Below, piece by piece: positions 1-64,000 of a DNA stretch of 64,000 bases; positions within the stretch are counted from its first letter, which is position 1; each line of letters starts with the position of its first letter. Source of the stretch: Microglena sp. YARC (taxonomy: Eukaryota; Chlorophyta; Chlorophyceae; Chlamydomonadales; Chlamydomonadaceae). The notes below the pieces were generated by a model. That model ran no database searches, was not told where the DNA came from, and saw only the letters and a program-made list of their open reading frames with translations. The position numbers and the translations under genes are program-made. Where the stretch lies: assembly GCA_022414725.1 (NCBI GenBank), contig CM039464.1, positions 57,332,681 through 57,396,680 on the forward strand, given 5' to 3'.

Positions 1-160
1 AGCCTCTCACGGCTACTAATACCGCCCCTCGCGGCGTGGGTGCAAGTCCCGATATGCCCCTCGTGACATTGTCGTCTCTGACGATTAATACAGCCTCTCA
101 TGGCGTGGGTGCAAGTCCCGATGTGCCCCTCATGGCATTGTCGTCCTCGACAACATTAAT
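1..160. repeat. 69-bp minisatellite, two copies visible
   Basis: The block GGCGTGGGTGCAAGTCCCGA starts at 33 and again at 102, a 69-bp period, with the surrounding sequence (GCCTCTCA...CATTGTCGTC) repeated at about 90% identity. The array runs off the left edge of the window. Confidence 0.8.
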
Positions 161-162
161 CA

Positions 163-726
163 ATGACGAAGTTGCAAGTCCTTATGCTCACAACCAACTT
201 TACAATCAACCCTGGACAACTGTGTCCTACAACTCTTCTCTCATCTTACTTCTGCAAAACTAACGCAATTTCGAACCCCCCTGCAGCCCTGATCGCCTAT
301 CCCTTCACCATCCGTTCCAAGGGTGAAGAGATCTACAACAGCGAAGGGAAGCCGATGTCCACTCCTCCCTACCGTTCTAAATACATCAAGAAAGCGAGGG
401 ACATCCAGCTGATCGCTGGGAGACTCAAGACCTGCCCTCAACCTCCGTCCCCCCTTGGAGAGTCAACCTTCCAGCATCTTGATCCTTTCGCTGACACGCT
501 CTCCAAATTCAAGATCCTCCCGGTGCACAACACCACCGACAATGAGTTCTACGAGCTAACTCTTAGTGGCATCTACACTCGGGGAAGTGACAATTTTGCT
601 AAATGTAGGCGAAAGACACGATTTGCAGCGGAACTACAGAGAAATGTAGGCGTACAGTGGACGAAATGTCTCGGCTCACCTCAAACCAGCGATCCCGACA
701 AACACCCAGAACTTTTCGTAGACTGA
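163..726 (+). CDS. Hypothetical 187-residue ORF
   Basis: An open frame from an ATG inside the tail of the minisatellite to a TGA. I recognise no domain. The middle part, about residues 35-130, reads like ordinary protein (mixed charge, phrases such as KKARDIQLIAGRLK), while the first 30 residues come from repeat-like sequence, so the real start may be later. The last third overlaps the motif TAAATGTAGGCG that recurs at 10.6-10.7 kb, suggesting it has been written over by repeat sequence. It may be a fragment of a transposon gag or of a host exon. No promoter or splice evidence settles this. Confidence 0.3.
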   Translation: MTKLQVLMLTTNFTINPGQLCPTTLLSSYFCKTNAISNPPAALIAYPFTIRSKGEEIYNSEGKPMSTPPYRSKYIKKARDIQLIAGRLKTCPQPPSPLGESTFQHLDPFADTLSKFKILPVHNTTDNEFYELTLSGIYTRGSDNFAKCRRKTRFAAELQRNVGVQWTKCLGSPQTSDPDKHPELFVD

Positions 727-1459
727 AGCGTGACCAATAACTCCTCGATCGCACGTTAACTACTGAGTTCTAATACGCGAAGAGCTATGCAACTTTCTGT
801 CGCTCGAGGGTCTGTTAGCAACCTTTTCGAGGGGTCATTCTCGCGAACCTGCAAAGCTCTGCCAGCGATTCCGAGATAGAATGAACAATTAGGCAACGAA
901 GTACTAGCGCGAACTACTCGTTGGTGAAATGCTTTCATTCGGGAAAATGGACACCTCAAGTCACCGATGTGCTTTCGCTGCATGCGTCAAAAATGGCGCT
1001 GTTGTAGGGCGAAACCATGACGATTTTATCACTGTGATGAAAGCCTAAGTCACACAGAAATATTAGTGTGACTTGCGATTACGTGTCAGTGCTCTTACTA
1101 ATTTTGATAGATGTCTTCGCAGGCTGACCTTTCACCAGCCTTTCACGTTCATTTAGCCAAGGCGGATTGTACGCGGCATGGCGAAATGGCCGTACGATTA
1201 GAGCCTTTGCAATATGGCTAAGGTTAGCCACGCCAACCTTCTACCTCTCGTACTCCTACCTCATATTCTTCCCTCCCTCGCCCAAAGCATGTGTTTGTTG
1301 CTACTTGATATTTCTGGCGTCCTGCTTTATTCCCTCCTTTCTTTCCAACTTTCTTTTCAGTATTACTGCGCAACGCCCTCTTCCGCCTTCCGCGTGGACA
1401 AGCGCAAAGTAGTGCGTCAGATTGTTTTTGAAATTTGACAAATGCTGTGGTCCTATCTC
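727..1459. other. Stretch without a supportable gene
   Basis: No convincing coding region. It contains a perfect short inverted repeat (1047-1074) and, near 1150-1168, TTTAGCCAAGGCGGATTGT, the reverse complement of a motif repeated at 10.62-10.70 kb. Confidence 0.6.
1047..1074. repeat. Perfect 9-bp inverted repeat (hairpin)
   Basis: AAGTCACAC and GTGTGACTT are exact reverse complements separated by ten bases. It could be a small stem-loop or a relic transposon end. No flanking duplication was found. Confidence 0.6.
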
Positions 1460-2214
1460 CTACACAATTTCCCTTACATCGGTGCCGCTAATTCTCGCAA
1501 CCGATCCGTCTATGCTAGACCTGTGTAGGTTGTCAGTGCTGGAGGCATGGTATCTTGCAGCCAGCGGCCCTTGTGTCATCAACTCCTTAACCAGGAAGCC
1601 CGGTCGGCGCTGCTGTACTGCCACCGCATGAATAAGCTGCATAAATTGCAGCATCCCGGCAGTCCAATCGACGTTGCTCTGTACACGGTCAAATATGGTG
1701 GTATGTGGAGTCTGCTGTACCAGGAGCATGACTTCAGCTTGGGATGGCAGCATGATTAGTTGGCACTGTGCAAAGTAGGATGCTGGGACAACTTGCTCCC
1801 AACTCTTATGTGAGTCATACTTCCACCTGTTCTCTCCTGGGCCTGAGTAGAGCTTTAAAGGACACGGGGCCTTACACTCTAGTTGGATCATGCACTACCC
1901 TGGCTGCATGGTGCCCTTGAGCATTGTATCAGGAGATCATGCGTGGCAATTATCCCTTGAGACCCTGCATGATAGATGGTGGCAGCACTGTGTCTATTTG
2001 GCTGACGCACTAGACCCATGTCTATGGCATGCATCTTCACATTGGGTTCACTCCTAGTGGTTGTGGCAGTCTTGGCATGTTGCCTCTTGTGTTGTGGTGG
2101 ATACTGGTTCTCCTTGCTTTGCTGGGTGTTGGGTGACAGTCCAACCTTGTCTTTATGCCTCGGTCTTCCAGATCCATTCTGCATGGTAAACTCAGGCAAG
2201 TGTGGACAATGCAA
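1460..2214 (-). CDS. Two adjoining minus-strand ORFs, unrecognised
   Basis: Two open frames meet end to end on the minus strand, 2214-1888 (108 residues) and 1891-1460 (143 residues), in different frames with a four-base overlap. The second has ordinary-looking composition (WKYDSHKSWEQVVPASYFAQ and an amphipathic stretch further on), so this could be a decayed reading frame with one frameshift. I recognise no motif. A competing plus-strand ORF at 2018-2380 is hydrophobic and Cys-rich, typical of an antisense shadow. The segment ends about 360 bp before the copia-A insertion. Confidence 0.25.
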
Positions 2215-2299
2215 GGCTGGGGGAGGACCTGAGGTTCAGGTACCTAAGCTTAGGGCAGGTTGGACTTCCAGGGGGATCTCCCTACCAATGCGCAAAAAC

Positions 2300-2460
2300 A
2301 ATACAAAGGGTGTCAATAAATGTAACTATGCCCGCCCTTCATTTTTGCAGGGACCCATGCTCTGTCTGGTAGCGGTCTGAAGGTTGCTTGTAGGTTGGGT
2401 TTCACAACAATTGGGCCTAGGGAATTCTGACTTGATCACATGCCTAAATAGTGTCCACCT
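2300..2460 (+). repeat. Diverged copy of an exon-like segment also at 7.0-7.2 kb
   Basis: Shares a succession of blocks with 7000-7210: TAACTATGCC, a pyrimidine tract ending in TTTGCAGGGACC, GCTCTGTCT, TTGCTTGTAGGT, CAACAATTG and ATGCCTA. The TTTTTGCAG|GGACC junction looks like a 3' splice site. The two copies lie on either side of copia-A, so this is an old duplication or a dispersed repeat. Confidence 0.5.
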
Positions 2461-2573
2461 GCTTGCATGCCTCCTTTTGTGCATTCATGTCTGTATGCCT
2501 GCCTTTCTGTCTTCCTCCCTGGTGACTGATTGGCTGACTATCTGGATGGTGACTGCAGCTTGGAGGTGCTAGG

Positions 2574-2871
2574 TATCAGCATGAATAGCGGTGCTCTCGC
2601 TTGTTTTATGTCTTGGTGACTCCTTGTGTACTCCCTTAGAACTATCGGTCCTGACAGTACTATGTCAGCTTCGTGTTGACTGCGTCATCGGTTCTTCTGA
2701 CACGCGCTGTCTAGCCTGTACCCTGATCAGGTTCCAGGCTACCGCCCCCTTTCCTCCACTGGTGCCCCTTAATGGGTCTCCTGTGCTTGTAACTTATTCT
2801 CGTCTCCGCATTTATAGATTGGCGTGCTGCACACACAAAGTCCACTCTCCGGAGTGTTATCCAAGCTGATA
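2574..2871 (+). repeat. copia-A 5' LTR
   Basis: 298 bp, beginning TATCAGCATGAAT and ending ATCCAAGCTGATA, with a TATA-like CATTTATAGA about 60 bp before its end. Nearly identical to 6549-6846 and, in reverse, to 46736-47034. Confidence 0.88.
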
Positions 2872-2884
2872 GGTTATACGGCCC
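2872..2884 (+). promoter_or_regulatory. Putative primer-binding site of copia-A
   Basis: GGTTATACGGCCC directly follows the LTR. Several copia elements prime from the anticodon arm of initiator tRNA-Met, whose complement reads GGTTATGGGCCC. The match is 7 contiguous bases, then partial. Half-tRNA priming is an inference. Confidence 0.5.
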
Positions 2885-2908
2885 TTCATTTACTACCACT
2901 GCTTTGCG

Positions 2909-3232
2909 ATGCAACTTCCGCGAGGACCTCCCGCCATTTTGAGAAACTCCATGACATGGATGGTCTTTTCTGGACGCGCGGGATGCGCAGTATCATTCTC
3001 AGCGATGGCTGCGACCAATCCTTCCAACGAAGGAACGGCTCCTCTTGATGATTGGCTAGACGTTTGTGCACCACCTGCCTCTGCTAGCGGTCATGAGAGT
3101 CCTTCCGCCCTCGTGGAAGTAACCCCCCCCGGTCATTCCTCCATCTTCTCTTCTTTTTCCTCCCCTGCCGTCTGTCGCCTCCTCCCGTCTGTCGTAGATG
3201 ACTGTGACGTGCAGACTCAAGTCGGCGACTAG
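2909..3232 (+). pseudogene. Gag-position ORF of copia-A
   Basis: First ORF after the LTR and primer-binding site, 107 residues, Ser/Pro-rich, with no zinc knuckle. Its position is where gag should start, but the frame closes early and downstream frames are short. Read it as the remains of, or replacement for, gag. Function unsupported. Confidence 0.3.
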
Positions 3233-4254
3233 CCTGGACATCGGTGGAGATACCCCGTCTTCGTCTGCTCGCGTCCTTGACGTCGCTAACCTTTCTCCGG
3301 TGTTTGAGGCTCTGCCTGCATACCGGAGGTTGCCAAGCCGACCAAGCTCCCTGCTGATGTCTACGTCGTCTTTGCCCCCTTTGCTCTGCCCAGCCGACGG
3401 TCGGCTACTGGCATGAGCTTGCGCTCTAGTGGCTCTGTGCTACCTTCTGGAGAATTTTTTCGATCAAGCTGGCGGATCGCCTGCACTGCCGTAGGGTTCG
3501 CCAGAGGAGGACGACCTACGCGTCTGGACCTGGAGATTCTGGAGGTGGTAGGAAGCAGGGGGGTATGGTCAGCACCACTACGGGTGCTGCTCCCTCTACC
3601 CCCCAACCGGGTGAGTCGAGCGATAGAGGGGGGGACTTGGGATTGACTGATCATCGACGGCGGGATATTAGGACCTTTACATGCCTCGGCTCTGCTCTTC
3701 GCATCCTAGCGATAAATGTTCGAATTCTGCCCTTGCGATTTGCGATTTTCTGCCATTGGTGCGATTTCTGCACCAGGTGTGACTTGCTGCACTGTCATTC
3801 TCGTCTCCTTTTTCCCATACCTCAAATCTCGACTTCGACCTAACGCTTCCCCACCTTCGGTGATCCCAGGTCTCGCAGCGCCGGACTTCGCCCATGCTAC
3901 AGGCCGCAGTGGACGCCGCCGTCCTGGCCCTAGTCCAGCGGCCGTGGAGGATCTTTGGCATGATATCTTGGTGGATATTTTTCTCTCTTAGGCTCCTTGT
4001 GACCCCTGGGTGCGTTCCGTGGTTCGAACAGAGGTTACTACTTTGTCTTCCCGTGCCCCTGGTTCCCCCCTTAGGTGTATGCCTTAGCTACGTGAGTTTG
4101 GGTTCAAGTGTTTGAGTTCTGATAGGGCTTAGGAATTTTTAGTTAAGTGGTATAGAGGCATGGTTGATCTCGATTAGTTGGGGCATGCATGAGTTGTTGA
4201 TGATGACACTGCTCAGCATGGTGCTAGTGTGTTATCTTCGCAATCGCGTGTTCA

Positions 4255-4480
4255 TCTAGGGAGACAAGACTCCTTCGGAGCTTTTCTTTGGGGTTGCACC
4301 TGATGTGTCGTTGTTGCGTTTGTTTGGTTGCCCTTGCTATGTAATCTTAGTATTGGGCAGTCACGCAACAAGCTAGTTAGAAAGGCATTATTTGGTAGAC
4401 TGGTTGGGTATTCCCTGGTGAGTAAGGGTTATTATATTTGGGTTTCCAATGTTGCGCCAGTTAGTAGTGAGTAGTGATGT
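4255..4480 (+). pseudogene. Remnant of copia integrase C-terminus
   Basis: Conceptual translation around 4262-4345 gives TPSELFFGVAPDVSLLRLFG, the block following the integrase core in Ty1/copia polyproteins (compare TPYELFYQRVPEVSHLRVFG in the intact element at 13-20 kb). A further similarity follows after a frameshift (LVGYS-like, near 4400). Stops and frame changes interrupt it and no RT motif was found downstream. This is the best evidence that copia-A descends from a coding Ty1/copia element. Confidence 0.7.
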
Positions 4481-6548
4481 ACTCTCTATCTCCAGTTCAG
4501 TTCTAAACTGTCTTTCTGGGTTCTCCCATTAGTATGGGTCCCCGTGCCCACTTGCATCCCTCCTGTCATCAAACGGTGATATGTTATGTGTTACCGGTAA
4601 TTCCCTACGCCCTTTAACAACCCCAATTGTTGTTGGCTGGCCTGGCTGGGATGTACCATTGTTGCATTCTAGACCAGGGCCTGATCTTGCTGTATTGTGT
4701 GTGAAGTTTTAGGGCGGGTGGGAGTTGGATATCCAACTATAATCTTAGCCGAATCTCAGGGGGTCGCCAGGCCCTCCTCTGTGCCACGTTTTAGCGGTGA
4801 AGCTTTAGGATTTAGACAGCCTTCGATCATAGTGGTACCTGGATCAGGTCCATTGACTAATAGTCGCCAACCTCCGACCACCTCGGATGGCTCGCGGGTG
4901 TCGATAATTCCGACGCCTCCTGTCGTCCCTGGTGGAATACTCGGGTCAAGCCCATGTGATGATGTAGCCGTTGCCGAATGGGTAAGTGATGATCTTGAAC
5001 ACTGGTCTAGCTTGATACTGCGTATGGCTGGGGTGTTACAGTCAACCCAGGATTCATTGTTTTAGGTGCTGCTGGTTCTCATACGTAGGTTAACATGGCC
5101 CTATGTGTGAGTGCCTATTCCTCAGCACCTCCTAGACTGACTTATAGGGTAGTCTAGATTGGTGGAGCGTTACGACGCTTTGTTTAGGCAGCTTCCTTTC
5201 AGCTGTCTTTCTTGGTTTTTGGTGGAAGGTGGTACTTAATTCAGACCACCGTTATAGCGTCTTGATGGTTTCTGACTCTTAGTTCCATAGGCAGATGGTT
5301 CGTTCGGTGGAGCTCATCATAGATTAGCTATTTCTTTTTACTCCACACTGTTTTTAGATCACCAGCCCCTCATGTGATTGGAACTTTTTGTGGAGTGTAG
5401 TAGTTGTTTCCCTTCGGATTTTACTGTGAATTGGTGGGCTGGGTAATCTTGCAGTTGTACTTGCAGATGTACCGCCGCTCACCTCTTTCTTGTTTTCCGA
5501 GTGTATTTCAAGCGCCCTTTCAGTCCATCCTTTGCAGTAAATTCTTTGAAGTCCTTTTTATGCGTTTACTATTTTTCAGGTGGACAATAGGTTTTATGTA
5601 CTATGGTTGTACATCTACCCTTCTATTGTTCATTGAACTGTGTTTCCTTTGTTGGTTACAAGTTTCTTGAAAATTTTAACTTCGCATCCTTTGGATTTTT
5701 TTCCAGTTGCTGCAGGTTTGGTTTGCTTTAGTTAGGCGCTTGGTTTGTCTTGAGTGCACGAGTTCTTTGCGGTGCGATACCCACCTCTTAGACTGTTTTT
5801 CGTTAGTGCCGTAGCTGGGGATTTATGATAATTAACTTTCATAAATCTTCTTACTTCCATCTTTGGGTAAGAAACCAGTTCATCATGGTTTTTTCATCCC
5901 AACCTAGTCATGAATTCTATGCTAAGAATAGTTTTTAAGGTAGTGGATTTTTCCATCGACTTTTTTTTCCATCGTAGTCTTTAGTGTCCTCTTGTCTGCG
6001 TCCTTTAGGTTTTGATTCTCTCGTGTGCTGCTCTCACACGATATTTCAATCCGTCTCTTTAGTTATCATTGATTGGCGTTAGGTTCCTATTCCCGGATTG
6101 GGTTTTCTATACCGTTGTTCCCCAACTTTGATATACGTTTTTTTTCAGTCTTCTCTTTAGGTTAAGTTCTCGGTTCTTTCAGTCACCGTTGTTCCCCTTC
6201 CTTTGGTATTAGGATTGATTTCTGTTTGGCCTCCCTGTGATTTTCTGGTATGGTGCCTACTATTCTGGATGAATAGTATTTTTGCGCTTACCATGGATGG
6301 TTACATTTCCATTTTGGTCTCAGCTCAGCTCGGTATGACCCAAGTTTTTTGCTGCTACATTTTCGGAGTACTACAGTGGTTTTTGGTTCATCCTTTCTCA
6401 TCCTTTTATTTTAGACAAGGCTTTCTTCTGGTTTCCTGTTTTTCCGCCGTTCCTTAATAATTTTTGTTTCCTACCAGTTTATGGTTCTATGTCCCCAGTG
6501 CCATAGGTGGAGTACTAGTATTGTATGTCACCTGCGTCATAGGTGGAG
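4480..6548. other. Non-coding interior of copia-A
   Basis: T-rich sequence with short ORFs only (for example 4697-5065). I see no recognisable reverse transcriptase, RNase H or host gene. Confidence 0.5.
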
Positions 6549-6846
6549 TATCAGCATGAATAGCGGTGCTCTCGCTTGTTTTATGTCTTGGTGACTCCTT
6601 GTGTACTCCCTTAGAACTATCGGTCCTGACAGTACTATGTCAGCTTCCTGCTGACTGCGTCATCGGTTCTTCTGACACGCGCTGTCTAGCCTGTACCCTG
6701 ATCAGGTTCCAGGCTACCGCCCCCTTTCCTCCACTGGTGCCCCTTAATGGGTCTCCTGTGCTTGTAACTCATTCTCGTCTCCGCATTTATAGATTGGCGT
6801 GCTGCACACACAAAGTCCACTCTCCGGAGTGTTATCCAAGCTGATA
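6549..6846 (+). repeat. copia-A 3' LTR
   Basis: 298 bp, nearly identical to 2574-2871, preceded by the purine tract AGGTGGAG and followed by TSD CTAGG. Confidence 0.88.
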
Positions 6847-6999
6847 CTAGGCATAGAGTGTTCAGCCCATGGGAAAGTGGCTTGGTTGCTTGCATGACTA
6901 TCTGTTGCACGCATGAATACTTGCTTGTCAGTCTGCTTGAGCGCTTGGCCATTGTTGACAAAAGACAAGGGGGCTTTAAACTATCATCAAATAAGAAGT

Positions 7000-7210
7000 A
7001 AAGGGTGCTACTTAATTTAACTATGCCTGCATTCTGTATTTGCAGGGACCATTGCTCTGTCTTCCCTCCCAGTTCTGATGTTCCACTGTCACATGAGGCT
7101 TTTGGACAACAACGTAAGTGATAAGTGAAGCTTGCTTGTAGGTGCGGTTTTGCAACAATTGTGTGGCATAGCGAATTATGTCTTGATTCATGCCTAGGTG
7201 GTGCCCACGT
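7000..7210 (+). repeat. Second copy of the exon-like segment at 2.3-2.46 kb
   Basis: GTATTTGCAG|GGACC resembles a 3' splice site and ACAACAAC|GTAAGT, about 70 bp on, resembles a 5' splice site, so a short exon is possible. The block order matches 2300-2460. Confidence 0.45.
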
Positions 7211-7440
7211 GCATCTGTCTATGTTTGTGTCACTGTCTCTGCCATCGTCTCTGTAACTGCATCTGTACTATGCCTCCGTCTATGCACTGCCCTTCATTGA
7301 TCTCTAACGCATACCCTGCTATGCACGTCACTGTCCTGCCCCTTGCCCTCCTTCCTGCCCTTCATTGCTCTGTAACGCAGGCCATGCCCAGCTAATCACC
7401 ATCCTACCCCTACCCGTGCTCTCTGCCCTTCCTTGCTCTC

Positions 7441-8364
7441 TAACGCCCGCCCTGCTCTGCTCATCACTGTCATCTAGCCCTTTGCCATTATCCCTGCCCC
7501 TCCTTGCTCTCTAACGCCTGGCCTGCTCTGCTCATCACTGTCTTCTTGCCCCTTTCCATTATCCCTGCCCCTCTTTGCTCTCTAACGCCTGCCCTGCCTT
7601 GTTCATCACCGTCGTCATGCCCCTTGCCATTATCCCTGCCCCTCTTCGCTCTCTAACGCCTGCCCTGCTCTGCTCAACACTGTCGTCCTGCCCCTCGCCA
7701 TTATCCCTGCCCCTCTTTGCTCTCTAACGCCTTCCCTTCTCTGCTCATCACTGTCATCTAGCCCCTCGCCAATATCCCTGCCCCTCTTTGCTCTCTAACG
7801 CCTGCCCTGCCTTGTTCATCACTGTCGTCCTGCCCCTTGCCATTATCCCTGCCCCTCTTTGCTCTCCAACGCCTGCTTTTCTCTGCTCATCACTGTCGTC
7901 TTGCCCCTTGCCTTTATCCCCGCCCCTCTTTGCTCTCTAATGCCTGCTTTTCTCTGCTCATCACTGTCGTCCTGTCCTTTGCGATTATCCCTGCCCCTCT
8001 TTCCTCTCTAATGCCTGCTTTTCTCTGCTCATCACTGTCGTCCTGTCCTTTGCCATTATCCCTGCCCCTCTTTGCTCTCTAATGCCTGCTTTTCTCTGCT
8101 CATCACTGTCGTCTTGCCCCTTGCCTTTATCCCCGCCCCTCTTTGCTCTCTAATGCCTGCTTTTCTCTGCTCATCACTGTCGTCCTGTCCTTTGCCATTA
8201 TCCCTGCCCCTCTTTGCTCTCGAACGCCTGCTCTGCTCTGATCATCACTGTCGTCCTGCCCCTTGCCATTATCCCTGCCCATCTTTGCTCTCGAACGCCT
8301 GCCCTGCTCAGCTCATCACTGTCGTCCTGCCCCTTGCCATTATCCCTGCCCCTTTTTACTCTCG
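7441..8364 (+). repeat. 71-bp minisatellite, forward arm (about 13 copies)
   Basis: The unit contains CTCTCTAACGCCTGCCCTGC, then CTGTCGTCCTGCCCCTTGCC and ATTATCCCTGCCCCTCTTTG. TAACGCC recurs at 7441, 7512, 7583 and 7654, period 71. Because 71 is not a multiple of three, ORFs here are shadows. Degenerate members extend left to about 7260. Confidence 0.92.
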
Positions 8365-8380
8365 TGAGTACAAACTGGCT

Positions 8381-9606
8381 GGCAGTGATAATGGCGAGGG
8401 GCAGGACGACAGTGATGAGCAGAGCAGGGCAGGCGTTAGAGTGCACAGAGGCGCAGGGATAATGGCGAGTGGCAAGATGACAGTGATGAGCAGAGCAGAG
8501 CAGGTTTAGAGAGCAAAGAGGGGCAGGGATGATGGCAAGGGGCAGGACACTTAATGAGCAGAGCAGAGCAGGTGATAGAGAGCAGAGAGGGCCAGGGATA
8601 ATGGCAAAGGACAAGACGACAGTGATGAGCAGAGCAGGGCAGGCGTTAGAGAGTAAAAAGGGGCAGGGATAATGTCAAGGGGCAGGACGACAGTGATGAG
8701 CAGAGCAGGGCAGGTTTTAGAGAGCAAAGAGGGGCAGGGATAATGGCAAGGGGCAAGACGACAGTGATGAGCAGAGCAGGGCAGGCGTTAGAGAGTAAAA
8801 AGGGGCAGGGATAATGTCAATGGGCAGGACGACAGTGATGAGCAGAGCAGGGCAGGTGTTAGAGAGCAAAGAGGGGCAGGGATAATGGCAAGGGGCAGGA
8901 CGACAGTGATGAGCAGAGCAGGGCAGGCGTTAGAGAGTAAAAAGGGGCAGGGATAATGGCAAGGGGCAAGACGACAGTGATGAGCAGAGAAAAGCAGGCG
9001 TTAGAGAGTAAAAAGGGGCAGGGATAATGTCAATGGGCAGGACGACAGTGATGAGCAGAGCAGGGCAGGTGTTAGAGAGCAAAGAGGGGCAGGGATAATG
9101 GCAAGGGGCAAGACGACAGTGATGAGCAGAGCAGGGCAGGCGTTAGAGAGTAAAAAGGGGCAGGGATAATGTCAATGGGCAGGACGACAGTGATGACCAG
9201 AGCAGGGCAGGTGTTAGAGAGCAAAGAGGGGCAGGGATAATGGCAAGGGGCAAGACGACAGTGATGAGCAGAGCAGGGCAGGCGTTAGAGAGTAAAAAGG
9301 GGCAGGGATAATGGCAAGGGGCAGGACGACAGTGATGAGCAGAGCAGGGCAGGTGTTAGAGAGCAAAGAGGGGCAGGGATAATGGCAAGGGGCAAGACGA
9401 CAGTGATGAGCAAAGAAAAGCAGGCATTGGAGAGCAAAGAGGGGCAGGGATAATGGCGAGGGGCAGGACGACAATGATGAGCAGAGCAGGGTGGGTGTTA
9501 GAGAGCAATGAGGGGCAGGGATAATAGGGAGGGGCAGGACGACAGTGATGAGCCGAGCATGGCAGGCGTTAGAGAGCAAAGAGGGGCAGGGATACTGGCA
9601 ATTGCC
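8381..9606 (-). repeat. 71-bp minisatellite, reverse arm (about 17 copies)
   Basis: The same unit in reverse complement (GGGGCAGGGATAATGGCAAG, then GACGACAGTGATGAGCAGAG). Only about 16 bp separates it from the forward arm, so 7441-9606 is a near-palindrome with arms close to 1 kb. Degenerate forward units resume at 9607-10000. Confidence 0.92.
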
Positions 9607-10005
9607 ATTATCCATGCTCTTGGTTCTCAAGTGCATGCATTACTATGCTCATCACTGTGGTCCTGCCCCTTGCCTTGCTCCCTTCCCTTCCTTCCTCTTG
9701 AACGCATGCCCTTCTCTGATCATCACTTTCCAGGCGTACTTTGCTCCCTTCCCTGCTTTGCTCTCTAACACATGCCCTGATCTGCTTATCGCATCCATGC
9801 CCCTTACCGTGCTCCCTGCCATTCATTGCTCTATAATGCCTGCTCTGCTCTGTTTAGCACATGCCTGCCCCTTGCCATGCTCCCTGCCATTGGTTGCTTT
9901 GTAACACATGCCATGCTCTGCTCATCACCGCACCATCCTGCCCCTTGCCATTAACCCTGCCCTTGGTTGCTCTCTAACGCATGCCCTGCTCTGCATGTCT
10001 TACAG

Positions 10006-10089
10006 GGCAAAATGATGGATGGAAATGCTACAGCTGCGATGAAGATTGTTGCCACGAAGGAACTACACATGCTGAAGATGGAAATATAA
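10006..10089 (+). CDS. Possible terminal exon after the minisatellite
   Basis: CATGTCTTACAG|GG looks like a 3' splice site and is followed by an open frame (KMMDGNATAAMKIVATKELH, then seven more residues) ending in TAA. No upstream exon could be identified in the minisatellite, which would be intronic. A short, speculative call. Confidence 0.25.
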   Translation, partial: GKMMDGNATAAMKIVATKELHMLKMEI

Positions 10090-10484
10090 AATATAATCAG
10101 TGAAGATATATAAATGTATAGCTTTGATTGGACGTTTCTTCTTTGTGGATATATAGGCCTATGTTTTCATAAGTAGACAAATAGATATCTGCCTGCAGGC
10201 TGCGTATATACTTGTACTTGAACTTAATTAGCTACATGGTTCCAGCCAGCAATTTGGCTGCTCGTCGTCTGTTGCTCGCTGTCTATCTATGGTTAATGGA
10301 TATATAGGGAATATATGGGCTGTAGTGGATGTACATGTGTAAGGATGCTTACATAGATAAATAGGTAGATCAATAGGTTAATGGATGCATAGTTTATTAT
10401 GTATGTAATCTATCTTCTCGAATCCTGGTGTAATTGAGAAATGCTCCTGGAAAATATTCCTGAAATGCGACCTCTCCGACCACC
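10090..10484. other. AT-rich stretch without a gene
   Basis: Many ATATA and GATAGAT-like words; no ORF with coding character. Confidence 0.55.
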
Positions 10485-10584
10485 GTGCCCAAACCGCCCT
10501 GCAGGCGAAGTACAGGCGAAATGTCTCAAAATAACGTACTTTCGCCTCATTTACGTGCACAAGCCGCCGTGCGTGGCGAGGTGC

Positions 10585-10716
10585 AGGCGAAATGTCTCAG
10601 AAGTCTGAGACATTTCGACGACAATCCGCCTTGGCTAAATGTAGGCGAAATGTCTCAGAAGTCTGAGACATTTCGACGACAATCCGCCTTGGCTAAATGT
10701 AGGCGAAATGTCTCAG
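10585..10716. repeat. 58-bp tandem repeat with an internal palindrome
   Basis: AGGCGAAATG occurs at 10585, 10643 and 10701, a 58-bp period. Each full unit contains GAAATGTCTCAG AA GTCTGAGACATTTC, an almost perfect inverted repeat, followed by CAATCCGCCTTGGCTAAATG. Degenerate relatives lie at 10500-10585 and 600-690; a reverse-oriented piece lies at 1150. Confidence 0.85.
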
Positions 10717-10984
10717 GATTCCGAGCTACAGGCGACGCGGGTATAGGGCTTAGAAGTGATTAGTCATTAACTAGCTATGACTAATCGAGGACCCCGCGTG
10801 CGTTCCGCGTGCGTTCCGCATGCATTCCGCTGCGCTCGTACGCATTTAGCGATCTGTCGACTTCCCCGAGTGCTATAGACGCGACCCTAGCATCCTTGCT
10901 GGAGGTCCCCTCTCTACGCCTCAATCTCTGACCTTTCCTGCCGGCGCACACCCGTGCACTGACGCAGCTGCGGTAAACCGGATC

Positions 10985-12838
10985 ATGCGCGAGATCATCG
11001 CGAACAGACCCCAGGACGGTCTCTTCAAAGGTGGAGTAACTGTGGACCAAGTTACTAACACCTCCCTGCCTGGAAAGCCACCAATTTGGTCAGTCAAGCT
11101 GTTTGCTGACAATGACAGGCTGTTCCTGGCTGGCCTGGCTATCATGGAGGACTTTAACAACTTTGCAGTCCTCTCTACAGCCAACAAGCTGGAGAAGGGG
11201 GTTCCCAGGATCACCACTCCACGGGTAACCAACCAACACATCTTGAACTGCAAGACGCACTTCTGCAGTAAGGAGGACTCTCTCCTCCACCCTCACCTCC
11301 CCTCAGATCCTTCACCTAGGATCAACTGGCACAACCGGCAATGTGCTATCTCCATGCTGGTTGGACCAACCATCCTGTCTACCATCGGTGGTACCAGGAT
11401 CTGTGCAGCTAACCCCTCTGGCAGCAGCCAAACAGGGAGATCCAGTGCCCAGGGCGGGCTGGATACTGCTAACTCAAACCTGAGGGAGATCCCCTACATC
11501 TTCCCCAATTCCGCAGCAGAAGGCAGCGACTCCACTATGACTGACCATGAAGATCAGTCAGATGGCTTTAAAAGGCAGAGGACTGAGCCTCAAATGGACC
11601 CCCAGCTACTCCCATACCACCCCTTTCCTGAAGAAATTGACTTCACTTCAGTTGCTTGGATCATGGAGCAGCAGGGTCACTACCTTACCACCAGCTGGAG
11701 GTCCCAGCCTGAGAAGCCAGCATGGTTTCCCAAGTTGGAGAACATCCTGCGCATGGCTGCAGAGTTTGAGGAATGTGATGGCCAAGTGTCGGCCCTTAGG
11801 CTTCTCAACTTCAGATACTTGAAGAATGGGAGAGACGGCAGGGTTACTGAAGAGTTGCACTTTGCAACTCAAGAGGACAAGGAACACTTTGAATCCTTAC
11901 TTCCCCTCTTCATCTCAAACATGCACTTCTCTGCCTATTTCACTCACTCCAAGATTCCTCCTGATGTCTGCAACTCTTCCTTGATTCTGAAGACTGAGGC
12001 CAACACTGCCCTCAGATCCATGCTGGACTTCACCACGGAGGTGAATCGGCTGTGCAAGGTAACCATTGACCTCATGGACAATAAGCAGTGCTGTGATTCC
12101 ACGGTTGACAACCTTTACCACTTCTCCCTCTCCTTTTGGAATGCTGAAACCAGGGATCAAGAGGGGCGTCCGCATCCTCCTGTCCAGCAGATTACATGTC
12201 CTCACAGCATTTATCTGCTGCAAAGGCCAAGTCAAAGTCAACGGCATCCAGTTGTACTTCCGTCCTGGCTTCATGCCTGACCTGGACCCTACCAAGAAGG
12301 ACAACCTCCCAGATTGGGTAGCCCTGGCTGGCTACATCATTACAAGGGAGATTGTCCAGGACAGCACTGGCAAGGTTGTCCCCCTTGACCCTACCATTTT
12401 TGGTGCTGACCTGGCCAGTTGGAAGGAGATTCAGAACCGCCTCACCATCTCCTCCTATGGGCAGAATGTGACTATGTACTTCCATGCCCTCTCCCACCTG
12501 GCCAAAGCCAAGCCCTATGGATTGCCTGCCCCATGGCCCACGGCTAACGCTGAGCTTGACCTTGCTCTCCACCCAGGGATTGGACTTGCTCCTATCCTGG
12601 AAGGACCTACCACCTGGATGGAACTGCTCCAGACTTACACCCCCCTTCAGGTAAACCACTCTCAAAATTTCTCCCCCTGCAGTTCCCGTTTTGACAGCCA
12701 GCAGCTACATAACTGTACTTTTAATTTCACAGGCAGCCACCCCTGCCCCAGCAACTGGACCCAGCCAGCACAGGAGACAGCCAGCTCCCAACAACCAGTG
12801 GAAGGAGGTGACCAATAAGACGGTCTGGAAGAAGCCAT
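10985..12838 (+). pseudogene. LINE ORF1 (unknown fold)
   Basis: The first frame (10985-12150) encodes about 390 residues. After what looks like a one-base frameshift in the GGG near 12152, coding continues in another frame to about 12651. There, CTTCAG|GTAAAC...TTTCACAG|GCAGCC (12652-12741) has the form of a 90-bp intron; splicing would give a basic, Asn/Lys-rich tail ending at TAG 12838, while reading through ends at TAA 12818. No CCHC knuckle is visible. LINE ORF1 products normally bind RNA, and the position fits, but I cannot assign a domain. It could also be a captured cellular gene. Confidence 0.55.
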
Positions 12839-12860
12839 AGGGATTTTATGTGCACCCATA

Positions 12861-13139
12861 ATGATCCCCTGCTTCTTAGTCATAGACTTTTATAGCACTC
12901 TTCTGATTGTTCCTCTCCTTCTGGCTACTTGTTGGATCCTAGGGTGTACGAAGCTATTGACAACAGTACAGAGTACACCCACTCTTGACAAGTCAACCGT
13001 GAATAGCTTCTTTCTTCTTAATTCCTCTGCAAAGCAGAATTCTAGCTGTGAACCTAATAGGAAATCCTGTACTCAGGACTTTAGAACTTTGACTCATCCT
13101 ACCTGGGATACTGCTCCTAGGGGAGGTAGACCTACTCCC
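12861..13139 (+). pseudogene. Start of the protease-bearing LINE ORF, cut by copia-1
   Basis: An ATG-started frame of 93 residues: a hydrophobic N-terminus (STLLIVPLLLATCWILGC), then a Ser/Thr-rich linker. It stops artificially inside the copia-1 LTR. Across that insertion (one CTCCC retained) the same frame continues at 19824 without a stop into the cysteine-protease-like segment. The frame is also the one used by the second half of ORF1, so the two may originally have been one ORF. Confidence 0.6.
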
Positions 13140-13336
13140 TGACAGAGTTCAGGGGACGTGAGGAGACCAGGAACGAAGTGTTTAGACAACTGGACAGTTA
13201 AAAGAGCCGAGGGACGCCTCTTGAGAGAGGAGTCCTGACGGCAAACCCCGAAACCCTTAGGTTACGGGAAAGGACAGACGCGATAGGTTGCGTAGCCAAT
13301 AGGACAGGTAGAACCAACGAACAGCTAAAGCTGACA
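13140..13336 (-). repeat. copia-1 3' LTR (minus-strand element)
   Basis: 197 bp, identical to 19622-19818. On the minus strand a purine tract, AGGTGGAG, lies just upstream, the same word as at the copia-A polypurine tract. Confidence 0.93.
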
Positions 13337-13889
13337 CTCCACCTGTTCTAACTGTCAAGGAAATTATACCTTCAAACCTTTAACAATAAACTTCGAAAAA
13401 GAAATCTGAAACTCAAAAGCAAGCAGAAAATAAATCTAAGAGAGAGAGACATCCTCAAGGGCGACACCGATACTTCCAATATCATTCTAAGATTTAACCA
13501 ACCTAAATGTTCATCTAGGGAGGGGAAAGAGCGCAGAATAGTACCACACTCCACCTAACTGAAGCAACCTCTATTTAAGCCAATCAGGGCTAAAAGAGGT
13601 AAAACAGTTACTCAGACCTTGCAGGCTCCATCCTTGGACCGCAGGTGTAACAATCCCAAAACCAGGTGCAATTTCTACCCAAAAGAGGGGAAATCAAACA
13701 AAAATAATAATAATTCCAGACAGATCTACCAGCAAGGTAGTCATGACCAGAGACTCGAGGTAAAATCAACCCCCAAAATCCAGTGCGACAGGTCTATACA
13801 AACTACATACCCATTCACCATCGCTACAGGATTGGAGTCGTACAACACACGAGGTGAAGCAAGGGGCAGTAGACCTGAAGCAAATTAAT

Positions 13890-13980
13890 ATAAAGAAATC
13901 ACCGCAGGTGGGCATCGAAACCCGCGACTCCCGCAGAGATGGCAGGTATGCACCATGCTAATCCATTCACTCCCGATTTC
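13890..13980 (-). ncRNA. tRNA-like sequence in the copia-1 3' region
   Basis: Read on the minus strand, GGATTAGCATGGTGCATACC resembles a tRNA D-arm/A box, TACCTGCCATCTCTGCGGG an anticodon arm, and GCGGGTTTCGATGCCC a T-arm/B box. Spacing is near that of a tRNA but the acceptor stem does not close well. It may be a degenerate tRNA-derived sequence carried by the retroelement. Low confidence. Confidence 0.3.
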
Positions 13981-14050
13981 AACTTATTCCATCAGATAGC
14001 AAATAATTGCAATGTCCAAAGATTCAGCAGAAACCTGAACTGCAGAAAAA

Positions 14051-14692
14051 TCACTGCAAATCAATAAACCTAGGGCGAAGCTTGTACTTGACCAAACCAA
14101 GCATACCATTCATACTCCAAAAAACCTCTGCGGGGAGAGGCTTAGTGAAAGTATCAGCCAACTGCAAGGAGGTATGCACCTTAGTAACACCGATGCGCTG
14201 GCTTAGAACCAAATCCTTGATGTAGTGATGCATTATATCTATGTGTTTAGCCTTGCTCTCAAGCTTGTAGTCCTCTGTCCAGGACAGAGCTACCGTGGCA
14301 TCACATTTGATAGTAATCAAGTGAACAGGCAATCCCAGGTCTACCCTAAGATGCTTGAGCCACTGAACTTCCCTCGCACAACCAGCCAAAGCTTGATACT
14401 CAGCTTCCCCAGTACTAACTGCAGGGATGATTTGTCGCTTGGATACCCAATTGACAATCCCACCAGAAGCTAGAAAAGCAAGACCAGTTTGAGATCTCCT
14501 GTCCTCCGGATCCTCACCAAAAGATGCATCACTGTAAGCAAGGAGCTCAAATTTTGGGTCATGAGTGTAGGCAATACCAATATAAGTATGCTTGCGAAGG
14601 TACATCAGAACCCTCAGAGCTGCATTCCAGTGAGCCTGAGTAGGCGCTGCTGTGAATCTAGAAAGTTGACTAACAGCAAAAGCAATATCAGG
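14051..14692 (-). CDS. copia-1 RT C-terminus and RNase H
   Basis: Same frame as pol, after the TGA at 14693. It begins at PDIAFAVSQLSRF, the end of the copia RT domain, and continues into the RNase H domain: YSDASFGED, then STGEAEYQAL (catalytic Glu), IKCDATVALS, and KHIDIMHHYIKD with LADTFTKPL. These are the usual copia RNase H signatures and seem intact. The TGA replaces the arginine normally in the TRPDI motif, so this part is made only by readthrough or is lost. Confidence 0.9.
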   Translation of the reverse strand, partial: PDIAFAVSQLSRFTAAPTQAHWNAALRVLMYLRKHTYIGIAYTHDPKFELLAYSDASFGEDPEDRRSQTGLAFLASGGIVNWVSKRQIIPAVSTGEAEYQALAGCAREVQWLKHLRVDLGLPVHLITIKCDATVALSWTEDYKLESKAKHIDIMHHYIKDLVLSQRIGVTKVHTSLQLADTFTKPLPAEVFWSMNGMLGLVKYKLRPRFIDLQ

Positions 14693-17600
14693 TCATGTGC
14701 ACGTGGACAAGTAGATGAGGCTACCAACCAGAGAAGCGTACAAAGTGTTGTTAGGTAGAACAGGACTGCCAATGGCATGAACTGTAACTGACTTAGACAC
14801 CATGGGCACCTCAGACGTAGCCTTCAACTTCTCTTCCCCTGCATTAAGCTTGAACCGCTCAACCATCCCATTAATAGCATTATGCTGGCTGAGTACAATC
14901 TTCACACACCGCCCCTCATCATCAAGGGTAACATTACAGTCCAATGAGAGGAACTGTTCAGGTACACCCATTTCTGTAATAACCCACCCGTTATTACGCA
15001 AGATGGTAATAAGTGCATCATAGAGCACGAGCTCATCAACAGCAATCCAAAAGTCGTCGACATATGTCAGGACCCAAGACAACAGGCCATCAGCATCCAG
15101 GCGCACAAAAAGTGCTGGATCAGAGAGCGTCGGTCGGAAACCTGCAAGGCGAAGAACCTGCAGGACATTGTCATGCCAAGCTCTAGGGGCCTGCTTCAAT
15201 CCATACAAGCTCTTCACAATGCGACAAACCAGGGGTTTTCCATTAGGCCCAACCTTGATGAAGCCTTCAGGCTGCCTCAAGTACAACTTGAGTTTGGGAT
15301 CTATCACTCCATGAAGGAATGCAGTCATCACATCAATTTGCCTGGAGAACATCTTACGATGAACAACACCTGCAAGTAACACCCTCAAAGTCGCTTTAGA
15401 GGTGACCGGAGCAAAAGTCTGGTCGTACTCAATACCAGGACGCTGCATGTAACCTCTAGCCACAAAACGCGCTTTGTAGCGCTCCACTCTTCCATCCTTA
15501 CCCAACTTTTTAGTAAATAACCATCTGGCAGACATAAGTCTGTACTCATCCCCCGGATGAGGCTCCAGAATCCAAGTACCATGACCCTCGAGGGAAGCGA
15601 TTTCATCTCTCATTGCTAGCTGCCACTCTTCCCTCTCAGGGTTATCGAGCGCTATAGCTTGAGCATAAGAAAGCTCACACTGGATGGAGATAAAAGCAGC
15701 ACCAACTGGTTCTGGTACCTCTTCTGCAGAACCATCAACAGACGGGGGTGGAGGGGATCGCTCCACCTCATCAGAAGTATCACTAGCAATAGAAGGAGAA
15801 GGGGAAGGAACTAAAACATCAGGAACCGTAACATCTGGCACTGAAGGGTATCGCTTCAATACCGATTCATCTAATAAACCAAACTCAGGAACCTCCCCAC
15901 GCATCCTCCCACTTGATCTAACTCCAAGAGCAGAAGGAAGAGGGGGCGGACGAGGCTCTCGAGGTGTAACCTTCGAGAGCAGTGATTGTATCACTCTCCC
16001 AGGAGGTAGCTCTGGACGTCGAACGTCCGGCGCATCTCCCACATCACCTAACCCAATCCAACCTGGGGCTGGCATGCTCATAGCAGACGCTAGAGTAGAA
16101 TCACTGGCGGTATCACTAGAGTCAACATTACCTAAGTCACTAGGCAGTTGCTCATCCCGAGCAATAGGAAGCTGCAGAACCTCAGGCTCGAACAATGGGT
16201 TACCACTAACAAGGAAAGGAGTCTCTACAATTTTATCTAGGCCGCTAGCTCCACCTTCTCCCCTTGAATCACTAACAGCCAGGACAGAGGGTGGGAGGAT
16301 AGAGAATGGAAGGCAGCGAGTCGGAATAATTTCCGCAGTCTTGGTGTTAGGCACAAAGACAGGGGAGACATTGGGGGCAGCAGCCTGCCGAGAACGTAGG
16401 TTCGTATGGAAAACTGCTCCCACATCCGTTTCCATCTGCCCTGAGTCCTGCAGAAGATATTCTAATGCTGCCGGTTCAGTACGCCCCTCAGTGACGGCCA
16501 AGGGAGAACCAGAAGCAAAAGAACTCCCATTATACACCAATTGCCCATCGACGGGCACTGGGCCAGTGCCCTCAAAAAAGGTCACGTCACGAGCCTCAAT
16601 CACTTTGTGCAACTTTGGAATCCAGACCTGGTAGGCCTTCGACACCACACTATACCCCACCAGTCTACCCTGGATACTCTTAGGATCTAATTTCCCCCGC
16701 TTCTTCCCATCTAGCAGGGTTACATAGGCTATACACCCAAAGACGCGGAGGTGGGACACCTCGGGGACGCGCTGATAGAAAAGCTCATAAGGAGTCTTTC
16801 CATCTTTCGTCTTTGTGGGCAACCGATTTCGAAGGTACGAAGCAGTCAAGAAGGCATAGGGCCAGAAACCCTTGCTCATCCCTGATTCTATCAGCATCGT
16901 ACGAGCCATAGCAGCAACTACCCCATTGAACCTCTCAGCAACCCCGTTTTGCTGTGGGCAATACACGCTACAATGTTCGTACGTCGCATTTACCTCATGA
17001 AGCCAGTCAACAAACCATTTGACCAAAAACTCTTTTGCTTGGTCCCCCCTAAGCGTTCGAAATGCTACCCCTAAAAGTTCCGCACTCCACTTCTTAATCG
17101 TAAATTGGATCTGCCATGCAGCATCCGATTTCAGTCTAATCGGAATAACCGCACTCCACCCAGAAAAATCATCAACTATGACAAGAAGATAAAGTTCCCC
17201 TCGCAACCCAGCACTGAACGGCCCCATGATATCAATATGTATCAATTCGAGCGGCGCGTGAGTATTCCTAGTACGATTTGGGTATGGTTTGCGTATGGCC
17301 TTACCCAAACAACACGCATCACAAGGGTCATGTGAGAACTTTTGAAGTGCAGCCCAGGTAAAGTTGGGTCCGCCAGTAACAGTGCCGGCGTGCGACAACA
17401 TGTGCATAGCGGGTTTCGCAATGTCACGATAAGTGACTATAGGAACACTTTGATCAGGAGTAACAGTTTCAGCAGAAAACGCTGCAAGAGAGAATCGTAC
17501 TCGCGAATCCCGCGGATAAGACTCAGTGACAGGGCAGTGTACCGATTCGAAGTGGTAAACACTAGACGTGGTGGCTGGAACAGTCCAAAGAGTCCTAGAC

Positions 17601-17977
17601 CCTCTGGTGGCAATGCAACGATCTGCATCAAAACTAATGATACAGCCCTGGGACCTAGCCGTAGCGTTAACACTGAGAAGGTTAACAGGACAATTAGGGA
17701 TATAGAGCACATTGTCTATGGTAATGGGGGCCTCAAGCCACTCATTACATAGTTCAATAGTTCCAATACCAACCGCCTGCTGAACAACACCATCTCCAAA
17801 TCTAACAGAGGGGCAATTTGCCTGATATCTGATGGATTGAAAGAGGGTGACGTCCCCAGTCAAACTCCGACTAGCCCCACTGTCTAAGTACCAGGTAGCT
17901 TCGACACAATCATCAGCCTGAGCAGGCGCCCAGGCTGTTTCAACACTAATGAGCACGGGTAAGGGGGGTTGTGCATC
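14693..17977 (-). CDS. copia-1 pol: protease, integrase, reverse transcriptase
   Basis: Polyprotein domains in order. Aspartic protease: WYLDSGASRSLTGD. Integrase: HIDIMGPFSAG and LRGDQAKEF, then YCPQQNGVAERFNG, supplying the D,D,E core; the preceding zinc region includes DACCLGK. A long acidic/Pro-rich linker follows, then RT with ARWLFTKKLG, FAPVTSKATLRVLLA, KSLYGLKQAPRAW and the YVDDFW active site. The frame begins directly after the gag TGA with no ATG nearby, so it is expressed by fusion or readthrough. It ends at TGA 14693 within the RT C-terminus. Codons are otherwise undamaged, consistent with the identical LTRs. Confidence 0.95.
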   Translation of the reverse strand, partial: DAQPPLPVLISVETAWAPAQADDCVEATWYLDSGASRSLTGDVTLFQSIRYQANCPSVRFGDGVVQQAVGIGTIELCNEWLEAPITIDNVLYIPNCPVNLLSVNATARSQGCIISFDADRCIATRGSRTLWTVPATTSSVYHFESVHCPVTESYPRDSRVRFSLAAFSAETVTPDQSVPIVTYRDIAKPAMHMLSHAGTVTGGPNFTWAALQKFSHDPCDACCLGKAIRKPYPNRTRNTHAPLELIHIDIMGPFSAGLRGELYLLVIVDDFSGWSAVIPIRLKSDAAWQIQFTIKKWSAELLGVAFRTLRGDQAKEFLVKWFVDWLHEVNATYEHCSVYCPQQNGVAERFNGVVAAMARTMLIESGMSKGFWPYAFLTASYLRNRLPTKTKDGKTPYELFYQRVPEVSHLRVFGCIAYVTLLDGKKRGKLDPKSIQGRLVGYSVVSKAYQVWIPKLHKVIEARDVTFFEGTGPVPVDGQLVYNGSSFASGSPLAVTEGRTEPAALEYLLQDSGQMETDVGAVFHTNLRSRQAAAPNVSPVFVPNTKTAEIIPTRCLPFSILPPSVLAVSDSRGEGGASGLDKIVETPFLVSGNPLFEPEVLQLPIARDEQLPSDLGNVDSSDTASDSTLASAMSMPAPGWIGLGDVGDAPDVRRPELPPGRVIQSLLSKVTPREPRPPPLPSALGVRSSGRMRGEVPEFGLLDESVLKRYPSVPDVTVPDVLVPSPSPSIASDTSDEVERSPPPPSVDGSAEEVPEPVGAAFISIQCELSYAQAIALDNPEREEWQLAMRDEIASLEGHGTWILEPHPGDEYRLMSARWLFTKKLGKDGRVERYKARFVARGYMQRPGIEYDQTFAPVTSKATLRVLLAGVVHRKMFSRQIDVMTAFLHGVIDPKLKLYLRQPEGFIKVGPNGKPLVCRIVKSLYGLKQAPRAWHDNVLQVLRLAGFRPTLSDPALFVRLDADGLLSWVLTYVDDFWIAVDELVLYDALITILRNNGWVITEMGVPEQFLSLDCNVTLDDEGRCVKIVLSQHNAINGMVERFKLNAGEEKLKATSEVPMVSKSVTVHAIGSPVLPNNTLYASLVGSLIYLSTCT

Positions 17978-19558
17978 TCACTTCTTTGCAAGTAGAGCAA
18001 TCTGAGCCATCAATGCGGTATATTCAGCACGGCTGACTGGTGCAGCTCCTCCTCCACCTCGTGGTGGTGGCTTCTTCTGACCGCCACGACCTCCACGAGC
18101 AGCACCACGAGGGCGAAGCTTCGGGAACTGCGACCAGCAAGTTTCCGAAGCGTGTCCAGGGCGAGGGCAGTAGATGCACTGCGGCACTCCACTGCCCTGA
18201 GGTAATCCTGCAGCAGCCATTGCTGGCAAAGGGGAGGGGAGGTGAGTGGGGGTTGATTTGACCCATGGTGGGTAGTGAGGGTGATTAGACAGCAGCCTCT
18301 GGTTTGCTGTGTCTATGGACTCATAACGATATTGCACTTCAGCAAACGTGATCTGATTCTCAACAAACTCAGGACCACTGAACATGGTCAGCAAACCGGA
18401 AAATCGAGGATGAGATGCACCAGCGATCGCGATCTCAATACATTGAAATTCGGAAACTATCGTACCCGATTTGAGTAGCATGAGTGCCAACCTTTTCACC
18501 CTATTGAAATAGGTTGTAGGGGATTCAGAGTAGGTCATCTGAACCGCCCTCAAATCAGCTACCAGTTTCGGTCCCAATCTACGAGCATGCTGCACTGCCC
18601 ACGACTCCACCTCATCATAGATCTCCTGACAAGAACCATAGTGCCTAAAGACCTCCTGCAACTCCTTGCTCATTGTGAGTAACATGTAGGAAAATGCCTT
18701 TTCCTCATTGCTAACCCACACATCAGAGCCATCATGTAACCTAAGCCTGGCCTCAGCCCCATCTAGAGCCCTGATGGCCTCAGCATCAGAAACACGATCA
18801 GGAAAATTGAAGTCAACAGGAGGCAGGGGTGTCCTAGAAGCCTGCTTGAGACGCTGCAATTTCGCCATCTGCTGATTCAGTTCAACTCGGTACGCCTCTA
18901 CATTCCTATCCATCTCTTCCTCCGTCAACGGAATCAAATCAGGGGCACCCCTCAAATCCCACTTGAGCACTGCACTCGCGGACGTCTTACCCGCGAGGGG
19001 ATTGACCCAAGAACGCCTGGCGGCATTCTCAGCATCAATCCCCGGTTCACCTCCACCTTCTTCACCAGCAATGCCTGTCACAGAAGAGACCTCAGACGAG
19101 TCCTCAGGGAGAGGCTCGTTCCTAGCTCGCTCCTCCAGATCGGCAAGAGTAGGCCTGCCGGAGCTTCCTGTAGGGCCGAAGGTCCTCATTGAAACAGAGC
19201 CACCGGCAGCGAGGACTCCAGCGGTCACAGACGATGCCGAAGGTCCGGCTCCTCCAGCGTGGGCAGAGCCCCTGGGCAGAGAAATAGAGCGATGAAATGG
19301 CCGGCCAGGGTTTACCCCGCCAGCGCGTGTCCACATTGACCGCATGGTTGAAGGCGCTCCCGCTTGTTGTCGGGAGGTCGATCCAGCCGTAACACGACGT
19401 TGTAGCCACTGTGCAACTGCAGGCACAGCGCTCGGGACAACATGGTTGCCAAGGTTCGCCAAACGTAACGCAGGAATGACATTGAACAGCCACTCCTCGT
19501 AATTCTCGTAGTCGAGTTTGGCGAGGTCCTTAATCATCGACAGGTTGACTGACGACAT
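17978..19558 (-). CDS. copia-1 gag
   Basis: A 526-residue capsid/nucleocapsid precursor. The N-terminus (KLDYENYEEWLFNVIPALRL) matches the start of copia Gag proteins. The central part includes WAVQHARRLGPKLVADLRAV and YFNRVKRLALML, helices of the UBN2-like capsid region. Near the C-terminus is the zinc knuckle CIYCPRPGHASETC (CX2CX4HX4C), followed by a Gly/Arg-rich basic tail. It ends at TGA (17978-17980), with pol in the same frame immediately after. That stop may be a mutated sense codon or a readthrough site. Residues about 65-200 form a Ser/Gly/Pro-rich insertion. Confidence 0.92.
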   Translation of the reverse strand: MSSVNLSMIKDLAKLDYENYEEWLFNVIPALRLANLGNHVVPSAVPAVAQWLQRRVTAGSTSRQQAGAPSTMRSMWTRAGGVNPGRPFHRSISLPRGSAHAGGAGPSASSVTAGVLAAGGSVSMRTFGPTGSSGRPTLADLEERARNEPLPEDSSEVSSVTGIAGEEGGGEPGIDAENAARRSWVNPLAGKTSASAVLKWDLRGAPDLIPLTEEEMDRNVEAYRVELNQQMAKLQRLKQASRTPLPPVDFNFPDRVSDAEAIRALDGAEARLRLHDGSDVWVSNEEKAFSYMLLTMSKELQEVFRHYGSCQEIYDEVESWAVQHARRLGPKLVADLRAVQMTYSESPTTYFNRVKRLALMLLKSGTIVSEFQCIEIAIAGASHPRFSGLLTMFSGPEFVENQITFAEVQYRYESIDTANQRLLSNHPHYPPWVKSTPTHLPSPLPAMAAAGLPQGSGVPQCIYCPRPGHASETCWSQFPKLRPRGAARGGRGGQKKPPPRGGGGAAPVSRAEYTALMAQIALLAKK

Positions 19559-19621
19559 GATGCCGAGCTTCTCAACGTCCGCAGTGGCGTACGCTTTAGC
19601 GCAACTGATGAGACCTTAACC

Positions 19622-19818
19622 TGACAGAGTTCAGGGGACGTGAGGAGACCAGGAACGAAGTGTTTAGACAACTGGACAGTTAAAAGAGCCGAGGGACGCC
19701 TCTTGAGAGAGGAGTCCTGACGGCAAACCCCGAAACCCTTAGGTTACGGGAAAGGACAGACGCGATAGGTTGCGTAGCCAATAGGACAGGTAGAACCAAC
19801 GAACAGCTAAAGCTGACA
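19622..19818 (-). repeat. copia-1 5' LTR (minus-strand element)
   Basis: 197 bp, identical to the other LTR; followed on the plus strand by TSD CTCCC. The minus-strand sequence next to it, GGTTAAGGTCTCATCAG, is where a primer-binding site should be; I could not match it to a tRNA with confidence. Confidence 0.93.
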
Positions 19819-19823
19819 CTCCC

Positions 19824-20978
19824 AGACTTCGTTCCACTCCTGTAAACAGCTCTAGCTATTGGGAACCCCAAATAGACTGTCACTGTCAAGTTCATTCTAT
19901 TAACGCCTACCTCGGATACAAGTCCCTGGACTACAAAGAGGTCCTACAGTTCTCCATAAACCTCAACACACACGTCACTAACTACACTCAACATGAGTGG
20001 GATCTAGAACGTTGCTATTTCAACAAACTAACCGGTAACTACACAATCCCTTTAGTCAACTATTACCTGGCTAACAGGAAATCTCACTTAGGCTCTCTCA
20101 CTGGCCACAGGAACTCACAAACATATACTCCATCCCATCCTCCCCCTACTACACCAACAACTGAAGACACATCTGATAATTATTCTGCAGGAATTATGCC
20201 TGGCAGCACTAAACAGCAAATTTTATCTCGGCTTCCTCCCAGCTGCTCAAGGTTTATCCTCCACTATAACTGTGGATATGGACATGCTACTACCATTAAG
20301 CAAATTAATGGTAAGTGGTGGGACATGAACTCTGAACACAACGGCCCTAGTCTTCTCCACTCACAAGATTGGATAAAACTCCAAGGGCACATCTACACTC
20401 TTACCAAAACATCACACTCCTTCCTTTCACACCCTTTTCAACCAGAAATTAACCACACACCAGGCCACCCTATTAGAGAGACTGTTGACATGATCTTTCC
20501 TACTAGTAACACCACACCCACTCACAACCATCCTGACTCTCCCCACAGTATGGACCACATAACTTCCCCATGGCCTGCAGAACTCACAGATCACAACTTA
20601 CCAGATCAGGATAACTCCTCAGATCTAACTTTCTCAGATCTCCTAGACTCCACCTTATCAGATCAAGAAGATCCCATAGATTCTCCCTCTTTAAATAAAA
20701 AAGACCCCACAGAAACTATTTACTTAGTCTCTGACGATGAGGAACCTCCCAGATCAAAACAAAAAACATCTCCTACAAAGAAAAATAATTTAACTGCAAA
20801 ACGCTCACACCTCTGCACACACCAGATGCACAACACACCTCTCCCTATACCTAGCAAAGTCGTCCTTCCTGACTTCACTAAGTTTCGCCAATGCAGAATC
20901 TTTGGGGCAGAACCTCCTACCAAGAAACCTGCTCCTCCCAGACTCACCACCAAAACCCTTCCAACGAAAAGAAATTAA
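19824..20978 (+). pseudogene. LINE segment with Josephin/OTU-like cysteine protease candidate
   Basis: Open frame continuing from 13139. IDCHCQVHSINAYLGYKSL (from 19872) resembles the nucleophile helix of papain-fold deubiquitinases, with Cys, then His/Asn and a Leu-Gly turn as in C-x-x-H-x-x-N-x-L-L. About 130 residues later, CGYGHATTIKQINGKWWDMN (from about 20274) has the expected His strand followed by a Trp and an Asp/Asn residue, as in H-W-x-x-[DN] patterns of Josephin domains. An acidic, Pro/Ser-rich tail with basic patches ends at 20978. OTU-type proteases are known in some algal LINEs (Dualen/RandI); a Josephin-like one here is inference. The next ORF overlaps the end in another frame. 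Confidence 0.55.
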
Positions 20979-21798
20979 AATTACTCATACTACTTCACAT
21001 CCTGTTCAACAACAGCAAACTGCACTCTATCTCACTAACATTATCACTTCCAACTGCAGAGGCATCTTCTCATCCTGGGAAACACTCTATGACCATATTC
21101 GAACTAATGAGCCAGACATTGCTATTCTCGCCGAAACAAAACTCACCTCCAACAATACAGGCATAATTAATATGATCAAACAAGACCTCTCTGACTACCA
21201 CTTTCATCACAGCAGCAAAACCATTAAGCAAGCTACCAATGCAGACAACATTGTTACCCGCTCAGCTGGAGTCATCACACTTATCAAAAAGATTCTTACT
21301 GCACACCTAATTAAACATGAAATCCCCACTGACATAGCTGGTCATCTCACTCATCAAACTATTAACAACATCACTCACATTCTAGGTGTCTACATGCCCT
21401 GCAATGATCCTGCCAAAAGAGCCCGCATCTATGAACACATCCACTACATCATATCCAGAAACCCTCTCACCACTATATTGCAGGGGGAGACTGGAATGCA
21501 GCTTACTACCTTACTGATAGAAGCAACACAGTCCATCACCTGGAGGACCAGCCTCACTACCAGCATCTTAATATATATTCAATTCACATCCAACCATCAC
21601 CACGTCCCCATACTTACTCAGACAACACCTCCTACAGCAGCAGGATAGATGACATCATTCTCATCAACCCCCCACCCGCAACCATGGTGACAGAAACCAC
21701 ACACCAAATGGGAGACACACTTGACCACTTGACCCTGGAACAACAAATTACCTCCTCTCTCTTTCCTCCTCCCAACCTTGACACACCACCTCACAATC
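20902..21798 (+). pseudogene. LINE APE-type endonuclease
   Basis: Exonuclease-endonuclease-phosphatase fold, which nicks target DNA to prime reverse transcription. Visible blocks are ITSNCRGIFSSWETLYDHI (N-terminal strand and helix), DIAILAETKL (catalytic Glu), HILGVYMPC, then after a frameshift in the G-run at 21483-21487 GDWNAAY (catalytic Asp/Asn), SRIDDIILI and LDHLTLEQQI (catalytic Asp-His). ORF2 overlaps the preceding ORF by about 77 bases in another frame, a usual ORF1-ORF2 arrangement. Coding is cut at 21798 by the 21.6-kb LTR element and resumes in frame after 43386. Confidence 0.88.
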
Positions 21799-22025
21799 TG
21801 TTAATGTAAGATTGTTACAACGGCATAGGCTCGATAGAGGAGAAGATGCTATTAAGCGCAACAGGCGCAATCGTATAGAATAGAGATGTGTACTGCAGGG
21901 TACTGCAGTCACGTGCAGGCCACAGCTAGCCTGAGGCCTGGCGGCAGGCAACACGGTACCAGGAGGAAAGGTACCGGTGTGCATTATGCCGGCTCAGAGA
22001 CTGATATATAAATCAGTCAATAACA
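21799..22025 (-). repeat. copia-B 3' LTR
   Basis: 227 bp, TGTTAATGTAAG...GTCAATAACA, with a TATA-like TGATATATAAATCAG near the right end (plus-strand view). Preceded by TSD CAATC. Confidence 0.9.
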
Positions 22026-22189
22026 TCCCCCCCAATTCAAGGTATTCTTGAGCTCAAGAATGCCTGGAATTAACTGATGGGCATAAGAAAATTAAAATAT
22101 TAAAACTAGGGAGACTTTGGGTATTTCTAGTAGCTGAAAGGGAGAAATCACTTCAGCAGGGGTTTTCAAATAAATGTCAGTCTTCTGGG

Positions 22190-22350
22190 GTAGCTGGCTA
22201 GGTAAGTGGCTCTACAGGTAGGCTGCAGGCTTAAGTAGCAGAAAGGCTGCTGAGGGGGTGCAAGGAAACTGCAGGTAAGCTGCAGGCTAGGTAGCTGAGA
22301 GGCTGCTGAGAAGGTGTAAGGAAACTGCAGGTAGACTGCAGGCTAGAGCA
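22190..22350. repeat. About 57-bp tandem repeat in the copia-B 3' region
   Basis: GGCTGCTGAG...GGAAACTGCAGGTA..CTGCAGGCTAG occurs two to three times in succession. Confidence 0.6.
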
Positions 22351-22431
22351 GATAGGCTGCTATGGGAAGCTGGATACAGAAAATCCAGGCTTGGTGAAGG
22401 CTGGTGAAGATATCCTTGGCTCACTGCTAAA

Positions 22432-22447
22432 ATGGACCGGCCAACCC
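22432..22447 (+). repeat. CACTA left terminal inverted repeat
   Basis: CACTGCTAAAATGGAC, preceded by TSD GCT. Confidence 0.85.
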
Positions 22448-22736
22448 AACCGTTTACATGGCATATTCACCCTTGTGCTAACGGTATATGCTCGTGAGCA
22501 CCCTTGTTTCCCCTACACCGTTAGGTCCACTTGTACTTTTTCCAATTAACCAGCAAAACACACCGTTGTTGTGCTAGCTGGACTCTTGATCCTACGGTTT
22601 AGTGCCAACAAGGGTGCGGCCGCCCATTTACTTGCTCATGCAATCGCGCTTTATTTGTTGGAAGTCGCGCGGAACTGCGCATATTACATATGTCTCCCAT
22701 CGCTTCAAATAATAGCTCAGCGCCGAATGTTGAAAA

Positions 22737-22908
22737 ATGACAGATGATTACTATCTTCCAATCTTGCTAGAGCAGCAGGAGTATGTGCTGTCTACGTTGA
22801 GAACCTCTTTAGCAAAGTGTGAGCAGGCTTCAGCGAAGCCTCCGACATATGTCCGCGGAGAGGTAGTGGCCCGTTTGATTATCACGACACCTACAGCTAG
22901 CTAGCTAG
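22737..22908 (+). CDS. Possible first exon inside the CACTA element
   Basis: ATG-started frame MTDDYYLPILLEQQEYVLST, then about 22 more coding residues to a GGAGAG|GTAGTG donor-like site (unspliced, the frame ends at 22908). A further Lys-rich exon-like stretch, TKTPKKGKKDRTPASGHEKK, lies near 22965-23040 and ends in CTACAG|GTGCG. These could be exons of a CACTA-borne or captured gene. I cannot join them reliably and recognise no domain. Confidence 0.3.
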
Positions 22909-23279
22909 CGGTAGCTACCGGTGGTCTATGACTGCTCGCTGCGCCTAGGTTAGTGGTGGCGCTGACCAAGACCCCGAAGAAGGGCAAGAAGGATCGGACC
23001 CCTGCGTCCGGTCATGAAAAGAAACCTCATCGCTACAGGTGCGACCTTGCCTTGTTAATTACCAGCACATGCACCCTGCTAGCAATCTTGTTGCGGAGTT
23101 GGGATTGACGTCGCTCTGAGGCAGATCTGTGTCGACAACATTCCTGCCCTGTTGTTTGCTTTGCCCGGGTCCATAGATCTATAGATGCACCGCCCGTGAA
23201 ATGCATATTTCTTCAGATAGGCGAACGTTGTTAAAACGCAGGCCGGGCACAGTAGCACTGCGGGAAAAAACTGGGCTTT

Positions 23280-23575
23280 CTGTTGGTTGCTTTCTGTTGG
23301 TTTCTATAGGTTGCTGTTTGGGCTGGGCTGGGATTTTGTTGGTTGCTAGCTGGTTGGGCTGTGCTTTCTGTTGGTTTCTGTTGGTTGCTTTATGTCAGTA
23401 GTTGCTTTCTGTTGGTTTCAGTAGGTCGCTGTTTGGGCTGGGCTGGGTTTCTGTTGGTTGCCTTATGTCCGTTTGTTGCTTTCCCAGCCCAGATTATGCT
23501 AGCTGGTTGGGCTGTGCTTCATGTTGGTTTCTGTTGGTTGCCTTACGTCTGTTTGTTGCTTTCTGTTGCTTTCTG
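23280..23575 (+). repeat. Degenerate tandem repeats rich in GTTGGTTGCTTTCTG
   Basis: GTTGGTTGC, TTTCTGTTGGTTTCTGT and GGGCTGGGCTGGG recur in shuffled order. Overlapping ORFs in all frames show it is low complexity. Confidence 0.65.
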
Positions 23576-23690
23576 ACATGTATACACATCCCATTTCCAC
23601 CTTTTGTCTTGCAGCTTGCCAGGCGGATTCGAGGGGAGCGTGCTTGATCTATCAAAGTCATACGTGGTGAGTTTCTCCCCAGTGCATGTG

Positions 23691-24205
23691 TATAGGTGAC
23701 TGGTCCTGTATGTACATGTGCACGACTACTGTGCGAACCTGCTGCTCTTGCACACTCACACACACCCTGCGCACCGTAACATTGTTAGGTTGCTTGTGCA
23801 CTGCCCGCGTGTCTGTGGCGCATGAAAGTTCCTTAAGGTGCTTGCCACAGCATGCATGCATGTGTATAGGTGACTGGTCCTGTATGTGCGCAACTACTGT
23901 GCGAACCTGCTGCTCTTGCACACACACATACACCCTGCGCACCGTAACATTGTTAGGTTGCTTGTGCACTGCCCGCGTGTCTGTGGCGCATGAAAGTTCC
24001 TTAAGGTGCTTGCCACAGCATGCATGCATGTGTATAGGTGACTGGTCCTGTATGTGCACAAATATTGTGCGAACCTGCTGCTCTTGCACACACACATACA
24101 CCCTGCGCACCGTAACATTGTTAGGTTGCTTGTGCTCTGCCCGCATGTCTGTGGCGCATGAAAGTTCCTTAAGGGGCTTGCCACAGCATGCGTGCACGTG
24201 TATAG
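23691..24205 (+). repeat. 168-174-bp tandem repeat, three copies plus a partial
   Basis: TATAGGTGACTGGTCCTG begins units near 23691, 23865 and 24035; a fourth starts at 24201 and diverges. Units share GTGCGAACCTGCTGCTCTTG and CTTAAGGTGCTTGCCACAGC. A diverged member lies at about 24660-24790. The long ORFs on both strands are products of the repeat. Confidence 0.9.
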
Positions 24206-24269
24206 GTTAACATTGTGCACTACTATAGGACCAACCAACCAACCTTATCACTCCTACACACATACAAAT

Positions 24270-24947
24270 ACACACTTAAAACTGCGACGTTGCTTGTGCC
24301 CACTTACCTGAATGTAACACCTTACCTTATGCAGGGCATCCTCTGGAGGCTGCAACCCCCTGTCCTTTCAGATGCACTACTTGCTGATGGGCTGTCTGAT
24401 GTATGGACTGATGTGTGGACTGATGGCTGCTTGATGTATGGACTGATGGCGAGGCTGATGTAGCCATGATGTGAGAGCGTTCGTAGTAGTGGTGAGTTAG
24501 CCTTTCTGACGTAGTTGCTTCTTGTGTGTGTGGGTTGCATGTAGCACTGCAGTGTTGTGCTAATATGATGCGGGGAACCGGGTCTACGTGTATTTGTCTG
24601 TCAATGTACAAGAACTAGGAGAATGGAATAGTGTGTTTGCAGGAGTTGAAATAACTCATCGCATGTGCACCTTCACATGTTGCTGGTGGACTGCCCGCAT
24701 TTATGTGGGCGCATGCAAGTGCCTTAAGGTGCTTGCCGCAACATGCATGCATGTGTGTAGGTTAACATTGTGCACTATGGTAGGACCAACCAGTCAACCT
24801 TATCACTCCTACACAAATAGACATACACACTTAAAAGTGCGACGTTGCTTGTGCCCACTTACCTGAATGTAACACCTTACCTTATGCAGGACGTCCTTAA
24901 GAGACTGTCTCTCTCCGCCAAGACCAAGTTGTAGTGTGTGTGGGGGG
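24270..24947 (+). repeat. Duplicated block ending in splice-acceptor-like TTATGCAGG
   Basis: GTGCGACGTTGCTTGTGCCC (and nearly the same at 24283) followed by TTACCTGAATGTAACACC and CCTTATGCAGG occurs at about 24280-24336 and 24838-24890. After the second acceptor an open frame DVLKRLSLSAKTKL ends in TAG at 24931-24933, a plausible terminal exon. After the first the sequence differs. Confidence 0.5.
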
Positions 24948-24969
24948 GAAGGGGGGGGGGGGGGGGGGG
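24941..24969. repeat. G-rich run (19 consecutive G)
   Basis: TGGGGGGGAA followed by 19 Gs. One of four long G/C homopolymers within the CACTA element. Confidence 0.9.
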
Positions 24970-25189
24970 ATATCATCCCCGCGGGGGAAGGTGTTGGGCC
25001 TATTCCATTTGTCTTCTGCACAATACAATGGGCTGGAAGGAGATAGTGGCATGGGTGTCGGGTTTGGTGTAGAGCTTGAGGACAGCTACTTAGGAGACAC
25101 CTAAACGGGTGAGGTGAGGTTGGGAAGAACATTGATAGAAATGGTCCCTGCCCTGTGGTACCCAATTTAACAACTAAGTATATCACTTT

Positions 25190-25905
25190 ATATCCCTGAT
25201 CTTTCAGAGGTTGTGGTAGGATAGGGTCTTGTGTTGAATCCCCTTTTCCGCATATTTAACCGAGTGGTTAGTGTCAGAGCAGTAGCCGATGTCATGTTCG
25301 TGGATGGGGGGACATGTGGTGGGATTTGAGCATGATTGTTGATTCGGGGCCAAGAGGAGGTCTGATCAAAGATTGTCCCTAGTGTTTGTTGTAACGAATT
25401 CAAAGTTTGAGATGTCTGAAACATATGTATTCATACGAGTGACAAGTGTAATGAATACGATGCTGGAGACTTCTATGTTTATTGTCACTCATCCTCTCGC
25501 TTGTATATAACAATCAAGATCAGGGGTGGACTACGGTAGTCAGCGGATTATTTTGTCAGCTCCTAGACGCACTGTGTTGCATTAGCTCTGGCTAAATAGC
25601 CAGTCATAGAAGCTGTTGCTTTTAGCTGGAAAAAGAGCATACCGAAATTCAAGAATCAGGTGACTCAATATACGGTAGTTTGCAAATCGTCGTTGTTGTT
25701 GTTACATCTTGTTGCACTTTCACCAAGTACCCTGCTCAAGCTTGCTGTAATCCCTACCAAAAAGGGTCGAGTCTAAGCGCGTCATGTTTTGGCCTGCGAA
25801 CACGCTTATCGTTTATATAAGCTTGAGTCCCTCAAGGAGATTATCTATGGCATAAGCCTGAGCTTTCTCGCGCTTAGTGAATTCAGTGGATTAAGACACG
25901 CTTAG
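25190..25905. other. No supportable gene
   Basis: Only short ORFs. I see no repeats of note apart from scattered GCTTAG words. Confidence 0.5.
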
Positions 25906-25959
25906 CGCTTGGTGAGGTTGGTAACGCTTAGAGAAGTCAAACGTGGTGGTTTAACACGT

Positions 25960-26130
25960 GGTGCGGGGGGTTATCTAGTGGGTTACCCATTAGATTATCT
26001 AGTGGGTTACCGGCTAGGTTATCTAGGGGGTAGTCCATTGGGTTATCTAGGGGATTATCCCACGGGTTATTCAGTGGGTTACCGAGGAGATTATCCAAGG
26101 GATTATCGATTGGGTTATCCATGTGGGGTT
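25960..26130. repeat. Short tandem repeat (GGTTATCTAGTGGGTTACC family)
   Basis: GGTTATC and GATTATC alternate with TAGTGGGTTACC- and TAGGGG-type words about every 16-24 bp, giving Asn-Pro-Leu-Asp-rich frames on one strand and Gly-Tyr-rich frames on the other. Confidence 0.75.
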
Positions 26131-26259
26131 AGGGCCAGCCTGGCAAGGAATGCCAGGCTGGCAGACACTGTGACTAGGTATCGATTGTTACAAGTTTCAT
26201 TATATAATAGAATATGTAATACGCATGAAGCTACTTGTTGAAGCTATGTAACCAAGTTC

Positions 26260-26940
26260 AACATATACTAGCCAACTGCCTAATGAGATCATATCACAAA
26301 GCAATATGAACACTTGATCCAACTAATCATGGACAAAGACTAAGCTTCCAGCCAACTCCAATAGCCAGCCACTCTGTCAAACCTAACGCTTGCAGCTGCA
26401 CTCGAACAATTTCCACAACAACTTCCAAACGCACTACCTAGGATAGCTTCAAATGTGGCCCAAGGACCACGGAAAAGGAGCTACCTAAAAGCTGCTGCGC
26501 GTAGCCCAAAAAATAAACAATGGAGAGAACCTATTTAAGATGGCTAATTAATGACGTAGCGAACTAATAAGAAAACCCATGCATGGTCCTTCATCAAGGA
26601 TACCCAGCTCTGCTTCCTCAGACGCAAGCATTTTAATAGCTTGCGTCCTCAAACACATCTGACCCATCCCATAGCCCATCTGCAACACAGACCATCTGCA
26701 ACACAATCAACCCACAAAAGCTATGTCTGCAACGCAACTAACACTTAAACGTTGTGTCGGCGACACACGACGCAGAATCCTTATCAACAACCCTAATGAT
26801 GTATGACCCATCCTATTGTTGGGTTCTAGTAGTTTGCTACGTTTTGTACCACCCGTTCAGGTGGGATGGGTTCATGAACCCGAAATGGGCCATAAAGAAG
26901 CAAACGTTATGACCCATTTATCAAGTTTTTGAATCATATA
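26260..26940. other. Stretch without a recognisable gene
   Basis: Contains ATCAACAACCCTAATG near 26790, like the right end of the hAT MITEs below, but no partner end was found. Confidence 0.5.
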
Positions 26941-27099
26941 TATGATTTAACTAAAGAAGCAAGCTCTAGGTCCTCGCTCGTCCAAGTTCTTGTCCACCAG
27001 CACGTCCTTGTCTTCTCCTCAAAGTCCATGAAATCAGACACTGACCCAGCCGTTGTGGGCACAAACTGAATTCCTGCCACCGGCCAATACACTTTTGCC

Positions 27100-28500
27100 T
27101 GCAAACAAAAAAAGCCAGGCGTGGTGTCGCTTAGTTGAGCAAGACATGTGGTGTAGTTTACAAGACAAATGGTGCAGCTTACAAGATAAATGGCACAACA
27201 TACAAGACACATTGTGCGACATACAAGACAGATGGTGCAGCATACAAGACAAATGGTGGCAAAGGCATAGGCAAAGACGTTGACAAAGGCAAGGGCAGTG
27301 ACAGTGGCAAACGATGACAAAAGAAGTGACTAAGGCAAGGACATAGACAGTGGTAGTGACAGTGACATAGACAAAGGCAGTAACACGAATACAAAGAAAG
27401 TGACAAAGACAAAACCAAGGCTGAGACATAGACAAAGAATTAGACAGAGGCAAGGGCAAGGGTAGTGAAAGTGACAGGCATAGGATAGATAGGCATAAAC
27501 AGAGGTAGTGACAAAGACAGTAACTAAGAGGAAGACAGATAAAAAACAAAAGCAAAGGAAGTGAAAAAGTTAGATTCTAAGACAGAGGCAGCTACTTAGA
27601 CATACACAAAGAAATATTAAGAGGCAAGGGGAAAGACAAAGGCAAAGACATAGACACTCGTAGTGAAAGAAACCCGCAGGGACTAAGAGCGGTACGGACG
27701 AAGACATGAATATATACAGAAAAATATACTAAGGCAAGGGCAGTGACAAAGACAAAGGCAAGGGCAATGGCAAACACAGACAAAGGCGGTGACAGTGGCA
27801 GAGGCACAGGCATAGACAAAGGCAAGGGCAGTAACAATGGCAGACAAAGAGAAAAGCAGTGACTCAGGCAAGGACATAGACAGCGGTAGTGACAGTGACA
27901 AACACAGAGATGGAGGCAGCAACACAAAAACAAAGAAATTGACATCTGCACAGACGTAGAGGGTAGGGTAGTGACAGTGACGGAGAGATAGGCATAGACA
28001 GAGGTAGTGACAGAGACAGTGACAAAGACAAAAACAGACGGAGTCAAGGGAAGTGTCAGAGTAAGATTCCATACAAAGACAGAGGCACATACGTAAACAT
28101 AGACAAAAAAATATAAAGAGGCAAGGGCAGAGACAAAGGCAGAGACATAGACACAGGCAGTGACACAAAAAGCGGCACGGACAGAGACGTGAACATGTAC
28201 AGAAAATGGACACAGGCAAGGGCAGTGACAAAGACGAAGGCAAGGGCAGTGGCAGGCAGAGACAGAGGCGGTGACAGTGGCAAAGGCACAGACGTAGACA
28301 AAGGCAAGGGCAGTGACAGTGGCAGACAAAGACTAAGGCAGGGACACAGGCAAGGACATAGGCAATGGTAGTGAAAGTGACGTACAATGAGACAGAGGCA
28401 GTAGCACAGATACAAAGAAAGTGACAGAGGCTGGGACAAAGGCAAAGACATAGACAAAGAATTAGACAAAGGCATGGGCAAGGGTGGTGACAGTGACGGA
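27100..28500. repeat. Low-complexity GACAAAGGCA / GACAGTGGCA array
   Basis: About 1.4 kb of interspersed GACAAAGGCA, AAGGGCAGTGACA and ACATAGACA words. Long ORFs on the minus strand (up to 342 residues, Leu-Cys-His-Pro only) are artefacts of composition. Confidence 0.85.
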
Positions 28501-28605
28501 GAGAAAAAAATGTCGGTGTACACCAACACACCAACAACAAACCACGTGTACCTTTTCCTTGAATTTCGCGACAGGGAAGGATAACTTGCAAGGTCAGGGG
28601 AAACT

Positions 28606-28630
28606 CCCCCCCCCCCCCCCCCCCCCCCCC
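28606..28630. repeat. 25-base C homopolymer
   Basis: Uninterrupted C run. Confidence 0.95.
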
Positions 28631-29150
28631 ATGCACTACCGATGGTTCTTCAAAGCATCTTGCGCCTTTCGCGACATGGAGAGACGTCCCACCTTCACCA
28701 TTACCTCGCAAGATCCACTATTGTCCGCCACAACCTGAGATGATGCGGTAGAATAGAAGTGGTAAGGAGATATGGGTTATGCAATGTATAGGTTCATTTG
28801 GAGGTTCATCAGTAGTTGATGAGTTAATGTAGGTTTCGCACGAGGCATGCGTGCGAGGATATAAATTGGAAGTTCATGAGTTATGCGGGGGTCTGATAGC
28901 TAGGGAGGGAAGGAGGCATGAATGATGATGCATGCATGCCTAATTTGGGGCTCCTAAAACCTGCACCGCTCTCATATGAAGGTTATACAATATTGAATAG
29001 GTAGGCACACTAAAGGATAGGATGGCAAACTTGTGAAAGGAGGATATCCACATCCAATAAGAAACGAGAACATGAGACCATAAGGATGGTTTATGCACAT
29101 CGAACTAAGACGGTGGACGAAGCATAGGCATCATACCTACGAGAACAAAG

Positions 29151-29151
<1 letters not shown>

Positions 29152-29184
<33 letters not shown>
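29152..29184. repeat. 33-base G homopolymer
   Basis: Uninterrupted G run. Downstream to about 29440, degenerate repeats of GCAGATGCATG.GTG with TTTATGT follow. Confidence 0.95.
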
Positions 29185-29185
<1 letters not shown>

Positions 29186-29510
29186 TGTTGGCAGATGCAT
29201 GCGTACGTGCATTTGAATATTTTGGCAGATGTTAGAGTGTGTGCATGTTTTAATGTTGACACATGCATGTGTGTGTATGTGTTTATGTCGGCAGATGCAT
29301 GTATATCTGTACGTTTTTATGTTGGCAAATGAATGTGCGTGTAAATGTTCATAATGGCACATGAATGGAAACTTGCATGCACTACGCACGTGTTTATGTC
29401 ACCACATGCATGAGTATGTGTTTATGCCAGCACATGCATGTGCAAGTGCATACACCTCACCCCGCCTCATCCACCGCCCTCTGTCACAGACATATACCAA
29501 ACACATGTTC

Positions 29511-29511
<1 letters not shown>

Positions 29512-29578
<67 letters not shown>
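29512..29578. repeat. (ATG)n trinucleotide microsatellite
   Basis: About 22 uninterrupted GAT/ATG units. Poly-Met, poly-Asp and poly-Ile ORFs here are artefacts. Confidence 0.97.
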
Positions 29579-29579
<1 letters not shown>

Positions 29580-29639
29580 TCTATGCTGCTGTTGCTGCTG
29601 CTGCTCCTCCCCCTGCTAATGATGGTTATGGCCTTTCCT

Positions 29640-30380
29640 AGTGCTACTGGACTCCAAATGTGGACAAGCCCGGTCGACACGATGAGAGTGGAAGGTGACG
29701 AGCATCGAGGTTCGACAGGGACGCATGGTAGTGTGGGACGTTGACCACGATACGTTATTCCCAGTTTGCCACCACCGACATCCAGCAATTACTATGAACG
29801 CAAGTATCGATGCTTCCTCGCAGATTTCGCAAGTTCTGAACAATAAAAAGCTTCAGACTCAGACAGCCGCCAAGTTATGGGGAATTAATAGCAGAGAGCT
29901 CAGTGTTCGAATCGCTATTGCAGAATGGGAATCGCGCGTGGGCGGGGCAACTGGCACCCGGTGTATGGGGAACAATCAGTGGGAGACGATGTGGAGCTAG
30001 CATATGAAAGTGCAACGTAGGAAATGCCGGGCGGAGTTTTTCTGGACAATTAAAAGCTTGAGCCTCAGATAGTCGATAAGCTATGAGGGAATTACTAGCA
30101 GGTGCGGCAAGCTTCGCTAAGGACTGAGGCGATGAATAACGAGATAAGGTTCCAGTCCAGGTTTTCCCCGTTTTCACAATCGTGTTTGGTCCAACACCGT
30201 CCAACACCATATTCTAGGCAGACCCAGGAGGCAGACCCGCGGCAGGATAAAACGAGTGGATGAACGAGCCGCGAGCCCCGCTTTCGATGGGCATTCTGAG
30301 TCAGAATGCGTGTATTCTGACTCAGAGTGGAGGTAATGAACCTTGCACTGCAATTACTCTGCCTCAGACTAGAGTGTGTG
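29640..30380. other. Stretch with a diverged internal duplication, no gene
   Basis: AAGCTTCAGACTCAGACAG...GGGGAATTAATAGCAG (about 29849-29893) is echoed by AAGCTTGAGCCTCAGATAG...GAGGGAATTACTAGCAG (about 30055-30100). The inverted word TCAGAATGCGTGTATTCTGA lies near 30301. Confidence 0.45.
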
Positions 30381-30383
30381 TAC

Positions 30384-30586
30384 CAGGGTTGTTCAGGAGG
30401 ACCGCCACATCTGCGTCCTGAAACGTAAACAGTTTTACGGCGTGCGTCGTTCGTGCAACCGACCCTCAATCGACCCATAACTAACCCATAGCGACGCAAC
30501 GGACCCTCCCCACGTTGCGTCTCATGACGCAACGGACCCTCAAACGTTGCGTCTATCTGCACGACGCAGCGTCCTGAACAACCCTA
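30384..30586. mobile_element. hAT-like MITE 1 (203 bp)
   Basis: The ends CAGGGTTGTTCAGGA and TCCTGAACAACCCTA are inverted repeats. The 8-bp target duplication GTGTGTAC lies at 30376-30383 and 30587-30594. TIRs starting CAGGG and 8-bp TSDs are hAT hallmarks. The interior repeats GACGCAACGGACCCT. Confidence 0.85.
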
Positions 30587-30689
30587 GTGTGTACCTAGCG
30601 TGTGGGGGACTGGGGGGTCTGGCTGTAGGTACATACACGGCTGTAACTCGGCTGTAACCTACTCATGCATATCTCCTTCCGATCAAATG

Positions 30690-30930
30690 GATGGCTAGTG
30701 TCGAGCGCTTGGAGCATCTATGACAAAGTAATCTCCTCTTGCAAGTGCATGAGAAGGAGGCGAAGGACACGGACACTACAAAGAGTAAGGGGCTCAAGAC
30801 CAAGAACGATATGTGTATTTGGTCATGCTAAATGAGCATCAGTCCAACCAAAACCGAACCGCATGTGCAAGGTGGAATTACTAGCATAGCATAGCATGAC
30901 ACTTTGTTTGATTACTTTATCTTGTGAGCT
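30690..30930. other. Short non-repetitive gap, no gene assigned
   Basis: Contains Lys-rich short frames (GAGAAGGAGGCGAAGGACAC region) but no exon I can support. Confidence 0.4.
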
Positions 30931-33840
30931 GTGCTCGCTCATGTAAAAACTCGATCCCATATTTTAGAAATTGATCTTGGTTACATGAATCTGCGCAATT
31001 GTAAGGCTGTCCACAGTCTATGGCGGTGAGGAAATCGAGTTAATTGAAAGCCTTCTTGAATAAAAACTCGATCCCATGTTTTCAAACTTGATCTTGGTTA
31101 CATGGACCTACACCACTGTTAGGTTGCTCACAGTTTATGGCGGTCAGGTTATCAATTTAATTGAAAGCTTGCTCATACGAAACAATTCGATCCCATATGT
31201 TTAAACTTGATCTTGGTTACATGGATCAACACCACTGCAAGGTTGCTCAGAGTCTACGGCGGTCAGGTAACCCAGCTAATTAAAAGCTTGCTCAAACTCA
31301 TAACTGCATCCCATATTTTCAAACTTGATCTTGGTTACATGGATCTACATCACTGTAAGGTTGCTCACAGTCAACGGCGGTGAGGTAATACAGATAATTT
31401 GAAGCTTGCTCATACAAAACAACTCGATCCCATATTTTCAAACTTGATCTTGGTTACATGGACCTACACCAGTGTTAGGTTTCTCACAGTCTACGGCGGT
31501 CAGGTAATCAATTTAATTGAAAGCTTGCTCAAACTCAATACCTGCATCCATATTTTTCAAACTTAATCTTGGTTACATGGATCTACATCATTGTAAGGTT
31601 GCTCACAGAACATGGCGGTGAGGTGATCCAGTTAATTGAAAGCTTGCTCATACAAAACAACTCGATCCCATATTTTCAAATTTGATCTTGGTTACATGGA
31701 TCAACACCAGTGTTAGGTTTCTCACAGTCTACGGCGGTGAGTTAATCCAGCTAATTGAAAGCTTGCTCAGACTCACAACTGCATCCCATATTTTCAAACT
31801 TGATCTTGGTTACATGGATCTACATCACTGTAAGGTTGCTCACAGTCTATGGCGGTGAGGTGATCCAGTTAATTGAAAGCTTGCTCATACAAAACAACTC
31901 GATCCCATATTTTCAAACTTGATCTTGGTTACATGGATCAACACCAGTGTTAGGTTTCTCACAGTCTACGGCGGTGAGTTAATCCAGCTAATTGAAAGCT
32001 TGCTCAGACTCATAACTGCATCCCATATTTTCAAACTTGATCTTGGTTACATGGATCTACATCACTGTAAGGTTGCTCACAGTCTATGGCGGTGAGGTGA
32101 TCCAGTTAATTGAAATCTTGCTCATACAAAACAACTCGATCCCATATTTTCAAACTTGATCTTGGTTACATGGATCAACACCAGTGTTAGGTTTCTCACA
32201 GTCTACGGCGGTGAGTTAATCCAGCTAATTGAAAGCTTGCTCAGACTCATAACTGCATCCCATATTTTCAAACTTGATCTTGGTTACATGGATCTACATC
32301 TCTGTAAGGTTGCTCACAGTCTATGGCGGTGAGGTGATCCAGTTAATTGAAAGCTTGCTCATACAAAACAACTCGATCCCATATTTTCAAACTTGATCTT
32401 GGTTACATGGATCAACACCAGTGTTAGGTTTCTTACAGTCTACGGCGGTGAGTTAATCCAGCTAATTGAAAGCTTGCTCAGACTCATAACTGCATCAGGG
32501 TTGTCCAAACGGACCCCAGGAGTTGCTTCCTGGGACGCACCCAAATGAGTAGGTTGCGTCCAGGGACGCAGCCAATTTCGTAGGTTGCGTCCTGGGACGC
32601 AGTAAAGTTTGAAAGTTGCGTCCCAAAAATTCCTCTTTCCCCCTCCCACAGCAACAGCAGCTTGCTGCGTCCCACTGCGTCTCATTTTTTCTCCATGCTT
32701 GATGCGTCCCACTGCGGCCCACTGCGTCTCAATTTTTCTCCATGCTTGATGCGTCCCAGCGGCAGCAGCAGCAGCAGCAGCGGGCTTGGCAAAAAAAAAA
32801 ATCATCCGGCCTTCGCTGCTAGGTCGGAGCATTGGGCGTGCTGCGAGATTGCATTTTGACGGTTTGAATATTTTTGGAGAGATCGACCAGAATAAATCGA
32901 TCAAATCAAAAAATTCTAGGCTTTAGACTAGTGTGATGTTTGAACCCCGCTCATCCACTCAGGGCCTGGGGGCATGTGGGGGATTTTCAGGTTCGAGTCC
33001 ATTCAAATTATGTGGCTGAGAGAGTCCTTTGTGTCCTGCACCACCCACTGAGAAACTCTCGAGTCGGACGCATCAGACGCACTGGGGCGCATTGGGACGC
33101 ATGAGAACGCAGGGTATTGAAGTGAGACGCAACCAACTTCCAAAACCTGCGTCCCGGACGCAACCAATCTATGAGGCTGCGTCCGGGACGCAACCGACCC
33201 TGCCAATGTTGCGTCCTGGGACGCAACGGCCCTCCCCATGTTGCGTCCTGGGACGCAAGGACGTGCGTCTTGGACTACCCTGAACTGCATCCCATATTTT
33301 CAAACTTGATCTTGGTTACATGGATCTACATCGCTGTAAGGTTGCTCACAGTCTATGGCGGTGAGGTGATCCAGTTAATTGAAAGCTTGCTCATACAAAA
33401 CAACTCGATCCCATATTTTCAAACTTGATCTTGGTTACATGGATCAACACCAGTGTTAGGTTTCTCACAGTCTACGGCGGTGAGTTAATCCAGCTAATTG
33501 AAAGCTTGCTCAGACTCATAACTGCATCCCATATTTTCAAACTTGATCTTGGTTACATGGATCTACACCACTGGAAGGTTGCTCACAGTCTACGGCGGTT
33601 AGGTGATCCAGTTAATTGAAAGCTTGCTCATACAAAACAACTCGATCCCATATTTTCAAACTTGATCTTGGTTACATGGATCAACACCAGTGTTAGGTTT
33701 CTCACAGTCTACGGCGGTGAGTTAATCCAGCTAATTGAAAGCTTGCTCAAGCTCATAACTGCATCCCATATTTTCAAACTTGATCTTGGTTACACGGATC
33801 TGCACCACTGTAAGGTTGCTCACAGTCTACTGCTATGAAG
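30930..33840. repeat. 118-bp satellite, 18 monomers, dimeric higher-order repeat
   Basis: GATCTTGGTTACATGG recurs at 117-120-bp spacing: about 13 monomers from 30973 to 32395 and five more from 33308 to 33781. From about 31.4 kb two types alternate, one with GTGTTAGGTTTCTCACAGTC and AGTTAATCCAGC, the other with TGTAAGGTTGCTCACAG and AGGTGATCCAGTT, so the real period is about 237 bp. MITE 2 is inserted between monomers. Confidence 0.93.
32496..33282. mobile_element. hAT-like MITE 2 (787 bp) inserted in the satellite
   Basis: Left end CAGGGTTGTCCAAACG, right end GTCTTGGACTACCCTG, imperfect inverted repeats related to MITE 1. TSD AACTGCAT lies at 32488-32495 and 33283-33290, and removing the element leaves the satellite monomer continuous. 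The interior repeats GCGTCC.GGGACGCAACC, has GCAGCAGCAGCAG near 32763, and has no transposase. Confidence 0.88.
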
Positions 33841-34265
33841 TTAATAGGTCGAAGTTCCATGCATGCAGGAATAGCAACCCCCGAGGCTACAGTTGCTACT
33901 GCCCAACCTGTAGGTACTAGTGCAAAACAGCAGATTTCATTGCCAAGCACAATGAGCTGATGCAATGAGCCGCGAGAGGCACGGTGATGCGAATTTTCGT
34001 TGGGGAAATCGTAGACATGCTCCAGTTCCCTAGATTGAGCCCAAAGGATGAGGGAAACGACAAACGAAATCACCGCGTCCTCAGTCCGCAACCCTGAGTT
34101 CCGTAAGCAAAGATGTGCCCGTCCGAGGTAGTCTGCCCCCTGCGTGAATTGAACACGGGTCGTTTGGGTGTGAGTGAAATAGAAAAAACGATCGCCAGAG
34201 GAGGACGGGACATAACGTTTACAGCATGTCTGGGCCGACACGAAATAGCTTCTCTGTAAAATCAA
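33774..34265 (-). CDS. Hypothetical 163-residue ORF
   Basis: Minus-strand ATG frame with ordinary amino acid composition (ADYLGRAHLCLRNSGLRTED, then VISFVVSLILWAQS, a possible membrane or core helix). Its C-terminus runs into satellite sequence, so at least the end is not original. I recognise no domain. It may be a gene fragment caught in the CACTA element. Confidence 0.3.
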   Translation of the reverse strand: MILQRSYFVSAQTCCKRYVPSSSGDRFFYFTHTQTTRVQFTQGADYLGRAHLCLRNSGLRTEDAVISFVVSLILWAQSRELEHVYDFPNENSHHRASRGSLHQLIVLGNEICCFALVPTGWAVATVASGVAIPACMELRPINFIAVDCEQPYSGADPCNQDQV

Positions 34266-34279
34266 GCTGACACTTCATT

Positions 34280-34665
34280 GCTCTCATTTTTTTTGCATCA
34301 AATTCTTAAAAATAAAATCTAGCCAATCTACAAACATGCATTGCACTTCATTATTACAGAAAATTTGAATACTGCTTACAAATCAACAACCCTTCAACAA
34401 ATCCCATTTTCGTCACTTGATAGTTAACAATGCTATAACATCAATCGGTTCAATAAAATTCAATTACATCCAATTAAATTAAATTAAATTCGATACGAAT
34501 TCATAAAAAATAAAGCAATTCAATGCAGTCAAATCACGTTGATTAAATTTAATTGAATGGAATAAAATCGAATTAAATAACACAACATAAAATAAATAAA
34601 ATACAATTAAAATCATTTGAGTTCATGAATAATTTCATTTCATTCGGGATGCGCCTCCAGGCGCC
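34280..34665. repeat. AT-rich low-complexity stretch
   Basis: Repeated AATTAAATTAAATT and AATAAAAT words; no ORF. Confidence 0.75.
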
Positions 34666-34939
34666 CTTAATGAGTGGTTTAGTTGCGTCGCTGACATGGT
34701 GACTACAGCTAGCTTCTGCGTACGCTGTGGGGTCCTTAATCTCACGTCCCTAGAGTATTTATATTTCTTGGATGTAACAATTTCAATTTCAATTTCAATT
34801 GCGTCGCTGACGGGAGAGATGGGTCGGTTGCGGGTCTGTAGCCAGCCAACATCTCAAGACGCTGGCTGTCCGGGCCCAGAACGCAGGCTATTTAATTGGT
34901 TGAGTCTCGAGACTCAAAGCTGGGGGTCCTCCTAAGTAA

Positions 34940-35720
34940 GCAGCCCTGGAGCACACAAAGCGGATCAGACAGTTAGACAAGATATCGAGTAACCATGCTA
35001 ATTATAGACATTACCCAACTATACACACATACAACGAGTGGGCTCTACAACGATTCGGCTCTACGTCGAGTAAACTCAGATCCCCAAAAGCTCAAAAACA
35101 TGTTACTTAACAACATAAACTCCCCCTTGTGACTCCATGGCGAGTTAACAGATAAACCTACTGGATTAGCCCTAAACCCAATTCAACACTCGATAAACCA
35201 CCTGCCGTATGTTAAACTCCCCCCAAACGGATTACAACAAGCTCACGACAGGCTTATAAACTTAAACTGGACCTTTTTTTGGTAGGGAAATAAAAACCAC
35301 GTGAACATTCAAATCATTCGCTTATTAAGTGGACTGGCTGACCATCCAACATGTAACACTTCAATTCAAATCAAGAGTGATTGTGAAGCTTTCCGGAGTG
35401 ATACAACTGAAGCGGCACAGGGAATGGACTGGAGGATTACAATAAAAGGTTCGACACGAGATAGCTAACGGGCAGTAGAGCCCAGCATATGAAAGGAGAT
35501 GATACATCATTGTACTGCCGCCGCTGGGTGCAAGCCCTATTGGGCATGAGCACTACAGCAGGTGCAGCCAGGCGGGAAGCCTGGCGCTCTAGGACTCTCT
35601 AGCAGGACCGGGAGAACCGGTCAATAACAGATTGTGCATAAGCGGATTGTAGCACAGGTGGATAGGTCAGACGGGGGCTGGGCAGAGCAATTGAATTCAA
35701 AACAGGAGCGACAAGTGGTG
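34940..35720. other. No supportable gene
   Basis: Unique-looking sequence without a recognisable ORF or repeat. Confidence 0.45.
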
Positions 35721-35724
35721 GGCT

Positions 35725-36232
35725 GACTGGCTGGAACCATGCAACCATATCATATTTAAGTTATGAACTTATGATATGTTGATAGGTTTCATTATTGCTT
35801 CCAGAGCTATTAATTTGCTACTAGCAGCGGCTTCGGAGCAGCTCCGCGAACTGGCTATTTTGACAGAGTTAAGACTGCGAACAGCCAAATTGCTGGCTGG
35901 AACCATGCAACCATCTCAAATTGAAGTTATGATATGTTGATATGTTTCATTGCTTCCAGGGCTAGTAATTTGCAACGACCATCCAGCGGCTTCGGGGCAG
36001 CTCCACGAAGTAGCTATTTGGACAGTGTAAGGACTGCGAACCGCCAAATTGCTGGCTGGAACCATATAACCACATCAAGTTGAAGTTATGATATGTTGAT
36101 ATGTTTCATAGCTTCCAGAGCTATTCATTTGCTACTAGCAGCGCCTTCGGGGCAGCTCCAAGAAATAGCTATTTGAACAGAGTTAAGACTGCGAACAGCC
36201 AAATTGCTGGCTGGAACCATGTAACCACATCA
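35725..36232 (+). repeat. 155-166-bp tandem repeat, three copies
   Basis: CTGGCTGGAACCAT starts units near 35729, 35893, 36052 and 36207 (last partial). Units share GATATGTTGATA, GCTTCCAGAGCTATT and GCGAACAGCCAAATTG. Confidence 0.88.
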
Positions 36233-36397
36233 AGTTCAAATCATTGCCGAGACAGAAAACAGATACAGGGTTAGTCGGACAGCAGAGAGAAAGGATATTG
36301 CTACCCACTCAGCACAAATCAATTCCAAAACCGAACAGCGCCGGGGGCAGCTCGACCATATGATAACAGTGAGAGTTTGGGCAGCAAACGCCTTAGA

Positions 36398-36399
<2 letters not shown>

Positions 36400-36441
<42 letters not shown>
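36400..36441. repeat. (TA)n microsatellite
   Basis: About 21 TA units. Confidence 0.97.
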
Positions 36442-36445
<4 letters not shown>

Positions 36446-36599
36446 GGGGGTCGTTACACATAAAGAGAGACAGGGATCGTTATGTAAACTCAGCAACCCA
36501 TTTACTAGACAGGTCAGCACAGAAGAGAGATGGAGGGTTCGTTACATAAACTCAGGAAATCAACTCATCAATACATCAACACATCCTGCCCCCTGCCCC

Positions 36600-36602
<3 letters not shown>

Positions 36603-36635
<33 letters not shown>
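36603..36635. repeat. 33-base C homopolymer
   Basis: Uninterrupted C run following TGCCCCC units. Confidence 0.95.
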
Positions 36636-37632
36636 TACCATACACATTCACATCCATACATCCTTTGTGTATGGTGGATCGCTGACTCGTCTAGTTATAG
36701 TAGGGGCACGGAGTGCGGCCTCTTTCTGTTCGAAGATGCGGAGAAGCAGGGTTCTAAACGAGCTCTGCCTATGGCGAATTAGCGGAAGTCTCGCGCTGCT
36801 GAGCTGGCACACGGAGCATATAACCGCAAGCCAGTAGTGCTCGGTAGTGCTGTTGTCGTTTGCGGTGGTTGTTGGATGGGCCAAACCTGCGGCCGCGGTT
36901 GCTTTTCATCCTATGCGAGACAGCCCCTGCTCTACTCCTGTTCAAAATAGTTATCTTTCAACTACGCTACTTTCTTCACCCTGCTCTTTGCGCGTGCTCT
37001 TCAGAAGCTGCTCGCAGAGATTCTTCTAACTGCATGGCTGGTATTCTCGATCTTCTTTCCTGTCGCTTGAATCATGGCTCTGTAAGTCGCTAGTATTCAC
37101 AATCGCATTGCTTATACCCCAGTTAAAGTCGAACGCAATGTTCGTGCACGCATTTGTATGGTACAGCCAGAGTTACCCTCGAACGTGCTTGCTCCTCCGA
37201 CTCTGAGTTTGTTAGATGCGTCCTTACTGCTTGCATGCTAGTTCTGTCAGCCGTTAACGTTCCTATTAGCCTATCTAGTGCTAGGAAGGTCTTCAAACGC
37301 ATCATCAGCTCAAGCATCGAGTCAATTATAATCTGAGCCAGCACGACTGGTAGCGACAGGACGTTAGCCGCAGGCTTCATCCTTTTGCGTAAGATGGCTC
37401 TGAGGCATTGCAGCATCCCGCTTGGCCATTATAATACTATTACCATCCTAACCCAAAATATTCGTACACGCATCTGGCATTTCAGGGACTGCGACTGGTA
37501 CCTGCCAGTGCTTCTAATAGCGGTACCGAGCCTCTTACTGCCCTGTGTCCCTCTCACGAGGTTATACCTGAATGCAGCTCGAATTTGGGATCCCACTGTC
37601 ACTTACCGCCCTTCCATCCCCATCGCAGTATC

Positions 37633-37726
37633 ATGGCAAGTCCATCACCTGCGAAGACTGGCTTGCCCTTCCCGCCCGCCGGCCCACCCGCCAATCCTTC
37701 GGTTCCACTATCGGCTGTTGCGGAGG
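37633..37726 (+). CDS. Possible first exon near the CACTA right end
   Basis: ATG-started Pro/Ala-rich frame MASPSPAKTGLPFPPAGPPA followed by about 11 residues to GCGGAGG|GTAACTCC, a donor-like site. The next acceptor-like site is CTTATAG|GTTGC at about 38538. No domain; an exon model is speculative. Confidence 0.25.
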
Positions 37727-37839
37727 GTAACTCCAGATTTGACGGGTGCCATGACTTAACTTGCTGGCGCAGATCATGCCTTGGCCTCAAGTGGTGACTC
37801 GAACATGCTAAACATAACATGCCTTAACTTAGACCATGC

Positions 37840-38035
37840 GATTGCCCCCCAACTGTTCTCATGGATGCCTGCCCCGTGCACTGCTCCCTACCTTTAATTG
37901 CTCTCTTACGCATGCCCTACCCTACTCTATTCACCTCCCTGCCGCCCCTCGCCCTGCCCCCTGCCCTTCAAAGATCCCTAACACATGCCCTACCCTGCTC
38001 TTTTCACGGCCTTACCCCTGCCCTGCCTGATGTGC
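37840..38035 (+). repeat. Degenerate relative of the 71-bp minisatellite
   Basis: GCTCTCTTACGCATGCCCTACC and CCCTAACACATGCCCTACCC resemble the 7.4-9.6 kb unit (CTCTAACGCATGCCCTGCTC). Confidence 0.6.
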
Positions 38036-38039
38036 TCTG

Positions 38040-38535
38040 GCCTCCAACCTCCAATCTCTAACCTCCTTCGACATCCAACCTCAAACCTCCGTATACCTAT
38101 GAAGGCTCTGGCCTCCAACCTCCAACTTCCTTCAACCTCCAACATAATTTAATCTCCAACCTCCTTCAACCTCCAACCTCCTCAAACCTGTTCATGCTCT
38201 GGCTTCTGGCTTGCAAGGAACTGGCGCCACTTTGTATTTGTTATTCGTTCCTCCTAGTACCATCGGACCATTAGTATCATCTGCAAATTAAAGTAGCAAC
38301 CAAGCTGCATCAACCCTTAACTACATACTAGTGACACCCATCCAGCTTCACCCTCTAACCCTCCCTCAAACCACTCACCCACCTACCCTCTCATCCATCC
38401 AACTACCCTCTTACCCACCCCACCACCAACCCTCTCACCCACCCACCTCACCCACCCAGGTACCCTCTCACCCACACACCTACCCTCTCACCCACACACT
38501 TACCCCCTCACCTACCCGCATGCACGCACCCTTAT
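38040..38535. repeat. CCTCCAACCT and CTCACCCACC simple repeats
   Basis: 38040-38190 is built of CCTCCAACCTCC words, 38340-38520 of ACCCTCTCACCCACCC words. Confidence 0.8.
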
Positions 38536-38904
38536 AGGTTGCATTCTTGAAGCTCGAAAGGACGGAGGCAACGGAAGCAGAGTCATGAGCTCAAGAAGAC
38601 CAACAAGGAGGAGCCCTCTGCAGTTCAGGCACTCAGTTGGGCTAGATTGAAGACGAGGAGGGCGCCCTCCTTGCTAGCAAGACATAATTTATGCATATAT
38701 GTGATTGTATTATAGCAACATGTCTGTGCCCACATGTTCATCGATATTGATCACCATTAATGGTGATCAAATCTTGTTTTGGCCTCCTTGTTTCATTTTT
38801 GAAGTTCTTTTAATTGGCTGGCACCCTAACGGGTTTGTATCCACCAGTGTAAATTCCCAATCTTTCCCACAACGATTATAATTCATAACGTCTGTTTCAT
38901 CGAG

Positions 38905-39180
38905 GCAACAGTCGGTGACAATCTCAATTAGGGGCGACCTGACAGTTTGGACAACTGTTGAATGTAGGGCGGGAAACAGTCGGTGTCAATCTAAATTAGG
39001 GGCGACCTAACAGTTTGGACAACTGTTGAATGAAGGGCGGGAAACAGTCGGTGACAAATACAAATAGGGGTTACAAAACAGTAAGGACAACTGTTGAATG
39101 TTGGGCGGGAAACGGTCGGAGACAAACACAAGTAGGGGTTACATAACAGTAAGTGCGACTGTTGAATGGAGGCAATCAAT
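38905..39180 (+). repeat. 68-bp tandem repeat, four copies, subterminal in the CACTA
   Basis: GTCGG recurs at 38911, 38979, 39047 and 39115. Units contain AGGGGCGACCT.ACAGT and GACAACTGTTGAATG...GGGCGGGAAAC. CAACTGTTGAATG relates to the AACGGT subterminal words. Confidence 0.88.
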
Positions 39181-39394
39181 GGTGTACATATACGGTACAC
39201 CCACCGTTGTTGTAGACTGTATCACCAACGGTTGTCCAACAACGGTCCATTAAACAGTCTATAGGTGGACCCTTGCTATGCTACAACAACCGGTTAATGT
39301 ACACTTTTTGACCCTATACTAGAATCTATAGTCAACGGTTTACAGCCTAAGGGTCTACATGTTTTCCAGGCCAAATCAACGGTCTGTTTTCTCT

Positions 39395-39410
39395 GTCCAT
39401 TTTACCAGTG
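39395..39410 (-). repeat. CACTA right terminal inverted repeat
   Basis: GTCCATTTTACCAGTG, followed by TSD GCT. Confidence 0.85.
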
Positions 39411-39673
39411 GCTACGAGAAGTTGCATGATTCGAGACTAGAGGATTTGTCATTTAGACATGATGTCTGGACTAGTCCCCCCATAATTTGGGTGAGCTACA
39501 TTAGGTAGGCCCTAAATTAAAGCAAAGACATCAAAGAGAGACTAGAAGAATTCTAAATTCAGAAGGGGTGCTGCCTGTGGGAGTACATGGGGCAGTACAG
39601 TAGGCAGGTAATCTAATAAATTCTAGAGTGTTCAAGTCTATTCAAAAGATGAAGAGCTATGTTGGAAACTGAA

Positions 39674-41010
39674 TTAAGTGCCTGGCTTGCAGGGGAAGCC
39701 ATCAAGGTCAAGTTGCTGGCAGACTTGGGCAAGGAACTGGTCAAATGACTTGGGAGCTAGGCTGGGGGGGGTAAGGATGTTGATAAAGGTGAAGTCCATG
39801 GGGCTCCAGGTCATGCTGAGGTGGTTGACACATAGCACTTTGCCTCCAGGATGTGCACAGCTTCTGGGGTCCATGATCATCTTAGGTCTGAATGAGAGTG
39901 TGTGAGCATGTGCATTGACCATGGCAGCTTGGAGACAAATGGCCCACTGTAAAGTGGGTCTGGCTGTGGTAGAAACAGTGGGGTAGGCTTGCACCATTTG
40001 CTGGAGTCTGCTGTTGTGCTTGATGATAGGACTGCAGGCATCAGATGGCTCCTGGTGCATTGACCTGTGAGGGAACTGTTCTCTTTCAGAAGCCAGCAGG
40101 GTAGGGAACTTGCTGGTGAATGCTGTGATGAGCTTGGACAGTGGAGGCCTGGGCTTGATGTTGAAAGCTGGTGAAGCAGGCCTGCTGTTCAGGTGGTGTA
40201 GGGTGCATCCAAAACGTGTGAGACTAAGGCTGGAGTTGTTGGAAAAGTGGATGTGGTTGACATTCTGATTAACTTCTCCCAGTGGTAGTCCAATGCCTGG
40301 TGACCTGTTGACCAGTATCCATTGGTCCCAGGTAGTTGCTGTGTCTAGATCAGATGGCTTGAGTGGCCCGTCCCCATCTATGGGGCCATCATATTCCTCA
40401 TAGTTGGTCCTGATCTGGTCACTAAGGAGTTCCATCTCTGCTCTTGCTCGTTGTAGGCCCAGGTTGTCCAGCTGTTGTTGGAGATCTGGAGTGGTTTCAT
40501 GAGGGTCATCTACTCCTAGTCCAGGGTCATCCTGGGGCTTGTGTACCTCTGGATGGATGAGCTCTGGCATGTCATCACTGTCAGTATCATCAGAAGCTTC
40601 CAGATTGTCTGCGGTGAAAGGGGAGTGGTACTGGCAGATAGTGGGAGGATGGTCCTGGAGGTCTTGTACTGCTTCCACATGAGTGGGTGGGTACTGCCCT
40701 ATCTCAGAATCAGTGGGGGGGTGCAGATGGAGCAGAAGTAGAGGGGAAGTCCTGGTGGTCTTGATCTGCCTCCACATGAGTGGGTGGGTACTGCCCTATC
40801 TCAGAATCAGTGTGGGGTGCAGATGGAGCAGAAGTAGAGGGGGGAACCTGACAGTCTTGATCAGCTCTACTGGGGGAGGTCTCATGATGAGTGGGTGGGT
40901 ACTGCCCTGTCTCAGAGTCAGTGTGAGTTGATGGAGTCTTGGTAACCATCATGATGTAGGCAATGGTAGGGTCCACAGGGATAGAGGGATTACTGGCAGG
41001 GACTGGTGAA
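39674..41010 (-). pseudogene. copia-B ORF in the integrase/RT position, unrecognised
   Basis: Minus-strand frames 41192-40710 and 40777-39674 (367 residues) follow the protease. The first part repeats a 33-residue unit (SEIGQYPPTHVEADQDHQD with STSAPSAP) three to four times, from a roughly 100-bp DNA repeat. The rest is charged, then a C-terminal half (KLITAFTSKFPTLLASEREQ, later FDQFLAQVCQQLDLDGF) that looks like real protein but matches no integrase, RT or RNase H motif I know. It may be an acquired gene or a product used in trans mobilisation. Confidence 0.5.
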
Positions 41011-42021
41011 GTTTGGGTAAGGTAGAGTCCATGCCTTTTTGGGGCATGAGAGGAGCAGTTTGGTACCAGATGGTCTTGGGATGGAGAGTGTGGCTTGAGT
41101 CTTGGACAGGTGAACTTGGAGGTCTGGGCACAGGCTGGTGGCTGCATGAATGCTAATGATGTTGGGCATGTTGCAGTCAGCAAGAAGTACATAGTTCAGG
41201 ATGATCAGAGTCCTGCCATGGCCCTTGATCTTGGCCTTCCCTATCTGCTTGCAGAGGATAGGTGGAGAGTCTTGATCTGCCAGCTGCAGCCTAATAGGCT
41301 GTTGGAGGTCCTGAATGTCATGCAGATGGGAGATGTTACTTGTTGCATGAGAGTGTGCTGCAGTATCTATGATCCATTCTGTCTGCAGTGCTGCCTGGAA
41401 AACTTCTCCATCTTCTATAGTAGTGCATTCATCATCAGCACTTATTTGTCCAAAGAATGCTGTATTAGCCAGGGGGTCAGGTGGCAAGGCAAATGAAACA
41501 GACTTGCCTCTGGTTGGTGTAGCAAATCTCATGGGCTGGAGGTTGTCCTCATCCAGTGCCAGGGATAGGAAGTTATGTTCTTCACCCTCACTGTCAGAGT
41601 TGGAGGTGGACTGATCACCATCAGCAACATGGGCATGGCGTCCCCTGCTTGGGTATCTTCTTAGACGCCTCCTGTCTGGACTGGTCTTTTTGTGGGTCTT
41701 CTTGTCGTCAGGATCCTTGTCATCTCCTGATCTGTTCTTGGGAGGTGACTTAGATCCATGGTCAGCTTCATTTGAGTCTGCTGGCCTGAAAGCCAGATCA
41801 GTGTCCTCACTGGTGCACTCTCTGGAGCTATGGCCTATTCCCCCACAGTTCCAGCAGGTCATCTTCTTGTAGGAGATGGTCCTGTCTCTGAATGGGAGGT
41901 GCTTGCTGTTGAAAGGCTTCCTGGCCCTGTAGGCTGCAGCTGCCATCTCAGCCTCTTCAGGAGATGGTGCAGGGTCGACTTGCTTCACTAAGCACCAGTT
42001 GAAGAGGGCACTTTGGAGCAT
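40990..42021 (-). pseudogene. copia-B nucleocapsid zinc knuckle and protease
   Basis: About residues 55-68 form CWNCGGIGHSSREC (CX2CX4HX4C), followed by a Lys/Arg/Asp-rich linker. EWIIDTAAHSHATSNIS, about residues 214-230, is the Ty1/copia protease active site with D-T-A in place of the commoner D-S-G/A. KGHGRTLIILNYVL matches the second half of that protease. The frame is separated from gag by a frameshift near 42070. It stops before any integrase zinc finger. Confidence 0.85.
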
Positions 42022-42073
42022 GGAAAAGGTGGTAATAGCAGTAGGGTTGAACTGATTGATGTAACCATCATAT

Positions 42074-42649
42074 TCAGGGCGGGAGTTCAGTCCCTGAAAT
42101 GAGGTTCAGGAAGGTGCTGGTAGAGACGATGTGGAGGCCTTGTATCTTGGGAATCTGGGAGTACAGATCAGCTGCCCTGGAGAGGTAAGTCTGCAGGGAT
42201 TCAGTAGAGGTTATACGTAATCCCATTATGGCAGTCAGGGTGGTATGATCTAGCCTGCTGCCATCCTCAGAGTACAGGGCATCTAGAAACCTGAAGGCTC
42301 TAGTGGCCATATCTGTGTTGGCATGAATGGCCTGCTGGATGCCATCTGATACATGATCTATGATGACCTTAAAGGCCTTGTTGTTCTTCCAGGTGGAGAT
42401 CCTGTTGGGGACACCAATCCTAGGGGCAGCCGGAACAGCCAGATCGGCAGCCGCAACAGGAGGGTAACTAACATCATCAGCAGGGTAACCATCAGAGTCA
42501 TTAGGCTCGCCAGCGACCACCGCTTGTTGGCAGTCGAAAGCAATGGCAATGGTATCCCTATTTGATTTGAGGGCGAGGAGGATATTCTGCCTAGCGCTGC
42601 GCCAGGTGTAGAGGTTGCTACAGCCGGTGAATATTTTGGGAGGTTGCAT
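42074..42649 (-). pseudogene. copia-B gag, capsid part
   Basis: 191 residues starting MQPPKIFTGCSNLYTWRSAR, typical of copia Gag N-termini (FxGxxxYxxWR). WKNNKAFKVIIDHVSDGIQQ and RAFRFLDALYSEDG match the UBN2-type capsid helices. The frame closes at SGTELPP and coding continues in another frame to the zinc knuckle. It lies about 500 bp inside the 5' LTR (43156-43386, minus orientation). Confidence 0.8.
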
Positions 42650-43134
42650 TGTGAGGTCTTCTGTGTAGGAGTCTTGGCGTTGTAGGTCGGAGTGTTGGGA
42701 TAGGGGGAGTTACGAGGGCGGGGCAGGGGAAGAGGGGATGGAGTGTGTGTGGGAATCGGCGATCCAAAGGGATCCAGCGGATTACCGGGGGGTGAACGTT
42801 GCCAAGCGGCAATGTTCGACGACAGAAGCTTCTCTTAAGCTGGAGGCGTAGACAAATTGATTGTCTGAGATCAATACAGCACTGTGTGGGTCTCGGTGAG
42901 GGCGGCGTCCTATACTCACTTCATAGATTTCGGTGACTTGTGGTCGCTCTTGCTTGCTCCAGTCGTAGGACGCAGTGGCAGATCCAAGGATTCTTGGTAG
43001 GAAGCGGCAGGCGGAGCAGCGGGAAGTAGGATCCGCACAGGGAGTCCAGGTGCTTAGTTAAAACTCGGGCCTTCGAAAAGTCAGAGGGGAACTGAATCCG
43101 AACGCGGAAAGCAGCGGCTGTTCTTCGTTAGCGT

Positions 43135-43155
43135 CTAAAGATGGCGCACATAACC
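43135..43155 (-). promoter_or_regulatory. Putative primer-binding site of copia-B
   Basis: Reading out of the LTR on the minus strand, the next bases are GGTTATGTGCGCCATC. GGTTATG matches the complement of the initiator tRNA-Met anticodon loop (CATAACC), the same half-tRNA logic as in copia-A. Only the first seven bases match well. Confidence 0.45.
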
Positions 43156-43386
43156 TGTTAATGTAAGATTTATTGTTACAACGACATAGGCTCGATAGAG
43201 GAGAAGATGCTATTAAGCGCAACAGGCGCAATCATATAGAATAGAGATGTGTACTGCAGGGTACTCCAGTCACGTGCAGGCCACAGCTAGCCTGAGGCCT
43301 GGCGGCAGGCAACACGGGACCAGGAGGAAAGGTACCGGTGTGCATTATGCCGGCTCAGAGACTGATATATAAATCAGTCAATAACA
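43156..43386 (-). repeat. copia-B 5' LTR
   Basis: 231 bp; contains an extra TTTA relative to the partner. Followed by TSD CAATC, after which LINE coding resumes. Confidence 0.9.
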
Positions 43387-44819
43387 CAATCCAACACCCC
43401 AACTGCAACTCCCTCTCAAGCAACAGGACATGGCCAAAGCCAAAGAGGCAATCTCAAATAAATTTCTCCATCAATTTCAACACAGCCACATCAACATAAA
43501 TAAAGCCTGGACTATAGCACAAACTTTACTGGGAGAAGATAAAACATCTGCACACATCCAATCTATTAGACAAGAACTCACAGCCACCATGCCAGAAAAT
43601 CTTAACAGCATGGCAGATCATCTCATGATCACTCTTCACCAAGCTCTTTCCATCATGACTGACATATATCTGCCCCATTAAGTCTAGCACACCAGGCATA
43701 TTTTTGCACAGACAAACTGCTAAAACCTACAGACGTCTTAACTACCATATTAAAGCACTTCGAACAGCCTCCAATCACCTTGACCAACAACAATACATGG
43801 AGCTCAGAAGCACACCTCATACGGCAGGCACATACTCACCTACCACTAAAATTAAAATACAACAGCACCTACAAAACTTACTCCCCCCTGACAACTGCCT
43901 CTCTCTAACTGCTGATATTAAACAAAGTATTACAGAACTACGTCACATGCAGGCTGCACTCAAAGAGGAGAGAGCAACTGCCTCCATCAAGAAATTCAGA
44001 CGCCGCCTCAGCACACAGGCACGACAAACTCACAGGTATATTTTCTCTCCTGAAAATTACACACACCCACCCACTGCCCTACTGGATGCATCCTCAAACA
44101 CACTTAGCACCAGTACCCAGGGTCTCCTGGAAGTTTTGACCAAACACATGGGTAAACTTATGTCACCTCCCACACCACCCATCTTAGATGATTATACCCG
44201 ACATGCCACTCCCCCTCCATGGGAAACACACACAGACAAATATCACCTTGAAACTCCAGCCAACTCCATACAAACCACTGCCTCCCCTTACACCTATCTC
44301 TCCTCCTCAACCACCTATGATGACTGCATCAGGAAACTCTCCACTAACAAAGCCACAGGCCCAGACGGCATACCTAATGAACTACTTATGTGCCTCCCAC
44401 AGGAAATGCACCTCACCATACACAAACTCATGCAGCTAGTATGGATCCTGGGAGAAACACCAGACTGCTGGAAAATCTCCCACACAGTCATGCTCTACAA
44501 AAAACCAGATCCCTGCTTACCTCAAAATTACAGGCCAATAGGCCTTAACAATGCTGTAGCCAAACTCTGGACCTCTCTTGTTACCAACACTATTACTACC
44601 TACTCTGAAACCAATCACATTCTTAGTGCCTGCCAAGAGGGTTTCAGAAAAGACAAAAGTACCTATAGACAACTCTTGACCCTACTCCACAACATTGAGG
44701 ATGCTGCCCTCTTCCACCAGGACCTTCATGCTGCCTACTTTGACTTTAGCTCTGCCTTCAACATGATTGATCACCAAAAAACTTCTCTGCATTATGCACA
44801 GCTTGGGTTATACCCATGA
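43387..44819 (+). pseudogene. LINE reverse transcriptase, N-terminal two thirds
   Basis: LINE frame resumes at the TSD and runs through an Asn/Gln-rich linker; a stop and a frame change occur near 43680. RT motifs are NKATGPDGIPNELLMCLP (domain 1), WKISHTVMLYKKPDPCLPQN with YRPIGLNNAVAKLW (domain 2), CQEGFRKDKSTYRQL (domain 2a/3) and AAYFDFSSAFNMIDH, which carries the first catalytic Asp. The frame then breaks in the A-run near 44777. It would copy LINE RNA at the nicked target. Confidence 0.92.
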
Positions 44820-45447
44820 CACTATAGATACAATTAAAGGAATTTACACAAACTCTACTACACATATCCTCCTTAAAAATACATCTGGCTCCCCTATCCC
44901 CATCACTAGGGGCACTATCCAGGGAGACACTCTCTCCCCCTTACTACTCTTCATTATTTTTCTAGAACCCCTACACAGATGGCTCCGTTCTGGAGGACGA
45001 GGATACAGAGCAGCATCCCTACCCTCCACAACAGCAGATGAAAACCACACTAGCAGCTTGGGGTATGCTGACGACACTGCCGTCCTAACCGGCAGCTCAG
45101 AGGACCTTCGCATCCAATGTGGTAAAGTTCAAACTTTTAGTATCTGGTCGGGCATTCCTCTTAACGCCACTAAATGTGTGGTTAGTGGCATACTCCACAA
45201 ATCACACCCCTCACAACCTACTCACAACAACACTCTCAAACAAAGGCTAGACAAAATTCCTTTAGGTAATTCCTATGCTACCTACCAGCCGCCAGACCAA
45301 GCCTATAAATACCTGGGGGTTCACATCTCACTTACCTTAAATTGGAAAACTCAACTTCACTCTACTATTGAAACCATCCACAACAAAGGCTTGAGTATCC
45401 TCACTAAAGCTAAAAATAGGGCAACCCCACCCAATGTCTACGAATAA
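44767..45447 (+). pseudogene. LINE reverse transcriptase, active-site part
   Basis: Continues RT after the frameshift: RGTIQGDTLSPLLLFIIFLE (domain B), LGYADDTAVLTGS (the YADD catalytic motif), WSGIPLNATKC (domain D/E) and YKYLGVHISLTLNWK. All core residues are present. Frame ends at 45447; coding continues in another frame at about 45440. Confidence 0.92.
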
Positions 45448-46735
45448 TCTCACAATGTGTCAGAGCAGCTATTAAATACCCCATGATAGTAGCTCCCTTC
45501 TCACTAACCGACATTCATGTCATTGACAGAGCAGTATTAAAAACAGTTAAACTCTGCTGCTCCCTTCCTAGATCCTTTCCGACAAGAGCACTCCACCTCC
45601 CCAAAACAGAGGCAGGACTAGGGGTGCCCTCTCTACTCACTGAATATACTCAGATTACTGCAACAGCCCTCACCCAGTCCATGAACGACCAAGGTCACCT
45701 AGGAATTCTCACCAGGGCTCTTCTTGACAAATCAACCTCCACCATGACCACTCTAGATCCTCTCTCTCTCTCCCGCAAGCAACTTCAATATATGTCCCTA
45801 GCCCGCCAGCTGGAAATTATTAAAAAATCTGACATAAAAATTTCTTGGAATGACACAGAACTTCTTGACAAACTTAACATACACTCTCTCCCTCTTCCAC
45901 CACAGGCAATCCCTGTCTCACTCATGACTCCTTTCCACGACCTGGACATCTAATCATACCACGACCTGGTCACCCCCATGGGAACTCATCTTATCAGTAC
46001 TACAGACCTCTCTCTTATTACTTTACACAAAATTACTAAACACCACAAACGATCCCTGAACCGCCTCACCGCACACCTCTCCTCCCTCCAAACCGTCATT
46101 CCTCCAACTCACTCTGACCCACTCCCCCTCTCCCACAGGCAACTTGCGCCTGGCTACGCAATTTCGCAGAACACAACAGACAACGTTAAATTTCCTGCTC
46201 CTATCGAATCCTCCACCCCACTCACCCAGAGCTACCAACCTCACGCCACCGTTACTGATGCAGACTACGAGGCGGACCCCACTGGGGACCTGGAAGGAAA
46301 CCAATGGTGGGCGTGGCCCACGCAGATCGCAGGCAGTCACGCGCACCAAGCATGGGGCTGCCCCAACAGTGACGCCACCTGGTCAGCACGCCACTACTTG
46401 TGCAAATCTTGGATCCGACACTCCTCCTCCTCCAAATTCTACCGCGCATATAAAATAACTTCCACCTCGCACCCTGACAGGATCCGCGAGGCCATGACAT
46501 TCCCCGACAGCAGCGCACCTGCACCACCGGCGCGCCTGCTTCACCTTACTTACGGATCTCAGTACAGAGCCCTGCACATTACGAGCTGGCGGGGCAAGCG
46601 CTCTTACAGCGACGACAAACTTGCCACCACCACCGTTGTCCACGTCCAATGGGCCCCAACCATCATGCACAACGACCATATCAACTCCTACACACGCATG
46701 GGATACAGCATCCACCACTGCACACCTCTTACCTC
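45448..46735 (+). pseudogene. LINE post-RT region with an unplaced Trp-rich segment
   Basis: 45483-45953 encodes a thumb-like segment (RTFPTR-type: PRSFPTRALHLPKTEAGLGV), the usual sequence after LINE RT domains, ending at an in-frame TAA. The same frame continues at 45978. From about 46200 the composition becomes GC-richer and encodes EGNQWWAWPTQIAGSHAHQA, SARHYLCKSWIRHSSSSK and VVHVQWAPTIMHNDHI. This could be a domain for target or histone binding, but I cannot assign a fold. It is cut at 46735 by the solo LTR and resumes in frame at 47035. Confidence 0.6.
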
Positions 46736-47034
46736 TATCAGCTTGGATAACACTCCGGAGAGTGGACTTTGTGTGTGCAGCACGCCAATCTATAAATGCG
46801 GAGACGAGAATTAGTTACAAGCACAGGAGACCCATTAAGGGGCACCAGTGGAGGAAAGGGGGGCGGTAGCCTGGAACCTGATCAGGGTACAGGCTAGACA
46901 GCGCGTGTCAGAAGAACCGATGACGCAGTCAACAGGAAGCTGACATAGTACTGTCAGGACCGATAGTTCTAAGGGAGTACACAAGGAGTCACCAAGACAT
47001 AAAACAAGCGAGAGCACCGCTATTCATGCTGATA
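46736..47034 (-). mobile_element. Solo LTR of the copia-A family
   Basis: 299 bp, reverse complement of the copia-A LTR (TATCAGCTTGGATAA...ATTCATGCTGATA), flanked by TSD ACCTC at 46731-46735 and 47035-47039. No internal sequence, so it presumably arose by LTR-LTR recombination. It interrupts the LINE; the frame is kept across it. Confidence 0.92.
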
Positions 47035-48112
47035 ACCTCCACTACCTCCACCATACATTGGAAACCTCAATCTCACCATGCGGCTCACCTTGTTGAACTG
47101 GTGGGACAACCAGCATATGACCAATTAACCCACACCTTTAAAACCACTCCTCCGATAACCACACACCTCAATCCCAGGAAGGACATCCACCTCACTAACC
47201 TCCAGCAACAAGGCCAATGGGCCATCTCCCCAGGATTTAATGCTGACAATCATAATCTGGTTCACAAACTTTTGCACGTTGACACACACGACAGGCACCC
47301 AGACTGGGACATTCAACCACCCTCAGCCTACATTATACAAACAGGCATCCTAACTACTTTGGATGACCAATCCACACACACACATACCAACGCTTCATAT
47401 CTTTATAACCCCACAGGTCACTGTCTTGGGCACATTCCCAACGACAGGCTCACCTCTCTTAAACAAAAGTATGACCACTTTAAAAAATCACCACCCTACC
47501 AAATGGAACCAACTGACCCAAGGAGGAACATACCACACTGACTTAGCTGCCCTCTTCACCAGATACAGAGCTGCTCCTGCTGCCACTAACATTCTGTCTC
47601 CCTTCCTCTACCAAGCAGCAGCAGCTGCTCTGGGCATTACTCACCATCGTACCTCCAATCCTCTTAGCTACGATCAAAGCCTCACCAGCTTCTCTTCTAC
47701 CAGCCCTGCTGACCAGCTCTTTGGCTCCAACCAAGACCCCTTTCTTACCATCTGGACTGGGGGCTCACTTGTGGACATTCCCAACTCCACCACACAAGCA
47801 CACCAAGCTCTAAGGTGGGCTCTAGCCAGTGCTGACCATGCTGAAAATACTCTCAGCCCTACCTGCACCCTGATGCTCCTCCCTGATGACCTTGCTGCCC
47901 CTTACAAAACTCTCCTCCATCACTCCTGGATTCACTACATTGACTCTAGACCACAGTCTGAATTTTATACTACCTCTGAAATTTGGCTTGGCAGCAAATC
48001 TCACACCCCACCCTCCACTCAAAAATTACACCTCATTCTTATATGCAACCCTCACAGCCAAGAGACTTACTTTCCTAAACTCCCAGATTTTATTGACCAA
48101 TGGACATACTAA
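47035..48112 (+). pseudogene. LINE domain between RT and RNase H, possibly methyltransferase-like
   Basis: Frames 47035-47541 and, after a slip near 47490, up to a TAA at 48110-48112. The second part reads DPFLTIWTGGSLVDIPNSTT, then QAHQALRWALASADH, TCTLMLLPDD, HHSWIHYIDSR and LHLILICNP. This order of a hydrophobic strand plus Pro-x-Ser, an amphipathic helix, an LLP strand and a later hydrophobic strand resembles the C-terminal half of Dam/phage-type N6-adenine methyltransferases, where the first block would be NPP[YF]. The catalytic motif is not intact here. The similarity is my reading only. Confidence 0.35.
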
Positions 48113-48565
48113 ATGCAAAGCCTCTCCTCATCCTGGGAGCCCTCTGCTATCACACCACCTCCCACACTTACTTTCACTGACATCGTCATCACCTACCCTC
48201 GGAAACTTAAATCTCTTGCCAAAAATCCCTGGCAACCTCCACTCCACCAACACCCTCCTCCCTCTCCTCTTACCATTATCCACCCTTGTTTTTACCTTGC
48301 TACCCCCTCCTCTGGCCTCCAGGTCTACACAGATGGTAGCCTAATAAAAGGTAAACCAGGGCACCCTAGCAAAATAGGTGCTGCAGTATATGTCCCGGCT
48401 GCAGGACAAAGCTACACCATCAACCCTGGGGGAATAGGGGCCACCAAAACTAACAACCGGGCAGAACTGGTAGCCATCCACCAAGCCCTTCTCAACATTG
48501 ATTATGACAAATCTCTTACCCTTCATACAGACAGCCTCTGCTCTCTTCAACTTATAAAAAAATGA
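48113..48565 (+). pseudogene. LINE RNase H, N-terminal part
   Basis: LQVYTDGSLIKG (first catalytic Asp), GAAVYVPAAGQSYTINPGG, NNRAELVAIHQALLNI (catalytic Glu) and LTLHTDSLCSLQLIKK (second Asp) are the canonical type I RNase H blocks. The frame breaks in the A-run at about 48556 and continues in the next feature. Known role in LINEs: removal of the RNA template strand. Confidence 0.92.
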
Positions 48566-49071
48566 TTCATGACCCCACCACAACAACCCGTTCCATTCAT
48601 ACTGAATTACTGCAATCAATTCAAAAACACCTCATTCAACGCATCCTGCATGGCTCACACACCACCCTTTGTAAAGTCCGTTCCCACACAGGTATCCTTG
48701 GAAACGACAGAACAGACACTCTGGCACGCAAGGCAGCTGAGCACCCTACCTCAACTAATTGTACTGATAACACTGGGGAAATCCCCCGCCACAATGTTTA
48801 CTGGCCTACAGTTCAACCTCCTCGTACACCCATGGGAGATATTCCCCCAAGAATTTTAGCACCTAACCTTACACAAGGTATCACCTCTAACCTACCCACT
48901 AGCTGCCACCTTGGCCAACAACCTCTTAAAGGGATTTATGCAACCACCTGGGCTGATAACACCCCCCACCAACTTCCTCAAGCAAGTAACAAATTTTGGA
49001 CCTCAACCCTTATCCAGCATAAAACTAAATTCCACATCCTTAAAACACGGTGTGATGGAACGTTGCGATAA
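48562..49071 (+). pseudogene. LINE RNase H C-terminus and tail
   Basis: LCKVRSHTGILGNDRTDTLA (His and last Asp) completes the RNase H fold. Later HKTKFHILKTRCDGTLR resembles the tail of RNase-H-bearing LINEs (ILKxRxGxLWNxK), but the expected CCHC finger is missing because the frame closes at 49071. The element's coding capacity ends here. Confidence 0.88.
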
Positions 49072-49200
49072 ACGTCCCGGACAAAAACATGGGGTGATAA
49101 ACACGAGAACGGGGTGATAAACTGGGTCCAGATAGCTAGATAGAATTAATCCAAATATAAACCAAAAATATGGGTTCTACAGATAAAAATAGAATTACAT
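49072..49200 (+). other. LINE 3' end region
   Basis: GGGGTGATAAAC occurs twice (about 49091 and 49113), and CGATAAACGTC precedes them, so the LINE may end in short degenerate tandem units rather than poly(A). Sequence beyond 49140 is AT-rich. Confidence 0.45.
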
Positions 49201-49604
49201 TAATCCGCGGAATGCCTGAAACTGTGAAACACACATACATGCTTGTTTCCAACTTCTTGAAGTTATCCATTGTTTCTGTTTTACACAGAAGAGATAGGGT
49301 GCGCAAAGCAATATACTAGGCATAGTCTTGATTTTTTATACTTGTGAAAAATAAACATGGGTGGTGCATCTGCCAGGTGTAGCCAAGTCTGCGTGTGTAG
49401 CGTTGGAGACATCTTGACAGATGACACACAAAGCACACGACCTGTATTGTCAGAGTGTAAGTAAGTGGATACACTCAACGGAACATATAAATGAAACGTC
49501 TCTGTGTACGGCCACACGCGGTATTACTTAAAGCCTACAGTCGGCGGAACAGTATCTTGTTTGTCAGAACTGCTTTCATTTTTTCATGCACACAGATAAT
49601 AAGC

Positions 49605-50058
49605 ATGGACTTCACTAATACATCACCAGCTCAGCTAGGCATCATCATCGCTGACGGAGGGCCACACAAGAATGCTGCATTGGCTGCACTTGTCCAAACT
49701 GCTGAGCGAGCTGATGAGGCAGTGCGGGTGGCGCATGCGGCTGTTGAAGCTGCCGTAGCCCTGCTGCGAAACAACAACCGGTATGATTTGCTTTGTTGTC
49801 TCTATAGCCATTTGAACAACCTAGACAACATCATTAGTATAACACACGACGCTTGTGATTGTGATTGCACACAGGTGGGTCATCAACTCAACGGAGAAAT
49901 CGGTGCTTCAGACTGCCCTGCAAGTCCTTCACACGCATTGCATGACAGACTTCAACCGAGCTGTGATCACGATATCGACTTGGTGCAATATCGTCATTCA
50001 ACCAAGTGGCCATGCCGCTCTGGTGCAGGGAGGGATTGGAAGGCAGGCATGGGGTTGA
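49605..50058 (+). CDS. Two-exon gene, unknown product (about 118 residues)
   Basis: ATG 49605 starts MDFTNTSPAQLGIIIADGGP and an Ala-rich helix (AERADEAVRVAHAAVEAAVA). ACAACCG|GTATGATTTG at 49780/49781 and GCACACAG|GTGG at 49874/49875 define a 94-bp intron; splicing keeps frame into VINSTEKSVLQTALQVLHTH and on to a stop at 50056-50058. The unspliced frame quickly turns into poor sequence, which supports splicing. Downstream, another frame (HDNWINREWYYFASWYHRMR to 50172, before a GTTAGT donor-like site) also looks coding, so a further exon or a frameshift is possible. No known domain. Confidence 0.5.
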
Positions 50059-50244
50059 TCCATTGCGTCATGGAGTTGTACATGATAATTGGATTAATAG
50101 GGAATGGTACTACTTTGCCTCCTGGTATCACCGGATGAGGAAGATGCTCAGGCCCCTATTTTGGAAACAAAAGGTTAGTTCCCCCCCCCCTAAAAAGTCG
50201 ATAAAAAAATCTCAGAATTAAATTATCACTACTCAAGAGAAAGT

Positions 50245-50345
50245 CGTGTGTAGCAAGCAGGCTTCTGCTTGACAACCCTAGTGAATTTCTGAAGGGAGGA
50301 GCGCGGGCACCGTGTAGCGGTGCAGAGGGATTTCATTTTAGCGGT
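50245..50345 (+). repeat. Palindrome block, diverged copy 1
   Basis: AAGCAGGCTTCTGCTTGACAAC begins a region (GCGCGGGCACCGTGTAGCGG) that loosely follows the block seen complete at 51.94, 53.41 and 55.07 kb. Confidence 0.55.
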
Positions 50346-50469
50346 TTCATTTTAGTATTTCGTCGAGTGGCATTCAGCCGCCGAATTCTACAAAGGCCCT
50401 GTGGTTTTTCCTTCAATTCATATTTGCTTATTAATCGGTAAATAGATACTTGTTCAAGTGCAGTTTATG

Positions 50470-50793
50470 TTAACTGCAAATTCTAAGAAAGTGCAGCTCA
50501 GTTGAATGTAGTCCGAATATGTTAGCAAATCGGAGGGCTTTTTCGATACTATGTGGAGACGTTTGACTCATGTTATTAATTCCATGCAAGAAATCATTTT
50601 CTTTGAACACCAGCAATCTCCCTGGTTCTCTAGTTGTTTGCATGTAAGGTAAATCAACTTTTATTTCGTTGAAGTCTTCACATATCTCCCTGTTCAGATC
50701 GACATGTATGTAGCAGTCTTGACGCGAAACAACTCTATCTATATCAGACACGGGGTGAGTGGATGCCTGAATAACCAAGCGACAAGCGTTCAT
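50470..50793 (-). CDS. Small gene of unknown function, 107 residues
   Basis: Minus-strand ATG frame: MNACRLVIQASTHPVSDIDR, then DCYIHVDLNREICEDFNEIK, DLPYMQTTREPGRLLVFKEN and SIEKALRFANIFGLHSTELH. Composition and alternating hydrophobic/charged pattern look genuinely coding; no zinc site, membrane segment or catalytic motif recognised. It faces away from the genes to its right. Confidence 0.5.
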   Translation of the reverse strand: MNACRLVIQASTHPVSDIDRVVSRQDCYIHVDLNREICEDFNEIKVDLPYMQTTREPGRLLVFKENDFLHGINNMSQTSPHSIEKALRFANIFGLHSTELHFLRICS

Positions 50794-50894
50794 CTTGGTT
50801 TTTCTTTTAGAATTATCATCGCCTTATGTTTTTTGGCCTGATTTACTTAAACCCATTAAGCAAAATAGTAGTGAAATACAAGGTGTCCCACTAC

Positions 50895-50990
50895 TCCCTG
50901 CTCGCCCACGGTCTACACGCAGTGCGGACGATTATGCATGTAATGGGCGTTCCTTCCTCCCGGAGGATTTTTAATTTCAGAATTTAGAGC
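50895..50990 (+). pseudogene. Remnant of a helicase C-terminus
   Basis: Plus-strand reading HVMGVPSSRRIFNF then stop (TAG 50985-50987) closely parallels RIMGVPASERIFYF, the last residues of the primase-helicase gene at 59.4 kb. At DNA level TAATGGGCGTTCCT and GGATTTTT are shared. It is probably the 3' end of a second, otherwise lost copy. Confidence 0.55.
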
Positions 50991-51143
50991 CTCCGGAACG
51001 ACTCATACAAATTCAAAAAAGACACTCCCTGGAGTGTCACAGGGACAAGGAGCGGGACAAGGAGTGGGACAAGGAGAAGAGTGGGCGGATGCAACTGGTT
51101 ACAATAGCTCTCAATCAATATATCTCCATCTCCATCCCCAACC

Positions 51144-51503
51144 TCATCGACCTCCAGCCCCACACGCCGCCATGCTAAGTGGGCATACACCACAGTTACA
51201 GGCTCCGAATGTAGTCGAGTGATCGACTGTCAAAACTGCATTTGCAGGGCAATCCCTGCAATTCACCAGCAAAGGGAGAGGCATACCAAACATCTCCATA
51301 ATTAGGACACGAAAATCTGGAGATGACGAGTGCTTCAAATCTCGCAGTCGAACCCCTTCTATGTCGACATCCTCGCCACCATCCTCGTCGATGATGCAAA
51401 AGTTGCCATGCTTTATGTACGGCAAACTTCCTACATACTCGAAATCCATACACATTGCAGTTCGGAGCTGAATCTTGATAGACCCTTTCTTCTTCATAGC
51501 CAT
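51144..51503 (-). CDS. Unknown gene, 119 residues
   Basis: Minus-strand frame MAMKKKGSIKIQLRTAMCMD, FEYVGSLPYIKHGNFCIIDE, then GVRLRDLKHSSSPDFRVLIM and Cys-rich CRDCPANAVLTV with CNCGVCPL. The first two thirds look like real beta-rich protein. The Cys-rich tail could bind metal but is not a known finger. The other minus-strand frame over the same span (51196-51573) is basic and Ser-rich and is probably a shadow. Confidence 0.5.
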   Translation of the reverse strand: MAMKKKGSIKIQLRTAMCMDFEYVGSLPYIKHGNFCIIDEDGGEDVDIEGVRLRDLKHSSSPDFRVLIMEMFGMPLPLLVNCRDCPANAVLTVDHSTTFGACNCGVCPLSMAACGAGGR

Positions 51504-51699
51504 CTTCAGTGCCTGCGAACATGGGTGGATGGTTGGTCAGCTCATGCTTTCGCAGCCAGCACAATCTTCGCAATCAATTACTGGATAATGCTTTCGCAGG
51601 TGGAGCCATAGAGCTAGCAAGCCAGCGCAATCCAAACGCGAACTTCGCAAATACTAGCAGCAATGAAAGTAACCATGACTAGATCTCGATGACTGCTAC

Positions 51700-51815
51700 T
51701 ATTGAACTCACCCTCGGAATTAGCTTTCGGAGTTCGTTGGATGCTCCCTAACACACTGAGTTCACCCTCGGAATTAGCTTTCGGATTTCGCTGGATACTC
51801 CCTAACACACTGAGT
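51700..51815. repeat. 63-bp tandem duplication
   Basis: GAACTCACCCTCGGAATTAG with TTTCGGAGTTCGTTGGATGC and CTCCCTAACACACTGAG is repeated once almost unchanged about 63 bp further on. Confidence 0.75.
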
Positions 51816-51904
51816 TCGTGAGCGAAGAATTGGAGTCGGTACTTGGTTAAGATTGACATGGCTGGGTGTGGCTTGGCCTGGGTGCGTCAAGTAGGGTTCG
51901 TATT

Positions 51905-52105
51905 TTTCGAGGCGCATGGGGACATGTGTCGGATATGACTTCTTTACACTCGTGGTTCGAGGCGCATGGGGACACGTGTCGTCTCAAGCAGACTTCTGCT
52001 TGACAACTATGTCGGGAGTATGAAAGATGAATCGCGGGACCCACGGAGTGGGGCAGGGGAATTCATTTGCGGACTCGTGTGAAGCTTCGAGGCGCGCGAA
52101 AACAC
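51905..52105 (+). repeat. Palindrome block, copy 2
   Basis: GAGGCGCATGGGGACACGTG, AAGCAGACTTCTGCTTGACA, ATGAATCGCGGGACCCACGG and GCAGGGGAATTCATTTGCGG in this order. It lies immediately upstream of the ORF at 52132. Confidence 0.88.
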
Positions 52106-52131
52106 CTTGGATTACGCCTTGAGGGATAGGG

Positions 52132-52827
52132 ATGCTGATCGAGAGTTGGGACGCGCGTCATCATGCGGCTTTAGTCGACGACAAGGGTTTCGTGTGCGCC
52201 TCAAAAAACGAGTGTAAGAAACGCAAAATCCGTACAGATTACAGCCGTACAATGGCTACACTTAATACTTTTAAGGGGGCCTTGGCCACGCCTAAGTACA
52301 GTCCATCGAAGCTCGAAGACAACTCTTGCAAGCCCCCAAGTGCTTCTTCAGATCAGCAAAAGCAAGCTAGCGTGTCGGAATCAAGTCGGAATCAAGGCCG
52401 CCTTATGATCGAATTCCGTGGTGAGCGCAAGCAAATGCCGCGTCTACGAGGTTGGTTGAGGCCGGGAGCCGATGGGCTTTGGTGCAACATATTTAGTATC
52501 GAGCCAAGACTTCGCTTCAAGTACGTGGGCCATGTTACATTCGATGACGATATGTGGGAGTGCAACGCAGTATGGTTGCATTGCCTACATTTACCCAACG
52601 GATCAATTTATACAGCGTCGGTCTTTGAGATGCTGAAGGAGGCAGTCAACATTTTGTCACACACACCCGGTGCTGCAAGGTACACACTCCTCGACTCGCA
52701 TGATGATGCGCACCGTTTGGGAGGAGCGCACCTAATTCTCACAAGGGGTTGGTCATTCGTTTTCTACGCCATGACCGGGAGCAGGTTAGGGGGCAAGGTC
52801 TTACTGGCCGTAGCAAGGCCAAAGTAA
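52132..52827 (+). CDS. Unknown gene, 231 residues
   Basis: ATG frame right after the palindrome block. The N-terminal 90 residues are Lys/Ser-rich and probably disordered. The rest looks globular: LMIEFRGERKQMPRLRGWLR, WCNIFSIEPRLRFKYVGHVT, CNAVWLHCLHLPNGSIYTAS, RYTLLDSHDDAHRLGGAHLI and LTRGWSFVFYAMTGSRLGGK. The HDDAHR stretch is striking but I cannot match it to a family. The stop overlaps AAA|GTAAGT, a good donor site, and TACTAATACC...TTATTTACATAG (52988-53031) is a good branch/acceptor, so an intron may lead into the coiled-coil below; the phases I tested do not join in frame. Confidence 0.55.
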   Translation: MLIESWDARHHAALVDDKGFVCASKNECKKRKIRTDYSRTMATLNTFKGALATPKYSPSKLEDNSCKPPSASSDQQKQASVSESSRNQGRLMIEFRGERKQMPRLRGWLRPGADGLWCNIFSIEPRLRFKYVGHVTFDDDMWECNAVWLHCLHLPNGSIYTASVFEMLKEAVNILSHTPGAARYTLLDSHDDAHRLGGAHLILTRGWSFVFYAMTGSRLGGKVLLAVARPK

Positions 52828-52964
52828 GTAGTTACAAGTTTATATTGTACCTCCGCTCCGGCAATCAATGTAATGTAATGTTACGTAATTGGAAGTTGAA
52901 ACGCTATCTTGCGCTTATTCTGGACAACAAGTGGAAAGCTATACTTTATAAACAATCAATCAAT

Positions 52965-53408
52965 ATGATTGACAAGTGTTTTTCTCTACTAATACCTATC
53001 TGCATCGCTACCTTCGCTTTTATTTACATAGCTCGACTGAAGATTGAGCTTGAGACTGAGCGCGCTCGAAATAAGGCAGATGCTGCTCGACTGAAGATTG
53101 AGCTTGAGCTTGAGACTGAGCACTCTCTAAAGAAGGCAGATGCTTCTCGAGTGAATAGTCTGGAGATTGAGCTTGAGACTGAGCGCGCTCGAAATAAGGC
53201 ATATGTTGCTAGACTGAAGATTGAGACTGAGCGCGTAGAAGCACTTGAGAAGCAACTGAGGTACGAACTGTCAAGCATGACTGCCGAGCAATGGAATTCC
53301 CTGAACGATCATGACAGGCGTCTCAATGAGGATCTTTGCAAACAATACGGAATCCCCTTCCCCAACATTCAGGAGTCATGCCTCGATTCCGCGATTCATC
53401 TTTCATGA
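52965..53408 (+). CDS. Coiled-coil protein, possibly membrane-anchored
   Basis: From ATG 52965: MIDKCF, then a hydrophobic stretch LLIPICIATFAFIYIA (one membrane helix), followed by heptad repeats built from LKIELETERARNKADAARLK units repeated about four times (also at DNA level), and a C-terminal region MTAEQWNSLNDHDRRLNEDL ending before the next palindrome block. The hydrophobic segment overlaps a potential intron end, so it may be non-coding and the coiled coil may belong to the upstream gene. It may mediate oligomerisation; no enzyme motif. Confidence 0.5.
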   Translation: MIDKCFSLLIPICIATFAFIYIARLKIELETERARNKADAARLKIELELETEHSLKKADASRVNSLEIELETERARNKAYVARLKIETERVEALEKQLRYELSSMTAEQWNSLNDHDRRLNEDLCKQYGIPFPNIQESCLDSAIHLS

Positions 53409-53560
53409 GCGCATGGGGACACGTGTCGTCTCAAGCAGACGTCTGCTTAACAAACTATTTCGGGTGCATGAAAGAGGAATCGCGGGACCCACGGAGTGGA
53501 GCAGGGGAATTCAGCTGCGGACTCGCGGAAACACGTGTCGTAGGATCTGACTTGTCCATC
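53402..53560 (+). repeat. Palindrome block, copy 3
   Basis: GCGCATGGGGACACGTGTCG, the perfect palindrome AAGCAGACGTCTGCTT, GAATCGCGGGACCCACGGAG, GGAATTCAGCTGCGGACTCG and AAACACGTGTCGTAGGATCT. Starts at the end of the coiled-coil gene. Confidence 0.9.
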
Positions 53561-53564
53561 GGAG

Positions 53565-53690
53565 GAGGACACACGCAAACGGCGGAACACTGTCGAATGT
53601 ATCGGAGGACACACGCAAACGGCGGAACACTGTCGAATGGCACACGCAGGACCCTCATTGACACACGCAAACGGCGGAACACATGTAGAC
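53565..53690 (+). repeat. Short repeat ACACACGCAAACGGCGGAAC, three copies
   Basis: Copies near 53569, 53609 and 53660; the first two continue with ACTGTCGAATG. Confidence 0.88.
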
Positions 53691-53959
53691 GACTCATCTT
53701 CATCGTCCATCACTCAATCACTCACTCACTCAGATTAAAGGGACCGGCGCTTTGCGTACACAGGCATGCCCAATCCTTGTGTATTGCTGGAGGTACGATC
53801 GCCGGGCATCATAAAAGACCCTCCTCGCCCCGAGACTGCATATTTTTCTTTTCTTCTCCTTATCATCCTCTTCCCTAGCGCGTCATTCGCACACCACCCT
53901 CCTCTTTCCTTTCTTCCATCTACAAATAACGCAAAATACATACACACACGAATATCTAT

Positions 53960-53961
53960 CC

Positions 53962-54017
<56 letters not shown>

Positions 54018-54020
54018 TTC
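53960..54020. repeat. (TC)n pyrimidine microsatellite
   Basis: CTCTCTCT with occasional TTTC, about 60 bp. It lies about 100 bp upstream of the next ORF and could act as a plant-like 5' pyrimidine patch. Confidence 0.9.
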
Positions 54021-54116
54021 CACACGCCACACAGACGGATGTGTAAAGCCTTCTTTTGAGATTGGAGTCATTGCCACATCCACGTATGCGCGAAGTAAAG
54101 AGTCTTCATCGACGCG

Positions 54117-54692
54117 ATGCCGACACAACCTTGTCAGCCCATTTCAAACCCAGTCCGCCAACTAGGAAGGGCACTGGACATGGACAGTCTCGACACATCC
54201 AAGTTTCTTGATCGCCTCCACTGCCGGAATGTCAGCCGTCTCAATGCACTGCGGACGTCATCGGCAACTTCCGGCGATCCACGCGTCTTGGAGTATAACG
54301 CATTGCACCACCTAATTAAACAAAAACACCACACATCCCCATCGTCACGTTTGTTCCTCGTCGCTGTGGAGTACGTCTTCGATGACGGCTGCTTCAAGCG
54401 CGCCAACGGGGACGCCCTTGTATTCTCACATGCTATCAACACACTTTTCGTCGTGGAGACGAAAATCCTCAAAGCCCCTGCCAAAACTGGAAATGCCAAG
54501 CTGTTGAAAGCCATACAGCAGGCCACTATGTGCGCGAGTAGACTTTCGTCCTGGATACCGCATCTCATCAACATTGACATGAAAGACGGAACAACACTTG
54601 GATTTGTAACAATTCGTCGTATGATCGTGACAGCTGTGGATCGCGGTGGACGCGTCTTCAGTCAAGATATCCGCAGCCAGGAAATTGACTAA
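54117..54692 (+). CDS. PD-(D/E)XK nuclease-like protein, 191 residues
   Basis: ATG 54117 to TAA 54692. A helical N-terminus (TSKFLDRLHCRNVSRLNALR) is followed by FLVAVEYVFDDGC, then GDALVFSHAINTLFVVETKI: Gly-Asp, a hydrophobic strand and Glu-x-Lys, the D...ExK arrangement of the PD-(D/E)XK fold. Next come KLLKAIQQATMCASRLSSW, where many members have a Gln-containing helix, and a last beta-rich part (TLGFVTIRRMIVTAVD). Members cut DNA in repair, recombination, restriction and virus life cycles. It sits between two palindrome blocks, near the primase-helicase. The motif is good, the role unknown. Confidence 0.6.
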   Translation: MPTQPCQPISNPVRQLGRALDMDSLDTSKFLDRLHCRNVSRLNALRTSSATSGDPRVLEYNALHHLIKQKHHTSPSSRLFLVAVEYVFDDGCFKRANGDALVFSHAINTLFVVETKILKAPAKTGNAKLLKAIQQATMCASRLSSWIPHLINIDMKDGTTLGFVTIRRMIVTAVDRGGRVFSQDIRSQEID

Positions 54693-54754
54693 CTTAGTTA
54701 ACTTAATTAACTCAGGTAACTTGATTAACTGAAGGTGGAACTTTGGCAAAACAT

Positions 54755-54865
54755 TGGAGGTACCGAGATTCGAACCCGGATCTTATATATCGCTCAGTGG
54801 GCAACATGATCAAGGAATGAAGAAAATTGGCTTAACCTCACGCACTACCACTGAGCTACAACCCC
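54755..54865 (-). tRNA. tRNA-like Pol III gene with an insertion, degenerate or intron-bearing
   Basis: Minus strand: GGGGTTG acceptor strand, TAGCTCAGTGGTAGTGC (a full A-box/D-arm), and CCGGGTTCGAATCTCGG (B-box/T-arm), then TACCTCC, which pairs with the start apart from one mismatch. TTTT follows a few bases later as a Pol III stop. The middle is about 35-40 nt too long for a tRNA and I could not close an anticodon stem with confidence, so it may be an intron-containing tRNA, a pseudogene or a SINE head. No anticodon is assigned. Confidence 0.5.
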
Positions 54866-55067
54866 GTTGAAAAATTAGCAACTAAACTATTGTTTTAATA
54901 AAAACGAATGTAAACAATTTTGATCCATATAGGTCTCGGCATTGTTTTGCTGAGTATGTAACGTTCCCCCTCTCCCCCAGATGGATGTAACGTTCCCTCT
55001 CTCTCTACAGTAGCAGCATTGTTTTGCTGTGTGTGTAACGTTATCCTCTCTCTACAGAAACAAACCT

Positions 55068-55255
55068 CAAGCAGAAGTCTGCTTGACAACTATTTCGGGA
55101 TTATGAAAGGGGAATCGCGGGACCCACGGAGTGGGGCAGTGGAATTCAGCTGATGACTCGCGGAAACACGTGTAGGATCTGACCTTCTTACACGCGCGCT
55201 TTGAGGCGCATGGGGAACACGTGTAGTCTCAAGCAGACGTCTGCTTGACCCACGG
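55068..55255 (+). repeat. Palindrome block, copy 4 (one full, one partial)
   Basis: AAGCAGAAGTCTGCTTGACA, GAATCGCGGGACCCACGGAG, GGAATTCAGCTGATGACTCG and ACACGTGTAGGATCTGACCT, then GAGGCGCATGGGGAACACGT and a second palindrome AAGCAGACGTCTGCTT at about 55233. It lies upstream of the primase-helicase gene. Confidence 0.9.
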
Positions 55256-55269
55256 GGTGAATTGTGAAA

Positions 55270-55390
55270 TTGTAAAAGTGGTACCCAAAGTCACACTTCT
55301 AAAACACGCTTTGCTATCTCTGCTTGGAGGTCAATCACGGAATTGAATGCGGACTCGTGTGCAGGATCTGACATGTTTTATGGTGTAAAC
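55270..55390 (+). promoter_or_regulatory. Sequence shared with the primase-helicase intron
   Basis: AAAGTCACACTTCTAAAACACGCTTTGCTAT and CTGCTTGGAGGTCAATCACG (positions 55291-55345) are close to AAAGTCACAATTCTAAAACA...TTTGCTAT and CTGCTTAGAGGTCAAGCACG in the 144-bp repeats at 57.8-58.3 kb. It may be a mobile hairpin relic or a shared regulatory segment upstream of the ATG at 55541. Confidence 0.45.
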
Positions 55391-55540
55391 AGGATCAGAG
55401 TAAGCAAAATGTAGATGTATCAGACCAAAGGGTTATCCACACGAATCACCATTTCAACCACGCAATTGGATTATCCGACTGAACAAGGTTGAAACGATGC
55501 CGACGGACGCAACAAAACAACCCAAGGCCAACTTAGCGCC

Positions 55541-56323
55541 ATGCCCACCCATCATGGGGCTGGGAGCAAACTGGCACAGGGCGCAGGCGCAAAGGCGAGC
55601 ATGCAGGCAGATGCGACGATCATGCACGCACGCGCGCAGATGCAGCTGCAGGACCCGTTCAGTGGATGGAGACAGTTCGGATGCTACAAGGAATGGACAG
55701 ACGCAAACGAGGCGCTGCAAAGACTCAAGGGACACGCGAGACACGCGTTCGAGATCATACCGTTCGGAAAGCCATGCAAGCCGTACCTTGACATCGACGG
55801 TCCGCCACTTCCGAACGACCAGGTGCCCTTCCCAGACGTCGCCGCGTTGGTCTCACACACAGAGGACGCAATCAAGATGATCTTCAGCAACGACTACGGA
55901 ATCCAGATCGACGTCGACAACGACCTCATATGGCTCGTCAGCCCAAACGCCAAGAAGCTCAGCCTGCACCTCATCATCGACACGAAGAGAGAAGGAACGC
56001 CGCTCCACGTGTACAGCAGGAACCACCAGTCAGACACCACAGGCGCAGCACACCTCGCCATGAGACTGCAGCAGCTAGACCCAAACGGAGTCGGGAAGCT
56101 CGTAGACATAGGCGTGTACACAAGGGACAGGGAGATGCGCATGCTAGGGTCGTGCAAGTTCAACAAGGACGCGGACTTGGTCCTCGTCCCGCTAAAGCAG
56201 CACCACAAGGATGACCCAGACACAGCACTCAGGACAGTCATCTCAAACGTGCCAGAGGATGCCGCAGTCATACAGGTGCCAGAGCACATACCGAGATACG
56301 TCAAGAAGAACGGGATCGCATGA
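55541..56323 (+). CDS. Primase module (archaeo-eukaryotic primase-like) of the primase-helicase
   Basis: First ATG after an upstream in-frame stop. After an Ala-rich lead, RHAFEIIPFGKPCKPYLDID carries the D-x-D-like acidic pair of AEP primases. LIWLVSPNAKKLSLHLIIDT corresponds to the S/N-x-K-x-SxH strand, and VYTRDREMRMLGSCKFNKDA to the late R...GS.K block seen in virus and PrimPol-type primases. Expected role: primer synthesis at replication. The frame ends at TGA 56321-56323, but the same frame continues open into the zinc/helicase part, so the TGA probably interrupts one long gene. It sits where CGA (Arg) would be. Confidence 0.7.
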   Translation: MPTHHGAGSKLAQGAGAKASMQADATIMHARAQMQLQDPFSGWRQFGCYKEWTDANEALQRLKGHARHAFEIIPFGKPCKPYLDIDGPPLPNDQVPFPDVAALVSHTEDAIKMIFSNDYGIQIDVDNDLIWLVSPNAKKLSLHLIIDTKREGTPLHVYSRNHQSDTTGAAHLAMRLQQLDPNGVGKLVDIGVYTRDREMRMLGSCKFNKDADLVLVPLKQHHKDDPDTALRTVISNVPEDAAVIQVPEHIPRYVKKNGIA

Positions 56324-57290
56324 CCAGCACGACCGCGCACGCAAACAGTCGCAGACGCAGTCAGAGCGGCGGGAACCATCATCGCAAAGGCCGTAGAGAA
56401 GGAACCGCACGTCCGACGCGCCGACATAATCGTGCGCATGCTCGACCTACTCAGACGAGACATGCACCCGTCAGCATTCCACGACAGACGACCCGCAGAG
56501 GACGCATTCGATCGAGCCGTAGGCGTCAGGTTCAACTACAGTGACAGGAGTGAACCGTGCTACACAGGAAACATACACAACGGAGAGCAGAACATGCGAT
56601 GCTTCGTAGACACAGCAGGAAACTGCCTCGTAAAGTGCTCATCCGCCACCTGCGACAACCACGCGCCCGCGTGCATCGGAAGACTCGCGGAACCAGCAGG
56701 CGATGCGTGGGACGCGGGAGCCGTGCACGTCAACAGTAGGTACATATACATCGACGCATGCCTAGAGATGCAGCAGGCGGTCGACGTGTGGTTAGACACG
56801 GAGCGCAAGGACGTCAACACGCTCTCAGTGCGCAGCCCGATGGGGTCAGGAAAGTCCACCATGCTAGACGCACTCCTAGAACGCGTGGGAGAGGACAAGA
56901 CCGTGCTCGTCGTCACATACCGACAGTCGCTCGCGCTAGAGCACAAGAGAAAACTGGCGCGCAAGGGATTTGTATCATACCTAGACGCCGACGTCACCCC
57001 ACAGGACCTCAGGCGAAGGGACAAGACACCGCGCGTCATCTGCCAGATCGAGTCGCTACACAGGCTCGCAGAGCACACGTGCATGCAATACCTCACATCG
57101 GGCTTTGACATAGTTGTGCTCGACGAGGTGGAGTCGCTGCTGAGACACTTCATGTCGCCAACCGTCGTCAACCCATTTGCTGAGATACAGGGGCTGGCGG
57201 ACACGCTCAACGCGACGACAACCGGCGTCGTCACAATGGACGCGACATGGGGCAGCGTCACGAAAGAATTCCTCAAGCAGGCCGGCTCGT
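56324..57290 (+). pseudogene. Zinc site and helicase ATPase part of the primase-helicase
   Basis: Same frame as the primase. MRCFVDTAGNCLVKCSSATC with DNH gives a Cys/His cluster, as in the zinc site that follows primase domains in UL52-like proteins. Then SVRSPMGSGKSTMLDALLER (Walker A), LVVTYRQSLALEHKRKLARK (motif Ia), VICQIESLHRLAEH, DIVVLDEVESLLRHF (Walker B, DEVE) and TTGVVTMDATW (motif III-like): a superfamily 2 helicase closest, by these motifs, to herpesvirus origin-binding proteins. A one-base frameshift near 57285 moves coding to the next frame. No sequence is restored here. Confidence 0.75.
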
Positions 57291-57809
57291 CGTCAACGAC
57301 TACCGGAGCACAGAGAACGCGCGCACATTCGCCATATCGAAGGACGAGGTGACATGGAGCGCGCAGATCCGAGACGACATCATCGCCGGCAGGAACGTCG
57401 TCGTCGTCTCGCTCAGCCAGGAGCGCGCGATGCAGGTGCACAAGGCCGCACTTGACACATTCGACGACTCGAAGGACGCGGCCAGACTCTGCCTGCTGCA
57501 CACGTCCAAGACAGCAGACGCAGTCAAGGCGAAGCTCATAGACGTAGACGCACTCTGGAGCAGCAAACGGATCGTCGTGTACACGCCGACCATATCGGCG
57601 GGGATCGATTTCAGCACTCAGCACTTTGACAGGATGTACCTATACCTGTGCCCCGGGTCCGCGGCGCCGATGGGTGCGTTGCAGATGACCGGACGAGTGC
57701 GTCACCTGGTAGACACCGACGTCAGGACGCTCGTAGCCAAGAACATGCGAGTGGCACGCGATGCAACCCGACAACACTTGACGCACGTCGACCTCTACCA
57801 GTGGCTCAG
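57286..57809 (+). CDS. Helicase C-terminal RecA part
   Basis: After the frameshift: VVNDYRSTENARTFAI, VVVVSLSQERAMQVHKAAL (motif IV), LLHTSKTADAV, VVYTPTISAGIDFSTQHFDR (motif V) and GALQMTGRVRHLVD (motif VI with its arginine finger region). Exon end: GTGGCTCAG|GTGAGAG at 57809/57810. Unspliced, the frame stops at once with TGA, supporting use of the donor site. By family this half couples ATP hydrolysis to origin unwinding. Confidence 0.75.
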
Positions 57810-58341
57810 GTGAGAGTAGAGAGGTGGCGGGTAAAGTCACAATTCTAAAACACTCTTTGCTATATAATTAAGTATGACTTTACCCACCACTGCTTAAAAA
57901 CTGACGCAGGTGGATGGAAGGTTTCGCAACCTGCTTAGAGGTCAAGCACGTACCGCGTGATAGAGAGGTGGCGGGTAAAGTCACAATTCTAAAACACTCT
58001 TTGCTATATAATTAAGTATGACTTTACCCACCACTGCTTAAAAACTGACGCAGGTGGATGGAAGGTTTCGCAACCTGCTTAGAGGTCAAGCACGTACCGC
58101 GTGATAGAGAGGTGGCGGGTAAAGTCACAATTCTAAAACACTCTTTGCTATATAATTAAGTATGATTTTACCCACCACTGCTTAAAAACTGACGCAGGTG
58201 GATGGAAGGTTTCGCAACCTGCTTAGAGGTCAAGCACGTACCGCGTGATAGAGAGGTGGCGGGTAAAGTCACAATTCTAAAACACTCTCTGCTATATAAT
58301 TAAGTATGACTTTACCCACCACTGCTTAAAAACTGACGCAG
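57810..58341 (+). repeat. 144-bp tandem repeat of an intron plus exon edge (four copies)
   Basis: GAGGTGGCGGGTAAAGTCAC starts at 57821, 57965, 58109 and 58253, exactly 144 bp apart, almost identical. Each unit holds an intron ending in CTGACGCAG and 47 bp of coding exon starting GTGGATGGAAGG. Splicing from the first donor (57809/57810) to the last acceptor (58341/58342) keeps frame; the three inner 47-bp pseudo-exons would shift it. Within each unit GTGGCGGGTAAAGTCA and TGACTTTACCCACCAC form a 16-bp hairpin. Confidence 0.9.
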
Positions 58342-59458
58342 GTGGATGGAAGGTTTCGCAACCTGCTTAGAGGTCAAGCACGTACCCGCGATTGACGGTG
58401 GAGATGACCACACACTGCAAGAGCTCTCGGGTGGCGCTCTCGCCCCGTTGTTTGCGACCGTGGCTCCACCGACACTGAAGATGACTGTCGAAAGCTACTT
58501 TCTAGCTGAGATATACAACGCCAGCTTCGACTACGTGTCCTGCTTCGCCAACCTTCTGGAGCATGCAGGTCACCGAGTGGACCTCGGCACAAGCTACGCT
58601 GCGGTCAGTGCCGCCCGCGTGCACGCGCCGGCTGAGGGCGACGTGGAGGCGACGAGCGAGTTCCTGTTGCGCGTCCTCAAGGCTCAGGAGCAGCTGGATG
58701 CGCTCACCGGAGCTGTCCCTGTCGCCGTCGCTGCCCCTGACAATGTCCCTGTCGCTGCCCCTGTCCCTGTCGCCGCCACAGACATCCTCAGCGATGTGCC
58801 CAGTGCCATGCGGCGCAAGGATCTCATGTATGCTATCGAGCAGCGGGTGATGGCCAACGACGCGAGCGAGGACGACAAGTTCCTTCTGTACCTGAGCCGC
58901 TACTGCTCTGCATGGGGCATCGACCGCGTCGACAAGGAGTTCCTGCTGGAGAACAAGCCTGGTGCTGTCGGTTCTCCGAAGGCGCGGCTCCTGTCGCGCC
59001 TGCTGTGCCCGATCCTGCGCCCGGTGCGCGGCGCCGACGTGCACACGACTGAGCACTCAGGTTTGCTGAAGATCGTGTTGATCGAGGAGACACTCGCTGC
59101 TCTGGGGTTTTTGTCCCCGTTCGACACTACGACCGTCATCCCGAACCTGATGACGGCATTCGACACCAAACTGAAGGGAACACAGATGTTCAGCGACTAC
59201 GCAAACACCGCTCGGCTGTTCAGCCAGGCCTCGTGCGGTGTTCGCGACGGGTGGGACCTGCGCAAGGTGTCCAAGGCGGTTAAGATGATCTTGAACGCCG
59301 TGGGTCTGGATATGGTGAGCGTGACGAAGCGGGTGCAGGTCAAGGGCAAGAGAACTCAGGAGGAGAGGAACTACCGCCTGTGCCCTGAGAGTGTCTGCCG
59401 TATAATGGGCGTTCCTGCTTCCGAACGGATTTTTTATTTTACTGAAATCTTACGATAA
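58342..59458 (+). CDS. C-terminal part of the primase-helicase, about 370 residues
   Basis: Begins at the last acceptor, in phase with the helicase exon (LR|WMEGFATCLEVKHVP). Contains a Pro-Val-Ala linker (VPVAAPVPVAATD), then helical regions DLMYAIEQRVMANDASEDDK, SRYCSAWGIDRVDKEFLLEN and a basic C-terminus VTKRVQVKGKRTQEERNYRL before MGVPASERIFYFTEILR. No catalytic motif. By position it corresponds to the C-terminal region of large OBP/primase replication proteins and could bind the origin or the primase. GC-rich at third codon positions, unlike the AT-rich flank after 59458. Confidence 0.65.
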
Positions 59459-59628
59459 ATATTGTAAGATCGTTTTCGCAAATTAATTGATTTTGCTTTT
59501 TTGGTGTATTTTACGAAAATATCTTACAATTTATTTTGTAAGATCGTTTTCGCAAATTAATTGATTTTGCTTTTTTGGTGTATTTTACGAAAATATCTTA
59601 CAATTTATTTTGTAAGATTGTTTTGTTG
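59459..59628 (+). repeat. 81-bp tandem duplication with hairpins, just after the gene
   Basis: TTGTAAGATCGTTTTCGCAA, TTGATTTTGCTTTTTTGGTG and ACGAAAATATCTTACAATTTA are repeated about 81 bp apart. TCTTACAA and TTGTAAGA make an 8-bp stem across TTTATT. May serve as a 3'-end signal or be the element end. Confidence 0.85.
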
Positions 59629-59629
59629 T

Positions 59630-60250
59630 ATTCCGGAGAAAGAGACTATTCCCTTCAATTTCAATTGTAACATTGATTTGCTCGTTTGGAGAGAGAGAAA
59701 GTTCCTTCGAAGTATTCCAATACAAAATCAATTGTAGAGGACAGTCAAGAGGAAGGTGAAAGCTGTTTACAAAGTCTTGAACGCATTGCTCATAATTATT
59801 TATCTCACAACTCACAACTCAACAGTTCGAAAGTACAACTTAGTACTTATGACTCCGAAATCTGTACTTATGTGTACCTCACTTATGTATAACTCACAAC
59901 TCAGAACTTATATGTACCTTATACAAGTCAGAACTAATAACTCCTAACTCAGGACTTATTATTCATAATTTCATACCTCATAGCCTCATTATGTACATAA
60001 CACAAATTTATATCCTTAAATCTGCAAACTGCCATCCTAGAATCCTGAAATCACTCAAAATGTGTGTTGGATAAGGCAAACTAGTACACTCGTGCAAACT
60101 TGTGCACGGTGCTAATGTTGCACTGCTGCCAACAAGTCCATTGGTGATAACTTCTGCACTTGGTGCTGACAGGTCATGTGCTAACTGACGCCATGGTGCT
60201 ACCTGACACAATACTGTCTACTCTAGATTGGCTGTGGGAACAGGCTATCA
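59630..60250. other. AT-rich stretch without a gene
   Basis: Repeated ACTTATG and ACTCACAACTC words; short ORFs only. Confidence 0.55.
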
Positions 60251-60299
60251 CGTTGTAGAAAGAGGGCCAATGCTAACTTGTTGGGTAACAACAGCGCCT

Positions 60300-60975
60300 G
60301 TACAATCGCTGCACTAGAATCTCCTCCTCCATGCCCCCATCCCCATCTTCCTCCTCCTCCATCTCCTCCTCCTTAGCAATGTCTACATTGTCTCCATCCG
60401 ATTGCACAGCCTCTGCCTTGGTGTCCTTCTCAATGGATAGGCAGCTTGACCCCTTTGCATGACTCCTTGCTGTGCATTGATTGCCATGCCCAGCACCTTC
60501 CCTGGCAGCTTGACCCCTTTGCATGACCTGGCAGCTTGACCCCTTTGCATGACCCCTTGATGTGCATTGATTGACCCCCCTTGCCGGGCCCCCCTTGCTG
60601 CGCATGCATGAAAGACTGTTTTGATAAGTCGGAAAGGCTTTGCTTCATGCCTTGCGCTTTCACCTCTTTTCATGCCTTGCGCTTTCACCTCCTTTCATGC
60701 CTTGCGCAAATTGCCTTTCGCATCCTGCATTGCTTTGCTGCGCATCTGCATTAGCACCGGGTGGCCCTGCATGGTCCCGAGTTGCACCTAATTCTCGCAC
60801 CCTTTGCGCAATGCATTTCACTGCTATGGGAATTCACTTCAGCTCTGTTCTCATGATCTGCTGCTTTGCCTTTCGCATTCTGCATCGCCTTGCTGCGCAT
60901 CTGCATTAGCACCCGGTGGTTGTGAATAACCCCCGAGTTGCTTCTAATTCTCGCACCCTTTGCGCAATGCATTTC
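60300..60975. repeat. Low-complexity and short repeats
   Basis: CTCCTCCTCC at 60328-60372; GGCAGCTTGACCCCTTTGCATGAC three times at 60440-60560; TTCATGCCTTGCGCTTTCACCTC twice near 60645-60695; and a duplicated block GCTGCGCATCTGCATTAGCACC...CTAATTCTCGCACCCTTTGCGC near 60738-60812 and 60894-60967. Confidence 0.75.
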
Positions 60976-61700
60976 ACTGTCACTGTCTTGCCTAGCACCT
61001 TCTCTGGTGGATGCTGGGCAGATAGCCAGGAGCACTGGCGCTCGGAGCACTGGATAGGTCTGCCTACCTGCATGGCGGTTACCCGCCTGCACCTGCCAGA
61101 CCAGACCAGGACACGCGCCGGGCCAGCACCTGCGCCGGAGTACTGGCGAACAGCTCTGCACCCGCCTGCACCTTCCTGAGGCCTGCCTACCTACCTGCAT
61201 GATGGTTACCCGCCTGCACCTGCGTCAGAGTACTGGCGGACAGTACTGCATACCCATATGGCATGCATCCTTAGCTACCGTTCCAAGATTTCCATAGCGT
61301 CTGGTTTGGTTATGAATTGCATTGTAGTGGTAGACTGCAATTGTAGCCCAGACTTAGCTGCCTTGTGCCTGTGTTGACCAAGTTCCTGCTTGCCAACAGG
61401 TTGCCTTGTTTATTGGTTAATCTTTGCCGGGAGTGTGATTGGGTGTTTATGTTGTGATTGGTACTTTACATGACACTGACATATGGATCATGTACACCTG
61501 CAGTTCTTCTATTTTACTGTGTTCTTGCCCACCTCGGCCACCTACCTATTTAATAGGTTTGTTTTAGTGGCCCAGTACTGCAATAGGTAAAGCAAAGATG
61601 TGTAGTTGAGGCCTGCTTGACTTGCATAGCATGACTGATGAAATGTCATAGCCCAGAAGAATTTAGCCCTTTTGCCTGTTCCGTCTAGGCATTCGGTGGA
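60976..61700. other. No supportable gene
   Basis: Contains ACCCGCCTGCACCTGC words but no ORF with coding character. Confidence 0.5.
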
Positions 61701-61734
61701 TCAAGTTTTCTTTGACTGGTTTTAGGATTGATTT

Positions 61735-63050
61735 TTTTATGATCGGGAGGACTGTGTGTATTCCGAGTTTGGTTTTCTCAATCATTCGCTCGTTGGGTTT
61801 GACAATGCTCCCGATTATGATCGGGAGGACTGTGGGTATTCTGAGTTTGGTTTTTCTCAATCATTCGTTCGTTGGGTTTGACAATGCTCCCGATTATGAT
61901 CGGGAGGACTATGGGTATGCCGAGTACAAAAAAAAAAAAAAAAAAAAATGCTGAGTACATGTTTTCTGAATCATTTGCTCGTTGGGTTTGTCAGTGCTCC
62001 CGATTATGATTGGGAGGACTGTGTGTATTCCGAGTTTGGATTTCTCAATCATTCGCTCGTTGGGTTTGTCAATGCTCCCGATTATGTTCGGGAGGACTGT
62101 GTGTATTCCGAATTTGGTTTTCTCAATCATTCGCTCGTTTAGTTTGTCAATGCTCCCGATTATGATCGGGAGGACTATGTGTATTCCGAATTTGGTTTTT
62201 CTTAATCATTCGCTCGTTGGGTTTGACAATGCTCCCGATTATGATCGGGAGGACTATGGGTATTCTGAGTTTGGTTTTTCTCAATCATTCGTTCGTTGGG
62301 TTTGACAATGCTCCCGATTATGATCGGGAGAACTGTGGGTACTCTGAGTTTAGTTTTTCTCAATCATTCGTTCGTTGGGTTTGACAATGCTCCCGATTAT
62401 GATCGGGAGGACTATGGGTATGCCGAGTACAAAAAAAAAAAAAAAAAAATGCCGAGTACATGTTTTCTGAATCATTTGCTCGTTGTGTTTGTCAGTGCTC
62501 CCGATTATGATCGGGAGGACTCTGTGTATTCCGAATTAGGTTTCTCAATCATTCGCTCGTTGGGTTTGACAATGCTCCCGATTATGATCGGGAGGACTAT
62601 GGGTATGCCGAGTACAAAAAAAAAAAAAAAAAAAAAAAATGCTTAGTACATGTTTTCTGAATCATTCGCTCGTTGGGTTTGTCAGTGCTCCCGATTATGA
62701 TCGGGAGGACTGTGTGTATTCCGAATTAGGTTTTCTCAATCATTCGCTCGTTGGGTTTGACAATGCTCCCGATTATGATCGGGAGGACTATGGGTATGCC
62801 GAGTACATGTTTTCTGAATCATTCGCTCGTTGGGTTTGTCAGTGTTCCCGATTATGATCGGGAGGACTGTGTGTATTCCGAGTTTTGTTATCTCAATCAT
62901 TCGCTCGTTGGGTTTGTCAATGCTCCCGATTATAATCGGGAGGACTGTGTGTATTCCGAATTTGGTTTTTCTCAATCATTCGCTCGTTGGGTTTGACAAT
63001 GCTTCCGATTATGATCGGGAGGACTATGGGTATTCTGAGTTTGGTTTTTC
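61735..63050 (+). repeat. 78-bp minisatellite with a hairpin in each unit (about 16 copies)
   Basis: The unit is TCAATCATTCGCTCGTTGGG, TTTGWCAATGCTCCCGATTATGATCGGGAGGACT and GGTATTCCGAGTTTGGT in overlapping succession. Every unit contains CTCCCGAT TATG ATCGGGAG, an 8-bp perfect stem. Some units carry A-runs of 20-26 (61927, 62431, 62617) after GCCGAGTAC. Because 78 is a multiple of three, open frames persist but shift with length variants. Confidence 0.92.
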
Positions 63051-63125
63051 TCTAAATCTGAATCTGATTTTGAATCTGAATCTGAATCTGAATCATTTGC
63101 TTTACCAACCTATTTGTTTTCCGCA

Positions 63126-63427
63126 GGGTCTACAATGACAGTACCGTGGAAGTAAAACTCCAATCGGACGGGAAGGATTTGGGATGCGGCGTCATGGACG
63201 AATGGACCAAGGAGCGCCAAGTGCCAATGAACATCGAAGTCGTTGTTGGTGGACCAGACTTCTATGTTACGGCTACGCACGCTCACTGGTTGAGGTTTCG
63301 CGGCGAATGCAGGCATATGTGCGGAGCAGATGCATTCTGGTCGACACTCACCCTTGCGGAAGTCAAGACAGCCCAGTTGCTTGAAGTCACTAGCATTCGG
63401 AGGCCCATGTCAGGAGCTGGGCTATAA
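63126..63427 (+). CDS. Exon of an unknown gene, C-terminal end
   Basis: TTTTCCGCAG|GGTC is a good acceptor after the minisatellite. The open frame reads VYNDSTVEVKLQSDGKDLGC, MDEWTKERQVPMNIEVVVGG, FYVTATHAHWLRFRGECRHM and ends LLEVTSIRRPMSGAGL, TAA at 63425-63427. It is beta-rich, with three cysteines, and of unknown family. Upstream exons would lie across the minisatellite and are not identified. Confidence 0.45.
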
Positions 63428-63490
63428 GGAGATAACAATTTGAATACGATGACCTTACAAATTTGTCGGCGATCTCTTCGTTGATTGTAG

Positions 63491-63683
63491 GAAGCTGACC
63501 TCGTCGCGCCTTTCCTTACTTTTTGCGGAGGCTGTAGGAAATGTTAAGAGTGCAGAAGTTACGCAATATCCTATCAAAATTGAAAGCGGCAAGTGCGGTC
63601 AGCACACAATGGTTGTTTCGAACGGTGTACATCCCACCGCGTACGTAACATTCGAAATGTACCTGTCAGATTTGAAAATTTAA
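63491..63683 (+). CDS. Second exon-like segment
   Basis: Following GATTGTAG|GAAG, the frame LTSSRLSLLFAEAVGNVKSA, QYPIKIESGKCGQHTMVVSN, GVHPTAYVTFEMYLSDLKI ends in TAA at 63681. Composition resembles the preceding exon (beta-rich, one Cys), so this could be an alternative last exon or a tandem partial copy. No domain recognised. Confidence 0.4.
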
Positions 63684-63729
63684 CCTGAGCCACGGTGCAG
63701 CAGTACAGTCCGTTCGATTGCTCTCTTAC

Positions 63730-64000
63730 CGGCGTCAGGTGAAGGCCCTTTTGGTGTACATCGAGGTGACGTCCTCCTGTCGCTAGGACCAAACTCCTCG
63801 AAATCGCTCCGAGCTTTCCTTCGCATGTCTCAACCCACGCCCTATTTTCCTCAAGCTCTTTGTCGGCGTTAAATTCGCCCTCGCCGACCCTGACAGGCTT
63901 GCTGCGCATTGACAACCACCAACCCAAGAGCCTGAATGTGAACTGGTATCCATGATAGGGCTCCTAACATGGGCCTCCGAATGCTAGTGACTTCAAGCAA
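63730..64000 (-). CDS. Minus-strand exon, partial gene running off the window
   Basis: The minus strand enters with LLEVTSIRRPM, matching the plus-strand exon at 63377-63417, and a frame further in reads FNADKELEENRAWVETCEGK and SLVLATGGRHLDVHQKGLHL before a donor-like CCG|GTAAGAG near 63732. The two frames differ, so a splice or slip lies between. It looks like an inverted, diverged copy of the neighbouring gene plus extra exon. Confidence 0.4.

What the first reader, a model, noticed from the sequence alone, without database searches (positions are those of the whole stretch)
55541..59458. Primase fused to an OBP-like helicase in a plant/algal-type nuclear locus
One plus-strand gene combines an AEP-type primase module, a Cys/His zinc cluster and a superfamily 2 helicase with motifs I-VI (MGSGKST, DEVE, SAGIDFS, QMTGRVRH) and a large C-terminal domain. 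Such primase plus origin-binding-protein helicase fusions belong to large DNA viruses or self-replicating elements, not to normal host replication. It is broken by one TGA and one frameshift but otherwise open for about 1,200 codons and has at least one intron, so it may be a domesticated or recently integrated replicon. Its neighbours (PD-(D/E)XK ORF, coiled-coil ORF, small unknown genes) may be part of the same element.
Basis: partly seen in the sequence, partly recalled or inferred. Interest (0 to 1): 0.85.

Follow-up and report, generated by a model that had tools for sequence, protein, structure and literature searches.

The report
Endogenous giant-virus primase–helicase gene, decayed copy
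This is a broken copy of a DNA-replication gene of a giant virus that has settled many times in the chromosomes of an unidentified eukaryote; the gene type is known, but here it carries an intron that is shared by its copies.

Summary
55497-59403 (+) encodes an AEP primase, a zinc cluster, a UL9/OBP-type SF2 helicase and a C-terminal domain. Helicase: Herpes_ori_bp 4.6e-23. Primase: no Pfam family, but the family profile matches human PrimPol at 3e-13. The copy is more decayed than reported: two frameshifts, a stop, and loss of the 3' end at 59403. The gap before the last exon is a predicted GT-AG intron, 57810-58341.

The 568-Mb genome holds at least 107 loci of the helicase part, the window included, and 11 more with other parts. 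Copies are constrained (dN/dS 0.17). The setting is endogenous giant virus: 39 kb from one copy lies an NCLDV capsid fragment, with histone, P9 minor-capsid and fibre genes in the 30 kb read between; D5-type genes follow at 15 of 108 loci. The neighbours at 49.5-55 kb recur beside other copies.

AEP-UL9 fusions are known from mimivirus, asfarvirus, mriyaviruses, OsHV-1 and an Ectocarpus insert. New here: a separate clade, high copy number, a shared intron. Domestication is not supported.

The parts
55497..56320 (+). N-terminal AEP primase module (motifs YLDIDG, KLSLHL, VDIGVYT..DREMR); the first ~28 codons lie in another frame, so a frameshift near 55580
56321..56323 (+). in-frame TGA stop that breaks this copy
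56324..57290 (+). zinc cluster (CYTG..H..C..C) and N-terminal half of the UL9-like SF2 helicase (MGSGKST, DEVE)
57283..57809 (+). C-terminal half of the helicase (SAGIDFS, QMTGRVRH), in another frame: frameshift near 57290
57810..58341 (+). predicted GT-AG intron; 144-bp unit (intron plus first 44 bp of exon 2) in four tandem copies; imperfect palindrome with AT-rich centre in each unit
58342..59403 (+). exon 2: C-terminal domain of unknown fold, cut at 59403; in other copies its end recurs, 72% identical, on a T5orf172-like ORF
59404..59624 (.). foreign AT-rich repeat that truncates the gene; a 29-bp stretch of it also lies beside a capsid locus
52123..53408 (+). orfA/orfB, one 424-aa frame beside another copy (L034), two pieces here; the coiled-coil half has 60-bp repeats
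49491..50138 (+). orfD, 215 aa, parts shared with L031 (DNA) and L087 (by eye)
51962..52077 (.). interspersed ~117-bp repeat between the viral ORFs (also 53409-53551 and 55066-55249)

Best explanation
A decayed copy of a replication gene of an endogenous giant virus (Nucleocytoviricota type, GEVE). In relatives with open frames one protein would load on or melt viral DNA with its UL9-like SF2 helicase and lay primers with its AEP primase; the C-terminal domain, whose end recurs on a T5orf172-like ORF, would bind DNA. Shown: the domains by profile, their motifs, the constraint on them, the intron position, the genomic linkage to D5-type genes and, at one copy, to capsid-type genes. Inferred: every biochemical step, origin binding above all. 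The window copy cannot make the protein: two frameshifts, a stop and a lost 3' end. It sits in a ~10-kb viral island (49.5-59.4 kb) between a LINE-type element (by eye) and repeat-rich DNA.
For: Profiles: Herpes_ori_bp; family profile to UL9 structures 2e-33 and to human PrimPol 3e-13. Family: 70 proteins; 24 family rows form one helicase group, 93/99. Copies: 125 matches, 107 loci (118 of 308 candidates scored); dN/dS 0.17 for 465 pairs of 31 copies; 0.33 AEP (30 copies), 0.12 second helicase half (30), 0.43 part of exon 2 (27); AEP motif I kept in 28 of 30 copies. Giant-virus setting: 59 matches to NCLDV capsid PF04451, 57 over the cut-off, best 1.1e-57. At copy E a capsid fragment lies 39 kb away; the 30 kb read in between hold Histone 8.6e-46, P9 minor capsid 6e-10, S74 fibre 3.2e-15. 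D5_N gene 2.7-11.5 kb downstream on the same strand at 15 of 108 loci, 0 upstream or opposite within 12 kb; on C1-C5 14 of 97 against a shifted mean of 0.18, maximum 3 of 1000 shifts. Best named capsid relative among the 120 listed is Tetrabaena socialis, 62%, on a 576,757-base contig; the same alga holds a 47% relative of this protein, on another contig of 33,932 bases.
Against: No structure could be predicted. 23 of 40 capsid loci on C1-C5 have no copy of the gene within 300 kb; at 30 and 50 kb there is no clear excess (1 against 0.53; 3 against 0.87), and the excess at 300 kb (17 against 4.25) may partly reflect shared insertion-prone regions. Gene loci outnumber capsid loci by more than two to one. 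The direct capsid link is read at one copy, and 4.3 kb of its path (C1:36769101-36773373) was not read. IMG/VR gave only distant helicases, 22-28% to P0011, and none with A3 or the VYTKDREMR pattern. No DNA polymerase gene was looked for.
Confidence: 0.82

Rival explanations
1. The gene belongs to a smaller replicon of its own (polinton-like virus, plasmid or transposon) that often lands inside or beside endogenous giant viruses.
For: More loci of the gene (107) than capsid loci (47), and many far from any capsid gene; two different upstream gene blocks; D5_N is very common in this genome, 614 first-look candidates.
Against: Virus-type ORFs run on for 20 kb or more upstream of copy B (fibre/RCC1 and LRAT-like by Pfam, the rest by eye); P9 minor capsid, histone and S74 genes lie between the capsid fragment and copy E. 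Element ends were not searched for, so this rival is not excluded.
Confidence: 0.13
2. A domesticated host gene family kept for a host function.
For: Constraint between copies, dN/dS 0.17; a spliced gene structure.
Against: More than 100 dispersed loci, many broken, beside viral genes at the copies read; the window copy is decayed; relatives occur on varied metagenome contigs.
Confidence: 0.02
3. A mirus- or herpes-type virus, not a nucleocytovirus.
For: Closest solved helicases are herpesvirus OBPs; mirusviruses are intron-rich (PMC12768974, abstract and passages).
Against: NCLDV capsid and P9 genes lie near a copy; the helicase group is separate from the herpes OBP P0079. HK97-type capsid or terminase genes were not searched.
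Confidence: 0.03

Closest known systems
AEP + UL9-like helicase of mimivirus (R8), asfarvirus (F1055L), OsHV-1 and mriyaviruses (PMC11253617, passages; PMC1594570, table passage)
   Same: Same order: AEP primase, then UL9-like SF2 helicase; replication role proposed.
   Different: The IMG/VR helicases found here are only 22-28% identical to family member P0011 and form a separate group in the helicase tree; the named R8 and F1055L proteins themselves were not compared. Intron; own C-terminal domain.
Ectocarpus siliculosus region C OBP (PMC2373305, passages)
   Same: AEP fused to UL9-like helicase, endogenous in an alga beside viral pieces, 1162 aa.
   Different: Reported there without the zinc domain, which is present here; a complete ORF there; not aligned here.
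Full-length relatives: Tetrabaena socialis P0043 and metagenome proteins such as P0035
   Same: 34-51% identity to the L034 query, all motifs, about 1030-1200 aa (P0061 1353).
   Different: 22 of the 23 A3 rows read straight through the intron position (printed); P0023, 93% identical, ends inside the intron.
Herpesvirus origin-binding protein UL9 (PDB 9hgi and others)
   Same: Helicase core, both halves.
   Different: No sequence match outside the helicase; origin-binding domain not found by sequence.
Endogenous giant viruses of green algae, e.g. Cymbomonas (PMC10675990, parts 1-2 of 5 and passages)
   Same: Many endogenous NCLDV and small-virus pieces in one algal genome.
   Different: That text has no 'primase' and one 'helicase'; its assembly is 914 Mb, this one 568 Mb.

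Membership tests
AEP-UL9 fusion primase-helicase | AEP motifs I, II, III in the N-terminal domain | tested here: met
   Profile to PrimPol 3e-13 covering all three regions; invariant in 25 rows: Y98, D100, S157, H159, D205
AEP-UL9 fusion primase-helicase | UL9-like SF2 helicase on the same chain | tested here: met
   single ORFs of 811-851 aa in four other copies
AEP-UL9 fusion primase-helicase | AEP fold | not testable with these tools
   Structure prediction switched off
AEP-UL9 fusion primase-helicase | primase and helicase activity | not testable with these tools
   needs protein
Endogenous nucleocytovirus (GEVE) | NCLDV major capsid gene linked to the gene | tested here: met
   At one copy, 39 kb apart, viral genes in the 30 kb read between, 4.3 kb unread; excess of copies within 100-300 kb of capsid loci, none clear at 30-50 kb. 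For the window copy the nearest capsid match is ~253 kb away
Endogenous nucleocytovirus (GEVE) | D5-type primase-helicase | tested here: met
   15 of 108 loci, (150 of 614 D5_N candidates scored)
Endogenous nucleocytovirus (GEVE) | family B DNA polymerase, A32 ATPase, VLTF3 | not tested
   VLTF3 query not answered; the others not asked
Herpes UL9 origin-binding protein | C-terminal origin-binding domain | tested here: inconclusive
   No sequence match beyond the helicase; fold not testable
Introner (mobile intron) | near-identical introns in unrelated genes | tested here: not met
   126 matches in 40 loci: 29 within 6 kb of a helicase match, the other 11 carry parts of exon 1 and exon 2; 40 of 127 candidates were scored, and very common words are skipped by the search
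Domesticated host gene | intact frame at this locus | tested here: not met
   two frameshifts, a stop, 3' loss

The most novel reading that the evidence does not exclude
A giant-virus lineage that copies itself in the host nucleus through an intron-bearing initiator gene: the intron was there before the family spread to 100+ loci and stayed while the protein was under selection, and its tandemly repeated palindromic units with AT-rich centre, which also lie ~200 bp upstream of the gene at 4 of 6 loci and were not found elsewhere in 218 kb searched, are the sites that the OBP itself recognises (a built-in origin or autoregulatory array).
Probability: 0.08. Interest if true: 0.75.

Novelty: new member of a known kind. 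Interest (0 to 1): 0.42.

Why it matters
It adds a distinct clade of AEP-UL9 replication proteins, with a relative in the green alga Tetrabaena, and shows that one such gene carried an intron before it spread to more than a hundred loci. An intron in a core replication gene points to nuclear expression, which makes the question of where these viruses replicate testable.

Tried and rejected
Rejected: introner. A conserved consensus RNA fold of the intron: fold_alignment gave -1.81 kcal/mol and 0 pairs with two-sided change; of 10 single folds 8 have z of -1.64 or lower and 2 do not (L026 -0.44, L017 0.33). So the palindrome is seen in most variants but its conservation is not shown. IMG/VR scans with the piece, A1, P0011, A3 and a pattern found no relatives; A2 gave 40 distant helicase loci from 62 stretches. 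Phage records: 64 with a match, the 20 listed at 23.8-24.9%. In one search orfC gave no usable set of copies. The host was not identified: Cymbomonas was set aside on assembly size; eukprot names carry no species. Gene numbers of eukprot models put 2 of 4 capsid models within 20 numbers of a helicase model (random share 0.0098), on the unproven assumption that numbers follow the chromosome. A note says 34 of 36 for the intron; by distinct copies it is 30 of 31 (L004 lacks the donor motif; L022 is completed by L034, where a LINE sits in the intron), and L017, L020 and L023 lack the usual acceptor of the first unit. Literature listings for Herpes_ori_bp, UL9, AEP, GEVE and intron terms showed no title or abstract on this clade; most subscription journals are not held.
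Full report
What is there. On the plus strand, 55497-59403, lies a gene for a primase, a zinc cluster, a superfamily 2 helicase and a C-terminal domain. The helicase pieces match Herpes_ori_bp at 4.6e-23 and 1.7e-8 and solved herpesvirus origin-binding proteins at 5.6e-12. The primase piece has no Pfam family. By itself it matches human PrimPol at 4.1e-4 for the whole sequence; a profile of 25 rows, this piece and 24 relatives, matches PrimPol at 3.1e-13, aligned over motif I, motif II and the region of motif III. Y98, D100, S157, H159 and D205 of the piece are invariant in those rows.

State of this copy. The first ~28 codons stand in the frame of ORF 55404-55880, the rest of the primase in that of 55493-56320; then come a stop at 56321-56323 and a change of frame near 57290. 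Other copies run on to a different C-terminus.

Intron. Between the helicase and the C-terminal part lies a predicted GT-AG intron, 57810-58341, built on a 144-bp unit in four copies. Eukprot gene models of close relatives splice there (P0002, P0003, P0025). Of 31 distinct copies looked at, 30 have donor and exon 2 start at this place (L022 is completed by L034, L004 lacks the donor motif; L017, L020 and L023 lack the usual acceptor of the first unit). The number of units runs from one to eight in those copies, and 14 matches stand in a row on contig C944. A genome search with the first intron gave 126 matches in 40 loci (40 of 127 candidates scored); 29 loci lie within 6 kb of a helicase match, and the 11 others, fetched and compared, each carry parts of exon 1 and exon 2. 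As far as this search reaches, the intron travels with the gene and is not a dispersed introner. 22 of 23 rows of alignment A3 read straight through the position; the exception, P0023, 93% identical, ends in the intron. Each unit of the window holds an imperfect palindrome with an AT-rich centre; 8 of 10 intron variants fold better than shuffles (z -1.64 or lower), 2 of 10 do not, and an alignment fold gave no covariation. Similar units, in part shortened, lie ~200 bp upstream of the gene in the window, L031, L033 and L034; L032 has a 31-bp piece further upstream and L035 none; no other place in the 218 kb searched matched.

Copies. The window is C3:57332681-57396680 of a 568-Mb assembly. The helicase piece has 125 matches (118 of 308 candidates scored), 107 loci after merging within 5 kb, the window's own included. 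By hand count of the list, 20 places match residues 1-323 with an open frame of 780 aa or more and no stop. Among 31 copies dN/dS is 0.17 (465 pairs), 0.30 for the 123 pairs with dS under 0.06, 0.16 and 0.14 for the more distant ones; window against its nearest copy dN .0062, dS .0109, on 7 differences. The primase part gives 0.33, the second helicase half 0.12, part of exon 2 0.43. These loci are the best-scoring ones, so the sample leans towards young and intact copies.

Setting. Window 52158-55053 recurs at 96% beside copy L034, and pieces of 49551-50235 and 52549-55317 beside L031. A second type of upstream block carries RCC1/fibre, S74 and, just under its cut-off, LRAT; further upstream of one of these, paralogues of orfC and orfD reappear, judged by eye. 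L031 has a D5_N gene downstream, 1.3e-17. Genome-wide, D5_N gave 150 scored of 614 candidates; 15 of 108 loci have one 2.7-11.5 kb downstream on the same strand, none upstream or opposite within 12 kb; chance shifts give 0.18 on C1-C5 against 14 of 97 observed.

Capsid link. NCLDV capsid PF04451 has 59 matches, best 1.1e-57; 57 of them, after two below the cut-off were dropped, merge to 47 loci. 17 of 40 capsid loci on C1-C5 lie within 300 kb of a copy against 4.25 by shifting, 0 of 2000; at 100 kb 9 against 1.61, 0 of 2000; at 30 and 50 kb there is no clear excess (1 and 3), and 23 of 40 have none within 300 kb. The window's own nearest capsid match lies ~253 kb off. Where a capsid fragment lies 39 kb from copy E, the 30 kb read in between (4.3 kb next to the copy were not read) hold a histone (8.6e-46), a P9-type minor capsid protein (6e-10), two S74 proteins (3.2e-15, 1.3e-5), a WLM-type peptidase just under its cut-off (1.3e-5) and a TnpB-like piece (5.9e-7). 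The best named relative of the capsid among the 120 listed is Tetrabaena socialis, 62%, on a 576,757-base contig.

Relatives. The protein search returned 70 proteins: eukprot gene models, metagenome proteins, full-length ones at 34-51%, P0043 of Tetrabaena socialis (47%), and at 28% an elephant betaherpesvirus OBP. In a helicase tree the 24 family rows form one group, 93/99, apart from IMG/VR helicases and the herpes OBP; several outgroup branches are long and their places unsure.

How it would work. By analogy with UL9 and with viral primase-helicases: the protein binds DNA, opens it and primes synthesis. The C-terminal end recurs, 72% identical, on a T5orf172-like ORF (T5orf172 itself below its cut-off), which hints at DNA binding. 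None of this was measured.

Known before. The fusion of AEP and UL9-like helicase is printed for asfarvirus and mimivirus (PMC1594570), for mriyaviruses and OsHV-1 (PMC11253617) and for an endogenous piece in Ectocarpus (PMC2373305), all seen as passages. This is a new member of that kind, in a clade of its own, with an intron and a very high copy number.

Noticed in passing
L085:499-945 (-): Histone H3-like gene (PF00125 8.6e-46) inside endogenous giant-virus DNA near a capsid fragment.
   Followed up: partly
window 54755-54865 (-): tRNA-like hit (Rfam 30.7 bits, gathering 29, E 0.021) inside the viral block between orfC and the gene; ARAGORN finds none.
   Followed up: no
window 7287-8363 and 8381-9601: Two 71-bp tandem arrays, 15 and 17 units, whose units are reverse complements of each other, facing across 17 bp.
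   Followed up: no
window 30948-32496 and 33283-33845: 119/237-bp tandem array in two blocks.
   Followed up: no
window 14051-19615 (-) and 43659-49071 (+): Copia-type retrotransposon (1094-aa frame) and LINE-type reverse transcriptase frames; judged by eye from the translations.
   Followed up: no
L036/L037 (IMGVR_UViG_3300037485_001433): 34.7-kb viral contig whose two 12.7-kb ends appear to be the same sequence in opposite orientation, each with a UL9-like helicase: long terminal inverted repeats or an assembly artefact; the ends were not compared.
   Followed up: no
G000, whole genome: 614 first-look candidates for D5_N (150 scored): this host is loaded with virus-type primase-helicases, perhaps of several kinds of virus.
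   Followed up: partly
L082:3463-4242 (+), L088:7261-8067 (+), L080:6305-6934 (-): Recurring caspase-like frames (by eye; the two tested have no Pfam hit) in the viral flanks.
   Followed up: partly
L032, L033 and L035, downstream of the gene: The end of exon 2 (window 59053-59403) is repeated downstream of the gene as separate pieces or fused to another ORF.
   Followed up: partly
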